Below are positions 1 to 50,040 of a stretch of DNA of 50,040 nt, piece by piece. Location of the stretch: assembly GCA_017449025.1 (NCBI GenBank), contig JAFSKJ010000044.1:1-50040 (forward strand), read 5' to 3'. The notes under the pieces were generated by a model that was given only the letters and a program-made list of their open reading frames with translations, made no database searches and had not been told where the DNA came from. Numbering within the stretch: position 1 is the stretch's first letter; each line of letters opens with the position of its first letter. Source of the DNA: Prevotella sp. (GTDB taxonomy: Bacteria > Bacteroidota > Bacteroidia > Bacteroidales > Bacteroidaceae). The position numbers and the translations under genes were made by a program.

Positions 1-113
1 CTCACCCCCAACCCCTCTCCCAAGGAGAGGGGAGTGGTTACTTTTGACCGTTGACCCTTCAGCAGAGGATGTATATACTCCCCTCTCCTTGGGAGAGGGG
101 CCGGGGGTGAGGC
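1..113. repeat. Palindromic repeat, family A, copy 1 (full hairpin)
   Basis: Two 34-base arms (1-34 and 80-113) are inverted copies of each other with two mismatches, around a 45-base spacer. Each arm is itself a smaller palindrome of the type CCCCTCTCC-AAGG-AGAGGGG followed by a CCCCCAA/TTGGGGG tract. The same architecture recurs at 49653-49775 and, degenerate, at 19232-19312. On the minus strand the element is open in the frame of the neighbouring AAA-ATPase gene, so it reads as an in-frame insertion into that gene. It may extend beyond the window start. Confidence 0.8.
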
Positions 114-1373
114 TTATGGAGGCCATGTATGCCTGCATCTCACGCATGGCCAAGTCGGCATCGCGCTGTTTGAGGGCACGCCAGAACTTCATGGCGAAGC
201 CCGCTTTCACGCGGCCGGCCTCCAGGCCTGAGTAAACGGGTAGCAAACCTTCAACGTAGCCTATGCGCACTTCCTGATTGGGAATGGATAGCGTGTATGT
301 GTCTGTTTCCCTACGTAACCTTTGATGGTGAGATAGCCGCTCTGGTAGAGCAGCGGCAGGGCAGACTGCATGGCCTCAGTGGGTTGGTCGAACTCGGAAG
401 AGAACACCTCCATCCTGTCTAACGACATGATGTCGGTGCGGAAATGCTGCATCTGGTGGATGAGGAACGTGGGCGTGCCGCTCTCAAACCAATAGTTGGC
501 CAGCCTGCAGTCGGTGAAGGCATTGAGCAGGCTGTACGGATTGTAGATGTCCACCGATTTCTCTGAGAAGTGATAGCCGTCATAGCGCGCCTTGATGCGC
601 TCGAACATCTCTTCTGCCGAACAACCGTATTCCACCGCCATGCTCTCGATGCCCTCGGCAAGCACCGTCTTGACCTCATGCTCGGTGATGCCGCAGATGG
701 CGGAGAACTGCGGGAGCATGGTGATGTTCTTCAGGTTGTTGATGGTCGAGAAGATGCTCAACTGCGAGAACTTCGTGATGCCAGTGATGAAGCAGAACCT
801 GATCATCGCCTCACGTGCCTTCAAGGGCTGGTAGAACTCCTGCATGACCTTGCGCATGGGTGCAAGCATTTCATTTTCGTGAAGCACGTCAAGCAGCGGG
901 GCGTCATACTCGTCGATAAGGACAACCACCTGTCTATATTCTTTCTTGTAAGCCCTTTCGATAAGTCCTGTGAGCATGCCTCCGGGTGTTTTCTCCTCCG
1001 GATCACTGCCATACTCCTCCCTATAGGGCTTCAACATCAGCAGCAGCCTGTCACGAAGTGCTTCGGGAGAGTCCTGGTTCTTTGCCATGCTTAGGTCGAG
1101 GCGTATCACCGGATACTGCTGCCACTCCTTCTCCAACTGCATGATCTTCAGCCCCTCAAACAGTTCCCTCTCACCGCTGAAGTAGGAAGCCAGCGTGGTG
1201 GTGAGCAACGACTTGCCGAAGCGGCGCGGGCGACTCAGGAAAATGAATGTTGCGTAGTGGGCAAGTTGCCACACCAAATCCGTCTTGTCTACATACACAA
1301 GACCTTCACGTCTGATGCGCGAGAATGTCTGTATGCCTATTGGGTATCTTATTGGGGCGGTCGTCATATTCAT
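114..1373 (-). pseudogene. AAA-ATPase-like / DUF1703 protein, frameshifted and interrupted by repeat A
   Basis: The N-terminal 370 codons (1373 down to 261) encode an AAA-ATPase-like domain: a Walker-A-like RPRRFGKSLL near residue 47 and a Walker B VVLIDEYDAPL near residue 150. Family members normally continue for some 150 residues into a PD-(D/E)XK nuclease-like DUF1703 domain. Here the frame is lost near 310-320. One reading frame over, the expected continuation resumes (YTLSIPNQEVRIGYVEGLLP, then AMREMQAYMASI) and is then interrupted at about 113 by palindromic repeat A, which stays open to the window edge. A single deleted G in the GGTTACGTAGGG stretch would explain the shift. Either a pseudogene or a base-calling error is possible. 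This large Bacteroidetes family is often called a putative nuclease, but its biological role is unclear. Confidence 0.75.
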
Positions 1374-1396
1374 GTTGTTTTTGGGATTTTACTTTG

Positions 1397-1427
1397 CAAA
1401 GGTACTGCAATTATTTTAGTTGACCAA
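1397..1427 (-). promoter_or_regulatory. Bacteroidales-type promoter of the AAA-ATPase gene
   Basis: On the minus strand a -33 TTTG (1424-1427) is followed after 19 bases by a -7 TACCTTTG (1397-1404), matching the Bacteroides TTTG/TAnnTTTG consensus. The ATG at 1373 lies about 24 bases downstream. Confidence 0.75.
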
Positions 1428-1453
1428 AAAGAAGATGAAGTTTTGCATAGTAA

Positions 1454-2248
1454 CTACTTTATCTGTTTGACGGGGAAGGTGAAGTAGGTGTCAGGGAAAG
1501 GCTCTTCACGTAGGGTAAAGTGCCACCATTCGGTGTCGAAAGGCTTGAAGCCGTGGGCAAGCATGGCGCGACGGAGAATCATGCGGTTCTTGAATTGCTC
1601 AGCGGTGATGCTACGCTTCGGCTGAGCAGGGCTCTTGCTATTGTCACCGGTATATTCGCCCGTCTCGGGATTGCCGCAGAAATCGGGATGGCTCTCGGGG
1701 CCGAACCAGTCGAAGGTGCCGCCCATGTCGAGTTCCTTTTCCGTAGCCATGTCGAAGAGCGTCAGATCGAGGGTAGAGCCGCGCGTGTGGCCGCTCTTCA
1801 GGCAGATGTACTCCTGTGGGAATAGCACGCTCTTGTCAAGGTCGGGATAGAAGTAGGTCTTCATTAGCGAGTCGGTGATGTCCTCGGCCCAACGCACGAA
1901 ATGGTCTACACCCTTCTGGGGGCGGTAGGCATCGTAGATTTTCAGGCGGTAGCCTTGTTTCTTCACGTCGTCGCTCACAGCCTTCAGACTGTCGGCGGCC
2001 TGACGTGTGAGCAATGCCGTAGGCTCCTCGTAACCGTCGATGCGGGTGCCCACGAAGTTGTAGGTGCCGTAGTAGCGGATCTCCAAGATTACGTCGGGCA
2101 CAACATCGGTAATGGTCACGAACTGGCTGCTGTCGTTGGTGGGACTGATGACTGTATTATCATCGTCGCTACTGCAAGAGGCAACAACGCACACGCCGCA
2201 AATGATTACAAGGATGGCGGCAAGCATCCATAGTCTAACGTTTTTCAT
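1454..2248 (-). CDS. D-alanyl-D-alanine dipeptidase-like lipoprotein (VanX/DdpX, peptidase M15D)
   Basis: A 264-aa protein with a lipoprotein signal (hydrophobic stretch ending VVASC, Cys25, followed by SSDDD), so it is probably anchored in the outer or inner membrane facing the periplasm. The zinc-peptidase signature of the VanX family is complete: SGHTRGSTLDL supplies His154 and Asp161, and EWWHF supplies catalytic Glu240 and metal ligand His243. YRP near residue 109 is the conserved substrate-side segment. The family cleaves D-Ala-D-Ala dipeptide, so a role in recycling or scavenging peptidoglycan dipeptide is likely. No vanA/vanH neighbours are present, so this is not a vancomycin-resistance cassette. 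It lies downstream of the giant exoprotein gene, separated by a hairpin at 2267-2290. Confidence 0.88.
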   Translation of the reverse strand: MKNVRLWMLAAILVIICGVCVVASCSSDDDNTVISPTNDSSQFVTITDVVPDVILEIRYYGTYNFVGTRIDGYEEPTALLTRQAADSLKAVSDDVKKQGYRLKIYDAYRPQKGVDHFVRWAEDITDSLMKTYFYPDLDKSVLFPQEYICLKSGHTRGSTLDLTLFDMATEKELDMGGTFDWFGPESHPDFCGNPETGEYTGDNSKSPAQPKRSITAEQFKNRMILRRAMLAHGFKPFDTEWWHFTLREEPFPDTYFTFPVKQIK

Positions 2249-2266
2249 ACTATACCTATTTTATAA

Positions 2267-2290
2267 GTGAACGGGACTGCGCCCGCTCAC
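2267..2290 (-). terminator. Putative terminator hairpin after the giant exoprotein gene
   Basis: GTGAACGGG (2267-2275) and CCCGCTCAC (2282-2290) form a 9-bp stem with one G-T pair about 15 bases past the stop codon at 2306. An A/T-rich stretch follows on the minus strand, but there is no long U tract. Confidence 0.45.
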
Positions 2291-2305
2291 TCTTTGTGAT
2301 TGAAG

Positions 2306-5300
2306 CTATTTCTTCCTTTTTACAGTTACCTTTTCTCCATTATGGATATAGACGCCAGGCACGGTGGGACGGTGACCTATCCTGATGCCCTGGACGGTGA
2401 ACCAGTCGGTGTCAGCGGAAGTATCGTCGAGCACACTGATGCCTGTGGGCACATTGGTGAGATCGAGCACGTACGGCTCGTCCAGCGTTCCGTACGACGC
2501 ATCGCTTACGAAGCGTTTCTTGTTCTCCACTGTGTACTCCTTTCCGTCGAGCCATACTCGCAGCTCTATCGTGGCGTCGAGATCGTCGGCCGACGAACCC
2601 ATGATGGTGAGGAAGTAGTAGCCTTGGTGGTAGGATACGGCTCCGCGACATTCATTGCCTATGAAGGCTGCCACCTCGGCATTCTCTACGGGGGCACCGT
2701 CAAGCTCTACCACGGTAATGATGGTCATGTTGTCCGGGAACTGGCTGTCGTCGACGGGCTGGTAGTGCGACACCCCACCCTTGGCTCTTCTCGCGGACGA
2801 CAAGGTGCTGGTGGTGAAGCTGGTGAAGCTCCTCGGGTAGTGGAAGGTCTTGGTGGCATCAGCCTTTGACTGGTAGACATATCCTTCACCAGGCACTATG
2901 CTCTCCAAGAGTCCCTCCCAGGTGCCTCGGTTGCCGAAGATGGCGTATGAACGTCTACCCTTGACCATGTCGCCCACCTCGGGCTGCAGGTCGGCGAAGG
3001 CCTCGTCGGGCGACATGACGCTTCCCGAGAGCGTACCTATCCAGTTGTAGCCCTTGCGTATGGTCTGTGCCTGCTGTGTGACGTCGATAGACTTGCCGTA
3101 GATGTCGAGCGACATATCTGCCGATGTCTGTATCTTGTACATCTGGCCAGGCACCATCTCTGTCAGCGAGCCTTTGATTACGGTCTGTTTGTTCTCTGTT
3201 GTTGCCGACGAGAATCCCGTCTTGCTCTTCACGTTCTGGAACTTCAGCAAGTCGGATGCCTTCTTAGGCAGCACATCTGTGATGTCTGTCGACTCCGGCT
3301 GAACGTACATCGACATCCACGTCCATCCCCTCGGCAGGCTTACGGTCTGTAGCATCTCATCTGTAGAGCGGAACTCCACGGGGGCGTCGTAGCTGCCTAT
3401 CAGCGCATCCGGCATGTACGTCAGCTCCCTGCTCACGATGCCGTCGGGCATGGTAAGCTCCACAATGGGATAAATGGTGCCCGTTGAGGCATCGTACATC
3501 TTGAACGTCAGCCTGCTCTCTCCAGTGCTCAGGTCGGTAGGTGCGGCACCGTAGACTATCATATCCACGAAATAGGCATCGCGCGTGGCCACATAGCGCG
3601 GCTTACCCACTCCCACGCACTGGTTCATGTCGTCAAAGGCAGCCACCATGGTCTCTGTGTACTCACATATCTTGTCGCCTATATACACCTGTCCCGTCAT
3701 GGTCATGTTGCTCTCGAACTTGTCTGGATTGTTGACGTTCCACTCCGGCGCATCGCCTTCCACGGTGATATTGGCCTGCTGTACGCGGCGGATGCCCAGA
3801 TGGTCGGTAAGATAGATATAGACCACGTACTTACCCACGGGAACCATCTTTCCGATGTAGAACTCCAAGTAGACCTTGTCGTTCTCTATGGTGCCGATGG
3901 GCTTGTCAACTGACATCCACGTAGGCAATCCGCTGATTTCGTAGTTCTGCGGCTGTCCTGTCCTGTTATAGACGGGGATGACGAATGTAAGCTCTTCGTT
4001 CCACTTCTTGTAGTGTATTGTAGGATAGAGTTGTTGGTTGCCATTACTCCAATCAACGCTGGCGAAGTCGGCGTGGAACAGCCATTGCACGGTCTCGGAG
4101 TTGTTGCCATGCTCGTCCTTGATGTGGCTCACCGTGGCCGTGAAGTCGTTGCCATCCATCAGGGGCAGCGAGCTGTCGGGGAAGGAGAAGTATATCTCGT
4201 CGGCCGATGCAGTGAAGTTGAACTGCGAGTCATCGAGGCGCATCTTTGTCGAGCCGGGTTTCAGGGCGGGGGCGGTGAGGGCCTGGGTCGGGAACCGGGA
4301 GTCCCCAGCAACAGACGAAATGGTGAGCAGGGAGTCCTTCTCGCCGAAGTTCTTCAGTGAGAATTCGGTAACGACGTTACCCTGCGCCGTGCGGTGTATG
4401 TCCTCCATGGGGAAGTAGCCCACCAGTCCCGGATAGCTGTTGTCCATGCGCTCGTACATACGGTTGCTGATGAGGTGGCCGTCAAGTGCGGCATTCCAGA
4501 TGCGTATCTCATCTACGTCGCCGGTGAAGTTGCTCCATTCCTTGCCGTCACTCAGTTCCGACCCCACCATGAGGTAGTGTGAGCTGATACCCGGTATGCT
4601 GGTCTCAGGCACCACCTTCACAGCCTGTCCGTCTACATATACCACAGCGCTTACGCCTCTGCGCACGTTCAGCGCCAGGTGGTGCCAGTTGCCGTCCAAG
4701 TAGTTGTGCTCGCTCAGCAAGATGTCGTTCTTGAAGTTGCGCTCCTCCACCGTCTTGTTGTTCTCGTCCTTCTTCTTTACATCCTCAATCTGCTTTAGTA
4801 CCAGTTCACCGTACTCGAAGCAGATGGCGGTCTTGAGGTTGTAGTCTGCTGTCGAGACGTTGTCCACCGACATCAGCATTGTCAGTCCGCCATTGTATGC
4901 ATCCTCACCGCGGAACCACATCTCGTAGGCGAAGTTGTCGGTCTTGGCGGGGTTGAAGGTGCTGATGTCCACCTTAAGCGAGCTTCCATCACTGCCATCG
5001 AGGTGGGCGGCGCGGTTCTCATTGTTTATATACCAGCTCTCGCTGTCCATGTGCATGTTGCGCGAGCGGACTCGGTCGATGAGTTGTGTGCCGTGGCCCT
5101 CGTCCATGCGCCAGTAGCCCACAAGGCCCGGCGTGTATGATGCCCGCTGCTGGTTGCGTGTCTCATATAGTTCGTCGGCTGTCACGTCGCTGTTCCAGAT
5201 GCTCAGTCCGGCAATCATGCCCGTCATGCCGTCGCCGCCTACGGAGAGTTTGCCGTGGCCGTCAAGTACCTTGGCGGGCTGGTTCTTGCCCACATAGTTC

Positions 5301-8300
5301 GGATTGGTGTCGTCGGCAGTGACATAGAGCATGGTAATGCGGTTCTGCGGGTCGTCAGACGTCCTGTGCTTGTAGTCCAGTGCCATGTACATCCACTTGT
5401 TTGCCGGCAGCGTTGCCCCAGTGTCGAAGACATCCTCATCGCCGCCGACACGTGCCTGCAGCTTACCGCCGTCATGTGTAGAAAGTGCCAGCAGGTTGTC
5501 CTCTGTGCCGAGGCTTATGATGGTGCCGTCGCCCTGACGGTAGAACCATAGGTCGAAGGCATAGTCGCTCCCCGACAGGTCGTAGAGGGCATCGGTCTCA
5601 ATGGCGTTTCCATTGAGCAGTGCCGCCACGTCGGGATACGGGCTTTTGCCGAACACCACGTTGTTCATGCCGCCCTCAATGCGGAAGTTGTCGCTCTTCG
5701 AGAGGGCATTTTCGTTCAGCACCTCGTTGAAGCGCAGGTGCATGTTGTTGCGGTTCATGTATGTCAGCTGGCCGTTCTCCGGACTTACCATGCCCAGAAT
5801 CTTCGACCCGTGGGTGTCCTGTGTTATCTCGATTATGCTGCTCTGGTAGGTCACCTCCTCGTTGCCGTAGAGTCCGAAACTCTGTGCCTGCAGCTCGTAG
5901 AGGCCGTCCTCGGCAAAGGTCACCGGCTCGTTGAAGCGGCTGCCGGCGGGCATAGGCTCGTAGCCGAAGGCCAAGAGGGAGTCTTTCACCGTCCACTGTT
6001 TCACCAGGTTCCACGTGTCCATGCCCTTGCGGCGATAGCGCAGGCGTATGCCCAACAGGTCTTTGTCCTGCCGGTCAATGTTATACACTGTGGCAATAAT
6101 GCCGCCGATAGTGTCTTTGTCGGTCTTGTTCAGCACGGTGTGGTTGACAGCCAGGTCTATGCTGGTCGATGCCGGCACGAAGTGTACTTGCAGCTTCACG
6201 GGGTCGCTCACTACGGAGATATCCTTCTCCGATTTCAGCACCAGCTCGATGCCGTCGTAGTTAGTGACGCTGCGGTCACCCTGCGATACGAGCAGTGTCT
6301 TCACCAGAGTCTCGCCGCCGGCCATCTTGAAGGTGCGGCCCAGCTTGCCGTTGCTCAGCGGCGTGCCGTCCATCATCAGTATGGCTCCTGCGGGATTGCT
6401 CTTGTCCGCAGCCTCAAGCACGTAGGTACATACATCCTTGCTCTCACTGTTGTTGAAGAGCTGCAGGGTGAACTTCGCCTCGGTGCCCGTGGGCACGTCG
6501 GTCAGCTCAGTAGAGCCGTCCACCTTCAGTTGCGGCAGCTCCACGCGCATGGTGCCCTCGTTCAGCTTCTCGCTCTCGTCGCCCTTCTTGTAGTATGCCG
6601 TGCGTGTCTCGCCCTCGTAGGGGTTCACTGTCTGTCCGGCCCGTGTTCGGAAGATGGGTCCCCATCCCTGTGGTGACTTAAAGACATCGACCGAGAGTGC
6701 TGTGCGTGTGTCGCCGTCGCTCATGGTCCAGGCCACGGTCTTCGAGCGTGTGCGCAGGGTTACGGTGTCGGTCAGCTCTGAGTCATAGTTATGAACGTTT
6801 ATTATTGCGTTAATTCCTGCATCATTTATCAGCGCGCCAATCTTGGTCTCGCTGTTGAGTGTGATGTAGGTGGAGTGGCGCAGCCCTTTGTCCACGGTTT
6901 TCACCGTGTCGTTCTTGACCGTCTGGCTGTAGGTAGTACCACCACTGATAGAGTAGTTGCCTATCAGCATGCTGTTGTCTTCAAAAGCCTTCAGCTTGTC
7001 GGCTTCGTTGCTGGCCATCGTCGACTCCCATGCCAGAATCTGGTTGATGGCATTCCCCACCTCGTCGGCATCGGCGGCATCGTTCATGCCGTTCACCATA
7101 CGGTAGCTTGGCCAGTTGTTGCGTTCCTTTCTCACGGCATCGAAGGTGGGGTCGCCGTTGCTCAGGCCGTATTCCTTGTCGCCGGGGCTGTAGCTGGTGT
7201 AGTATCTTATCTCTCCCGGCACCTTCTTCACCTGCGGATTGTTCTTGTCCCAGTGGTTACCGTCCACATGTATTAGGCGGTCGTTGATGAAGGCTTTCCA
7301 GTTTGGTATGAGGTAGTCCTCTATGTACTCCTGCGTGTAGATGAAGTTGGTCTTGAACGACTCGCTCATGGCTATGCCATCCTTCTCCGTCAGTTCGTAT
7401 TTGCCACTGCTGTCCTGATAGAAGCCCAGCGTGCGCGCCTTGCTGAAGGTGAGGTTGGTGGCATGGCCCACATAGGTATCGCCATTCTCTGGGCGATAAG
7501 CATTATACTTGATACTATAAGGCATGTTGTTGGGCGTGGCCGTCTTTTCCGTCAGCGAATAAGACACGTTGTCGGTGTAGTACTCCTCGTCGCGTGTGCC
7601 AAACATTTTGGTGACGGTTTCCTTGGCAACGAACTCCCATTTGGAATCGGTCATAAGAATAGGTCCGAGTATGCCCACTCCGGTTCCAATCTTGAACGTC
7701 GGTGAGAGGCTGATATACAAACCGGGTCCATCGCTCTCATCCGTAACGTTGACTGTCGACTTGTTGTGAGCAGTAATCTCCGTCCTCTCAAACGAGGCCA
7801 CCGACGTGGAGCCGGGCGGGCGGCGCAGGATATAGTCCACCTTGTCGGGGCCTTCGGTCATGAAGTTGGTGCCCGAGGGCAGGCAGCCCAGGAGTATCAG
7901 GTCGAGGGCGGTGCGGTCTTTCGATGCCTCCCACATCGTGGTGCGGCCGTCTACGGTCACGCTGACGTTCATGTTGCGCAGGTGGCCCTCGGCCAGGTTC
8001 GGCCAGCCGCCCATGAAGCTGTAGGCCACATGTCCTGTGGAGTCGGGAGTCACCTGTATCTTAAACGATTCCACCGTCATGCCGGCTTCCTGTTCCTTCC
8101 CGTCTATCATCTCTTTCTGAGTGGTGACCGACGACAGCACGCTGGCATCGTTGCTTATGCTGACGAGGGCGTCGCGCGGAACCTCCTTGAAGGTTTCCTT
8201 CGTGTCGAGGTTAGTGTAGTTCTCGGCAATGTTGATGTCGAAGTCGTAGGTCTTGTTCTGCACGAATATCGGATAGCCATACTCATACTTGTAGCCGTCG

Positions 8301-11300
8301 GCGGTATAAGTGAGCACCTGCAGGGTGTCAACCTCGTTCTGCAGGTTGTGCACCGCCACCTTCTCATCGCCAAAGGCACCGTTCTTCGTATCCTTCTGCG
8401 CAACGGTAATCACGGGGTCGGCGCGGTACTGGCGCAGCATCTTCGCGCTGTAGGTGTACTTATCGTACTTTCCGACGCTGTTGGCCACCGAGTCGGCCTG
8501 CATCTTCTCCTTGACAGCGTTGGTGGCATCGATGAGTGGCAGGTTCTGCGCAAAGACCTGCTTATCGTTGTATATGGTGTCGCCCTTGTCGCCCTCTATC
8601 CTGATGCTCTCCACCTTGTACTTCAGTGGGGGCAGCATGGCCGAGAACTCGCCGTTGCGCTCGTCGGTGGTTATATATATATAATAGGTGTCGTCGTGGT
8701 CGCCGCCTGCGCGGTAGGCGGTGCTGCGTATGCTGTCGGTGGCCGAGGCTACGGGGATGTTCACCTTACCAAAGGTGCCGTCGCCGTGGTCATCGACAAT
8801 GTAGTTGAATGAGCACTGGCTCTCCTTGCCTAAGCTGAGCTTGACGGTGGCCTTGCCTATACGGTTCACACTCTGGTTGAAGCCCACAGGGGCATTCTGG
8901 TCGCTGAAGCCGCCGTTGATGCGACCGGTGACGTTCACCAGCGTGGAGTCGACGAAGTTCACCGTCTCGGCCTTCTTGAAGTCGTGGGTGGAGCCGTCGA
9001 GTGGGAACGAGGTGAAGCGGTGGCCGTTCATGTAGCACTCCAGCAGGTGCTCGCCTATGGGTACGCTGATTTCGTATTCGCCGTTGGCATCGCTCTTGAC
9101 GCCCTCCTTCGACTGCACCATTTTGCCGTCGATCATGAACTGCACACCCTCCACGGGGATGTTGGTGTTTAAGTAGGTAATCTTGCCCTTCACAGGGAAC
9201 GACGACACGTCGGTGAAGTCGTAGCTGTTCAACGTCAGGTTGCCGTTGCCTATGAAGCCGTTGCGCGAGGTGGGGTTGAATTCGTGGATGCCCTTCGTAG
9301 GCAGTACGGTGTAAGTGCTGCCCGAGCCCACGAACGGTATGCCACGGATTATGTACTCGCCGTTCTGGTTGGTCACGCCGTAGCGCGACAACTGGTTAGT
9401 GGCCGGCACGATGGTCGAGGCCATGATGTTGATGCCCACGGTGGCGTGGCGACCGTTGGGCAGGTCGTTGGCGAATGAGGCATCAAACACGTAGCGGTCC
9501 AGGCCCTCGTCCATAGGCCAGTAGAGTGCCAGCCCCTGTTCCCTTCCGTTCAGCATGCGGTCGGCATAGCTGCTCTTCTCGTCATCGGTCAGGGCGTGGT
9601 TCCACACGCGCACCTCGGCGAGGTTGCCCTGGAAGGCCTGCTCCTCGGTCACGCCTTGGGCACCGCCTACAGAAAACTGTAACTTGTTACGTATGCTCAC
9701 CATTGCCTCTTCCGGAAATTTCGATTCCACAGATGCGGCACAACTTTCCAGAATGTCACTAATATTAGCTAAATCGCCCTCACAAGTATAGGTGGTTTCA
9801 ACTTGAACCGCTTCCGAAGAGCCTAACTGTGCCATTGTGGTGGTTGTACTATTGTCATTCACTGCAAGGGTGACGTCCTCACCCGATAGTGCCATCGTTA
9901 TTTGTGAATATACACCAGCAGGAAGTGTCAGGCCTGTGTCATGGAGTGATTCGAAGAACTGCTCTTCGGTATCATATGAATCCTTAAAGTAGAGAATGCG
10001 ATAACAGCGTTGTCCAGACAGATAAGTCATAGAGGTTATTGCGTGAGTATAGCCATCAGCCAACCATAAGTCTGTCGTGTTATGATGCGTATCCACATAA
10101 TAGAAATTACGATTGTATGCTGGGTCGTAATAGTAATCTTCTGTATTATCGCCTTTGAATTGAACCCCATTCACCCATATTCCACGTATATTCCGATGAA
10201 CGGGTTTCGCCGAAAGCGAACTGTTGACCCATAGCTTATAGCCTTCACCGCTTTTGCCATGCAATACAAGTTGGCCTATTTGGGGTATCTCTCCGATGAC
10301 CGCTCCCTCGCCAAGCAGCGAGTCGGGGCGCACGAACATCTGCACGGTGAAGTCCTTGCCTGCGCCAAAGACCTTGGCTGTCTCGGCACTGTCGGCCTGC
10401 CACGCGATACCCGTCGAGGCTCCGCCAACGCGCTGCGAGTGCCCACGCACGGTGTTGTCGTCGCCGGTGTCGGAGGGCTGCAGGTTCATGCGCACGTCCT
10501 CCACGGCATCGCCGCCGCCAAAGGTGATGCGCCCGCTGATGACGCCGCGTGCCTGGCAGAAGCCCACGTCGTAGAGCGTGTTCTGCAGTACATTGCCGCT
10601 ATACGCCTCCACCTTGTACTCATAGTAGTAGCCGGGCTGCACGGTGTTGTCCTCGAAGGTGAACTGCTCCGCTGTGCCGCTGGTGGTGTTGATGCGCATG
10701 AAGTCGTCGTAAGTGTTCACATAGCGGCGCGAGATGACGTAGGTGGCATTCTCGGCCGTGGAGTTGGTAGCCGTCCACGACAGGCGCACAGTGGTGTCGT
10801 GGGTACCCTTGGTGGCAGAGAAGTCCTTAACCTGCGAGCCTTTGAGCTTGCCCGCATAGATGGGGTCGCTCTCAAACTCATACTTGCCGCTGAGCAGCGA
10901 CAGGCGCACCTTGTACTGATAGCGTACGGTGACGTTGGGCAGGCTCTCGTCGACAAACGACAGGGTGGTGCCGGCATCGGGCTGCGACTTGCCGTTGACA
11001 GTGGCATACTCCGCCCATTCGGCATCGTCGCTGGTCTTGCGCATCACCTTGAAGTTGACGCTGGCAGCATCGGTTGGCACACGTGAGTACTGCCACATAA
11101 GCTTCACACGGTCGGCGAAGGCGGTGTCCTGCTGCAGGGCGTAGATGGTCATGGAGGGGTCGGTACTCATCGTCTCCGTAGTGGCATGGCCCAGGCGGGA
11201 CAGCAGGTCGTCGTCGGGACTGCTGAGCTGTGTGCTGCTTACGCCCTTGTTCACCCAGTCCTTCGGTACGTTGACCACCATGTACCTGAAATAAGAACCC

Positions 11301-12424
11301 TGTGTCACATTGTTGTCGTTGAAGTTGAGCGTGGTGCCGCTGGCATTGTCAATGGTGCCACGCTTGCTCCACGTTTTGCCCGACGGGATGTTGCCGTTGG
11401 CGTCGGTCTCTATCCTATATATATAAGGTGTACAGTCGAGATAGTTGCTGCCCGTAGGCGAAGTCCACGAGAGGTCGGCAGACTTGTCGAACTGACGGTA
11501 TTCCGACGTGATGCTCTCGGGCACGGGCACCACCTTGAAGACGCTGTTGCGGATGTAGGAGGAGTTGCTGGTCCAATAGTAGTCCTTCGAGTCCTTCACC
11601 CCCTGCGTGGCCGTCACGCGGAGGTCTATCTGCTTGGGGTTGCCGGCCTCGGCGGGAATGGTGGCGGTGTAGGTCTTCGCCTGGTTCTTGTCGCAGGCGT
11701 AGGTCTCGCTGAGAGTGGTGGTGGTGCCATCCTGCTTGGTAAAGATGTAGCTCACGTTGTAGCTGCAAGCGCGCTCGCGCATGTCGGCCACCTTGCTTGG
11801 TATGTCGTCGGGCAGCTTGGGCACTGTGAACTTGATGTTGTCGGGACTGGTGCGCTCGCAGGTATAGTTGCTCGTAGTCATGGGCGAAAGCCCTAAGGAG
11901 CCGTCTACCGTGATTGACGAGCGCAGCTTCTTGGTGTACCAGTCGCCATTGCTGTGCTTGAAGCGGTAGCCTATCTGCCACGTTTCGCCTGCCATCGAGG
12001 CGGGGAAGTAGAAGTCGATGTAGGCCGTCATGTAGTGGTTGTCGCCACCCCACTTGTAGAGCCAAAAGGTGGTGTTCGTGCCGGTAATCTCCGATGCGCC
12101 CGAGTTGTTGGTAAACCATGCGCGGGTGTTGCTGTCGTAGCGGTAGGCTTTCACCTTCGCCGTCTTGTCTTCGTCGTCGCCGTCGTTGATGTACTCCAGA
12201 TACACCAGGTCGATGGTCTTCGAGCCGTTGGTGGCATAGACATAGCCGCCCGTGCTATAGGTGTTCTTGCCGTCGAGGTCGGCGAGGAACACCTCAAGGC
12301 AGAGGTGGTCGCCCGACTGGTAGGCCCAGTACTTGTCCTCGTTGAGTACCCAGTCGCTGGCCTGGGCGGGCAGGGCCGCCATGGCCAAGAGTACTGATAG
12401 CAACACATAAATCCTTGTCTTCAT
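2306..12424 (-). CDS. Giant secreted multidomain LamG/fibronectin-like protein with C-terminal sorting tail
   Basis: A 3,372-aa protein with an N-terminal signal peptide (MKTRIYVLLSVLLAMAALPAQA). Residues about 300-620 contain fibronectin-III-like beta segments. Carboxypeptidase-regulatory-like (CnaB-type) repeats begin near 626 and 1075 (GVISGRITF, FPVKGKITY). Three LamG/concanavalin-A-like jelly-roll domains lie near 685-975, 2280-2460 and 2485-2675, each closed by the typical GLxxYWPMDEG / GLVGYWRMDEG / GLVGYFPMED segment. Residues about 3010-3190 are a domain with WTWMSMYVQPE and a GEGYVYQSKA end common at the ends of Bacteroidales exoproteins. The final 45 residues (VQGIR...GVYIHNGEKVTVKRKK) resemble a Por/type IX secretion sorting tail. 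It is the last gene of an operon with the 50-aa peptide (39-base gap) and a BspA-like protein carrying the same tail type. A function in adhesion or glycan binding is inference; no catalytic domain was recognised. Part of LamG1 (about 9700-10260) is markedly more AT-rich than its surroundings. Confidence 0.85.
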   Translation of the reverse strand: MKTRIYVLLSVLLAMAALPAQASDWVLNEDKYWAYQSGDHLCLEVFLADLDGKNTYSTGGYVYATNGSKTIDLVYLEYINDGDDEDKTAKVKAYRYDSNTRAWFTNNSGASEITGTNTTFWLYKWGGDNHYMTAYIDFYFPASMAGETWQIGYRFKHSNGDWYTKKLRSSITVDGSLGLSPMTTSNYTCERTSPDNIKFTVPKLPDDIPSKVADMRERACSYNVSYIFTKQDGTTTTLSETYACDKNQAKTYTATIPAEAGNPKQIDLRVTATQGVKDSKDYYWTSNSSYIRNSVFKVVPVPESITSEYRQFDKSADLSWTSPTGSNYLDCTPYIYRIETDANGNIPSGKTWSKRGTIDNASGTTLNFNDNNVTQGSYFRYMVVNVPKDWVNKGVSSTQLSSPDDDLLSRLGHATTETMSTDPSMTIYALQQDTAFADRVKLMWQYSRVPTDAASVNFKVMRKTSDDAEWAEYATVNGKSQPDAGTTLSFVDESLPNVTVRYQYKVRLSLLSGKYEFESDPIYAGKLKGSQVKDFSATKGTHDTTVRLSWTATNSTAENATYVISRRYVNTYDDFMRINTTSGTAEQFTFEDNTVQPGYYYEYKVEAYSGNVLQNTLYDVGFCQARGVISGRITFGGGDAVEDVRMNLQPSDTGDDNTVRGHSQRVGGASTGIAWQADSAETAKVFGAGKDFTVQMFVRPDSLLGEGAVIGEIPQIGQLVLHGKSGEGYKLWVNSSLSAKPVHRNIRGIWVNGVQFKGDNTEDYYYDPAYNRNFYYVDTHHNTTDLWLADGYTHAITSMTYLSGQRCYRILYFKDSYDTEEQFFESLHDTGLTLPAGVYSQITMALSGEDVTLAVNDNSTTTTMAQLGSSEAVQVETTYTCEGDLANISDILESCAASVESKFPEEAMVSIRNKLQFSVGGAQGVTEEQAFQGNLAEVRVWNHALTDDEKSSYADRMLNGREQGLALYWPMDEGLDRYVFDASFANDLPNGRHATVGINIMASTIVPATNQLSRYGVTNQNGEYIIRGIPFVGSGSTYTVLPTKGIHEFNPTSRNGFIGNGNLTLNSYDFTDVSSFPVKGKITYLNTNIPVEGVQFMIDGKMVQSKEGVKSDANGEYEISVPIGEHLLECYMNGHRFTSFPLDGSTHDFKKAETVNFVDSTLVNVTGRINGGFSDQNAPVGFNQSVNRIGKATVKLSLGKESQCSFNYIVDDHGDGTFGKVNIPVASATDSIRSTAYRAGGDHDDTYYIYITTDERNGEFSAMLPPLKYKVESIRIEGDKGDTIYNDKQVFAQNLPLIDATNAVKEKMQADSVANSVGKYDKYTYSAKMLRQYRADPVITVAQKDTKNGAFGDEKVAVHNLQNEVDTLQVLTYTADGYKYEYGYPIFVQNKTYDFDINIAENYTNLDTKETFKEVPRDALVSISNDASVLSSVTTQKEMIDGKEQEAGMTVESFKIQVTPDSTGHVAYSFMGGWPNLAEGHLRNMNVSVTVDGRTTMWEASKDRTALDLILLGCLPSGTNFMTEGPDKVDYILRRPPGSTSVASFERTEITAHNKSTVNVTDESDGPGLYISLSPTFKIGTGVGILGPILMTDSKWEFVAKETVTKMFGTRDEEYYTDNVSYSLTEKTATPNNMPYSIKYNAYRPENGDTYVGHATNLTFSKARTLGFYQDSSGKYELTEKDGIAMSESFKTNFIYTQEYIEDYLIPNWKAFINDRLIHVDGNHWDKNNPQVKKVPGEIRYYTSYSPGDKEYGLSNGDPTFDAVRKERNNWPSYRMVNGMNDAADADEVGNAINQILAWESTMASNEADKLKAFEDNSMLIGNYSISGGTTYSQTVKNDTVKTVDKGLRHSTYITLNSETKIGALINDAGINAIINVHNYDSELTDTVTLRTRSKTVAWTMSDGDTRTALSVDVFKSPQGWGPIFRTRAGQTVNPYEGETRTAYYKKGDESEKLNEGTMRVELPQLKVDGSTELTDVPTGTEAKFTLQLFNNSESKDVCTYVLEAADKSNPAGAILMMDGTPLSNGKLGRTFKMAGGETLVKTLLVSQGDRSVTNYDGIELVLKSEKDISVVSDPVKLQVHFVPASTSIDLAVNHTVLNKTDKDTIGGIIATVYNIDRQDKDLLGIRLRYRRKGMDTWNLVKQWTVKDSLLAFGYEPMPAGSRFNEPVTFAEDGLYELQAQSFGLYGNEEVTYQSSIIEITQDTHGSKILGMVSPENGQLTYMNRNNMHLRFNEVLNENALSKSDNFRIEGGMNNVVFGKSPYPDVAALLNGNAIETDALYDLSGSDYAFDLWFYRQGDGTIISLGTEDNLLALSTHDGGKLQARVGGDEDVFDTGATLPANKWMYMALDYKHRTSDDPQNRITMLYVTADDTNPNYVGKNQPAKVLDGHGKLSVGGDGMTGMIAGLSIWNSDVTADELYETRNQQRASYTPGLVGYWRMDEGHGTQLIDRVRSRNMHMDSESWYINNENRAAHLDGSDGSSLKVDISTFNPAKTDNFAYEMWFRGEDAYNGGLTMLMSVDNVSTADYNLKTAICFEYGELVLKQIEDVKKKDENNKTVEERNFKNDILLSEHNYLDGNWHHLALNVRRGVSAVVYVDGQAVKVVPETSIPGISSHYLMVGSELSDGKEWSNFTGDVDEIRIWNAALDGHLISNRMYERMDNSYPGLVGYFPMEDIHRTAQGNVVTEFSLKNFGEKDSLLTISSVAGDSRFPTQALTAPALKPGSTKMRLDDSQFNFTASADEIYFSFPDSSLPLMDGNDFTATVSHIKDEHGNNSETVQWLFHADFASVDWSNGNQQLYPTIHYKKWNEELTFVIPVYNRTGQPQNYEISGLPTWMSVDKPIGTIENDKVYLEFYIGKMVPVGKYVVYIYLTDHLGIRRVQQANITVEGDAPEWNVNNPDKFESNMTMTGQVYIGDKICEYTETMVAAFDDMNQCVGVGKPRYVATRDAYFVDMIVYGAAPTDLSTGESRLTFKMYDASTGTIYPIVELTMPDGIVSRELTYMPDALIGSYDAPVEFRSTDEMLQTVSLPRGWTWMSMYVQPESTDITDVLPKKASDLLKFQNVKSKTGFSSATTENKQTVIKGSLTEMVPGQMYKIQTSADMSLDIYGKSIDVTQQAQTIRKGYNWIGTLSGSVMSPDEAFADLQPEVGDMVKGRRSYAIFGNRGTWEGLLESIVPGEGYVYQSKADATKTFHYPRSFTSFTTSTLSSARRAKGGVSHYQPVDDSQFPDNMTIITVVELDGAPVENAEVAAFIGNECRGAVSYHQGYYFLTIMGSSADDLDATIELRVWLDGKEYTVENKKRFVSDASYGTLDEPYVLDLTNVPTGISVLDDTSADTDWFTVQGIRIGHRPTVPGVYIHNGEKVTVKRKK

Positions 12425-12463
12425 ATCGTCGTTTTGGTTTTAATTCGTTTTCGTCTTCGCTAA

Positions 12464-12616
12464 TTAGTCTGCCTCACTGGCATCCACAAAGTCGGAGGTG
12501 TTATTGCTGTAATCCACCTGTATTTTTCCCTGGTCATTGCTGTATGAATTAGTCAGCATCAGTGTGCTGCGGACACTGACGGCCATGCACGCTGGTGTCA
12601 TGTATTTCCTTCTCAT
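12464..12616 (-). CDS. Small conserved Bacteroidales-type peptide (50 aa)
   Basis: The start MRRKYMTPACMAVSV is chosen because its ATG (12616-12614) overlaps the TGA of the upstream gene as ATGA, suggesting translational coupling; a longer in-frame start at 12697 would lie inside that gene. The sequence fits the abundant Bacteroidales class of short proteins beginning M(K/R)(K/R)xYxxP, followed by a hydrophobic stretch and an acidic or Asn-rich tail (here ending DFVDASEAD). The function is unknown. Its position between two genes for surface proteins suggests an accessory or leader-like role, which is inference. Confidence 0.6.
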   Translation of the reverse strand: MRRKYMTPACMAVSVRSTLMLTNSYSNDQGKIQVDYSNNTSDFVDASEAD

Positions 12617-13773
12617 TTTATCACGTGTTTCTTTCCGTTCATAATATAAATCCCCTTTGTCGGCTGAGTAACCTTGCGCCCCTGAAGGTCGTAGCAACCA
12701 CTCCCCTCTTCCCTCTGGGTGGGCGCAGAGGTGAGAATGTTTATCCCCGCCTCGTTGTTGTCGAAACTGATGGTCACCCTCTCGGCACGTGCCAGTTTAT
12801 TAGTGGGTATCTGCAAGTAGGCGCGGTTGGCCTTGATGGTGCCGCCCGTGGTGCGGTGGAAGACTCCGTCTTTCAAGACAAAGTTGGTGTAGTCGCCGGC
12901 GGTGGCATCGATGGAAGTGGCCTCAGTCACTCCCACAAGCATATTCTTATTGTAGAGTGCCTTGTCTGTCTTGGCCTGAGAATTGTCATCGTCGATGTCG
13001 CCTGTTCGCTGCACGTCGGCATAGCCGCTGCTGCTGCCCGAGCGGTGTATGAGCACGCCCTGACCGGCTGCAATATACTTCACGCGCTGAATATGTAGGC
13101 GACCGTCATCTTCAATACCATCGGCCACGTAGAACAACTGGTTGGAACCCTGGTCATCGTCTAAGAAGGTGGCACTGGTGCAGAAGCTGATGATTTCCTT
13201 GTTTATGTTGAAGCGCCCATACACGTCAGCTGACCCGAACTCCTGGCTGCCCACCAGCTCTGCCGGCAGGGTGACAGAGGATACGTTGGTCCAAGTCACA
13301 GCGCTCCAGGTTTCATTGGCAATGTCCTTGTTTCCGGAAAAACCGCTGGCCACGATGGTACCTTTAGGCGTGCCGACGCTCGTCAGCAGGGCTATCATGT
13401 TCGTCACCGACATGCCATTGCCCATGTCAATGCTGGTCAAGGTGTTTGTTCCTGTTGTGCCGAACAGTCCGCTCTCAAAGGCTGGATTGCCTTCATTCTC
13501 AACAGTCAGTGAAGTCAGCTCTGACGAGGCATACTGGAACGCACCGCTCCTGACCGCCGTCACCGTAGAGGGGATGGTAAGCTTATCTGCCGCCTCTCCC
13601 ATAGAAGTCAGTCCGTTGATGATGGTTTTCCCACCATCCTCATACGTAAAGCAGTCGCTCTGAGCATAGCCACCCATTGCCAGCAGCAGGACTATAGACA
13701 GCAGTGCCGCCCGACTCATCCCGCACTTCACCGCCTTCTCAATGAACAGCATGAGGTATAGATTCTTCTTCAT
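12613..13773 (-). CDS. Secreted BspA-like (LRR_5-type) protein with C-terminal sorting tail
   Basis: A 386-aa protein with a hydrophobic export signal (SRAALLSIVLLLAMGGYAQ) preceded by an unusually long basic N-region. Residues about 60-190 contain segments such as KLTIPSTVTAVRSGAFQYASS and SVTLPAELVG that resemble BspA-type leucine-rich repeats, which are found in Bacteroidetes surface adhesins. The C-terminus (CYDLQGRKVTQPTKGIYIMN, then a short basic end) matches the Por/T9SS-like sorting tail seen in the downstream giant protein. The stop overlaps the next start (ATGA). A -7-like TAATTTTG lies at 13794-13801. The segment TQREEGSG just before the tail is encoded by a CCC/GGG-rich stretch reminiscent of the palindromic repeats in this window. 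Confidence 0.75.
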   Translation of the reverse strand: MKKNLYLMLFIEKAVKCGMSRAALLSIVLLLAMGGYAQSDCFTYEDGGKTIINGLTSMGEAADKLTIPSTVTAVRSGAFQYASSELTSLTVENEGNPAFESGLFGTTGTNTLTSIDMGNGMSVTNMIALLTSVGTPKGTIVASGFSGNKDIANETWSAVTWTNVSSVTLPAELVGSQEFGSADVYGRFNINKEIISFCTSATFLDDDQGSNQLFYVADGIEDDGRLHIQRVKYIAAGQGVLIHRSGSSSGYADVQRTGDIDDDNSQAKTDKALYNKNMLVGVTEATSIDATAGDYTNFVLKDGVFHRTTGGTIKANRAYLQIPTNKLARAERVTISFDNNEAGINILTSAPTQREEGSGCYDLQGRKVTQPTKGIYIMNGKKHVIK

Positions 13774-13793
13774 ATCGTTACAAATTAAGTCTT

Positions 13794-13801
13794 CAAAATT
13801 A
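13794..13801 (-). promoter_or_regulatory. Probable -7 box for the BspA/giant-protein operon
   Basis: The minus strand reads TAATTTTG (TAnnTTTG), about 20 bases before the ATG at 13773. No convincing TTTG -33 is seen at the usual spacing. Confidence 0.4.
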
Positions 13802-13928
13802 CATCTTTTTGGGCGTAATTACGAGACAGCCGCAAACATTAACACAATTCTTAAGCCTTTTTAACGTTTCACAATCCTACTGTAACTCTACTCAGCACCC
13901 CTATCAAGAGAACAACAATCTTCGTGCT

Positions 13929-13965
13929 GCGGTTGAAAACGGCCTTTTAGGCCGTTTTCAACCGC
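13929..13965. repeat. Perfect 17-bp hairpin in the 13.8-14.6 kb intergenic region
   Basis: GCGGTTGAAAACGGCCT (929-945) and its exact reverse complement (949-965) flank a TTT loop. It sits upstream of the BspA operon and far from the forward gene, so it does not terminate either. It could be a repeat-element remnant. Confidence 0.7.
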
Positions 13966-14014
13966 ACACGTAAAAATCTTTCATCAGAAATGGCGTGAGA
14001 CATTGAGGCCTCAT

Positions 14015-14092
14015 CCGTAGAGTGGCACTTTACGGAGCTAAAGTGGCACTTTTTTGAAATTAAGTGCCACTTTTTGGCCGTAGAGTGCCACT
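14015..14092. repeat. Fourfold AGTGGCACT motif cluster (direct and inverted)
   Basis: AGTGGCACT occurs at 14021 and 14042, and its reverse complement AGTGCCACT at 14063 and 14084. The outer copies are extended to CCGTAGAGTG(G/C)CACT. The copies can pair in several alternative ways, giving a nested stem-loop. No gene is associated. Confidence 0.6.
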
Positions 14093-14613
14093 CCCCATCA
14101 GCCTTGATTCACGCTATCTTTCTGAAAAATATCACGTGTCAGAGATTTTTACTTATCTCGTTCGCGCACGAAAAGGATGTCCGGGAACGCGGGCGCCCTC
14201 GCCCGCCACCCCGCGAGAAGGTATAGCTCAACAACTGGTGGAATGCCATCACAGGGAAGCGTGCCTCGTAGGTAGGCGACAAAGAGCGCGGACTGTCGCG
14301 TACCTACGGCATGCACGTTGACATCACCGTCTTCCCAGCCATACAGCCGTACCTATAGCACGGCTGTATGGCTGGCTACCCCTTATCTGATGCCTACGGC
14401 ATCGTCTCCCTACAGAGATTTTGTCCCTTTTATTGGGGTGCATAGTAGATACCATCATAAAAGTTTCCCACCCTCATGAAACGCTGCAAGTGTAGCCCCC
14501 GAAAGAGCGTTAAGACCTTCGGCCTTTAGGAAGAGAAAACTCAATACCATCATCACGACAACCTAAACAAATCTCTTTCCTATTCAAAAAAAACTCTCTC
14601 TTTACACTGAAAT
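14093..14613. other. Gene-free interval with hairpins, a coding-like remnant and repeat fragments
   Basis: No intact gene is seen. Frame +3 from 14227 to about 14358 reads LNNWWNAITGKRAS, stop, VGDKERGLSRTYGMHVDITV and on to a second TAG. It looks like decayed coding sequence, family not recognised. A perfect 16-bp hairpin (14335-14350 with 14360-14375, 9-base loop) follows. A fragment at 14379-14406 carries GATGCC-TAC-GGCATC and recurs inverted at 37334-37360. From 14459 to about 14525 a family-B repeat fragment begins. Confidence 0.5.
14459..14525. repeat. Repeat family B, fragment copy
   Basis: The sequence beginning AAGTTTCCCACCCTCATGAA is shared almost without change with 49833-49871, differing at one G/A in the first 38 bases. 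Both copies then run into a ..TTAAGACC.. segment. The same TTAAGACC/GGCCGAAGG material occurs at 18972-19196. Confidence 0.7.
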
Positions 14614-14628
14614 ATGATTATTATTGTG

Positions 14629-14636
14629 TACCTTTG
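14629..14636 (+). promoter_or_regulatory. -7 promoter box of the SpoIIE-type phosphatase gene
   Basis: TACCTTTG matches TAnnTTTG, with a conserved GCAC following. An upstream in-frame ATG at 14614 lies before this box and so cannot be the start used from this promoter, which favours the ATG at 14668. Confidence 0.65.
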
Positions 14637-14667
14637 CACTGAGAAACAAAAAACAACGACAGAATCT

Positions 14668-16635
14668 ATGACGAACTTGCTTGGCAGATTATTCATGGCA
14701 ATAGCCTTTTCTGTAATGGTTTCCATCCATGCAGCAGCACAGAATGTTGGCCATGCCGATATTGCACAGTTGGAAAAGGACATGTACCGCTATTTCAGTT
14801 CGAGCGAAAGCGACAGCTTCATGATTGTCACCGACCGGCTAATAGAGGCTTGCCGGAAGGCAGGGCTCAGCCAGGAACGGCTGTTCTACAAGGCGTGGTC
14901 GAACCAGGCCATCTACTATTACTTGAAGGTGAATCGTACGAAGGGACTGGAGATGGCGCAGCAGATACACGACTACGCCCATCAGCACGACAGCAAGTTC
15001 GGACTCTACACCTCGCTCTACGCCCTGTCTACCATGCAGTCGAGCCTGCGACGCTACGACCAGGCCGAGAAGGGATTCCTGGAGGCCATCGACTATCAGC
15101 ACCGCTTTTTCCCCGACGAGAGTGCTGCCGCTCCCTACTTGGGGTTGGCAAAAATCTATGTGAACACTCATCAGCCTGAGCAGGTGCTGGAGTGTGCCCG
15201 CAAGGCACTGGCCGAGCCCGGTGTCATCAAGCAGCACCAGCTTACGGCATGGAGCTATATCTGCATCGCCTATAGCAATGACAAGTATTCAAAGGAAGAT
15301 TTCAATCGTGCCTACGCTAATCGTGAGAAGGTGAAGCGGGAGTATGACCATGATGACAATTTCGGCGAAACCGTTGACTTTTATGAAGCCCAGAAGAACG
15401 GAAGACTCGCTGATGCCATGGAGATTGCCAAGAGGTTTAAGGCTTCAGCTGATCGTATACTGATGATCTCAAATGTTTACGCCGACATGGGCGACTACAA
15501 GCAGGCGTATCTGTCGTTCAGGCGCTTTAAGGAGTATCAGGACTCGCTCAACACCGCCGATGTGCAGCAGCTGTCTTACGAATACGCCACGCAGCTCGAC
15601 GTGTCGCGGGCGGAGAACGAGGCGAAGGAACTGCGACTGAAGAACCAGTCGATAGAGATACATGCCAGCATCGTCATCGCGCTGCTCACCGTGCTGTTCC
15701 TGGCCTTCTACCTCTACCGCCGCCGCAAGCAGTTGATGGAACTGCGCCGCGCCTACAGCCAGTTGGAGGACGCCACGACGGCCAAGGAGCGCATAGACAG
15801 CGAACTGCGCATTGCCCGCGACATACAGATGTCGATGGTGCCCTCCACCTTCCCCGCCTTCCCCGAGCGAAAGGACATAGACCTCTACGCCTCGATGGTG
15901 CCCGCCAAGGAGGTAGGCGGCGACCTCTACGACTTCTATTATTATCCCGCCCCTGTCGGGGGAGGTCAGGAGGGGGCTGGCGACCAGCTCTACTTCTGCG
16001 TGGGCGATGTCAGCGGCAAGGGCGTGCCAGCCTCGCTGACCATGGCCGTGGCCGTCAACCTGTTCCGCACAGTGGCTAAGGAGGGCATCTCGCCAGAACT
16101 CATTGCCACGAGACTCAACGACACCATGTCGGCCGACCACTCTACCTCTGGTAGGTTGCTTCCGCAGGGACAACAGAACGAGAGCGGTGTCTACGTCACC
16201 ATGTTCATCGGCCGCATCGACCTGAAGACAGGCCAGCTGGACTACTGCAACTGCGGCCACACACCACCCGTCTTCGGCGAGCGTCGCACACACACCTCGC
16301 AGACCGTTTTCCGCTTTCTTGAGATGGAAAAGAACGCCCCCATCGGCCAGAGGCCCAACCTGCAGTTCGTCGGTGGGCGCATTGCCGACGTCCACGGCTG
16401 CCCGCTGTTTGTCTATACCGACGGCCTCAGCGAGGCAGAGAACAAGATGCAAGACCAGTTTGGCGAGAAGCGCATGCTAAAAGTGCTGCGCGGAGCCACC
16501 CAGCCCTTCGGCGAGCGCATGCCCAAGACCCACTCGCGCTTCCTCGTGGAAGAGATGAAGTGCGCCCTCGACGCCTTCGTCGACGGAGCAGAGCAGAGCG
16601 ACGACCTCACCATGCTCTGCGTCAGCATAAAATAG
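14668..16635 (+). CDS. TPR-containing membrane protein with C-terminal SpoIIE/PP2C-type serine phosphatase domain
   Basis: A 655-aa protein from the chosen ATG at 14668, which gives an export signal MTNLLGRLFMAIAFSVMVSI..AAAQ. The N-terminal ~310 residues are TPR-like helices, predicted periplasmic. One membrane segment (about 331-350, IVIALLTVLFLAFYLY) is followed by basic YRRRKQ and a coiled-coil linker. The C-terminal ~280 residues are a SpoIIE/RsbU-like PPM phosphatase, with GGDLYDF, CVGDVSGKGVPASLTMAVAV, the CNCGHTPP segment and FVYTDGLSEAEN. Such proteins normally dephosphorylate anti-sigma-factor antagonists in partner-switching pathways, but no partner gene is adjacent. About 11 residues (PAPVGGGQEGAG, near 427-438) inserted between the two metal-binding motifs are encoded by a palindromic GC-rich stretch (15946-15977). 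It is convergent with the C13 peptidase gene. Confidence 0.85.
   Translation: MTNLLGRLFMAIAFSVMVSIHAAAQNVGHADIAQLEKDMYRYFSSSESDSFMIVTDRLIEACRKAGLSQERLFYKAWSNQAIYYYLKVNRTKGLEMAQQIHDYAHQHDSKFGLYTSLYALSTMQSSLRRYDQAEKGFLEAIDYQHRFFPDESAAAPYLGLAKIYVNTHQPEQVLECARKALAEPGVIKQHQLTAWSYICIAYSNDKYSKEDFNRAYANREKVKREYDHDDNFGETVDFYEAQKNGRLADAMEIAKRFKASADRILMISNVYADMGDYKQAYLSFRRFKEYQDSLNTADVQQLSYEYATQLDVSRAENEAKELRLKNQSIEIHASIVIALLTVLFLAFYLYRRRKQLMELRRAYSQLEDATTAKERIDSELRIARDIQMSMVPSTFPAFPERKDIDLYASMVPAKEVGGDLYDFYYYPAPVGGGQEGAGDQLYFCVGDVSGKGVPASLTMAVAVNLFRTVAKEGISPELIATRLNDTMSADHSTSGRLLPQGQQNESGVYVTMFIGRIDLKTGQLDYCNCGHTPPVFGERRTHTSQTVFRFLEMEKNAPIGQRPNLQFVGGRIADVHGCPLFVYTDGLSEAENKMQDQFGEKRMLKVLRGATQPFGERMPKTHSRFLVEEMKCALDAFVDGAEQSDDLTMLCVSIK
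15946..15977. repeat. GC-rich palindrome-type insertion inside the phosphatase domain
   Basis: A CCCC-TGTC-GGGG stem is followed by GGTCAGGAGGGGG, the same layout (small stem, then GTT/GTC-GG-GGGGG tract) as family A repeats and the TolC signal-peptide insertion. It is in frame and adds about 11 residues to the loop between conserved motifs. Confidence 0.5.
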
Positions 16636-16742
16636 TTTCACACCTTGACGGGGACTGCTCGTTTTCCGGGAAATCAAGTTGGGGGCACTTCCCGTCCATG
16701 TCGAAATCGTAGGTGTAAGAAGCATCCATGAGACCCGATTAC

Positions 16743-18998
16743 TTATTTGTTACTGTCCAGGAACTCGGACATGGTGTTGCTATACACGCTGCCGTAGTGG
16801 GGGGCGTTATAGACCTTGACGTGGGAGCCGGAGGTATGGGCGGCCAGGGTGTAGTAGAGGTCGCGGAGGGAGATGGCGGGGGTGGTGGCGATGGCTTCTT
16901 GGAAGCCGCGGGTGAAGCCGTTGCTGAGATAGACGCCTATGTCCTCACTCCATATATCGGCATGACTGGTTTCGTAGGGGTTGGCGGCGGTGATGAAGAG
17001 GCAGCCGGGCAGACCCTCGCAGGCTTCGCCGAGGCCGCCGCTGTAGCAGGCCTCGACGGCGAAGAGGAGCTTGCGGTAGCGCCTCCCATTAATCCCATTA
17101 ACCCCATTAACCCCATTAGCCCCAGAAAGTCCCTCAAGGATGTCGCGCATCCGGTCGTAAGCCATCGACTGCGAGCCGCCGAAGTCTAAGGAGCCGGGTG
17201 AGCCGTGGCTGCTCCAGAACACGAGCACGTTGTCGTCGGCGTCGGGGGTGAGCACCTGCGGCAGACGGTCGGAGGAGCGGCCTTGCAGGATGGCACCGAT
17301 GTCGGCAGGGGTGAGGTCGCTGAGGCGGTAGTCGATGGCGGCGCGGTCATAGACGTTGGCCCCTGTGTCGCTGATACGGAGTTCGCCGGGATGCGGATTG
17401 TTGGCATGACGGGCCACGTCGTCCTCGCAGATGAGCACGATGTGGTCGTCATCGTAGCCGTGCTGCTTCAGGAGCTGGTACATGGCGAAGACATCGGCTT
17501 GGAAGCGGTAGTTGGCCCAGCCCTTCGAGGCGGCGATGAGCAGCGCCCAGCGGTCGTCGAGGGCGGGATAGACGACGGGGGAACCGTCGTCCGCACTGAA
17601 GGTCTGCATCTTGGTGGCCGTCCAGTCCCATACGGCCTTTGCCGACGAGCTACGGCGTGAGCCCTCAGTGCTGACATATTCCGTGGTCAGGAACTGGCCG
17701 TCGTAGAGGCGCCAGCGGCGGAAGGTGCTGCCGCAGACGCTGGCATGTGTCTTCTCGTCGAACGTCCACGAGCCGCTGACACCGTCAATGTCGGGGGTGC
17801 GGCCTTCCGACAGCAGCGCGAAGTTGCGGGCCATGTCGGCAGGGAGCCACGAGCCGCCACTGCCGTCACGGCCATCGACCACGGCGAGGAGGGCGTCGTT
17901 GAGGGTCTGTCCTGTTTGCTGCTGTCCTCTTTGCTGCAACAGTGTTGCAGCATAGGCAACGAGGCAGAGGGCATCATAGAACTGCGCCTCGCCGTTCACC
18001 AGTTCTTCGCCGAAGCGCTGGCGGTAGGCTTTGTTGAAACCCGACTCCGGCGAGGCATAGAGATCGACGCCCTCGTAGGCGGCGTTCTTTACGGTCGAGG
18101 CAATCTGCTCCGACACGAAGGCATCGCTGCAATAGACTTGCGGCGTGTAGAAGTATTTGCCCTCAGGCACGGCGGCCTTGATGCGCCCGGCCTCGTCGTC
18201 GAAGGCCAGCGCCATCTGCACCGAAGAGGGGTTGAACAGCACCACGCGGTCGCTGAGGCGCCAGTCGGTGCCGCACATCTGGCGCACATACCGGCGCAGG
18301 TCAGCCTCGTCCTTGTAGAGGTACACGCCATCGACCTTCAGCCCGTACTCCTCGGCGATGAAGCCGAACCACTCGGCGTAGGCGTTGTGAGCCTCGTCGC
18401 CTTCGTCATCGTCGGCACAAAGCAGCATCACGGGCATGCGGTCGCTGCCGTACATGCTAGCGATGCCCGACAGCAGCACCTCCAGTTGGGCGATGTCGCT
18501 CTCGGCCATGTTCCAGACGTAGGGCACGTTGGCAAAGCGCCGCTGATATTCCACATGGGTGGCCGACGGCGTAATCATCGGCTTGCCGCCCGCCTTGCTC
18601 TTGCCTAATGCCAAGGCCATCTGCTCGGCACAGGCCGACGTGGTGGGGCCGACGATGGCCACGACGGTCGTGTCCTCGGCCACCTGCTGCATATACTGCT
18701 CGATGTCGGCATCGTCCTGGCTCTTGAACGTCAGTTGCAACTCCACCCGCTCGTTCATGTCCCTTTGAGCCTCAGCGATATTCTCCTGTGCCCACTTGGC
18801 CGTGCGCTCCCACCGCGCCTGCTCGCCCTGCTCCATAATGACCGCCACCTTATAGGTGTGGGTGGTGACGGACGGCGAAGACGACGAGTCGTCGGAAGAA
18901 CAAGAGGCCAGCAAAGCTGCAACGATGTTGCAGCATAGCAGACACAACAGCAGCCCCGCCTTCCCAATAATGAAAGACCGAATGCCTGACGAGACCAC
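16743..18998 (-). CDS. Lipoprotein fusing a periplasmic binding-protein domain to a C13 (legumain-like) peptidase
   Basis: From a GTG start at 18998 this is 751 aa. That start gives a compact SPII signal (GKAGLLLCLLCCNIVAALLAS with Cys33, then SSDDSSSS). The open frame extends to an ATG at 19205, but those codons translate repeat family B. Residues about 45-430 form a type-1 periplasmic binding fold like branched-chain amino-acid receptors (VAVIMEQGEQARWERTAKWA, VAIVGPTTSACAEQMALALG, GKPMITPSATH). Residues about 495-750 form a clan-CD cysteine peptidase of the C13 type: RWALLIAASKGWANYRFQAD, DDDHIVLICEDD, VFWSSHGSPG with His598, and LFAVEACYSGG with Cys651. Legumain-like enzymes cleave after Asn/Asp or act as transamidases; the substrate here is unknown. 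The PBP domain may gate the protease by ligand binding, which is inference. A 9-bp tandem repeat codes GANGVNGVNGING between the two catalytic residues. It lies downstream of a second binding-protein lipoprotein. Confidence 0.8.
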   Translation of the reverse strand: MVSSGIRSFIIGKAGLLLCLLCCNIVAALLASCSSDDSSSSPSVTTHTYKVAVIMEQGEQARWERTAKWAQENIAEAQRDMNERVELQLTFKSQDDADIEQYMQQVAEDTTVVAIVGPTTSACAEQMALALGKSKAGGKPMITPSATHVEYQRRFANVPYVWNMAESDIAQLEVLLSGIASMYGSDRMPVMLLCADDDEGDEAHNAYAEWFGFIAEEYGLKVDGVYLYKDEADLRRYVRQMCGTDWRLSDRVVLFNPSSVQMALAFDDEAGRIKAAVPEGKYFYTPQVYCSDAFVSEQIASTVKNAAYEGVDLYASPESGFNKAYRQRFGEELVNGEAQFYDALCLVAYAATLLQQRGQQQTGQTLNDALLAVVDGRDGSGGSWLPADMARNFALLSEGRTPDIDGVSGSWTFDEKTHASVCGSTFRRWRLYDGQFLTTEYVSTEGSRRSSSAKAVWDWTATKMQTFSADDGSPVVYPALDDRWALLIAASKGWANYRFQADVFAMYQLLKQHGYDDDHIVLICEDDVARHANNPHPGELRISDTGANVYDRAAIDYRLSDLTPADIGAILQGRSSDRLPQVLTPDADDNVLVFWSSHGSPGSLDFGGSQSMAYDRMRDILEGLSGANGVNGVNGINGRRYRKLLFAVEACYSGGLGEACEGLPGCLFITAANPYETSHADIWSEDIGVYLSNGFTRGFQEAIATTPAISLRDLYYTLAAHTSGSHVKVYNAPHYGSVYSNTMSEFLDSNK
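17084..17125. repeat. In-frame 9-bp tandem repeat (CCCCATTAA type)
   Basis: Four consecutive 9-bp units (TCCCATTAA, TCCCATTAA, CCCCATTAA, CCCCATTAG) plus a partial fifth lie inside the C13 domain and code an N-G-V/I repeat. The minus strand reads GGGRTTAAT, nearly the unit found at 32581-32634. Confidence 0.85.
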
Positions 18999-19196
18999 GA
19001 AAGGCCGAAGGCTTGATGAGACCACAGGCAGGGGTGCAACCCCTGTAAAAGATGACGGCACACACAAGCCCTGAAAGGGCGACAGAGCGCTCTGCCACCC
19101 CTTTGGGGTTTGTGTTACTTCCTGCATTGTATCAGGGGTTTCGCTTCGCTTCACCCCTACCTGTATTCTTGACGCCCTTTCAGGGCTAAGTTTGAC
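18972..19196. repeat. Repeat family B with a 27-bp tandem duplication, at the 5' end of the C13 gene
   Basis: 18972-18998 and 18999-19025 are imperfect tandem 27-mers (GAAAGRCCGAA...GAGACCAC). They are followed by ACCACAGGCAGGGGTG-C-AACCCCTG, AAGCCCTGAAAGGGC and further short palindromes up to CCCTTTCAGGGC. The same series (CAGGCAGGGGTG-AAACCCCTG, AAGCCCTGAAAGGGC) occurs at 49891-49950. It abuts and partly overlaps the lipoprotein signal sequence of the C13 gene. Confidence 0.7.
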
Positions 19197-19222
19197 GCAT
19201 CTCATAGAACAGTGAAAGTTGA

Positions 19223-20371
19223 TTAGTAACTACTCCCCTCGCCGCCGTAGGCTTCCCCCTCGCCACTCGGAGAGGGGGTTAGGGGGTGAGGCTTGGGGTC
19301 GGGGGTGAGGCTTTCCTTCTCCATCGCCTCCTCCTTATATTTCTCATATAGCCGTTGGAACGTGTCGGGGTCGCCGTAGCGGGCATCCCAGATGTTCAGG
19401 TGCTGCGCGAAGCGGGGCGTGATGACGATGTCGGCGGCGCCGTCCTTCATGCCGAGGCGCTGGCGGGCGGGCCATTCGCGACCGGCGAGCCAGTCGGCGA
19501 GGTACTGCTTCAGCACGTCGCCGATGCGGATGACCACCGAGAAGGGGATGCGCGACGAGAGGCCCGTCTGGTCCACGTCCATGCCCACCATCAGCGCCGT
19601 CGTAAACTCGTTGTCGTTCAGGTAGCGCAGCACGCCCGCCTCCGAGCCGCCCAAGAGCGGGAATATCATCTCGTCGTAATTCAGCACCTTGTCGGCCCTT
19701 CGGGTGATATAGCGATAGGCTGAGTCGGGCATGGCGAAGCCTGACGCCCCCTCGGCCAGATAATGTACCGTGGTTTGGCAGGGCCTTTCTTCGAACTCGC
19801 CAGCATACGACTTACGCGCCTCCTGGAATCCGGCCACCGATTCCTCCAGCAGCGTAATGCCCGGTGTAGCCGTCAGGACGAGCGCATCGAATCCCTGCGA
19901 CATCGCGCCGGCCAGCCAGCTCACGCCGTAACGGGAGATGATTACCGTCGAGATGCCGTCAATCTCCGCATCGCTCTCGAAGAGCAGCACGCGACTGCTT
20001 TTGCCCGAGAGCGTTGCGCGGTTGCTCCGTGCTATCGTTTCGTAAACAGAACTGCCGAGGATGAGCACCGCCGAGTCCTGCGCCGCGTTCTCTGTGAGCC
20101 ACTGGCGGTACATCGTCTGCGCCTCCGTCTCGTCCTTGGGCAGCAGCAGTCGCAGCCGCGTCCCGGTCTCGCCCGCAAAGGCAAAGACGCCCTCCGCCGC
20201 CGCATCGTTGTAGCCGTTGTCGCCCAGTCCGTTGGGCGTCGCCATCAGCGTCACCGTGGCCAGCCTCGCCAGCCCTTCGTCCCGTCCCGTCGGCCTATCA
20301 TCATCGCTGCTGCATGCCGACAAAGCCAGCACGCAGCAGAGCGGGACGATGTAATACCATAGTTTCTTCAT
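19223..20371 (-). CDS. BMP/PnrA-like substrate-binding lipoprotein
   Basis: The ATG at 20371 gives MKKLWYYIVPLCCVLALSAC with lipobox Cys20; starts at 20380 and 20395 are also in frame. GLGDNGYNDAAAEGVFAFA near residue 45 matches the basic-membrane-protein/PnrA signature (G-G-x-x-D-x-x-F/Y-N), a family that binds nucleosides or other small ligands for ABC import or sensing. No ABC permease or ATPase is nearby. The next gene, in the same direction, is the binding-protein/C13-peptidase fusion (spacing 17 bases to its longest possible start), so the pair may form a two-receptor sensory or proteolytic unit (inference). The last ~25 residues (PHPLTPSPSGEGEAYGGEG and on to the stop) are encoded by a family A palindromic repeat, so the C-terminus is repeat-derived. 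Confidence 0.75.
   Translation of the reverse strand: MKKLWYYIVPLCCVLALSACSSDDDRPTGRDEGLARLATVTLMATPNGLGDNGYNDAAAEGVFAFAGETGTRLRLLLPKDETEAQTMYRQWLTENAAQDSAVLILGSSVYETIARSNRATLSGKSSRVLLFESDAEIDGISTVIISRYGVSWLAGAMSQGFDALVLTATPGITLLEESVAGFQEARKSYAGEFEERPCQTTVHYLAEGASGFAMPDSAYRYITRRADKVLNYDEMIFPLLGGSEAGVLRYLNDNEFTTALMVGMDVDQTGLSSRIPFSVVIRIGDVLKQYLADWLAGREWPARQRLGMKDGAADIVITPRFAQHLNIWDARYGDPDTFQRLYEKYKEEAMEKESLTPDPKPHPLTPSPSGEGEAYGGEGSSY
19232..19312. repeat. Palindromic repeat, family A, degenerate copy (encodes a protein C-terminus)
   Basis: ACTCCCCTCGCCGCCGTAGG, CTTCCCCCTCGCC-ACTC-GGAGAGGGGG, TTAGGGGGTGAG and a second GGGGGTGAG follow the arm structure of the elements at 1-113 and 49653-49775. 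The BMP-lipoprotein frame stays open across it and stops only 9 bases beyond. Confidence 0.65.
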
Positions 20372-20418
20372 ATCTGTCATTTTACGTTTACTCATTCATT
20401 CCACTGAGACAAACGGCA

Positions 20419-20450
20419 CCGCCGCGACTCCTTGCGGAAAGTCGCGGCGG
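20419..20450 (-). terminator. Putative terminator hairpin after the ParE-like toxin gene
   Basis: CCGCCGCGACT (20419-20429) and AGTCGCGGCGG (20440-20450) form a perfect 11-bp GC stem with a 10-base loop, 29 bases past the toxin stop. The U tract is poor. Confidence 0.5.
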
Positions 20451-20478
20451 CGGATAATTCTTCTGTATGGGGGATGCG

Positions 20479-20745
20479 CTACTTCACTCTTGCGGCCTGC
20501 TCCTCAGGCTCACAGCGCGTGTCCCAGAAGGCTACGATGTAGATGACATCGTCGTCAATGCGATACACCATCTTGTTCAAGCCGTTCACGATGACACTGC
20601 GGTGGGTTGCGGCATGACTGGCGAAGAGCGGGTCAATCTGACCGATGCCGGGGCTGCGCATCAGCTTCCGTGCTGCCTTGTCCACATCCTGGACGAACTT
20701 CCTCTTGCGCTTGTAGCCAAACTGCTCGCGTACGTACTCGGCCAC
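20479..20745 (-). CDS. RelE/ParE-family toxin (N-terminally short, GTG start)
   Basis: 88 aa from a GTG at 20745. AEYVREQFGYKRKRKFVQDV, the PLFASHAATHRSVIVNGLNKMVYRIDDD core and YIVAFWDTRCEPEEQA match the RelE/ParE fold common in Bacteroidales. Relatives carry about 15 more residues at the N-terminus (first strand and start of helix 1). Upstream in this frame only NRQREQ can be added before a TGA, so the expected Met-first strand is missing. The antitoxin frame instead runs 113 bases into this gene. A small deletion or frameshift at the junction is the simplest explanation, and the toxin may be inactive. Confidence 0.7.
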   Translation of the reverse strand: MAEYVREQFGYKRKRKFVQDVDKAARKLMRSPGIGQIDPLFASHAATHRSVIVNGLNKMVYRIDDDVIYIVAFWDTRCEPEEQAARVK

Positions 20746-21022
20746 CTGTTCCCTCTGCCTGTTGGTCTTCTTCCCACTCGCGCATCATGTCTTCATGCGA
20801 GATGGTCTCGCCGGCTGCTATCTGGCGTTCTGCCTCGTCAATCATGGCGTTGATGTCATCCATCGTGTAGCGCTTCATCGGAGGCTCTGCCGGGGCAGGC
20901 TTAATGCTTTCGATAATCATGATGGCCAGCTCTTTCTTCTGGCTGTCGTCCATGTCCTTCACCAAGCTCCAGTAGTAGCTCATGGGGTGAGTGGTACGTC
21001 TTTTCCTAACAGTTGCTTCCAT
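20633..21022 (-). CDS. Antitoxin partner of the ParE-like toxin, with an aberrant overlapping C-terminus
   Basis: From the ATG at 21022 (MEATVRKRRTTHPMSYYWSL) the protein is 129 aa; 21058 is an alternative start. The body (SYYWSLVKDMDDSQKKELAIMI, MDDINAMIDEAERQIAAGE, ISHEDMMREWEED) is typical of the short helical antitoxins paired with this toxin family, which normally end about here. The remaining ~40 residues (QQAEGTGGRVRTRAVWLQAQ and on) are the toxin sequence read out of frame, so the natural stop appears to have been lost. In a normal pair the antitoxin binds the toxin and represses the promoter. Confidence 0.65.
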   Translation of the reverse strand: MEATVRKRRTTHPMSYYWSLVKDMDDSQKKELAIMIIESIKPAPAEPPMKRYTMDDINAMIDEAERQIAAGETISHEDMMREWEEDQQAEGTGGRVRTRAVWLQAQEEVRPGCGQGSTEADAQPRHRSD

Positions 21023-21071
21023 ATCTTCGTTGTTTTTGTTATACCTTAGTTTCTTCATATAGCGCTGGCTA

Positions 21072-21332
21072 TTACTTTTTCCCTTTCTTCCTTTTCCCTA
21101 AATACCATTCGGCGAATGCCTTCCTCGATATGTCGAGGTCACGCAAGTTGTTGCGAACGATAAACTCGGGAATCGGGTCGATGTGCGTCTGAAAGATGAC
21201 GGGGCGCGTGATGCCTTGCTTCTCCCATTTCTCATGGCCTTCATTGCCATTGTCCACACGGACGCATCCCACATATTCAAGGAAATCCTCAAATTCAGCA
21301 ATCGAAATATTGCTCAGTCTGACAGTGTTCAT
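21072..21332 (-). CDS. hicA: HicA-like toxin (YcfA family)
   Basis: 86 aa. It has a HicA-type double-stranded-RNA-binding-like fold pattern: FEDFLEYVGCVRVDNGNEGHEKWEK, with the glycine-histidine step used by HicA for RNA cleavage, then PVIFQTHIDPIPEFIVRNNL and a basic KRKKGKK tail. HicA toxins degrade mRNA. The ATG overlaps the TGA of the upstream hicB-like gene (ATGA), so expression is coupled. Slightly longer and more divergent than canonical ~60-aa HicA. Confidence 0.75.
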   Translation of the reverse strand: MNTVRLSNISIAEFEDFLEYVGCVRVDNGNEGHEKWEKQGITRPVIFQTHIDPIPEFIVRNNLRDLDISRKAFAEWYLGKRKKGKK

Positions 21333-21697
21333 GCGTAGGCAGCTTTCAGGTCAGTGATATTGCGTATCATTCTGTACTCCGGCTTCTTGAACACGTTGCG
21401 CAATTGTGTGCGCCGAAGCAAAGTGCCTATCTCCGGCCCCTTCGCCTTGCGCAATCTCACATCCCATCCATGACGCTTCAAGTCCTTGTCCAGCGTATCG
21501 TGCTCCATTTGGAACTTCACATACTCCTTCAGGGCATATTCGAAATCAAGACGGGCGGCTTCCTCCGTGCGGTCATAGCCAGAAAGATCGAGCGATGGGC
21601 AGTAGGCCACAAAGACATCGTTCTCCTTGAACACATACACCGAGACCGACACCTCCATCGTTCCCTTCGTTTTGCTGAATATAATGCTGTCAATCAT
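21329..21697 (-). CDS. hicB: HicB-like antitoxin
   Basis: 122 aa from the ATG at 21697 (MIDSIIFSKTKGTMEVSVSV). The ATG at 21733 lies within the -7 promoter box and is rejected. EVSVSVYVFKENDVFVAYCPSLDLSGYDRTEEAARLDFEYALKEYV is the partially degraded RNase-H-like fold typical of HicB (VFxAYCPSLDLSGxGxTxEEA). The C-terminal part (about 80-122, RKAKGPEIGTLLRRTQLRNV and on) probably binds DNA or toxin. It would neutralise the HicA-like product encoded immediately downstream. Confidence 0.75.
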   Translation of the reverse strand: MIDSIIFSKTKGTMEVSVSVYVFKENDVFVAYCPSLDLSGYDRTEEAARLDFEYALKEYVKFQMEHDTLDKDLKRHGWDVRLRKAKGPEIGTLLRRTQLRNVFKKPEYRMIRNITDLKAAYA

Positions 21698-21730
21698 ACT
21701 ATCCTTCTTTCGTGATACCGTTTTCGCGTG

Positions 21731-21738
21731 CAAAGATA
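21731..21738 (-). promoter_or_regulatory. -7 promoter box of the hicBA pair
   Basis: The minus strand reads TATCTTTG (TAnnTTTG), 34 bases before the ATG at 21697. A -33 box is not clear. Confidence 0.55.
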
Positions 21739-21852
21739 CAACTTTTCTTTGAAACGGGCCGCAGATTCGTCAATTATTTGCGGAAAATCATGTCCGGGGA
21801 GAGCATTTTCCCCAGAAATATCCAAACTGTGTGTGCGGTTGATCCTCAATAT

Positions 21853-22055
21853 GACCGCAAAGCGGTCGCCTCTCAATAACCGGGGGTTCGTAGTACCCCC
21901 GGACTGCTGATGTCTGGGTAAATCGACCCTGGAGGGGTCGCCCATTGGCGGCGGTGGGGCACCCTGTCGGAGTGCATGTCGCGGTGGCTGTCATCTGTCC
22001 GGGGGTGCGGCTGTCGCCGTACCCTCGGTTACTGAGCGAAGACGCTTTCAGCGTC
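21853..22055. repeat. 203-bp structured repeat, family C, copy 1
   Basis: Bounded by two short palindromes (GACCGCAAAGCGGTC at 21853-21867 and GACGCTTTCAGCGTC at 22041-22055). It contains CTCAATAACCGGGGG, GACCCTGGAGGGGTCG and GCACCCTGTCGGAGTGC hairpins and matches 29025-29226 segment by segment. Differences in several stems are compensatory, for example GACCC/GGGTC here versus GACTC/GAGTC in the other copy. Confidence 0.75.
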
Positions 22056-22118
22056 AATCCAGCCGCACAGAAATATCCGTTTGTCTCAGTAAGTCAAAGA
22101 ACGCTTGCCGTCCCGTCG

Positions 22119-22410
22119 CTTGCGGAACTCCCGACGAGGACTCCGTTCACGGTTTCGCGGACTGCGGAAGTGCCAACGAGGACTCGGAACATGGTTTCGC
22201 GGCGTGCGCGGGTCATTCCGAGCCGCCGTTCATTGTTTCGCGGCGTGCGGAAGTGCCAACGAGGACTCCGTTCACGGTTTCGCGGCGTGCGCGGGTCATT
22301 CCGAGTGCTCGGCGGGACTTTCGCAGCGTGCGCCACCGCCGCCGAGGTCTTGGGGAGCGTTTTTCCGGGCAGAAAAAGTCCCGCCGAGGACTCCGGCGGC
22401 ACTTTTCTAC
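22119..22410. repeat. Degenerate ~42-bp tandem array (about seven units)
   Basis: GGTTTCGCGG-like cores begin at 22151, 22193, 22234, 22276, 22317, 22359 and 22401, a period of 41-42 bases. Between cores, CGTGCGGAAGTGCCAACGAG- and CGTGCGCGGGTCATTCCGAG-type blocks alternate. The array starts right at the 3' end of the DUF6261 gene, its last unit overlapping the final codons. Both strands are open in places, but no gene is credible. Confidence 0.75.
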
Positions 22411-23090
22411 GCTTCGGAAGCGGCTTCCGGCTCCACCGGCGTCTCGCTGCCGCCGTCCTCGGCGGGCTTGTGGCTGCGACCCTGCTGGTACTGCAGGTTC
22501 ACCTTGTCCATGTCCTGCTGGATGTACTGGGCCACCTGCTCCAGGGCGGCGGCCATCTCGCCCTTCATGTAGCTGGCGCCCTCCGTCTGCCGCTGCTGCA
22601 TCAGGGCGGCAATCTCGGCGGTCAGCGTGTTGGCCTTCTGGACGAGGGCGGCGAGGCCCATGGCCTGCAGGTCGGCCAAGCGGTCGGCCTGTGCATAGAC
22701 CTGCGCGATGTTCTGCCACTTGGCGTTCTGCGCCATCAGCGCCTCGTCGCGGCGGTACTCAAAGGCCTTGAAGGGCTGGTACACGCGGCGTCCGCGCACG
22801 GCGTCCTCCTCGTCGGGCAGCTCCATCCAGTAGCGGGCCACCCACTCCACGACCTTCGTCACCTTGTCGCGCGCCGTGTCCTTCTGGCCGATGACTTCGG
22901 TCAGGAACGACTTGGTGCTCTGCTTGTAGGCGGTGTCGTAGCGCTGGAGGGCGGCGTGGAACTGCTGGCGCAGACCGATGAGCTGCGGGTTCTGGGTTTC
23001 CAACTCGGCCAGTCGGCTGTCGATGAGCGTGATGAGCGTGAAGTAGAGCGCCAGGTCGTACTTCGTCCATGAGTTGTACGTAATCTGCAT
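22407..23090 (-). CDS. DUF6261 family protein
   Basis: 227 aa, no signal peptide or membrane segment, mostly helical. The opening (MQITYNSWTKYDLALYFTLI), the TFDxxYK-like middle (ALQRYDTAYKQSTKSFLTEV) and a Gln/Ala-rich helical second half fit the Bacteroidales-specific DUF6261 family, whose function is unknown. The C-terminus is Pro/Glu-rich (EDGGSETPVEPEAASEA) and runs directly into the 42-bp tandem array, so the tail length may vary between strains. The assignment is from memory of the family pattern. Confidence 0.65.
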   Translation of the reverse strand: MQITYNSWTKYDLALYFTLITLIDSRLAELETQNPQLIGLRQQFHAALQRYDTAYKQSTKSFLTEVIGQKDTARDKVTKVVEWVARYWMELPDEEDAVRGRRVYQPFKAFEYRRDEALMAQNAKWQNIAQVYAQADRLADLQAMGLAALVQKANTLTAEIAALMQQRQTEGASYMKGEMAAALEQVAQYIQQDMDKVNLQYQQGRSHKPAEDGGSETPVEPEAASEA

Positions 23091-23145
23091 AATCTTAAAG
23101 TGTTTTTAGTGAATAATTATTGTTGATTGTCTCTCGGGAGTTTAA

Positions 23146-23180
23146 GCGGGGGGCAGGACAGTGTGCCTGTCCCCCCCCGC
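23146..23180 (-). terminator. Putative terminator of the MACPF operon
   Basis: GCGGGGGGCAGGACA (23146-23160) pairs with TGTCCCCCCCCGC (23168-23180), 25 bases past the MACPF stop. The minus strand then reads TTAAACTCC without a strong U run. Confidence 0.5.
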
Positions 23181-23204
23181 ACAACCATGGTCAAGGATGG
23201 ATGA

Positions 23205-25547
23205 TTAGTAGATGTCATGCACGAGGCGGACAGGGAAGCGTTGATTCTCGTTCCATGCCACCTGTCCTGTTGGGTCAAAGGTCTCGTCTGAGGCATCAGA
23301 AGAAATTCTGCATACGCTCTCATAATTCTTCTTTGCATCATTTGACAGACAGCCATAGAAGCCCCATAGCCCCATCATCCCAAAGCTGCCATCTTTATAA
23401 AATCCACTCGCCTTGTTCCAAAAACCGAGTACTCCACCATAATAGTCTGAGTAGAATGCTTTTGCGGTACTGATGTGGTCCACATTGTTGTCACTCAAAG
23501 TTTTCTGAATAGTGAGGAAATCGTATTTCGATGTCACACGCCATCCATCAGGTGTGAAGTAGGCTTTTCTCGCCTCGTCAAAGCTGTAATGGGCATCTTC
23601 TTTCCCCCAAGTGAGAGGGTAGCTGTCATTGTATTTGCAATTAATAGGGGCTCCATTGGTCGTGTGGTCGGCCTGATAGTTGTTCCTCATCCATATCTGG
23701 TTGAATATCTTCACAGCGGGATAGTCTGTGGCCCCGCCTCTTCCAGGAGCACGTACCGTGTAAGGCTGCACGGTGGCATCTACCGTCTCAAGAGCGTGGA
23801 TAATTGAGTCATTGGTATTATTAAAGAAGTTAGAGCCGCGCACATAGAGTTCGGTAATGGCACCCATCGGCTCGTTAACCAACGAAACAACCGAGAGTCC
23901 TTCCTTCGACCAGCAGACTTTGGCGGGACGGTGGGTGGCATCGCCGGCAAAGTAGCCCAGATTATACTTCACCTTATTTGACAAAATGGGGTAGATGACG
24001 CGGACACGCTGGGTCTTGTCGATGACGGGGATGTACTCGTGGCAAATGCGGGCCACGGCCTGGCCGCCGCGATAGTAGTCTTTAATAAGACTGTTATGGT
24101 AGTCATCTATACCTTCAGCAAAGTCGGGGATGGAGGCCAGGTGGGTGGCATCGCCCATCACATACTCCATGTCGAGTGCCTTCGACATGTCGGTCTCTAT
24201 CTTGTCGCCATTGATGTAGGCCTTCAGGGCAGCATAGCGGGCTTTGCCATCCACGCCGTCCTCGGCCAGCGTCAGTGACTGGTCAACCAGCTCATAGAGT
24301 GGTATCAGCTTTTCCCTACCGTATTCAAGTCCCACGAGCGTCTGGTTCTTGGCATCCTTCAGCGACTCTATCCACGCCTTGAAGTTAGTGTCGTTGTCGC
24401 CATTGGCTACAGCCAGTTTCACGACGGCATCATTGCTGCCGCCTTGCACTTTCACGACGGTCTGTACGGCTCTGCTATTGCTTGAATGAGACTGCTTGTA
24501 GTTGTCGGATACATTCATTGAGGTCTGCACAAAGCTGTTCTTGTACGAGCAGTTGGCGTATGCCTTCAGGTCGTAGCTGCCCTCCACCTTCGAGATGTCC
24601 ACCGTGGTGACATACTTCAAGCATCCGCCAAGGCGGGCCGACATCACCAGATGGGTGCCGTAGGTCTGCACAAGTTTGGCCAGTCCCGGGTCGGTCGTGG
24701 GATAGACGGTCGGAACGCTGTGGCGACGGCCTTTGGTGGGCAGACCGTTGATGTCATCGTAGGCAGCATCGGTCATGTAGGTATTGATGATTTCAGTGGG
24801 ACTCATTTCCATGTATGCACTCTGCATGTCGGCTTCCACATAGCTGATGGCATACTCGTTCTCCTGCTTTGAGAAGTCTTTCATGCCGAAGGTGGCTCCT
24901 ACCTCGCCCTTGAAGCCACAGTATTTTCCACCGAAATTTGCATCAGCCGATAGTTCGTTGCTCAGTTCGCTCACGCTGGAGCCGCTGTAGGTCTTGGCCA
25001 CAAATGAAGCGTCCATCGGGCCTACCACGACCTTACCATCCGCGTTGGCTTGAGCAAAATTGATGATGGGCGTCATGGATACGGAATTCATCGAGGCGCG
25101 CTCGTGGAGGGTGTTGTAGCCATAGCCTACGACATAGACGCGGTTGCCGAGTGCAAGGTCAACGGCGTTTTCGCCATCTTCGGACATGCTCTTCTGCTGA
25201 AGCTTGATGACCTGGTTCTTGCTCTCGTCCTTGGGGAAGTCGATGAACATCTCGCCGCTGCGCCGCTTTTCCAGCGGGTTGTCGATGACGCAGAGCTTCA
25301 CGGTCTGAGAGCCGGTGCCGTGATCGGGCAGGGCGTAGCAGATTTCACCGTCATCGAAGCCAAACTTAATCTCCCACTCCGAGTCGCTCTTGATTTCAAA
25401 CGGCAGCTCGTAGCTGTAACGCTCTAACTGCATCAGGTTGGTTTCCTCGGGAATCACGACATCGGCCAGAATGCTGTCTTCATCCGAGCAGGCCGTAAAG
25501 GCCACTGCTGCGATGGCCATAGCTATCAGATAGAAAATCTTTCGCAT
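23205..25547 (-). CDS. BACON-like + MAC/perforin (MACPF) domain lipoprotein, BSAP-like
   Basis: 780 aa with lipobox Cys20 (MRKIFYLIAMAIAAVAFTAC). Residues about 40-120 are a BACON-like beta domain (DSEWEIKFGFDDGEICYALP, RRSGEMFIDFPKDE). Residues about 130-440 form a MACPF domain: GYGYNTLHERASMNSVSM, the signature LVQTYGTHLVMSARLGG near 295, and TMH-type amphipathic regions on both sides. Residues 480-780 form a C-terminal module with Trp/Tyr-rich beta motifs and DGWRVTSKYDF, probably target-recognition. Exported MACPF lipoproteins of Bacteroidales include BSAP toxins that kill related strains by binding an outer-membrane receptor, so a similar antagonistic role is plausible but not shown. It is the last gene of a three-lipoprotein run. 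Confidence 0.85.
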   Translation of the reverse strand: MRKIFYLIAMAIAAVAFTACSDEDSILADVVIPEETNLMQLERYSYELPFEIKSDSEWEIKFGFDDGEICYALPDHGTGSQTVKLCVIDNPLEKRRSGEMFIDFPKDESKNQVIKLQQKSMSEDGENAVDLALGNRVYVVGYGYNTLHERASMNSVSMTPIINFAQANADGKVVVGPMDASFVAKTYSGSSVSELSNELSADANFGGKYCGFKGEVGATFGMKDFSKQENEYAISYVEADMQSAYMEMSPTEIINTYMTDAAYDDINGLPTKGRRHSVPTVYPTTDPGLAKLVQTYGTHLVMSARLGGCLKYVTTVDISKVEGSYDLKAYANCSYKNSFVQTSMNVSDNYKQSHSSNSRAVQTVVKVQGGSNDAVVKLAVANGDNDTNFKAWIESLKDAKNQTLVGLEYGREKLIPLYELVDQSLTLAEDGVDGKARYAALKAYINGDKIETDMSKALDMEYVMGDATHLASIPDFAEGIDDYHNSLIKDYYRGGQAVARICHEYIPVIDKTQRVRVIYPILSNKVKYNLGYFAGDATHRPAKVCWSKEGLSVVSLVNEPMGAITELYVRGSNFFNNTNDSIIHALETVDATVQPYTVRAPGRGGATDYPAVKIFNQIWMRNNYQADHTTNGAPINCKYNDSYPLTWGKEDAHYSFDEARKAYFTPDGWRVTSKYDFLTIQKTLSDNNVDHISTAKAFYSDYYGGVLGFWNKASGFYKDGSFGMMGLWGFYGCLSNDAKKNYESVCRISSDASDETFDPTGQVAWNENQRFPVRLVHDIY

Positions 25548-25580
25548 AATTTGTTTGGTTTAAATTGTTATTGAATAGGA

Positions 25581-26657
25581 TTATCGGTCGTTGAACTGCC
25601 GCTTCCACTGCCCCCAGCGGGTCTGGTAGGCGGTGGCGTGGTTGGCCTGAATGTAGTCGTAGAAGAGGGCTATCATCTGGGCCTTCTCGGCGCAGAGCTC
25701 GGCCTTCACGGGGTCCTCGCCAGGGGCGGAGCCGTCGTAGAGCAGATAGTTTCCGCCGAGCAGGCACTGGCGGTAGGTGATGTCCTTGAGCGGGAGCCCC
25801 GGGTTGCGCATCATGTCGTAGAAAATCATGTACTGCGTGGTGCGCCCGGCGCCGGCCTGACAGTGGAAGTGGAGCCAGGCGTTGGCGGGCAGCGTCTGGA
25901 CGAAGGCGACGAAGGCCTCCAGCTCTCTGTCGCCGGGGAAGGCGCGGTCGGGCACGGTGAAGCGGGCATAGCCCAGGCCGCGCTCGGTGCATGCCTCCTC
26001 CTCGGTCTGTGCGCTGGTGACGTCGACGGCGGTGCGGCCGCTCTCGGTGGGCTGGTAGTTGTCGGCCTTGCTCAGCGAGTAGATGTCGATGGTCTGGCCG
26101 AGCGTGGCGTGGATGTCGGCGGCCTCGTCGGCCACGATCTGGGCGTGCGTCCTGCCCACGTTGCCCCAGTTGTTGGCGCCGTAGCGCGAGACGTGCATGC
26201 CGTTGATGAGTCCGTGGCTCTCCTCGCGTACATCTATAATATATATGGGGCCGTCGGTGAGCTTGCGGATTTCGGCCTTCACCCAGTCCATCTCCTTGGC
26301 CGAGAGGTCGCTGCTGCCGGAGATGTTCAGCGTGCGCAGGCCCTCGGTGGAGGGCTGGTAGTCGGGGTCGGGGAAGAGCGCCGACTCCTCGTTGGGCGTC
26401 AGCTCGCCCTGACAGGTGCGCCAGTTCTTCGGCTGCTGCGCCTTATCCTTGCGCTCCAGTCGCCAGCAGTAGGCGGCATACTGCGCCCGCTCCTCGGCGC
26501 CCATGTTGTCGCGGGCGTCGGCGTAGTGCAGGTACTTGTACACGGGCTTCTGCTCCCCGCCGCCGGCCGGGTTGTCGTCGTTCGAACAGGCGGTCAGCGC
26601 TGCCGCCGCCGTCATCATCAGCGTTATGGCCGCTGCCGCCATCAGAATCTTTCGCAT
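25581..26657 (-). CDS. PTP-like inositol polyphosphatase (cysteine phytase) lipoprotein
   Basis: 358 aa with an SPII signal (Cys24, then SNDDNPAGGG). The protein-tyrosine-phosphatase P-loop HCQAGAGRTT (nucleophile Cys266, Arg at +6) follows LHFHC, and YIIDVREESHGLINGMHVSRYG precedes it. This matches PTP-like phytases of the Selenomonas PhyA type (HC-x-A-G-x-G-R-T-T). A general-acid Asp is present in VPDRAFP (about 246). The family removes phosphates from myo-inositol hexakisphosphate, fitting a gut or rumen plant-fibre niche; activity on host inositol phosphates or phosphoproteins is an alternative. It is followed after 33 bases by the MACPF gene and preceded 3 bases downstream of a small lipoprotein, consistent with one transcript. 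Confidence 0.82.
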   Translation of the reverse strand: MRKILMAAAAITLMMTAAAALTACSNDDNPAGGGEQKPVYKYLHYADARDNMGAEERAQYAAYCWRLERKDKAQQPKNWRTCQGELTPNEESALFPDPDYQPSTEGLRTLNISGSSDLSAKEMDWVKAEIRKLTDGPIYIIDVREESHGLINGMHVSRYGANNWGNVGRTHAQIVADEAADIHATLGQTIDIYSLSKADNYQPTESGRTAVDVTSAQTEEEACTERGLGYARFTVPDRAFPGDRELEAFVAFVQTLPANAWLHFHCQAGAGRTTQYMIFYDMMRNPGLPLKDITYRQCLLGGNYLLYDGSAPGEDPVKAELCAEKAQMIALFYDYIQANHATAYQTRWGQWKRQFNDR

Positions 26658-26660
26658 AAA

Positions 26661-27257
26661 TCAGACTTCGAGTTTGATGGACATGACTTTTACTTCATCC
26701 TTGAAGATGCCCAGGTATTCCACGAGCTTGCCCTTGGAAACGGCGAACGAGGCGTCCGACGTGGAGACCTTGGCGGGGGTGTACATGGTGGGCGGCTCCT
26801 TCTTGCCGTCGCTGTAGATGACCGTGACGCCCTGCAGGGCAAGGGTCGGCGCACAGGTCACGCCCTGGTCGTACTTCTCGTAGGGCAGGCTCTCCACGTC
26901 GAGGCTCGCGGGCTTAGTGAGATAGAGCTTGAGGTAGCCGTCGAGGGTCTTTTTGTAGGTGACGGTCTTGCTCCATTGCCCGCCCGTGACCACCTCGCGC
27001 TGCTCCTGTCCGTTCTCGTCGATGTAGCCCACCTCGATTTTGTCGAAGAGCAGGTAGAGGTTGCCGCAGGTCGCCGAGGCCGAGAGGGAATAGACGGTCT
27101 GGGGGATATTGAGGCTATAATCCACCTGGTATCCCACAATCTTGCGCTCGGCAGGAGAGCCGTTGTTGTCGTCGTCGTCGCTGCCGCAAGCGGTGAATAT
27201 TGTGGTTGTCATTGCGCAGCAAAAGACGGCTGCGAGCGTCATCATAAACTTTTTCAT
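26661..27257 (-). CDS. Hypothetical lipoprotein, first gene of the phytase-MACPF run
   Basis: 198 aa with a lipoprotein signal (MKKFMMTLAAVFCCAMTTT, Cys24, then GSDDDDNNG). The mature part is predicted beta-rich (GYQVDYSLNIPQTVYSLS, NLYLLFDKIEVGYIDENGQE, GYLKLYLTKPASL) and resembles no family I can name. Its stop lies 3 bases before the phytase ATG. Cotranscription suggests a surface or periplasmic partner of the phytase or MACPF protein. No clear TAnnTTTG was found upstream. Confidence 0.65.
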   Translation of the reverse strand: MKKFMMTLAAVFCCAMTTTIFTACGSDDDDNNGSPAERKIVGYQVDYSLNIPQTVYSLSASATCGNLYLLFDKIEVGYIDENGQEQREVVTGGQWSKTVTYKKTLDGYLKLYLTKPASLDVESLPYEKYDQGVTCAPTLALQGVTVIYSDGKKEPPTMYTPAKVSTSDASFAVSKGKLVEYLGIFKDEVKVMSIKLEV

Positions 27258-27305
27258 TTTGATTTGATTTTTAAGTTAATATTCTGTTTATTCAATAATT
27301 ATTTG

Positions 27306-27313
27306 TACCTTTG
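27306..27313 (+). promoter_or_regulatory. -7 promoter box of the PIN toxin-antitoxin pair
   Basis: TACCTTTG followed by CAC, 28 bases before the ATG at 27342. TTTA at 27286-27289 could be a weak -33. Confidence 0.6.
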
Positions 27314-27341
27314 CACACGAAAGTTTATATTTGTTACGATT

Positions 27342-27617
27342 ATGACAGCATTTGCACAGAGGATTAAGGATACGCCGATGGCTCCGTACGCCGACCTGCT
27401 GCGCGGGATGACCCAAGAGCAGAAGCGAATCGTAGTGACGTTTATCACGGAGTCGATAGAGGAGTCCGCAGTAGAGGCTAAGAGCAATGCGGAGATTATC
27501 CGCGAGAAATTGAAGGGACTGACAATCTCGCCGGAGATTGCACGCCTGCGCGGCTGTATGAAGCTGACGGAGAGCGAGAAGCAAGACGAGCGTACACAGT
27601 ATATTCTTGGACTATGA
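27342..27617 (+). CDS. Putative antitoxin of the PIN toxin pair
   Basis: 91 aa starting MTAFAQRIKDTPMAPYADLL, shortly after the promoter. It is helical and charged (GMTQEQKRIVVTFITESIEE, EIIREKLKGLTISPEIARLRG) with the short ESxEE helix typical of Bacteroidales antitoxins preceding PIN-domain genes. Its TGA overlaps the toxin start as ATGA. A longer antisense reading frame that crosses the phytase and hypothetical genes ends in this same frame; only the last 91 codons look real. Confidence 0.75.
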   Translation: MTAFAQRIKDTPMAPYADLLRGMTQEQKRIVVTFITESIEESAVEAKSNAEIIREKLKGLTISPEIARLRGCMKLTESEKQDERTQYILGL

Positions 27618-28024
27618 AAAAGGTCTTTCTCGATACGAATATCTTGCTCGACTATGGCCTCGAGCGCGAAAAGGCAGACTATGCTGGTGCCATCCTGGAG
27701 ATGGGACAGCAGGGCATGATAGAAATCTATGCCTCGTATCTCTCGTATGCTAATATGGGGTATATCCTGCGTGACCATCCTACGGCAGAACGCTACGAGT
27801 TGATTCGCATGATGCGACAGCCTGTCGAGGTACTGCCCTGCGATGCCTCTCAGCTGGATGCCGGTTTGGGCTTCGAGGTGAAGGACTTTGAGGACATGAT
27901 GCAGTACCAGTGTGCCAAGGCTGCGGGCTGCGACGTCATCGTGACGAACAACAAGAAGGACTTCCAGCAGTTCTGCGAGCTGCCGTTTCTCACGTCCGAG
28001 GAGTTTTTGTTGCAACTGGATTAA
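27614..28024 (+). CDS. PIN-domain ribonuclease toxin (VapC-like)
   Basis: 136 aa. The PIN fold is clear: KKVFLDTNILLDYGLEREKA (catalytic Asp7, Asn9), a central acidic residue region, DFEDMMQYQCAKAAGCDVIVT with two further acidic metal ligands, and NNKKDFQQF with the last Asp. PIN toxins are Mg-dependent RNases that cut tRNA or other structured RNA. Translational overlap (ATGA) with the preceding antitoxin supports a type II toxin-antitoxin operon. The C-terminus LTSEEFLLQLD is typical of the subfamily. Confidence 0.85.
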   Translation: MKKVFLDTNILLDYGLEREKADYAGAILEMGQQGMIEIYASYLSYANMGYILRDHPTAERYELIRMMRQPVEVLPCDASQLDAGLGFEVKDFEDMMQYQCAKAAGCDVIVTNNKKDFQQFCELPFLTSEEFLLQLD

Positions 28025-28117
28025 GATGATGATACACTCACTAACACCTACAGTCTCGTAATGTTTAACCGAGTGGCGCAACGAGATGCTGCGACCACTC
28101 ATAACATTCGAGACATT

Positions 28118-28363
28118 ATGGGAAAAAGCAGAAAGAGAACGCCGGCTGGCACTTGCCTCGGTCGTTCGCAGAAGCGCGGCAAGCAGAAGAGCCCCGGCCG
28201 GTTCCGTCGCCGCGAACGTATGTTGATTCTGAGTGGCCGTTTCGACCGCCTGCCCTATCGGCAGTATGAGATTACCGAACAGTGGGACCTCGGCGGCGAC
28301 GGCAAATGCTTCTGGGGATTCGCCCCAGACGAAGAATGGTTCATCAGAGCCATGCGCAAATGA
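28118..28363 (+). CDS. Small basic conserved protein of unknown function (81 aa)
   Basis: The start at 28118 (MGKSRKRTPAGTCLGRSQKR) is preferred over 28061 because the MGKSRKRTP opening recurs in small Bacteroidales proteins (recalled, not searched). The protein is highly basic at the N-terminus (KRGKQKSPGRFRRRERM) and ends QWDLGGDGKCFWGFAPDEEW, then FIRAMRK. It lies 93 bases after the PIN toxin gene, same strand. The lysine/arginine richness suggests nucleic-acid binding (inference). Confidence 0.55.
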   Translation: MGKSRKRTPAGTCLGRSQKRGKQKSPGRFRRRERMLILSGRFDRLPYRQYEITEQWDLGGDGKCFWGFAPDEEWFIRAMRK

Positions 28364-28503
28364 CAATGATTTCCTCCCTCGCACCGCCCTCTGCGTTGCG
28401 GGGGATTTTTCTGTGCTCATGTGTGGCAGCGTCGCTGCCGCCATCAGATTCTTCTGCATCATTCTTGTTGGGGTTTGTGGTTTACATTATTATATATATA
28501 GGA

Positions 28504-28773
28504 CTACGGGACTGTGGGTGGCCCCTTCGGACGGCGGGGACGCGAGCGCGTGCCGCCCGTCGCCTCGTCGAGCTTGTCGGCCAGCTCGCTGTTCTCGTCC
28601 TCGAGTTTGTCAATCTCATCCTTCAGTTTCAGGTTCTCGCGGATGAAGGCGGAAAAGTTGACCAGCAGCTCCTGGTTGCGCCAGTGGTAGTAGAACAGCA
28701 GGATGACCAGCGCAATGATGCCCAGCGCCACGATGGTCGAGATGATGATTGCAATGATGACTGTTGTATCCAT
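28504..28773 (-). CDS. Small single-pass membrane protein with coiled coil
   Basis: 89 aa. One N-terminal membrane segment (VIIAIIISTIVALGIIALVI, about residues 5-28) is followed by a heptad-like charged helix (ENLKLKDEIDKLEDENSELA) and a basic Pro/Arg tail. No family is recognised. It is preceded by a promoter (28902-28909) and a long hairpin in what would be its 5' untranslated region. Confidence 0.6.
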   Translation of the reverse strand: MDTTVIIAIIISTIVALGIIALVILLFYYHWRNQELLVNFSAFIRENLKLKDEIDKLEDENSELADKLDEATGGTRSRPRRPKGPPTVP

Positions 28774-28823
28774 GATTGTCGTTCTCGTTTGATTTCAGCT
28801 ATTTAACCATTTGACTGCTTTGC

Positions 28824-28892
28824 AGTAGTAGGTCACGCTTCCCAGCGTGACTTCCGCAGCAGATATCACGCTGGGAAGCGTGATCTACTACT
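28824..28892. repeat. 27-bp inverted repeat in the probable 5' UTR of the small membrane protein
   Basis: Arms 28824-28850 and 28866-28892 match with one mismatch around a 15-base spacer; the core is CACGCTTCCCAGCGTG, itself nearly palindromic. It lies between the -7 box at 28902-28909 and the ATG at 28773, so it would be transcribed as a strong hairpin. A mobile palindrome or a cis-regulatory structure are both possible. Confidence 0.7.
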
Positions 28893-28901
28893 TGAACGCT
28901 A

Positions 28902-28909
28902 CAAAGGTA
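28902..28909 (-). promoter_or_regulatory. -7 promoter box upstream of the small membrane protein
   Basis: The minus strand reads TACCTTTG, a perfect TAnnTTTG. The -33 region is not a clear TTTG. Confidence 0.5.
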
Positions 28910-28930
28910 CGGCAAGTTGCCAGAAAGCTT

Positions 28931-28998
28931 GTCAGGATTCCGCAACTCTTTGTCAGCATTCCGCAAAACTTTGTAAACGGGATGTCAGGATTCCGCAA
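28931..28998. repeat. Three direct copies of GTCAG(G/C)ATTCCGCAA
   Basis: Copies begin at 28931, 28952 and 28984, spaced 21 and 32 bases apart, in intergenic DNA just before the family C repeat. Confidence 0.7.
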
Positions 28999-29024
28999 AA
29001 AACGCAGAAATCCCCACTGTAGAG

Positions 29025-29226
29025 GACGCTGAAAGCGTCATCGCTCAATAACCGAGGGTACGAGCGTAGCGAGCACCCCCGGAGGAGAAAGGAATACTGT
29101 ATCGACTCTGGAGGAGTCGCCCAACAACGCCGCTGGGGCACTCTGTCAGAGTGCTTTCCGCTGCCACCATCTGTCCGCAGGTCCTTCGGACACTACGGCA
29201 TACTGAGCGAAGACGCTTTCAGCGTC
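29025..29226. repeat. 202-bp structured repeat, family C, copy 2
   Basis: Bounded by GACGCTGAAAGCGTC (29025-29039) and GACGCTTTCAGCGTC (29212-29226). Internal stems include GACTCTGGAGGAGTCG and GCACTCTGTCAGAGTGC, plus CTCAATAACCGAGGG. It is colinear with 21853-22055. No coding potential is credible. Confidence 0.75.
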
Positions 29227-29310
29227 CGTTGCATTTCATTGCAAGAAAACATAACGCAGAAATCCCCGAATTCATCGGAGATTTCTGCGTTACGATGGGA
29301 AAAGGAGAAA

Positions 29311-29994
29311 TCAGGAGGAGAATCTGGGGGACAGGCTTCGATAGCTATCGTAACCGCCCGTGTCGGAAGGATAGATAATGGTGTCGATGAAGTATAGGTG
29401 GCCGTCGCTGCCTACCAGCACGTTGCCATCGACGGCGTCAAAGATGTCGTGCTGACCGTTGGTGTAGTATTCGCCATTGTCTTCTGGATGGAAGCCGAGG
29501 CGCAGGAACTCGTCGTGAATCTCCTGCTTGGTGGCGAGACGGGCTTCGTTGATATAGGGTTGCACTAATACCGCACATACTTTGCCGTCACGATTCTCGG
29601 CAAAGCCAATCATGCGATAAGGGCAAGCATCAAAGTATTGGTTGTGTGCCTTAATGCGCTCGAAAAAGGGAGTGAGGTTATCATCGGAATAGCGGAAATC
29701 GTTGAGCTTGATGATTTCCTTAGAGTCAGGCAAAATATAAGTCTCATTCTCCGACCCACGGTCGAAGAAGTCGCCAAACTGGCTGCGGTCGCTGAACCAA
29801 CAGCCCTGCTCCTGCGCCCATTTCTTGAGCTTTACCAATTGGACTGCCTTGCAAGCCGTTGTTCCCGCAAGAGCCTCAATCTCCTCAAGCACTCTGTGTG
29901 CGACTGCGGATGCGCTCTCCAGTATGCCACTGTCGCCCTCATTTCGGCGTTCACTTTCTTGTGGTAGTCGTTCAATTTGATTTCCATTATCCAT
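29311..29994 (-). CDS. Polyvalent-protein-type serine/threonine/tyrosine kinase-like protein
   Basis: 227 aa, soluble. GDFFDRGSENETYILPDSKEIIKLNDF (Gly-rich loop replaced by GSENE, plus an invariant-type Lys), PYRMIGFAENRDGKVCAVLVQPYI (hinge region) and FDAVDGNVLVGSDGHLYFIDT (catalytic and metal loop, D-x-N..D-x-x-x-Y-F-I-D) match the compact kinase-like domain first described in phage and plasmid polyvalent proteins. Stand-alone chromosomal versions occur in Bacteroidales. The target is unknown. Residues 1-60 are a separate helical N-terminal region. It has its own promoter (30017-30048). Confidence 0.7.
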   Translation of the reverse strand: MDNGNQIERLPQESERRNEGDSGILESASAVAHRVLEEIEALAGTTACKAVQLVKLKKWAQEQGCWFSDRSQFGDFFDRGSENETYILPDSKEIIKLNDFRYSDDNLTPFFERIKAHNQYFDACPYRMIGFAENRDGKVCAVLVQPYINEARLATKQEIHDEFLRLGFHPEDNGEYYTNGQHDIFDAVDGNVLVGSDGHLYFIDTIIYPSDTGGYDSYRSLSPRFSS

Positions 29995-30016
29995 GTCTTT
30001 AAAGGGTTATCGGCTG

Positions 30017-30048
30017 CAAAGTTACGATAAATAATTGAAAGTTCCAAA
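30017..30048 (-). promoter_or_regulatory. Promoter of the polyvalent-type kinase gene
   Basis: On the minus strand a -33 TTTG (30045-30048) is followed after 20 bases by a -7 TAACTTTG (30017-30024), with the ATG 22 bases further at 29994. Confidence 0.75.
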
Positions 30049-30063
30049 TCATTGCAATATTAT

Positions 30064-31773
30064 TTACGCCTTGGCTGCCTTTCGGTACTCCGACGGCGTC
30101 ATCTTGTAGCGCTCACGGAACCGTTCGTTGAAGGAGGTGCGGTTGGCGAAGCCGCTCAGTTCGGCGATGAGGGCGATGGGCTCGTCGGTGTCGGTGAGCA
30201 GACGGGCGGCATGATCGACACGATAGCCGTCGATGAAGGCCTTGGTGCTCGGACTGTCGGAGCACTCGCGAATGGCCTCATCCACGTAGCGGTGGTTGGT
30301 GGCGAGCATCGAGGCGAGGGTGTCGCGGTTCAGTTCGCTGTCGGTATATGGCTGCTCCTTCTTCATCAGTTCGACAAGACGGAGGAAGAGTTGCTCGCCC
30401 TGTGTGCGCTCCTGTTCGGGCTGCCGGGCTATGCGCTCGATGTCGCGCACCTCGCGGCGCTGCTCACGCTGGATTAGGTCGAAGAGTTCGCGGTTCTTGA
30501 CGAGCACGTGGCGGTGGGCGATGGCGAGTCGCCAGAGGGCAACGAGGATGACGAGCATGATGGCGACGAGCGAGAACGCGAGGATGCGATAGACGGTGGT
30601 CTTGGCCTCTTCGTCCTTCAGTTGCAGTTCTTTCTCCTGCGTCTTCATCTGCTGAGCCAGTTCAAGCGTCTCGGCCTGACGCTCGCGCTGTACCAGACTG
30701 TCGTTGATAACCTGATAGCGAGCCTGTGTCTGATAGGCCTCACGGTAACGGCCGATATTGTTCAGCCCCATCGCATACATATAGAGCAAGTCGGCATAAC
30801 GCCAGGAAATGGTGTCCTCCTTCTCACGCAAAAGCGGCTCTAAGCGGTCGTATATCTGCTGGATGCGCCCGGCATTGCCCGCCAAGGCGTAGTAGTTCAG
30901 CATATCCTTCTGGTTGATAGGCTCCCGGGCGGCCTGCGTCTGCTCGAAGGCCTCTGCCGAGCGGCGCGCACCTTCCTTATCGCCCGCCATGTGTTGACAA
31001 TAGGCCAGGACGGGATAGGTGTAGGCCCGCTGCTGGTCGGCCCATCCGGCAGGGGCGTTGGGATTCTCCTTCTCAATGCGGCTGATGACCTGCAGTTTCT
31101 CTTGCAGCAGAGGGATGGCCGCGGCGTAGTTCTCCTGTCCGGCCAGGATGCGGGCCGTGTTGCCAAGGTCGGAGGAGAGTGTGGGCAGGGGCTGGATGCT
31201 GTCGCGGGAGGCCTCGCGCAGGATGTTCATCGAACGGTTCATATAGTCCATGCCGCTACCCTGCTGCAGGCGCTCCATCACCTTGCCCGCCTCGAAATAG
31301 AAGTTGGCCTCTTGCAGGATGTCACCGGCATGATGAGCCATCTCAGCACCCTGTTTGGCATAGCGCACGGCATCTTGGTAGGTGTCGGGGAGATAGGCGC
31401 AGATGTTCACTAACAGCGAGAGCGTCTTCAACTTCTGCACGCTGTCGGCTGCGGGATTCTGGCGCTCAAGCACCTGCAGACAATAGTCGCGGGCCTTGTC
31501 CATGTCCTCGACTGCCGGCGCGTTGTAGTAAACCTGTGCCCGCATCCAGTCGGCCAGGTTCACGTCGGCCAGTCCCCGCATCTCGGCGGTGTCAATCAGC
31601 CCGAGGGTATACTCCGGCTGCTCCATCATCGACTGTTTGATGTTCTCCCACGTGTAGATGCTGTCGGCGGGAAAACCGCCGACCACACGACCGCCTCGAC
31701 CTGTGCAGGCCACCAAGGCCAGCACTGCAAAGAGCAAAATAACTATGATATTTTGGGGATTTCTCTGTGGCAT
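30064..31773 (-). CDS. Membrane-spanning TPR-AraC transcriptional regulator
   Basis: 569 aa. An N-terminal hydrophobic signal ends in a lipobox (VLALVAC, Cys23). Residues about 30-385 are TPR-like helices (DYCLQVLERQNPAADSVQKL, YADLLYMYAMGLNNIGRYRE), predicted periplasmic. One membrane segment (about 391-412, FSLVAIMLVILVALWRLAIA) is followed by a linker and a C-terminal AraC double helix-turn-helix (about 470-569: LASMLATNHRYVDEAIREC, IALIAELSGFANRTSFNERF, YKMTPSEYRKAAK). This architecture couples an extracytoplasmic sensor directly to a DNA-binding domain, as in Bacteroidetes regulators that replace a response regulator. It is the third gene of an operon with two hybrid receptor kinases (40-base gap), so it is the likely output. 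Confidence 0.85.
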   Translation of the reverse strand: MPQRNPQNIIVILLFAVLALVACTGRGGRVVGGFPADSIYTWENIKQSMMEQPEYTLGLIDTAEMRGLADVNLADWMRAQVYYNAPAVEDMDKARDYCLQVLERQNPAADSVQKLKTLSLLVNICAYLPDTYQDAVRYAKQGAEMAHHAGDILQEANFYFEAGKVMERLQQGSGMDYMNRSMNILREASRDSIQPLPTLSSDLGNTARILAGQENYAAAIPLLQEKLQVISRIEKENPNAPAGWADQQRAYTYPVLAYCQHMAGDKEGARRSAEAFEQTQAAREPINQKDMLNYYALAGNAGRIQQIYDRLEPLLREKEDTISWRYADLLYMYAMGLNNIGRYREAYQTQARYQVINDSLVQRERQAETLELAQQMKTQEKELQLKDEEAKTTVYRILAFSLVAIMLVILVALWRLAIAHRHVLVKNRELFDLIQREQRREVRDIERIARQPEQERTQGEQLFLRLVELMKKEQPYTDSELNRDTLASMLATNHRYVDEAIRECSDSPSTKAFIDGYRVDHAARLLTDTDEPIALIAELSGFANRTSFNERFRERYKMTPSEYRKAAKA

Positions 31774-31813
31774 GGTGAATACTCCTTATTCCTCGTTAAA
31801 CAATCCTATGGTC

Positions 31814-34366
31814 TCACGCCTGCTCTTCCTCGCAGGGAATCCAGAGCCAGAAGGTGGATCCCTTGCCCTCGCCACGGCTGATGACGCCGATGTCGCCGCC
31901 GCAGCTGTCGGCGATGCTCTTGCAGATGGCGAGGCCCATGCCCGTGCCCTGCACGAACTCGTCGAGCTTCACGAAACGCTCGAAGACGACCTGCTGCTTG
32001 TCCTTGGGAATGCCGGCGCCGGTGTCCTCGCAGTAGAGGTAGAGACCGTGCTTCTCGTAGCGGTAGCCCAGTCGGACGTGGCCCTGCTTGGTGAACTTCA
32101 CGGCGTTGGTAACGAAGTTGGTGAGCACCTGCTGGATGCGCTCTATGTCGAGCGTGGTGACGAGAGTGTCGTAGGGGTTCTCGGTGATGAACTGCAGGTC
32201 GGTGCCCTTCACGCGCTGCTCTAAGGTGAGGCAGATGTCGTCGAAGGCGGGGGCGAAGTCGATCTTCTCGGGCTTGATGGCGATGGTGCCGCCGGTGATG
32301 GGCGAGGCCTCGATGATGTCGTTGATGAGGCGCTGGAGCATGTCGCTGGAGTTGCGGATGATGCGGACGTACTCTGCCCGCTCGGGCGTGCCCTGGAGGA
32401 CGTCGAGGACGCCCGTGAAGCCGATGATGGCATTCAGGGGCGTGCGCAGCTCGTGGGTCATCGACGCCATGAAGCCACTCTTCAGACGGACGCTCTCGTT
32501 GGCGAGTTGCGTGACGGCCTCCAGTTGCTCTTTGGCCTGCTCCAGTTTGGTGGTGTCGACGGTGATGGTGAGGTCACTGAGGCTAACAGGGCTAATAGGG
32601 CCAATGGGACTAATGGGACCACTGGGACTAATCAGGTGGCGGTCGCTGTGCTCCAGCAGGAACGCCAGCCACTGCTTCTCCTGCTCTATCTCCTGCCTGA
32701 TGGCCAGCACCTCGCGGTCTTGCAAGTGGCGCAGGTGGTCGCGGTTGCGGTCGTCGGTCACGTCGAGCGTGGTGATGAAGTAGTTGGCAGTCTCGCCCTC
32801 GCTGTTGAAGAGCGGCAGGATATTGAACTCGATGTAGCGGTCGATGCCCATCTCAGGGTATTCCATGTGCTGGCAGACGAGCAGGTCGCTGTGGTCGCCA
32901 GGCGAGTAGATGTTGCGGAACAGCGGGATGTCGAACATGCAGACGGTCTCCCAGAATCGCTTCGTCTCGGGGTTCTCGTCCGACATGCCGCAGAGTGTCT
33001 TCATGTTGTCGTTCAGGTCGATGAGCCAGCCGTCCTTGTCGTAGAACGACATGGCGATGAACGGTATGTTCGACAGCCGCTCGTACTTCCTGACAAGCTC
33101 GCGTTCTGCCCTACCCGCCTCCATGTCCTGGGTTACGTCGTGGATGGCATTGACTACGTAGGCTGGATGACCGTCGTTGTCGAGTTCGCAGATGGCGTGG
33201 CCGTGGAAGTTCAGCCAGTGGGGATTCTCGTCGGTTGCGCTGTTATACAGCTTGTCGAGCACAAACTGACGCTCGCGACCGTCGGTTAGGCGCTTCATCT
33301 TCTGCGTGAACTCCTGTCGCTGATGCGGGTGGATATGGCTTGTGAACTCCTCGAGCGTGATGCCCTCCTTGGGCAGGATGCTGCCGTAGCGGTTGGTCAT
33401 GCGGTTGTTCTTGATGTCGTACTCCATGACGTCGAAGTTGCCCATGTGCAGGGCTTTGTACATCATGTCGTTCAGCTCAGTAGAACGTCGGGCGGCCCGC
33501 TGCACGTGAGCCTTTGCCAGACGTACGAAGAGATAGCACAGGGCGGTGAGCAGCAGTATGGCTACGATGACTACATATACTGCCGACGACGAGCTGGACT
33601 GTACCCTCTCCGGATGAAACCACTTGTCCTGTATGACGGCAATCTCTCCCCTCTGTTTCAGGCGCGAGTACTGGTCGTCAATCTGCTCTATCAGCTGACG
33701 GTCACGCCCTACGAAGTGGATTTCGGAGATGGGGATGTCCACGTCGTTGAGGATGATTCCTTCGAGGTTGAGTTCCTTGATCTTCCATTTCAGCGGTTCC
33801 TCGCCCCACACGTAGTATTTGTAGTCGCCGTTGATGAGTCCCGTCAGCGCCACCTTCGGCGTCTGGAACTCCATGCGGCTGTTTATGGCGGTGTCTACGT
33901 CCCTGAAATAGTTGGCGGAGTAGTCGCCGGGCTTGAACACGGCGCCTTCACGCTCCAGCTGCTGCATGGATACCATGCCGGCAGAATCGGAATGCATGGC
34001 CACACGGATGCGGTTGTAGTTGACGATGTTCTCTGAGAGGACGTATGGGTTGCGACGGTATCGGCGGGCGTTGGCCAGGATGATGTCGGCATTGCCGCGT
34101 TCGAAGGTCTTCAGGGCTATGCTCCAGTCTTTCATCACAAACTCACAGGGCAGGTTCAGCTCTTTCATCACTGCCCTGATCACGTCTACGTTGCTGCCCG
34201 AAGGCTGCCCCTTGCCGTTCAGGAATTCGTAGGGAGCCTTGTCCCAGTCGCAGACAATTACCACCGGCCGCTCCTTGGTGTACTTGTCGGAGAGTTGCTG
34301 AGCCGTTGCCGTGAGTGCCATGGCACTGAGCAACAAGACTGCTATCGTTATATATAGGTGTCTCAT
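31814..34366 (-). CDS. Substrate-binding-domain sensor histidine kinase (SBP_bac_3-TM-PAS-HisKA-HATPase)
   Basis: 850 aa. Signal peptide (MRHLYITIAVLLLSAMALTATA), then a family-3 solute-binding domain (about 34-255: VVIVCDWDKAPYEFLNGKGQ, ALKTFERGNADIILANARRY, VIQDKWF at its end). One membrane segment lies near 262-285 (VYVVIVAILLLTALCYLFV). PAS-like regions (300-580) precede an intact HisKA box (FMASMTHELRTPLNAIIGFT, His638) and HATPase_c motifs (NFVTNAVKFTKQG, DTGAGIPKDKQ, GTGMGLAI). No receiver domain follows. A 9-bp tandem repeat codes ISPSGPISPIGPISPVSL in the linker. It starts 6 bases after the preceding receptor gene, which is related but catalytically altered; the two may heterodimerise (inference). 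Confidence 0.9.
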   Translation of the reverse strand: MRHLYITIAVLLLSAMALTATAQQLSDKYTKERPVVIVCDWDKAPYEFLNGKGQPSGSNVDVIRAVMKELNLPCEFVMKDWSIALKTFERGNADIILANARRYRRNPYVLSENIVNYNRIRVAMHSDSAGMVSMQQLEREGAVFKPGDYSANYFRDVDTAINSRMEFQTPKVALTGLINGDYKYYVWGEEPLKWKIKELNLEGIILNDVDIPISEIHFVGRDRQLIEQIDDQYSRLKQRGEIAVIQDKWFHPERVQSSSSSAVYVVIVAILLLTALCYLFVRLAKAHVQRAARRSTELNDMMYKALHMGNFDVMEYDIKNNRMTNRYGSILPKEGITLEEFTSHIHPHQRQEFTQKMKRLTDGRERQFVLDKLYNSATDENPHWLNFHGHAICELDNDGHPAYVVNAIHDVTQDMEAGRAERELVRKYERLSNIPFIAMSFYDKDGWLIDLNDNMKTLCGMSDENPETKRFWETVCMFDIPLFRNIYSPGDHSDLLVCQHMEYPEMGIDRYIEFNILPLFNSEGETANYFITTLDVTDDRNRDHLRHLQDREVLAIRQEIEQEKQWLAFLLEHSDRHLISPSGPISPIGPISPVSLSDLTITVDTTKLEQAKEQLEAVTQLANESVRLKSGFMASMTHELRTPLNAIIGFTGVLDVLQGTPERAEYVRIIRNSSDMLQRLINDIIEASPITGGTIAIKPEKIDFAPAFDDICLTLEQRVKGTDLQFITENPYDTLVTTLDIERIQQVLTNFVTNAVKFTKQGHVRLGYRYEKHGLYLYCEDTGAGIPKDKQQVVFERFVKLDEFVQGTGMGLAICKSIADSCGGDIGVISRGEGKGSTFWLWIPCEEEQA
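32581..32634. repeat. In-frame 9-bp tandem repeat (GGGACTAAT type), six units
   Basis: Units GGCTAACAG, GGCTAATAG, GGCCAATGG, GACTAATGG, GACCACTGG and GACTAATCA. Phase-shifted, the consensus GGGRCTAAT is close to the GGGRTTAAT unit in the C13 gene. It encodes a Gly/Ser-Pro-Ile repeat in the kinase linker. Confidence 0.85.
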
Positions 34367-34372
34367 AAATGA

Positions 34373-37168
34373 CTATGCTGTTTTCTTGCGTTTGATGACT
34401 GAAGCATGGCAGGGAATCATGATGTAGACGGTTGTGCCCGAACCAACTTCAGAGATAATCTCGACGGTGCCGCCCATCTGGCTGACAAGTTCCTTGGTGA
34501 TGGCCAGTCCCAGTCCCTTGGTGGTGTGGACTCCGCCCAGCTCCTCCTCCCTTATGCGTATGAGTTCGGCCTCGGGAATGCCTTCACCCGTATCGTCTAC
34601 CGAGATGACCAGTCGGCGGCCTATGTAGTCGTAGCGTGCCCTGACGGTTCCCTTGCTGGTATGCTGTGCTGCGTTGGCTGTAATATGTCCGATGACGCGC
34701 CCCAGGTTCTCGGCATCAATGTCTACCGTCAGCTGCTCGTACGGGTTCTCTACTATATATCGGGTATTGTCGTTCTTGAACTTCATCCACCCGTCGATGC
34801 ACAGCGACTCGAACAGCTCGGCGAAGTTCAGGGGCTGCTTGTTTATTTCCACCATCCGCGCCTCTAAGCGCGACAGGTAGAGGATGTTGTCTATCAGGTG
34901 CAGCAGAGAGTCGGCATTCTGCTGGATGCCAGTGCATAGTTCCGCCTCGTTGTCGGTAGGCTCGTTCTCGTTGATCTGCGACACGTAGTCCACCACATTC
35001 CCCATGGGGGTTCGGATTTCCTGCACCATGTTCTTGATGAAGTTGTTCTTGGTGCTCTCCACCTCCTGCACCTTGGCGTTCTGCTCGTCCATCTGGTTCT
35101 CTATCGACTTCATGGTGCTGATGTCGCGCAGCAGTCCGCGGTATTCCGTCACCCGCAGTCTTTCCTTGTCGTAGACGGGTATGAGGCGGAAGTGAAGAAT
35201 CAGCGGCACGCCACCGGCAGAGCGCAGTGTGGTCCTGACATCGCAGTCTACCACCTTGTCGGCACAATCGTCCATATCGCTAATCAGGCGCAACACCTGA
35301 CGCTGCGAGTGCTCGCTGACCAGCGTCATGCAACGGGTCTGCGTCAGTGCATGCTGCACATTGTCCATTCTGTTGTAGATGGTCAGCGTGTGCGAGCCAG
35401 GCGTGTAGGCCACCAATCGGATGTCGGTACCGTCTATGGCCGAGTTGATCAGTGCCCTATAGTGGTTCAGCTCGCCGCGCACCTCGTTTATCCTCTTCTG
35501 CCCGTCCAGCTCCTGGCCTTTGCTGTTGACGGCCATGGTGATGTCGCGGCAGAAGGCAAAGACCCCCAACAGGCTGCCGCCATCGTCGTGGATGGTCATC
35601 AGGCGGAACTCCGCAATGCGGTCGCCGGCCACAGTCTGCGTGGCCTGCAGTCCGTCCAAGTCCTCCAATTGCCGGTCGCCAATGTTCAGCAGCTCACCAA
35701 TGGCAATGCCTTCCTCCACCGCCTCGTCGGCATTGCACCCGAACATGTCGCAGGCCTTGGGGTTGATATTGGCAAGGCGCCCCTCGTTATTGAAGAGCAT
35801 GATGCCAAGTATGGGCGTATAGAAGATGGACCAGTAGCGCAGGGCGCGCTCCTCGTCGAGCCGTTTCTGCCGCTGCTCTTCCGTTACATCTTTCTTAGTG
35901 CCTATAATCACCGTGGGATTGCCCTTCTTGTCACGGCTCAGCACCGACAGCACAATGTGGTAGTCGCGGTCCTTGGTGTCGCCGCCCTCCACATCCTTGG
36001 CACGCAGCGTCAAGTCGATCTCCTTTTCCTCGGAAATCTGTCCACTTGATTCCTGCGACAGTCTGTCCAATGCCGACTTCAGACGCACGAAATCCTCGTG
36101 GCTATAGCGCTGCGAGAACTCGTCCATGGAGTATGTATATGCCACCTGGCCGTTGTCGTTGTGCCATGCAAACTGGTTCTTCAGTATGTCGTAGGTCCAC
36201 ATGTGTACCTGACTGGTCTGCATGATCAGCGCCAGCCGGTTGTTGCGCTTAGTGTTCTCACGGCTCAGCTTGCGACTCTGCGTGTTGTAGGTGACAGCAT
36301 AGGCTCCCATCAGAATCAGCAGTGCCACCGCACCACCTACGACATACCACATCCACTCAGGCATTCCGGGATCTTGCCGCTCCGGATAGAACCACTTGTC
36401 CTGCAACGGCTGTATCTTGTCGTTGGTGTACAGCTTGGAGTAAGCATCGTCCAATCGGTCCAGCAACTGCTGATTGTGCGACATGAACTTATACTGGCCG
36501 TGCTGCATATTGACAGGTGTCAACTCCAGATTGTCAATATGATAGCGGTTCATCAGCCATTTCAGCGACAGCGTGTTCCATACAATCAGCCCATCCTCCT
36601 TGGCACTGACCTCCTGGATGGCCTCGCGCATATCCTCAACGGGCAGGGCATTCTCACCCCAGCCGTATTCCAGCATCAAGTGATGGACAAGTGAACTATC
36701 GTTGACAATAACGTGGTGGTTGCTCAAGTCGCGGAACCGTTTAATCTCCACAGTCTTGCTCTTAGGTGTCACCACGCTCTGCGTAAACAGCGTCACGGCA
36801 TTCTTGCTGTACAGTCCGAACTCATCGTGGAATCCTACAGCCAGTCCCAGCATCAGGTCCGACCGCCCGTCCTTAAGGTCGCGGAAGGCCTCTTGCGACG
36901 GTTTCAGCTTGATGACGTAGGGAATCTCCAGCTCCTTCATCAGCAGCCGTATCAGGTCTACGTTGAAACCGTCGGGTTCGCCATCATCGTTCAGAAACGA
37001 ATAAGGCCACAAGTCCCACACGTCTTCATAAACAAGGGGGTGAGCCTCGGAAAACACCTGTGTGCTGTCAGTCTGGGCCTGTGTTGCAGCCAACGAGAAT
37101 GGCATGCAAAGCAGCATCGTCAGCCATCTCCTGCACCATATCTTTTTATAGCATGAAGTCTTAAGCAT
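34373..37168 (-). CDS. SBP_bac_3-TM-PAS sensor with degenerate histidine kinase (phospho-acceptor His replaced by Gln)
   Basis: 931 aa, same architecture as the next gene. A signal peptide is followed by a solute-binding domain (about 48-268: DVWDLWPYSFLNDDGEPDGF, AFRDLKDGRSDLMLGLAVGF, PLQDKWFYPER), a membrane segment (about 275-292), PAS-like domains (VTEEQRQKRLDEERALRYWS, PILGIMLFNNEGRLANINPK), a HisKA-like helix and HATPase_c. The H-box reads NNFIKNMVQEIRTPMGNVVD, where the usual His is Gln716 (codon CAG). ATPase motifs look conserved (ITANAAQHTSKG, DDTGEGIPEAE, TKGLGLAITKEL). It could act as an ATP-binding, phosphotransfer-dead partner of the adjacent kinase (inference). It heads the three-gene sensory operon, with a promoter-like box at 37205-37212. 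Confidence 0.85.
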   Translation of the reverse strand: MLKTSCYKKIWCRRWLTMLLCMPFSLAATQAQTDSTQVFSEAHPLVYEDVWDLWPYSFLNDDGEPDGFNVDLIRLLMKELEIPYVIKLKPSQEAFRDLKDGRSDLMLGLAVGFHDEFGLYSKNAVTLFTQSVVTPKSKTVEIKRFRDLSNHHVIVNDSSLVHHLMLEYGWGENALPVEDMREAIQEVSAKEDGLIVWNTLSLKWLMNRYHIDNLELTPVNMQHGQYKFMSHNQQLLDRLDDAYSKLYTNDKIQPLQDKWFYPERQDPGMPEWMWYVVGGAVALLILMGAYAVTYNTQSRKLSRENTKRNNRLALIMQTSQVHMWTYDILKNQFAWHNDNGQVAYTYSMDEFSQRYSHEDFVRLKSALDRLSQESSGQISEEKEIDLTLRAKDVEGGDTKDRDYHIVLSVLSRDKKGNPTVIIGTKKDVTEEQRQKRLDEERALRYWSIFYTPILGIMLFNNEGRLANINPKACDMFGCNADEAVEEGIAIGELLNIGDRQLEDLDGLQATQTVAGDRIAEFRLMTIHDDGGSLLGVFAFCRDITMAVNSKGQELDGQKRINEVRGELNHYRALINSAIDGTDIRLVAYTPGSHTLTIYNRMDNVQHALTQTRCMTLVSEHSQRQVLRLISDMDDCADKVVDCDVRTTLRSAGGVPLILHFRLIPVYDKERLRVTEYRGLLRDISTMKSIENQMDEQNAKVQEVESTKNNFIKNMVQEIRTPMGNVVDYVSQINENEPTDNEAELCTGIQQNADSLLHLIDNILYLSRLEARMVEINKQPLNFAELFESLCIDGWMKFKNDNTRYIVENPYEQLTVDIDAENLGRVIGHITANAAQHTSKGTVRARYDYIGRRLVISVDDTGEGIPEAELIRIREEELGGVHTTKGLGLAITKELVSQMGGTVEIISEVGSGTTVYIMIPCHASVIKRKKTA

Positions 37169-37204
37169 ATCGTATATCCGCTAAAGAATCGTTGTAATCG
37201 TTTG

Positions 37205-37212
37205 CAAAGATA
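37205..37212 (-). promoter_or_regulatory. -7 promoter box of the sensory operon
   Basis: The minus strand reads TATCTTTG (TAnnTTTG), 36 bases before the ATG at 37168; the -33 box is weak. A hairpin fragment (GATGCCGTAGGCATC, 37338-37352) lies further upstream and recurs at 14389-14403. Confidence 0.5.
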
Positions 37213-37371
37213 CAAAGAAAAGCGGAATTATCAGCCCTTTTTTGGAGAATTAACGCAATTCGACTCATCAGGCGCATGTTTCACGCCTTTTTCATGAAAA
37301 CTTTAGGGGTTAGGGCTTATTGCTTTATAGGAAGACGATGCCGTAGGCATCAGATAGGGGTAATTGTTTTG

Positions 37372-37656
37372 CTATTTCCGCTTGGGGTTTTTAGGGAACC
37401 ATCCTCGGTCTACCCGCTTCTTCTGCTCGAAGAGTTCGCCTATGCCCCAGAGGGCGGATGCCCCGAAGACTCCGACGATGGCGGAGAGAATGGTGTTCTC
37501 AATGAACAAAGCCCAGACTATGCAGGCCACCCCAATGACAAGATAGGCCACCCAGGGTCGCGTACCCCAGTAATACTCTGTCTTGATGACAATGGGATGC
37601 CACAGCCCTATGGTAAGGAAGGTGGCAAGGGCAATGATAATTCCTGTAAAATACAT
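37372..37656 (-). CDS. DUF4491-like small membrane protein
   Basis: 94 aa with three hydrophobic segments (GIIIALATFLTIGLWHPIVI, WVAYLVIGVACIVWALFI, LSAIVGVFGASALWGIGELF) and a basic Arg/Lys/Pro-rich end. The pattern FxGIxxALxTFLxIGxxHPxVIKxEYxxGxxxW fits the Bacteroidales DUF4491 family, function unknown. It follows the TolC-type gene by 36 bases, across a TCCCCCC-A-GGGGGGA palindrome, so it may be the tail of the NRPS-export operon or an unrelated housekeeping gene; homologues occur widely without NRPS genes. Confidence 0.75.
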   Translation of the reverse strand: MYFTGIIIALATFLTIGLWHPIVIKTEYYWGTRPWVAYLVIGVACIVWALFIENTILSAIVGVFGASALWGIGELFEQKKRVDRGWFPKNPKRK

Positions 37657-37664
37657 TGAAAGTC

Positions 37665-37679
37665 TCCCCCCAGGGGGGA
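37665..37679 (-). terminator. GC palindrome between the TolC-type and DUF4491 genes
   Basis: TCCCCCC-A-GGGGGGA sits between the TolC stop (37693) and the next ATG (37656). It may attenuate transcription at the end of the export operon; no U run follows. Confidence 0.3.
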
Positions 37680-37692
37680 TGGCGTAGGATGG

Positions 37693-39063
37693 TTATTTAG
37701 CGTAGACAGCGAGTATTTTTTCGCGGATTATGAATTCATACTTAGCCTGTACGGCATTCTCGCGTGCCTGTCTGAGGCGCTGTGTGGCCTGTGTGAGGTC
37801 GTAGAGTGTGCTGCGGCCAGAGTCGTACTTGTCCTGCTCGAACGTGAACGAGAGCTGGCTGGCTTCCTGTGCCTTGAGTGCCGACTGGAACTTCTCTCGT
37901 GCATTGTAAGCATTGTGGTAGGCCTGCTCTATCTCCTTGTGCAGCTTCTGCCGCACATCGTCGAGGAGGAGCTGGTTGTCGGCGAGCGACATGCGTGCGC
38001 GGCGTATGTTGTTGCGGGTGGTGGAGTGGTCGAAGACGGGCACTGTGAGGTGAAGGCCGATAAGCTCGCTGCGGTTGTGCCACATCTGTCCGGGAAAATG
38101 CCGGTGGGTGGTCATGGCGCTCAGTGAACTCAGCTCGCTTGAGGTGTTGAAGAAGTTCTGGTAGTAGGTGTTGAGCGATGCGCGGAGTTTGAGCTGCGGA
38201 TAATATCCGGCGCGTGCCGTCTGAATGTCGTACTTGCTTTTCTCCACCTGTGCCTTCACCACCTCTATCGACGGGTATCTGTCGGCAATGTCGTTGAAGA
38301 GTGTCTGGGAGTCGATGATGTCGCCCTTTATTATCTCGTCGTCGGAGAAGTCAACTATTTGGAAGTCGGCAGCCGACTTGAGGTTGAGCAGCTGTGAGAG
38401 TGTGAGCAGGGCTATGCGTGCTCGTCCGCGACATTCGGTAAGGTCGTACTCGTCGGCAGCGAGCTGTGCCTCGGCGTCTGCCAGGTCGCTCTTGGGGTTC
38501 TTGCCGTCGTCTACGAGTGCCTTGGTGCGCTGATACAGCTGTCTGCTTGTCTCCACCTGTGTCTCTGCCACCTTGGCCATGCCTTCCTCATAGAGGGCTT
38601 GCAGGTAGTAGACAGCCACCTGTATGGAGAGGTCTTTGCGTGCATGGTCGAGCGAGGCCATGGTCTGCCTCACTTGCCAGCGTGCGGCCTTGACACGGTT
38701 CTGGGTGCGGAAGCCGTCGAAGAGTGTCATCTCGGCTGACACTCCGGCGCTGGTATACGACAGGTCGGAGTCAACCTGTCCCGACGAGGAGGGCATGGTT
38801 CCTGTGGATGCGAGGGCATTGCCGAAGCTGAACTGCTGTGCTATGCCGGCAGTGACGGTGGGCAGCCAGTCCTTGGTGGCGGTGTCCAAGTCGTTCTCGC
38901 TCATCTGCACGTCGAGCATTCTGCGCTGCACGTCGATGTTGTGCTCTATGGCATACTGTACGCAGTCTTCGTAGCTCCACTTGGGCTGTGCGTGGAGTTC
39001 CCCTCCAACTCCCCCGAGCGGGAGGGCTAAACATACTGCATATTTGATGATATTCTTTTTCAT
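37693..39063 (-). CDS. TolC-family outer-membrane efflux protein
   Basis: 456 aa with a signal peptide ending LHAQ. Two OEP repeats are visible: WSYEDCVQYAIEHNIDVQRR and LDTATKDWLPTVTAGIAQQF in the first half, then YPSIEVVKAQVEKSKYDIQT, ARAGYYPQLKLRASLN and YDSGRSTLYDLTQATQRLRQ in the second. The product would form the outer-membrane exit duct of the tripartite pump. It starts 8 bases after the adaptor gene. The signal-peptide h-region ends in LPLGGVGGE, encoded by a palindrome-type GC stretch (38998-39027) resembling repeat family A. Confidence 0.92.
   Translation of the reverse strand: MKKNIIKYAVCLALPLGGVGGELHAQPKWSYEDCVQYAIEHNIDVQRRMLDVQMSENDLDTATKDWLPTVTAGIAQQFSFGNALASTGTMPSSSGQVDSDLSYTSAGVSAEMTLFDGFRTQNRVKAARWQVRQTMASLDHARKDLSIQVAVYYLQALYEEGMAKVAETQVETSRQLYQRTKALVDDGKNPKSDLADAEAQLAADEYDLTECRGRARIALLTLSQLLNLKSAADFQIVDFSDDEIIKGDIIDSQTLFNDIADRYPSIEVVKAQVEKSKYDIQTARAGYYPQLKLRASLNTYYQNFFNTSSELSSLSAMTTHRHFPGQMWHNRSELIGLHLTVPVFDHSTTRNNIRRARMSLADNQLLLDDVRQKLHKEIEQAYHNAYNAREKFQSALKAQEASQLSFTFEQDKYDSGRSTLYDLTQATQRLRQARENAVQAKYEFIIREKILAVYAK
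38998..39027. repeat. GC-rich palindrome-type insertion in the TolC signal peptide
   Basis: The coding strand reads CCCTCCC-GCTC-GGGGGAG followed by TTGGAGGGG, the stem-plus-TTGG-GGGG layout of family A. It encodes LPLGGVGGE inside the signal sequence without breaking the frame. Confidence 0.5.
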
Positions 39064-39071
39064 AGTATGTT

Positions 39072-40181
39072 CTATAAATTCGTTTTCTCTATTCCCTTGA
39101 GCAGTTCTCCCTCCTTCACACCGTCCTTGAGCTGTATGTACAGTCCGTCGGAGAGTCCAACGGTGACGGGCCTGCGCTCAAACTGCTGATGCCTAAAGTC
39201 GGCAGAGTCGGTGGTGAGCACGTAGACGTATGGTTTGCCCTCTTCAAAGGAGACTGCGGTCTCGTCGCATGATAGTACGTCGTTGGCCGATGCCAGCACA
39301 ATGTTTGCATTGGCGCTGTAGCCGGAGCGTATGGTTACGCCGCGTGGTATGCGCGCCGTGGCCTTCAGCTCAAACATCTTTGCCCCGTTCTGCAGCTCGC
39401 TCTCCGGGGCAATATAGTCGAGGGTGGCCGGAATCATCACGTCTTGCATGGAGCCGAGCTTTAGTTCCATCTTCATGCCCACCTTGAGCTTGTCCACCTC
39501 GGTCTCGTCGATATATCCGCGGAAGATGATGTCGCCCATGTCGGCAATGTTGGCCACTGTGGTGCCCTCGGTGAAGGCGCTGGTGCCAGAGACCGATGCT
39601 CCCACCTCGACAGGCACGCTGAGCACGAGTCCGGAGATGGTTGAGCGCAAGTCGGTGATGTTGACGCCGCCCGAGCGTTCCGACTGTCCGCGGCTTATCA
39701 CCTGCACCTGTGTCTCTGCTGCGGTGACGCTCTCGCGTGCGGAGCGCAGCTTGTGGGCTTTCATCTCAAACTCCTCGCGGCTTACAACGCCTTTGTCGTA
39801 GAGTGACTTTATGCGGTCGTACTCCAAGCGCTCCTCGGCGAGCACTATGCGTGCCGACTCAACGCGGTTCTTGGCCTCGTTGAGCTGTGCCATGTCAGGT
39901 ATGATCTTGATGGTGGCTATCACGTCGCCAGCCCTGACATACTGTCCGGGCTTAACCAGCAGGCGGCTTATGACTCCGGTGGCCTGAGGCTTCACCGACA
40001 CCTGGTTGCGGGCCTCTACGCTGCCTGCGGCAGTAGTGGTCTTGACTATGGTGCGCCGCTGCGGTGCCACCAGCTCGTAGACAGTAGGCTTTGGCTGCGA
40101 CTGCTGGTAGAGGTAGTAGAACGTGTAGACAATAAACAGTGCCAGGAGGCACAAGCCTATAATTCTCAGTATCTTCTTCAT
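39072..40181 (-). CDS. Periplasmic adaptor (membrane-fusion) subunit, MacA/HlyD type
   Basis: 369 aa with an N-terminal membrane anchor (IIGLCLLALFIVYTFYYLY). Biotinyl-lipoyl halves (TTTAAGSVEARNQVSVKPQA, GVISRLLVKPGQYVRAGDVI and ISGLVLSVPVEVGASVSG) flank an alpha-hairpin (QLNEAKNRVESARIVLAEER, YDKGVVSREEFEMKAHKLRS). The beta-barrel region follows (GYIDETEVDKLKVGMKMELK, IPRGVTIRSGYSANANIVLA) with a membrane-proximal domain at the end. It would join the FtsX-type permeases to the TolC-type duct. It lies 28 bases after the second permease gene. Confidence 0.9.
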   Translation of the reverse strand: MKKILRIIGLCLLALFIVYTFYYLYQQSQPKPTVYELVAPQRRTIVKTTTAAGSVEARNQVSVKPQATGVISRLLVKPGQYVRAGDVIATIKIIPDMAQLNEAKNRVESARIVLAEERLEYDRIKSLYDKGVVSREEFEMKAHKLRSARESVTAAETQVQVISRGQSERSGGVNITDLRSTISGLVLSVPVEVGASVSGTSAFTEGTTVANIADMGDIIFRGYIDETEVDKLKVGMKMELKLGSMQDVMIPATLDYIAPESELQNGAKMFELKATARIPRGVTIRSGYSANANIVLASANDVLSCDETAVSFEEGKPYVYVLTTDSADFRHQQFERRPVTVGLSDGLYIQLKDGVKEGELLKGIEKTNL

Positions 40182-40209
40182 ATCTGTAATTATTGTTTTT
40201 ATTTGTTTC

Positions 40210-41478
40210 TTATTCTTCTCTTAGGGCGTCTATTGGCTTTATCTGCAGTGCGCGCTTGGTGGGCAGCCATCCGGCAAAGAGGCCGCCAGCCACGATAATG
40301 AGCAGCGAGGCCAAGGCTGTCCAGAACGGCATGTATGGGTTGGTGAAGGGCAGGCTTTCGCCTTCGGGCAGCATGCGCCCAGCAAAGCTCAGCAACCACA
40401 CTCCCATGCTCAGTCCGGCCAGTCCGGCGCCCATGGTGAGCACGAGGCTCTCCATCATTATCTGCGTGACTATGTTTGCCGGCTGTGCTCCGAGTGCTCG
40501 CCTGATGCCAATCTCCTGTGTGCGTTCCTTTACGGTTACGAGCATGATGTTTGATATGCCTATCAGTCCGGCCATGAGCGTGCCTAACCCTATGATCCAT
40601 ATCAGCAGGTTAATGCCTGTGAAGATGTTCTTGTACATGACAAGCATGTCGCCGAGCGTCACGCTTGTCAGCGCCAGCTGGTCGTCGGGGTGCACAGAGT
40701 TGTTCTCCTTAATGAGATTCTCTATCTGGCTACGGTAGTGAGCCACTGGCACAGAGTCCTTAAGTATCACAACAAAGGCATCTATCTCGTCGCCCCGCCC
40801 GTAGGCGGCCTGCTCTGTGGGCAATGGCATGAATACACTCTCCGATAGGTCTACGCCAATGTTTATCTGCTCGTTGGTGGTCTTGCTTACGCCCACCACC
40901 TTCAAGGGCATGCCATTGACCTCTACAATCCTGCCGGTGGCCTCGGCTATGTTGTCGAAGAGCACCTCGGCAATGTGCAGGCCGATGACGCATACCTTGC
41001 GGTGCTCCATTATGTCGATGTCGTCGATAAACCGCCCTTCAAGTACTCGCTGCGGCAGTGCACCGTAGAACTCCGGTGTGACGCCGAGCACCTGGTACTG
41101 GTATGTCTGCTCGCCACAGGACACGTTCTGGAAGTCGGCAAAGCAGATGGCGCTGACGTAGTCGACGCCGTTGCCCACTCGGCGTCGTATCTCCAGCTCG
41201 TCCTTGTGCCCCATTTTCCACTTCCTGTCGCGTCCGAAGCCCTTGTATGGCATGGTTGTCTCTTTCGGCACGAGCCACAGCAGGTTGGCGGGCATGCTCT
41301 TCACCCTTCCGGCCACGCCGTTGTCGAGTCCCATGCCTGCGCCAATGAGCAGTGTGAGCATGAAGATGCCCCAGAACACTCCAAAGGCTGTCATCAGGCT
41401 GCGCCCCTTCTGGCTCTTGATGGTCTGGAGGATTTCTCCCCAGAAGTCTGCGTCGAATATGTTTATGTTCCTGTTCAC
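40210..41478 (-). CDS. MacB/FtsX-type ABC transporter permease (no ATPase domain), second copy
   Basis: 422 aa. One N-terminal membrane helix (SLMTAFGVFWGIFMLTLLIG), a large periplasmic MacB_PCD domain (about 50-270) and three C-terminal helices forming the FtsX domain (INLLIWIIGLGTLMAGLIGI, then ISNIMLVTVKERTQEIGIRR ALG, and VWLLSFAGRML / ALASLLIIVAGGLFAGWLP). Unlike E. coli MacB there is no fused nucleotide-binding domain. It follows the first permease by 12 bases; the two are presumably a heterodimer for mechanotransmission-type export of the NRPS product. Confidence 0.9.
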   Translation of the reverse strand: MNRNINIFDADFWGEILQTIKSQKGRSLMTAFGVFWGIFMLTLLIGAGMGLDNGVAGRVKSMPANLLWLVPKETTMPYKGFGRDRKWKMGHKDELEIRRRVGNGVDYVSAICFADFQNVSCGEQTYQYQVLGVTPEFYGALPQRVLEGRFIDDIDIMEHRKVCVIGLHIAEVLFDNIAEATGRIVEVNGMPLKVVGVSKTTNEQINIGVDLSESVFMPLPTEQAAYGRGDEIDAFVVILKDSVPVAHYRSQIENLIKENNSVHPDDQLALTSVTLGDMLVMYKNIFTGINLLIWIIGLGTLMAGLIGISNIMLVTVKERTQEIGIRRALGAQPANIVTQIMMESLVLTMGAGLAGLSMGVWLLSFAGRMLPEGESLPFTNPYMPFWTALASLLIIVAGGLFAGWLPTKRALQIKPIDALREE

Positions 41479-41490
41479 TTCACTTGTTGT

Positions 41491-42732
41491 CTATGCTGCC
41501 GAGAGTGCATCCGTCAGCTTTATTCTTACTGCATGTTTGGCTGGCACGTATCCCGCTATCAATCCGGCTATCACCATGATGACGGTGATGGCCAGCGCAT
41601 ACGAGACGGCTATCGTTGGGTTGGCAAAGATGTTGCTGTTGCCCGACTGTTCTATTGCCCAAGCCACAAGCTCCATCAGCCCGATGCCTATGACCATGCC
41701 CACATAGCCGAAGATGAGCGATATTACCACGGCCTCGGCCAGCACCATGGCAATAATCTGCCAGGCCTTGGCACCCACGGCGCGGCGTATGCCTAACTCG
41801 CGCGTGCGTTCCTTAACTGATATGAGCATTATGTTGGATATTCCCACTATTCCTGAGAGCAGTGTTGCCAGTCCCACCACAATGACGAAGATGTAGAGCA
41901 CACTTATGATGCTGCTCACCAGCACTGGCAGCTCGTAGATGTTGTCGATCTTCACAGCCCGTTTGTCTGCTGGCGAGAACTCCTTGCGGGCTGCCAACTC
42001 GCTAAGCACACGTGCGTTGAACGCTTTGTTCTGCTCGGCAGTGGTCAGCAGGTTGGTCTGCAGGTATATTCTGCTAAGCATGCCTTCGGGACAGAAAATC
42101 ATCTTCGTTGTGGTGAGCGGCGCCACTATGTCACGCGTCTTATTCTCCTTGAGCAGAGGCTCGTAGACGCCGATAATCTCGAAGACTATGTTGTTGAGGT
42201 GCAGTTGACGGCCAATGATGCTGGCAGTGTCCTTTGGGAAGAACACCTCCTTGAGCCTTTCGGGTATTACGCACACCTTGCGCTGCTGCTCCATGTCAAG
42301 GTCGTTTATATCGCGCCCCTCCTTCAGCCGCACATTAGGCGCAACGGAATAGCCTGGTTCATAGCCATCGACAGTGGTGTTAGTGTAGTACTTGCCGTAG
42401 CGTGCCTGCACAGGATGGCTTATCACTGGTATCGCTTTCACCACGGTGTCGCCGAACACCTGCTTCAGGTGTCGGGCATCGTCCTCATAGAAGCGTATGG
42501 GACGTCCCTTCTCCCGTCCGTTGAACGACTGCGACGTCTCTCTCGGCGTCAGCGTCACCACTCCCACGTTGTAGGCCTGGAAGTTGTACTGCATGCCGTT
42601 GATGAGTCCCTTTCCTGAGCTGATAAGCACAATGAGAATGAAGATTCCCCATCCTATGGCGAATCCCGTGAGCGCTATGCGCATCTTGTTTCTCATTACG
42701 GAGGTCATCACCTCCCTCATCAGTTCTCCCAT
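41491..42732 (-). CDS. MacB/FtsX-type ABC transporter permease (no ATPase domain), first copy
   Basis: 413 aa. N-terminal helix (IALTGFAIGWGIFILIVLIS), MacB_PCD periplasmic region (about 45-260; LTPRETSQSFNGREKGRPIR, RQLHLNNIVFEIIGVYEPLL) and FtsX helices with the conserved GISNIMLISVKERTRELGIR motif. It shares layout but limited sequence with the next gene. It starts 16 bases after the NRPS stop codon, which ties the pump to the synthetase. No ATP-binding subunit is encoded anywhere in this operon or elsewhere in the window. Confidence 0.9.
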   Translation of the reverse strand: MGELMREVMTSVMRNKMRIALTGFAIGWGIFILIVLISSGKGLINGMQYNFQAYNVGVVTLTPRETSQSFNGREKGRPIRFYEDDARHLKQVFGDTVVKAIPVISHPVQARYGKYYTNTTVDGYEPGYSVAPNVRLKEGRDINDLDMEQQRKVCVIPERLKEVFFPKDTASIIGRQLHLNNIVFEIIGVYEPLLKENKTRDIVAPLTTTKMIFCPEGMLSRIYLQTNLLTTAEQNKAFNARVLSELAARKEFSPADKRAVKIDNIYELPVLVSSIISVLYIFVIVVGLATLLSGIVGISNIMLISVKERTRELGIRRAVGAKAWQIIAMVLAEAVVISLIFGYVGMVIGIGLMELVAWAIEQSGNSNIFANPTIAVSYALAITVIMVIAGLIAGYVPAKHAVRIKLTDALSAA

Positions 42733-42748
42733 GTCTGCCAGATTGTTG

Positions 42749-45700
42749 TTATTGTTGTTCCTTCAGGTCGCGCAGCATGCAGTCGGTCACTATGCCGTTA
42801 TGCTTGTTGGAATGCGCTATGTTCAGGTGATGGTCGTCGATGTCGGCTGTCTCAAGCCTCGGAGCCACTTCGCGCCAGCGAGCCATGTTGGCTTCAAGGT
42901 CGGTATTCTCACGCAAGGCGTTGAACAGCACCACGCGGCCGTCGTAATGCGGGAACGGCACGTCGCAGCTCAGGCGGTTGACTGTATCCAATTTCTTTAC
43001 GGCTATCTGCAGAACCGTCTCGGCATACTGTGCGTCAGTGACCTTGATGCCCATTGTCTCAATATCTTCGGGATGTTCCTTCGCGAAATCCATCATGTAC
43101 TTTGCAATCTCCTCCTCGCCTGCCATGCCGCTCTTGCTGCGTAGATGTGAGTCGCCCATGTAGACGTTGGCTGCATAGCCGCGCATCTGCTGCCAGCGCT
43201 GTGCCAGCCAGTAAGCCTGCTCGCCGCCGAACGAATAGCCGATGAAGGCGAAGACGCGGGCCGTGGCAGGGATGTCGCGGTCGAGCATCGCGGCGTAGTA
43301 GCTTATCGTGGCGGTGAAGTCAGCGTCGGCGAAGAGTCGGTCGGAGTGTTCGTCGATAGGCTCGATGGCATAGATGGAGAAGTGCTCCTGCCACAGGCGG
43401 AACTTCTCTAACATGCTGGCTGTGAAGACTATGCCATGCGCAACCACCAACACGGGTTTCGCAGCGTCGTAGCCGTTGACCCAGTAGCCGGGCTCGCTGT
43501 TGGCCATGAAGGCCGACTCGATGGTGTGCCTGCGCATCATGTCGTTGACGCTTATCTTTATGCCCTTGGCAGCTGCCATGGCGGCCATGCGTATGGCACC
43601 GATGCTGGTAAGCCCTAAGGCGGCAAGGTCGTCGGTCACTCCGAAGTCGTCGCGGCCAACCACCTCACGTGCAATGCTCAGCAGCTCGCTCTCCTTCTCC
43701 GTCCGCGGTGCCACGTTCTCCAAGCTAAGAGTCAGCTCCGGCTTGGACAGGCGGCGACGGTCTATCTTGCCGTTGGCGTTCAGCGGCATGGCATCGAGCT
43801 GCATGAACACGGCGGGAACCATATAGTTGGCAAGCCTCTCGGCCATGAATGCCTTAAGGCCCTCGGTGTCCACCTTTCCGTTGTCGGCTGTGAAGTAGAG
43901 GCAGAGTATGTCAAGGTCGCCTACTTTACTGACCATGGCCACTACCTGACGCATGCCGGAATACTTGGCGGCGCAACTCTCTATCTCGCCAAGCTCAATG
44001 CGGAAGCCGCGAAGCTTCACCTGGTTGTCCATGCGCCCGATGTATTCAATGTCGCCCTGAGCATTCCAGCGGCAGAGGTCGCCAGAATGATACATGTCTA
44101 CCTTACGGCCCCATCTGTCCACGCTGACAAACGGGCAGTCGGCAAACGCCTGCGACGTACGCTCGGGCAGTCGCCAATAGCCGCGACCCACCTGGATGCC
44201 GGCAATGCACAGCTCACCCACCATTCCCCTCGGAACCATATTCCCGTAGCCATCGACAATGAAGTTCCATGTATTTGCAACGGGCTTGCCGATAGGAATA
44301 TTCTCCACGTGCTTGCCGGGAGGGATGCTGTAGTAGGATGTATCGCAGGTACACTCTGTGGGGCCATATACATTGATGATCTCGACATTGTCGCTGTAGA
44401 CTCCGCTGAGCTTCTCTCCGCCAGCAGTCATGAACCGCATTGGCAGGTCGTCGTAGGAACTGAGCAACAGGGAGGCTATGGACGTGGTAAAGCCGCCACC
44501 CGTAATCTGATGGCTAAGGAGGAATTCGCGTATGGCTGCGAGGTCCTTCCTAATCTCTGTCGGCATGACATGGAACGAGCCGCCAAGGGTCAGGATAGGA
44601 AACATATCCTCAATATGTGCGTCGAAGGAGAACGAGCGGTGACCCTCTATCCGGTCGGCTGCCGTCAGCCTCTCCGCGCCGATAATAACGTTGATGAAGT
44701 TCCACAGGCCGGCATGGTGCAGCACGGCTCCCTTGGGCTTGCCTGTCGAGCCAGAGGTGTAAATCATGTAGGCCAGATTGTCGGGCGTTGCCAGATTGAC
44801 TGGTGCTGCCTCGACACAGAAGTCCATGTCATCGATAAACAATGTCTGCACGTTGCCTGACTCAAATTCGCCCTCAGCCCTTTTGCTCTCCAATACGGAA
44901 TGACTGGTGATGAGGACTTTCGACTCGGAATTCTCCAACATATACTGCAGCCTGTCATTGGGATATTCAAGGTCCATTGGGGTGTAGGCTGCGCCAGCCT
45001 TGTGAATGGCAAGCACAGAGAGGGGGAACTCCTTGAAGCGGTCAAGCATCACGCAGACGAAATCATTGGGCTGTACTCCTGCATCTATAAGCTGACGTGC
45101 CATAACGTTCGAACGGTGCGACATCTCCCGGTATGTCAGTTGGCCGTCCCTGTCGACGACAGCCACGTTGTCGGGCATCTTGGCGGCACACTCCTCAAAG
45201 GCGTCGACAAAGGTCTTCGTTATGTCAATGTCCATCTGTATGCCTGTGCCAAGCTCAACGAGAGCCTTCCGCTCCTCGGCGGTGGTCATCTCTATGTCGG
45301 CAAGGGTGACGCCGGCCTTGGTGGCGTTCTGCGCGTAGGTTACTATGGCGTCGGCCAGGGCCTGCATGTCTGGCTGGCTGTATAGGGCGGTGTCGTACGA
45401 CACGTGCAGGTGATAGGCTCCCTTCCTGTCGTTGTAGGCCATCATCTCTATGGGCAGCTTCTGGGTGTCGAGTTCCAGCGTGATTAACTCTACGTCGGTG
45501 CCGAAGGGTATGTCCACGCTGTCGTAGATGCCGCTGTTGAAGGCGAAAAGTATCTCGGGCCGGAAGCCGCTCTGCTCTACCATCGCCGTCAGCGGATAGA
45601 AATCGCGCGCCACGGTCTCTATGCTCTGGCGGTGCATCCTGGCGGCTGCCTCGGCGAAGGTTTCGCCTGACGTGCCTGACGTGGAGGTCATGGGGATGGT

Positions 45701-48700
45701 CTTGACAAACATTCCCGTCATGTTCTCCATCTGGCTCAGGGAGCGCCCGCCGGACACGGTGGCCAGAGCTATTGACTCCTGGCGCGTCAGGCGGTGGAGC
45801 ACCTGTGCCAGCACTGTCTGGAAGTAGGAGCTGGCGGTGATGCCCATGCGGCGGCAGGCCTCGTCGATGGTGCTGCCGCTGCTTATCGATGCCGTCACAG
45901 TGGCTGCCTTCCTGTCCGTGGAGTCCGTATGGGAGGAGTGCGGGAAGCTGGCGGATTCCATGCCGTCGAGAAGGCGCGAGAAGTACTCGCCGGCCTCGGC
46001 ATAGCGGCTCTCGTTGCGAAGCTCCTGCTCGTAGATGGCGAAGTCGAAGGCCGTGACCGCCTCCGGCTGCACCTCGCCGCCGGAGTAGGCGGTGAGCACG
46101 TCGCGGTAGAACGCGGCATCGGAGAGGCCGTCGTTGATTATGTGGTGGAAGTCGCGGAACAGGTAGACGGAGTCCTGCCAGCGGTAGACCTCTATGCGGT
46201 AGAGGTTGTCGTCGAAGAGGTTGAAGGGCCGCACGCGCTGCTGGAAGAACGCGCGGTCGGGCTCGTTGTCGAGGTCGCGCAGCAGCACCTCGGCCTCGGC
46301 ATCGTAGCGACGCTGCTGCACTATGTCGCCGTCGTGGTATGCCAGCCGCGTCTTCAGGTAGCCGTGGGCGTCTACCACCTTCCTCAGGGCATCGGCCATG
46401 CGCTCGGCGTCGAGGTGACCGAGGCGGATGGCGGTGGGCAGGTTGTACTGCGTGGTGTTGCGGTTCATTTCCCAGTCGATGTATATGCCGCGCTGGTTCT
46501 CCGTAAGCGGGTAGTAGTCCTGGTCGCGGTAGTATGTCAGCAGGTCCACGATGTCTGCCTGCGCATTCTTCTCAGCTATGGTGGCCAACTGGCGCACGGT
46601 GGGAGTGGTCAGTATGTCGTTCACCGTGAGCGCCACGCTGTAGCGCTGCGTGGCGAGCATGCTCAGGCGCATGGCGGTGAGCGACGTCAAGCCGATGGAC
46701 ACCAGGTCGGTGGTCACACCGAATTGCGTGGTTTGCAGCTGCTCGGCAACAAGGTCGAACAGCCTCTGCTCCATCTCGGTCTCGGGGGCAACTATTTCCT
46801 CTATGCTTACCTCCGGCTTGGGCAGGCGGCGACGGTCTATCTTGCCGTTGGCGTTCAGCGGCATGGTGGGCAGTTTCACGTATGCCGTGGGCACCATGTA
46901 ACCTGCCAGATGGCTGGCAAGGTACTGCCTCAGCGCGTCTTCATCTATGGCTCCGTCGGAGGTGTAGTACAGGCAGATGGTCTGGCCGTCGTGAACCACT
47001 ACGGCGGCAAGGGCTATGCCCTCGTATTTGGCCGCGCAGGCCTCTATCTCGCCAAGCTCAATGCGGTAGCCGCGAATCTTCACCTGGTTGTCAATGCGCC
47101 CGAGGAACTCAAGGTTGCCGTCGTCGGCCCAGCGCACCAGGTCGCCAGTGCGGTAGCAGTGCCCGCCCATGAACTCTGTAAACTTGTGGGCATCCTTCTC
47201 GGCGGGGTGCAGGTAGCCGCGGGCAACGCCCACGCCGCCCACCACAAGCTCGCCGGCGGCCCCGCGGGGCAGGAGCTGCATGTTGCGGTCGACAATGTAC
47301 AGTTGGTAGTTGGCCAAGGGGCGTCCTATGAGCGACGAGTCGTAGTCGTGCTCTATATTATAAAAGGTGGTGACGAAGCTCTCCGTGGGGCCGTAGGCGT
47401 TCTGCACAAGGAAGGCGGGTTTCTTCATGGGGTTCAGCTTCTCGCCGGCCACCACCAAGAGCCGCAGCGAGCGGTTGCTAAGCGAGGTGGCGAAGAGATA
47501 GCCTATCTGCGTGGTCATGAAGGCAATGGTGATGTTGTTGGCCTCCATGTAGCTGTTCATGGCAATGACGTCCATCCTCATCTCCGACGACACGATATAG
47601 GTGCTGGCACCGGAGAAGATGGCCGGGTAGAGGTCCATCATGTGGGTGTCGAAACCATAGTTGGAGAAGGCCAGCAGACGGTCGGAGGGGGTGATCCCGG
47701 CCTCCTTTATGTACCAGTGGCAGAAGTTCACTATGTTGCGGTGCTCCAAGGCAACGCCCTTGGGCTGGCCGGTGGAGCCTGAGGTGTAGAGAATAACGAA
47801 GCGGCCTGCGGACTGCGGCTGCGGCAGGGAGACTGCCGACGGCTGCACCTCAGGGAGTGTCTCGGCAAGGAACACCTGACCCTGGAACGTGGGCAGCGAC
47901 TGGCTGACACGGTTGCCCTCGCTGAGGATGAGTCGCACGGATGCATCGTCGCACATGTATTGCAGGCGGTCGGCAGGAAACTTGAAGTCGAGCGGCATGT
48001 ATGCAGCGCCGGCCTTCATCACGGCCATGGAGTAGATGGGCATCAGCTCGGAGCGGTCTACCATCACGCCCACGGCCTCCTCCTGTTGCACTCCGTAGTG
48101 CTCCACGAGGTGGGAGGCGAGGCGGTCGGTAATCTCGTCGAGCTGGCGGTAGGTGAGCATGCGCTCCTCGAACACCACGGCAATGGCATCGGGAGTCTTC
48201 GCCGCCTGCTTGCGGAAGAGGCTCACCATGGTGTCGGCGGTGTCGTAGTCAAGATGCTCCCCGGCACCAAGCGCCAAGAGCGGCTCGCGCTCCTCGCGGC
48301 TGGTTATGGCAATGTCGCGAAGACAAGCGTCGGGGGCAGCCATCATGTTCAAGACAGTAGCTCTGATGGCGTCGGCCACCATCTGCATGGTGGCCTCATC
48401 GTTCATGGCAAGGCTCGACTCCACACGTATCTCATAGTCGCTGCCCTTGAAAAATATCAGGACTCCGATGTCGGTGTCCATATCGCCGCGGACGGGCTGC
48501 ACTGCGCTGATGTCACCCTCGCTAAGGTGCAGCATTTCCTCCATCTCGGGAAGGGCCTGGAAATTGAACATAATGCCGGGAGTCATGCCGAGGTCAAGGC
48601 AGAAGTGACTGAACGGATAGGTGCCGTATCGGATAGTGCTCATCAGCTCTGTGCGCTGGCTCTTTATGAACTCAGTCACTGTCATGTCGGGGCGGGCGTC

Positions 48701-49546
48701 GGCTATCACGGGCACTGACTTGACGAACATGCCCACACAACCGCGCAGGCGCTTGTCAATGCGGCCATGGTTCACAGTGAAATATGCAACCTTCTCCTTC
48801 CGGGTGAGAACGGACATCACATGACCGAAGGCCGCCATGAAGAGCAGGTTGGGCTGAGTGCCGTGGGCATGGCACCAATCGTCGCATTCCTTACGGTCCA
48901 CGTATGCGGAGCGGCGCCCCATCTTGCCCATGGAGCCGGGAGTGCTACGGCTAAGGGTAGCCATCTCAAGGCCACCGAACTTCTTGGCATAGTACTCCTT
49001 GGCACGCTGGTAAGCCTCGGTGCCAAACGATGCCACCTCGTCCTCAGCCGCCTCGTACATGCCGTAGCCCGACGGCTCATAGCGCCCTCCGTCGAATGCC
49101 TTGGCAAACAGATTCAAGAGAATGGGCGAGAAAGACATGCCGTCGCAGATGGTATGGCTCGCGTCGGTGAGCAAGCAATAGCCTTTCTCTGTTTTCACCA
49201 CCTCAAGGCGAAACAGCGGCTCGCCGCTGAAAAGATTGAAGGGACGCACGAAACCGTTGCGCACGTATTCCTGCAGCTCGGCCTCTGTGCTCTCACGCCA
49301 TATCACGGGAATAGTCATCGACGGGTCGCTCCACTGCCGCACATTACCCAAGGCATCAACCATGAAGCGGGTATGCAATTCGGGAACATCGTTGACAATC
49401 GTGTTATAGGTCCTAAGCAAACGCTGGCTGTCAACGGTGGCAGGAATATATATGGTGCTGGGCAGGTTGTATTGTGTAGAATTGGTATGCCGCATGCAGT
49501 GGAGTATCACTCCCAACTGCGACTGCAAAACTGGATAAGTCTTCAT
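42749..49546 (-). CDS. Two-module non-ribosomal peptide synthetase (C-A-T-C-A-T-TE)
   Basis: 2,265 aa from the ATG at 49546, the first in-frame ATG downstream of the promoter; the frame is open to 49624. Domains in order: C1 (about 1-400, SHTICDG with active-site His131); A1 (about 430-900, YTSGSTGQPKG, NAYGPTE, YRTGDLVRW, DNQVKIRGYRIELGEIE, NGKIDRRRL); T1 (Ser955 in SIGLTSLTAM); C2 (about 1010-1400, HHIINDG with His1135); A2 (about 1440-1910, YTSGSTGKPKG, NVYGPTE, YHSGDLCRW, DNQVKLRGFRIELGEIE); T2 (Ser1981 in LGLTSIGAI); thioesterase (about 2020-2265, GYSFGG with Ser2105, and a late DDHHLN that can supply the His). All core motifs look intact, with no epimerase, methylase or reductase. The product should be a dipeptide, perhaps N-acylated because module 1 begins with a C domain, or a cyclised dipeptide, released by the TE. 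Exporter genes follow 16 bases downstream. No MbtH-like gene or phosphopantetheinyl transferase is in the window. Confidence 0.93.
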   Translation of the reverse strand: MKTYPVLQSQLGVILHCMRHTNSTQYNLPSTIYIPATVDSQRLLRTYNTIVNDVPELHTRFMVDALGNVRQWSDPSMTIPVIWRESTEAELQEYVRNGFVRPFNLFSGEPLFRLEVVKTEKGYCLLTDASHTICDGMSFSPILLNLFAKAFDGGRYEPSGYGMYEAAEDEVASFGTEAYQRAKEYYAKKFGGLEMATLSRSTPGSMGKMGRRSAYVDRKECDDWCHAHGTQPNLLFMAAFGHVMSVLTRKEKVAYFTVNHGRIDKRLRGCVGMFVKSVPVIADARPDMTVTEFIKSQRTELMSTIRYGTYPFSHFCLDLGMTPGIMFNFQALPEMEEMLHLSEGDISAVQPVRGDMDTDIGVLIFFKGSDYEIRVESSLAMNDEATMQMVADAIRATVLNMMAAPDACLRDIAITSREEREPLLALGAGEHLDYDTADTMVSLFRKQAAKTPDAIAVVFEERMLTYRQLDEITDRLASHLVEHYGVQQEEAVGVMVDRSELMPIYSMAVMKAGAAYMPLDFKFPADRLQYMCDDASVRLILSEGNRVSQSLPTFQGQVFLAETLPEVQPSAVSLPQPQSAGRFVILYTSGSTGQPKGVALEHRNIVNFCHWYIKEAGITPSDRLLAFSNYGFDTHMMDLYPAIFSGASTYIVSSEMRMDVIAMNSYMEANNITIAFMTTQIGYLFATSLSNRSLRLLVVAGEKLNPMKKPAFLVQNAYGPTESFVTTFYNIEHDYDSSLIGRPLANYQLYIVDRNMQLLPRGAAGELVVGGVGVARGYLHPAEKDAHKFTEFMGGHCYRTGDLVRWADDGNLEFLGRIDNQVKIRGYRIELGEIEACAAKYEGIALAAVVVHDGQTICLYYTSDGAIDEDALRQYLASHLAGYMVPTAYVKLPTMPLNANGKIDRRRLPKPEVSIEEIVAPETEMEQRLFDLVAEQLQTTQFGVTTDLVSIGLTSLTAMRLSMLATQRYSVALTVNDILTTPTVRQLATIAEKNAQADIVDLLTYYRDQDYYPLTENQRGIYIDWEMNRNTTQYNLPTAIRLGHLDAERMADALRKVVDAHGYLKTRLAYHDGDIVQQRRYDAEAEVLLRDLDNEPDRAFFQQRVRPFNLFDDNLYRIEVYRWQDSVYLFRDFHHIINDGLSDAAFYRDVLTAYSGGEVQPEAVTAFDFAIYEQELRNESRYAEAGEYFSRLLDGMESASFPHSSHTDSTDRKAATVTASISSGSTIDEACRRMGITASSYFQTVLAQVLHRLTRQESIALATVSGGRSLSQMENMTGMFVKTIPMTSTSGTSGETFAEAAARMHRQSIETVARDFYPLTAMVEQSGFRPEILFAFNSGIYDSVDIPFGTDVELITLELDTQKLPIEMMAYNDRKGAYHLHVSYDTALYSQPDMQALADAIVTYAQNATKAGVTLADIEMTTAEERKALVELGTGIQMDIDITKTFVDAFEECAAKMPDNVAVVDRDGQLTYREMSHRSNVMARQLIDAGVQPNDFVCVMLDRFKEFPLSVLAIHKAGAAYTPMDLEYPNDRLQYMLENSESKVLITSHSVLESKRAEGEFESGNVQTLFIDDMDFCVEAAPVNLATPDNLAYMIYTSGSTGKPKGAVLHHAGLWNFINVIIGAERLTAADRIEGHRSFSFDAHIEDMFPILTLGGSFHVMPTEIRKDLAAIREFLLSHQITGGGFTTSIASLLLSSYDDLPMRFMTAGGEKLSGVYSDNVEIINVYGPTECTCDTSYYSIPPGKHVENIPIGKPVANTWNFIVDGYGNMVPRGMVGELCIAGIQVGRGYWRLPERTSQAFADCPFVSVDRWGRKVDMYHSGDLCRWNAQGDIEYIGRMDNQVKLRGFRIELGEIESCAAKYSGMRQVVAMVSKVGDLDILCLYFTADNGKVDTEGLKAFMAERLANYMVPAVFMQLDAMPLNANGKIDRRRLSKPELTLSLENVAPRTEKESELLSIAREVVGRDDFGVTDDLAALGLTSIGAIRMAAMAAAKGIKISVNDMMRRHTIESAFMANSEPGYWVNGYDAAKPVLVVAHGIVFTASMLEKFRLWQEHFSIYAIEPIDEHSDRLFADADFTATISYYAAMLDRDIPATARVFAFIGYSFGGEQAYWLAQRWQQMRGYAANVYMGDSHLRSKSGMAGEEEIAKYMMDFAKEHPEDIETMGIKVTDAQYAETVLQIAVKKLDTVNRLSCDVPFPHYDGRVVLFNALRENTDLEANMARWREVAPRLETADIDDHHLNIAHSNKHNGIVTDCMLRDLKEQQ

Positions 49547-49581
49547 CGTCTCAATTGCTTCCTCATAATTGTTTTCGCCTG

Positions 49582-49613
49582 CAAAATTACTCATTTTCCG
49601 CGAAACAAGCAAA
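49582..49613 (-). promoter_or_regulatory. Promoter of the NRPS-export operon
   Basis: On the minus strand a -33 TTTG (49610-49613) is followed after 20 bases by a -7 TAATTTTG (49582-49589). Transcription would begin near 49575, which excludes the in-frame ATGs at 49624 and 49594 and supports translation from 49546. Confidence 0.75.
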
Positions 49614-49652
49614 GAAAATATCATTTTTATGGAAGCAACAAATAAAAACTAC

Positions 49653-49775
49653 GCGCAGCCGCTCCCCTCCCTTGTAGGGGAGGTGTTGGGGGTGCGATCA
49701 GTATCTTCTTCGCTGTCAGGATGTTACAGACCCCACCCCCGACCCCTCCCCTTGATGGGAGGGGAGTGGCTGCGC
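49653..49775. repeat. Palindromic repeat, family A, copy 3 (full hairpin)
   Basis: Arms 49653-49694 and 49734-49775 (42 bases each) are inverted copies with few mismatches around a 39-base spacer. Each arm contains CTCCCCTCCC-TTGT-AGGGGAGG or similar and a TTGGGGG/CCCCCGA tract. It is intergenic, upstream of the NRPS promoter. Confidence 0.8.
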
Positions 49776-49832
49776 ACAGACTTATCTTCGGATTCTTCAT
49801 GTTCTGACTTGACTTAAAGTGGACTCATAGCT

Positions 49833-50040
49833 AAAGTTTCCCACCCTCATGAAACGCTGCAAATGTAGCCCCGAAGAAGGGATGTTAAGACCACAGGCAG
49901 GGGTGAAACCCCTGCTAAAGATGGCGGGTAAAGAAGCCCTGAAAGGGCGGCAGAATGTTCTTGCGTCCCTTCTGTGGCAAGCCAGCAGAGCTGGAGCGCT
50001 GTCACCCCTACGGGGTTGGGATTACATCCTCCTGTTTACA
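49833..50040. repeat. Repeat family B, long copy at the window end
   Basis: It begins with the 38-base block shared with 14459, then passes through TTAAGACCACAGGCAGGGG and AAGCCCTGAAAGGGC, shared with 19021-19080. Many short palindromes, no reading frame of interest. Together with 49776-49832, which shows nothing recognisable, this fills the gene-free end of the window. Confidence 0.7.

Follow-up and report, generated by a model that had tools for sequence, protein, structure and literature searches.

How might an operon that joins a nonribosomal peptide synthetase (NRPS) to a MacB-type pump secrete its product when it encodes no ABC ATPase? The question is raised by an operon in the window, that is, the whole stretch of 50,040 nucleotides analyzed here, which makes up an entire contig (C85).

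Layout and frequency of the operon

The ORF calls place five genes on the minus strand in the order NRPS, FtsX1, FtsX2, HlyD, and TolC, and the successive gaps from the NRPS on are 16, 12, 28, and 8 bases. The original prediction had named this gene set with gaps of 8-28 bases, and both the ORFs and the Pfam domains bear it out. The interval quoted for it does hold the named genes, and also a DUF4491 gene that was left unmentioned. The features of the region are as follows:

37372-37656: DUF4491 gene
37693-39063, minus strand: TolC-type outer membrane duct, 456 aa (Pfam OEP)
39072-40181, minus strand: HlyD/MacA-type periplasmic adaptor, 369 aa (Pfam HlyD)
40210-41478, minus strand: FtsX2, MacB-type permease, 422 aa, major coupling helix VKERTQEIGIRRALGAQ (Pfam MacB_PCD and FtsX)
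41491-42732, minus strand: FtsX1, MacB-type permease, 413 aa, major coupling helix VKERTRELGIRRAVGAK (Pfam MacB_PCD and FtsX)
42733-42748, minus strand: NRPS-FtsX1 junction, 16 bases; an ABC ATPase gene lies at the same spot in sister cluster G032
42749-49546, minus strand: NRPS, C-A-T-C-A-T-TE, 2265 aa from Met27 of a 2291-aa ORF (most likely start, by comparison with nine related NRPS ORFs)
49582-49613, minus strand: Bacteroidota-type promoter pattern TTTG-N20-TAnnTTTG, the sole pattern match in the operon region

The clear promoter claimed before the operon was thus recovered as a Bacteroidota-type pattern. With spacers of 17-23, this pattern was found 4 times in the window where 0.31 matches are expected, a count that no shuffle out of 100 attained. 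The promoter falls within the longest NRPS ORF (42749-49624, 2291 aa). When nine related NRPS ORFs were aligned, six started exactly at the column of Met27 and eight had Met there, which makes Met27 (49546) the most likely true start. Only 416 bases of contig lie upstream of the NRPS ORF, so genes on that side are out of view.

NRPS genes had been called uncommon in Prevotellaceae, which our counts in congeneric genomes do not support. Condensation domains (E<=1e-15, all above the Pfam cut-off) were found in 160 of 398 congeneric genomes, two additional NRPSs occur in the window genome, and the available text of PMC8241843 counts 934 NRPS clusters in rumen Bacteroidaceae. The linkage of the NRPS to a MacB-family tripartite pump held up: among the 18 genomes whose adaptor is at least 53% identical, 15 have the orthologous pump close to an NRPS, and the contig is cut in the other three. 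NRPS operons with MacB-type pumps are already a known kind; what is new here is a pump without its own ATPase. A contig scan yielded a single locus, in the uncultured Bacteroidia bacterium RUG13016.

The absent ATPase gene

According to the available text of PMC5985334, MacB-family pumps have their ATPase either as a domain of the permease or as a separately encoded subunit. Both permeases of the operon carry MacB_PCD, FtsX, and a coupling helix, as expected of a MacB-type (type VII) pump, and a periplasmic adaptor and a TolC-type duct accompany them; the component that the operon lacks is an ATPase, whether as part of the permease or from a gene beside it. No ABC ATPase domain was detected in the operon proteins, and tblastn of the whole window with the sister-cluster ATPase returned nothing at E<=1. 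The family of this ATPase was also not found in the window genome (G000), an incomplete MAG. The original prediction of a dedicated tripartite exporter therefore has to be amended to a pump without an ABC ATPase, whereas sister clusters encode one. The reading as a complete dedicated pump was dropped after this comparison, as its own ATPase gene is missing.

The sister cluster G032 has the order NRPS-ATPase-FtsX1-FtsX2-HlyD-TolC, with identities of 60, 61, 72, and 60% for the four pump proteins that both clusters encode. The pump operon includes an ATPase gene roughly 225 codons long in nine genomes (G032, G362, G318, G061, G237, G273, G293, G095, and G076). The gene is absent from seven clusters (the window, G286, G331, G090, G420, G175, and G121), which gave no tblastn trace at E<=1 and have between -4 and 70 bases separating NRPS and FtsX1. 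Among 19 whole genomes searched, mostly draft MAGs, ATPases 86-100% identical to that of G032 were found in 10, and none of this type in the other 9, namely the seven ATPase-less genomes, G197, and G160. In the adaptor tree, the seven ATPase-less rows and G197 form one clade (100/99) nested inside ATPase-bearing rows, so a single loss suffices to explain the distribution. G160 groups with ATPase-bearing rows yet has no ATPase, and its contig is cut.

The pump could still be ordinary and complete, if the gene for its ATPase lies at another place in the genome, be it beyond the contig end next to the NRPS or in the missing part of the MAG. The end of the contig close to the NRPS and the 80.65% completeness of the window genome speak for this, as does a phosphopantetheinyl transferase that likewise had no match there (nor in G286 and G145). 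Cut contigs could also hide the gene in G160, G197, and G145 (contig C25). However, all seven clusters have no such gene between NRPS and permease, and it was found nowhere in eight genomes (the seven and G197) that are 61-94% complete; by our own calculation, their incompleteness values multiply to about 1e-7, on the assumption that each genome carried the gene independently. In G286, G331, G420, G175, and G090, moreover, no ORF in the retrieved upstream flank of the NRPS matched the ATPase. We regard a complete pump of this kind as unlikely.

Selection on the permeases and their possible source of power

A pump normally dies once its energy-coupling subunit is gone, and the exporter might be a decaying remnant, with the peptide leaving by another route and the permeases being lost. 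The state of the permeases argues against this. Their frames are open in all seven ATPase-less clusters, and the dN/dS values are 0.083-0.165 in five genome pairs, with dS of 0.43-0.53 in four of them and of 2.2-2.8, near saturation, in the pair of the window and G090. These ratios indicate that the permeases of ATPase-less clusters remain under purifying selection. The two permeases are fused in five of the seven genomes, and the coupling helices of these fused proteins are mostly invariant. On this evidence, decay seems very improbable.

A candidate for the missing ATPase is encoded in the window genome, where contig C118 carries a complete ATPase-FtsX-FtsX-HlyD-TolC pump of a type widespread in the genus, whose permeases bear the same kind of coupling helix. 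Contigs C128, C27, and C102 of the genome also encode LolD/MacB-type ATPases. An ATPase of the C118 type (59-65%) occurs in seven of the eight ATPase-less genomes, including G197; the exception is G286 (61% complete), in which neither ATPase was found. Several residues have shifted to the commonest state of the C118-type pump, namely FtsX1 V315I and S322K (each 7/7) and FtsX2 V325I (7/8), L329I (7/8), and A415P (8/8). Exceptions are L at FtsX2 329 in the window and V at FtsX2 325 in G090, and the C118 permease of the window genome itself has Arg, not Lys, at the position equivalent to FtsX1 322. Such shifts occupy 5 of 20 columns in the docking segments versus 3 of 37, an enrichment that is not significant (p = 0.09) and that concerns segments defined with some of the data already in view. 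The shifted states also occur in ordinary pumps of another family, so they speak for a generic ATPase and not for one in particular. Given this p value, the exceptions, and the other pump family, the view that helix residues prove re-targeting to the C118 ATPase was rejected. The shifts toward C118-type states may be taken as a hint.

Alternatively, the permease pair might work without ATP and, jointly with the adaptor and duct, act on the peptide as a conduit, gate, or sensor. The ATPase is missing across the whole clade, the permeases are mostly fused, and in the FtsX2 helix of G175 and G121 Leu replaces the Arg after GI, all of which would suit such a role. The partner proteins differ as well: a full-length relative of the MATE-HATPase partner of ATPase-bearing clusters is present in 9 of 10 ATPase-bearing genomes and in only 1 of 8 ATPase-less ones, the window genome not included. 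However, we know of no ATP-independent MacB-type pump, and the permeases are under the selection described above. Moreover, both ATPase-less permeases retain the major, ATPase-docking coupling helix, whose role is to relay ATPase movements as described in the available part of PMC5985334. We consider an ATP-independent function quite unlikely.

Our preferred reading, to which we assign a probability of roughly 0.5, is that a small nonribosomal peptide is made by the operon's NRPS and leaves through its pump, with a shared ATPase supplying the power in trans. The pump's own ATPase gene would have been deleted in an ancestor of the window cluster and at least six relatives, and the permeases would be driven in trans by a MacB/LolD-type ATPase, most likely that of the C118-type pump. 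What can be read from the sequences is the gene content and layout, a loss explicable by one event, purifying selection, and the kept docking helices. For the clade as a whole, the odds seem about even that an NRPS-linked MacB-type exporter lost its ATPase once and has since run with a borrowed one or without any, its docking surfaces re-tuned and its permeases mostly fused.

The synthetase, its product, and known systems

Pfam detected two AMP-binding, two Condensation, and two PP-binding domains in the NRPS, while the Thioesterase match was weak (21 bits, under the 26.4 cut-off). Home-made models gave the order C-A-T-C-A-T-TE, with GYSFG and DHH motifs in the TE. The protein thus has C, A, and T domains in modular order, the HxxxDG, LTS, and GYSFG motifs, and a release domain, as in modular NRPSs. 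Its best NCBIfam match is the aureusimine synthetase AusA, at 895 bits and below the cut-off of 2500. The domains, with approximate borders, are as follows:

48260-49537, minus strand: C1, N-terminal condensation domain, SHTICDG, second His of HHxxxDG retained
46820-48223, minus strand: A1, adenylation domain
46577-46777, minus strand: T1, carrier domain, IGLTS
45257-46528, minus strand: C2, condensation domain, HHIINDG
43739-45211, minus strand: A2, adenylation domain, aligned with LgrA of known structure
43511-43711, minus strand: T2, carrier domain, LGLTS
42752-43471, minus strand: TE, thioesterase domain, GYSFG and DHH (weak Pfam match)

The specificity-code residues, taken from an automated alignment at what we assume to be the positions of the GrsA numbering, are D-T-M-Q-L-V-A-V-gap-K in A1 and D-A-E-S-M-A-V-C-D-K in A2. 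The acidic third residue of A2 is presumably reminiscent of basic amino acids, and no confident amino-acid call was obtained from either code. This does not agree with the simple and predictable dipeptide that had been proposed, and neither does the starting C domain, since the available part of PMC2812497 links the N-terminal C domain of a C-A-T-C-A-T-TE NRPS in a rumen methanogen with N-acylated peptides. Judged by its domains, the product is probably an acylated dipeptide. The N-terminal C domain would most likely add an acyl group first, the NRPS would join two amino acids, and the thioesterase would release the product. MacB-type pumps act from the periplasm (PMC5985334, available part), so another transporter is expected at the inner membrane; some such transporter would carry the product into the periplasm, and FtsX1-FtsX2-HlyD-TolC may then drive it across the outer membrane by MacB-type mechanotransmission.

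The NRPS might instead make a free, unacylated dipeptide or a diketopiperazine, if C1 is inactive or brings in an amino acid from another source. In C1, SHTICDG replaces HHxxxDG, and the window operon has no acyl-ligase gene, whereas an AMP-ligase adjoins the pump in G032, G145, and G076. However, C1 retains the second His and DG, all 10 aligned NRPS ORFs, the window's included, have a C domain at the same N-terminal place, and two related AMP-ligases are encoded elsewhere in the window genome. A free product seems rather unlikely. Lipoinitiation by the pump-adjacent AMP-ligase was considered and rejected: relatives of the ligase are so frequent (in 13 of the 14 genomes searched; at least two in 12 of them, one in G197, and none in G286) that it is not specific.

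Darobactin is a RiPP whose natural-product cluster has its own MacB-type exporter. DarD of this exporter, DarBCD (NCBIfam NF038007, NF038010), is the best NCBIfam match of the sister-cluster ATPase, at 246 bits versus a cut-off of 375, and DarC matches the window adaptor weakly (37 bits versus 450). The darobactin system thus differs in its product, in scores under the cut-offs, and in the ATPase that the window operon lacks. ADOP proteins (TIGR03434) are single polypeptides of about 800 aa that contain two FtsX-type permeases, as do the fused proteins of the five relatives. Assignment of the fused permeases to ADOP was rejected, as the three of five tested scored 197-212 bits against a cut-off of 622; the separate permeases of the window scored 107 and 124 bits. 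The relatives' fused permeases also differ in sitting in NRPS-HlyD-TolC operons.

Parallels also come from Pseudomonas. In the available text of PMC5985334, pyoverdine PvdRT-OpmQ and the MacAB homologues for phytotoxins likewise pair a nonribosomal peptide with a MacB-type tripartite pump argued to act from the periplasm, and the phytotoxin pump genes lie inside the biosynthetic operon, as here. However, MacB carries an ATPase domain in those systems, whereas here a permease pair (fused in five relatives) stands without an ATPase in the operon, and none of its own was found in the genome. The mru0068 cluster of Methanobrevibacter ruminantium, also a rumen microbe, has a bimodular C-A-T-C-A-T-TE NRPS beside a MatE transporter, and MatE genes occur in several ATPase-bearing sister clusters; it differs in being archaeal, and the available part of PMC2812497 mentions no MacB/HlyD/TolC pump. 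A precedent for a shared ATPase is MceG of Mycobacterium, which powers permeases of separate operons (PMC9947336, available part). Those are lipid importers of another family, and the borrowing is experimentally supported there, whereas we infer it here. No description of an ATPase-less NRPS-linked MacB pump was found in the open-licence PMC literature, which is weak evidence of absence.

A clade that has lost the ATPase while both permeases are under selection offers a natural test of ATPase interchangeability and coupling-helix recognition. Pump genes beside an NRPS need not be self-sufficient, and transfer of such a cluster to a new host could fail without the borrowed ATPase. This bears on peptide secretion by gut and rumen Bacteroidales, in which NRPSs are common. 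If true, the proposed reading would represent evolved ATPase sharing in tripartite export, with the steps visible in living relatives.

Organization of the operon and start of the NRPS gene

The window is the entire contig C85 (50,040 bases), part of a 3.50-Mb draft assembly with 134 contigs and 80.65% completeness. On its minus strand, an NRPS with the domain order C-A-T-C-A-T-TE is followed by genes for two FtsX/MacB-type permeases, an HlyD adaptor, and a TolC duct; the successive intergenic gaps measure 16, 12, 28, and 8 bases. A Bacteroidota-type promoter was located at 49582-49613, within the longest NRPS ORF; the window contains four matches to this promoter pattern, where 0.31 would be expected. 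In the alignment, Met27 of the NRPS was the exact start in 6 of 9 related NRPS ORFs, and 8 of 9 had Met in the same column. Because the relatives' starts align with Met27, the NRPS gene most likely starts at 49546.

Blastp found no counterpart adjoining the pump in the relatives' neighbourhoods for the DUF4491 gene, which falls inside the interval originally noted (37372-49613), or for the two sensor kinases beyond that interval; all three were excluded from the system. These and other genes of the window are as follows:

37372-37656: DUF4491 gene, 94 aa
34373-37168 and 31814-34366, minus strand: adjacent sensor kinases directly downstream of the operon, each with SBP_bac_3, PAS, HisKA, and HATPase domains
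23205-25547, minus strand: 780 aa, MACPF domain, with Fib_succ_major scoring slightly under its cut-off
16743-19205, minus strand: 820 aa, receptor-type ligand-binding ANF_receptor domain joined to a C13 peptidase
2306-12424, minus strand: ORF of 3372 aa, Laminin_G_3 domain and little other recognised content

Loss of the pump ATPase across the clade

MacB-family pumps are described as carrying their ATPase either on the permease itself or as a separately encoded subunit (PMC5985334). According to Pfam, FtsX1 (413 aa) and FtsX2 (422 aa) contained only MacB_PCD and FtsX domains, and the ATPase was found in neither. In the related cluster of genome G032, the gene order was NRPS-ATPase-FtsX1-FtsX2-HlyD-TolC, with identities to the window of 60% (FtsX1), 61% (FtsX2), 72% (HlyD), and 60% (TolC); the place of the ATPase is taken by 16 bases in the window.

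With the adaptor as probe against 398 genomes of the genus, an orthologue (53-100% identity) was detected in 18, including the window's, and the next matches reached at most 47%; some match at E <= 1e-70 was present in 274. Among the 47% copies, two from G076 could be assigned to the NRPS-linked clade from their ATPase and tree position. Among 19 weaker, paralogous pumps examined, ATPase-FtsX-FtsX-HlyD-TolC was complete in 14, and the other five (G090, G197, G160, G069, G024) had at least one gene uncalled by simple ORF calling. Neighbourhoods were read for all 18 genomes plus G076, G174, and G344. Of the 18, 15 had an NRPS close to the pump, and the other three (G197, G145 contig C25, G160) were cut contigs. 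The shortest of these NRPS ORFs had 1390 aa (G420) and the longest 7262 aa (G061), so the pump accompanies different products. In an order-wide sample of 393 genomes, the adaptor matched at E <= 1e-104 in four besides the window's, all of one other genus. All four pumps had the ATPase, both permeases, and the adaptor, and the duct was seen in two; no NRPS match was found within the stretches fetched, so the pump may predate its association with NRPSs.

The ATPase was present in the pump operon of nine genomes (G032, G362, G318, G061, G237, G273, G293, G095, G076) and absent from that of seven (the window's, G286, G331, G090, G420, G175, G121); the three cut contigs were undecidable. Using the G032 ATPase as query, tblastn returned nothing at E <= 1 in the seven regions, the whole window, or the three cut regions, while 11 regions matched at 86-100%, including RUG13016 (L061). 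Among 19 whole genomes searched, ATPases of this family were found in 10 and not in nine, namely the seven, G197, and G160. The G145 copy was on contig C49, inside a second NRPS pump cluster. G160 groups with the ATPase-bearing rows, yet its ATPase was not found and its contig is cut, indicating that little can be concluded from absence in a draft genome by itself. Stronger evidence for loss than whole-genome absence comes from the seven tight junctions.

In the adaptor tree, the seven ATPase-less rows and G197 formed one clade (support 100/99) nested among the ATPase-bearing rows; its nearest neighbours were G145 (86/83) and G032. A single ATPase loss would explain all ATPase-less rows. Five of the seven ATPase-less clusters (G286, G331, G420, G175, G121) also had their permeases fused in one ORF of 815-824 aa, and in the NRPSs of these five clusters (L099, L100, L102, L104, L105) a C-terminal condensation-type domain replaces the thioesterase. 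The ATPase loss is the new element of the system.

Permease conservation and a candidate partner ATPase

Judged from their sequences, the ATPase-less permeases are probably still in use: dN/dS was 0.083-0.165 in five genome pairs, with synonymous sites near saturation between the window and G090. Between TM2 and TM3 lies the major coupling helix, which connects the ATPase with the membrane part (PMC5985334). Both permeases of the ATPase-less rows have kept this helix, the exception being Leu in place of one Arg in FtsX2 of G175 and G121.

The closest ATPase in the window's genome (64%) was on contig C118, with FtsX, FtsX, HlyD, and TolC genes, and all others reached at most 50%. An ATPase of the C118 type (59-65%) was present in seven of the eight ATPase-less genomes, G197 counted; the exception was G286, which is 61% complete. 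The permeases of C118-type pumps carry the same coupling-helix motif, which was not found around six other ATPases (C128, C102, C53, C134, C25, C27), apart from two spurious C25 matches. ABC ATPase sharing has a precedent in MceG (PMC9947336).

We tested 57 columns in which ATPase-bearing clusters, G032 among them, differ from the paralogous pump. In eight of these columns, half or more of the ATPase-less rows had switched to the paralogue state; cytosolic, ATPase-facing segments accounted for 5 of 20 columns versus 3 of 37 elsewhere (p = 0.09). The switched ATPase-facing positions were FtsX1 315 and 322 and FtsX2 325, 329, and 415, with the old residue retained at FtsX2 329 in the window and at FtsX2 325 in G090. 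Another exception concerns FtsX1 322, where the Lys of the ATPase-less rows is shared by most paralogues, but the C118 permease of the window's own genome has Arg. Ordinary members of another pump family also show these switched states. These shifts of docking residues toward the paralogous pump are a hint of retargeting, not proof.

NRPS product and the inner-membrane step

The N-terminal condensation domain suggests that the NRPS product is acylated. The same C-A-T-C-A-T-TE layout in Methanobrevibacter ruminantium is likewise associated with acylated products (PMC2812497). Condensation domains were present in 160 of 398 congeneric genomes. The number of NRPS clusters reported in rumen Bacteroidaceae is 934 (PMC8241843), and the class Bacteroidia is treated as cluster-poor overall (PMC9248904). 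Contig C75 of the window's genome carries another bimodular NRPS (L011:5002-7266) beside a SpoIIE-HATPase_c_2-Cache protein, which resembles regulators described beside methanogen NRPSs.

Export of NRPS products through MacB-type pumps is known from Pseudomonas (PMC5985334). Such pumps are argued to take periplasmic substrate, so an additional inner-membrane transporter is expected (PMC5985334). In several ATPase-bearing clusters, the NRPS or pump adjoined a gene for a MATE transporter that carries HATPase_c_2 at its C-terminus; three of these were Pfam-confirmed. Four ATPase-less clusters had a lipoprotein-like gene (401-411 aa) upstream of their NRPS; three were scanned (L100, L117, L102) and had no Pfam match, and identity to the first listed was 32-34%. 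The window's contig stops 416 bases upstream of its NRPS ORF.

MATE-HATPase_c_2 genes beside ATPase-bearing NRPS pump clusters (fetched stretches of relatives)
L047:9750-11504
L123:4799-6616
L111:15331-17091

Lipoprotein-like genes of ATPase-less clusters
L100:1917-3128
L117:9946-11160
L118:16412-17617
L102:9688-10917

Among 10 ATPase-bearing genomes, including G145, nine had a full-length MATE-HATPase relative (E <= 1e-80) and G237 had none; of the eight ATPase-less genomes, one had it, G090. In G286, the contig of the cluster carried a weaker match (26%), while the matches in G420, G197, and G175 were both weak and shorter. This distribution suggests that the ATPase-less clade may have altered the energising and inner-membrane steps alike.
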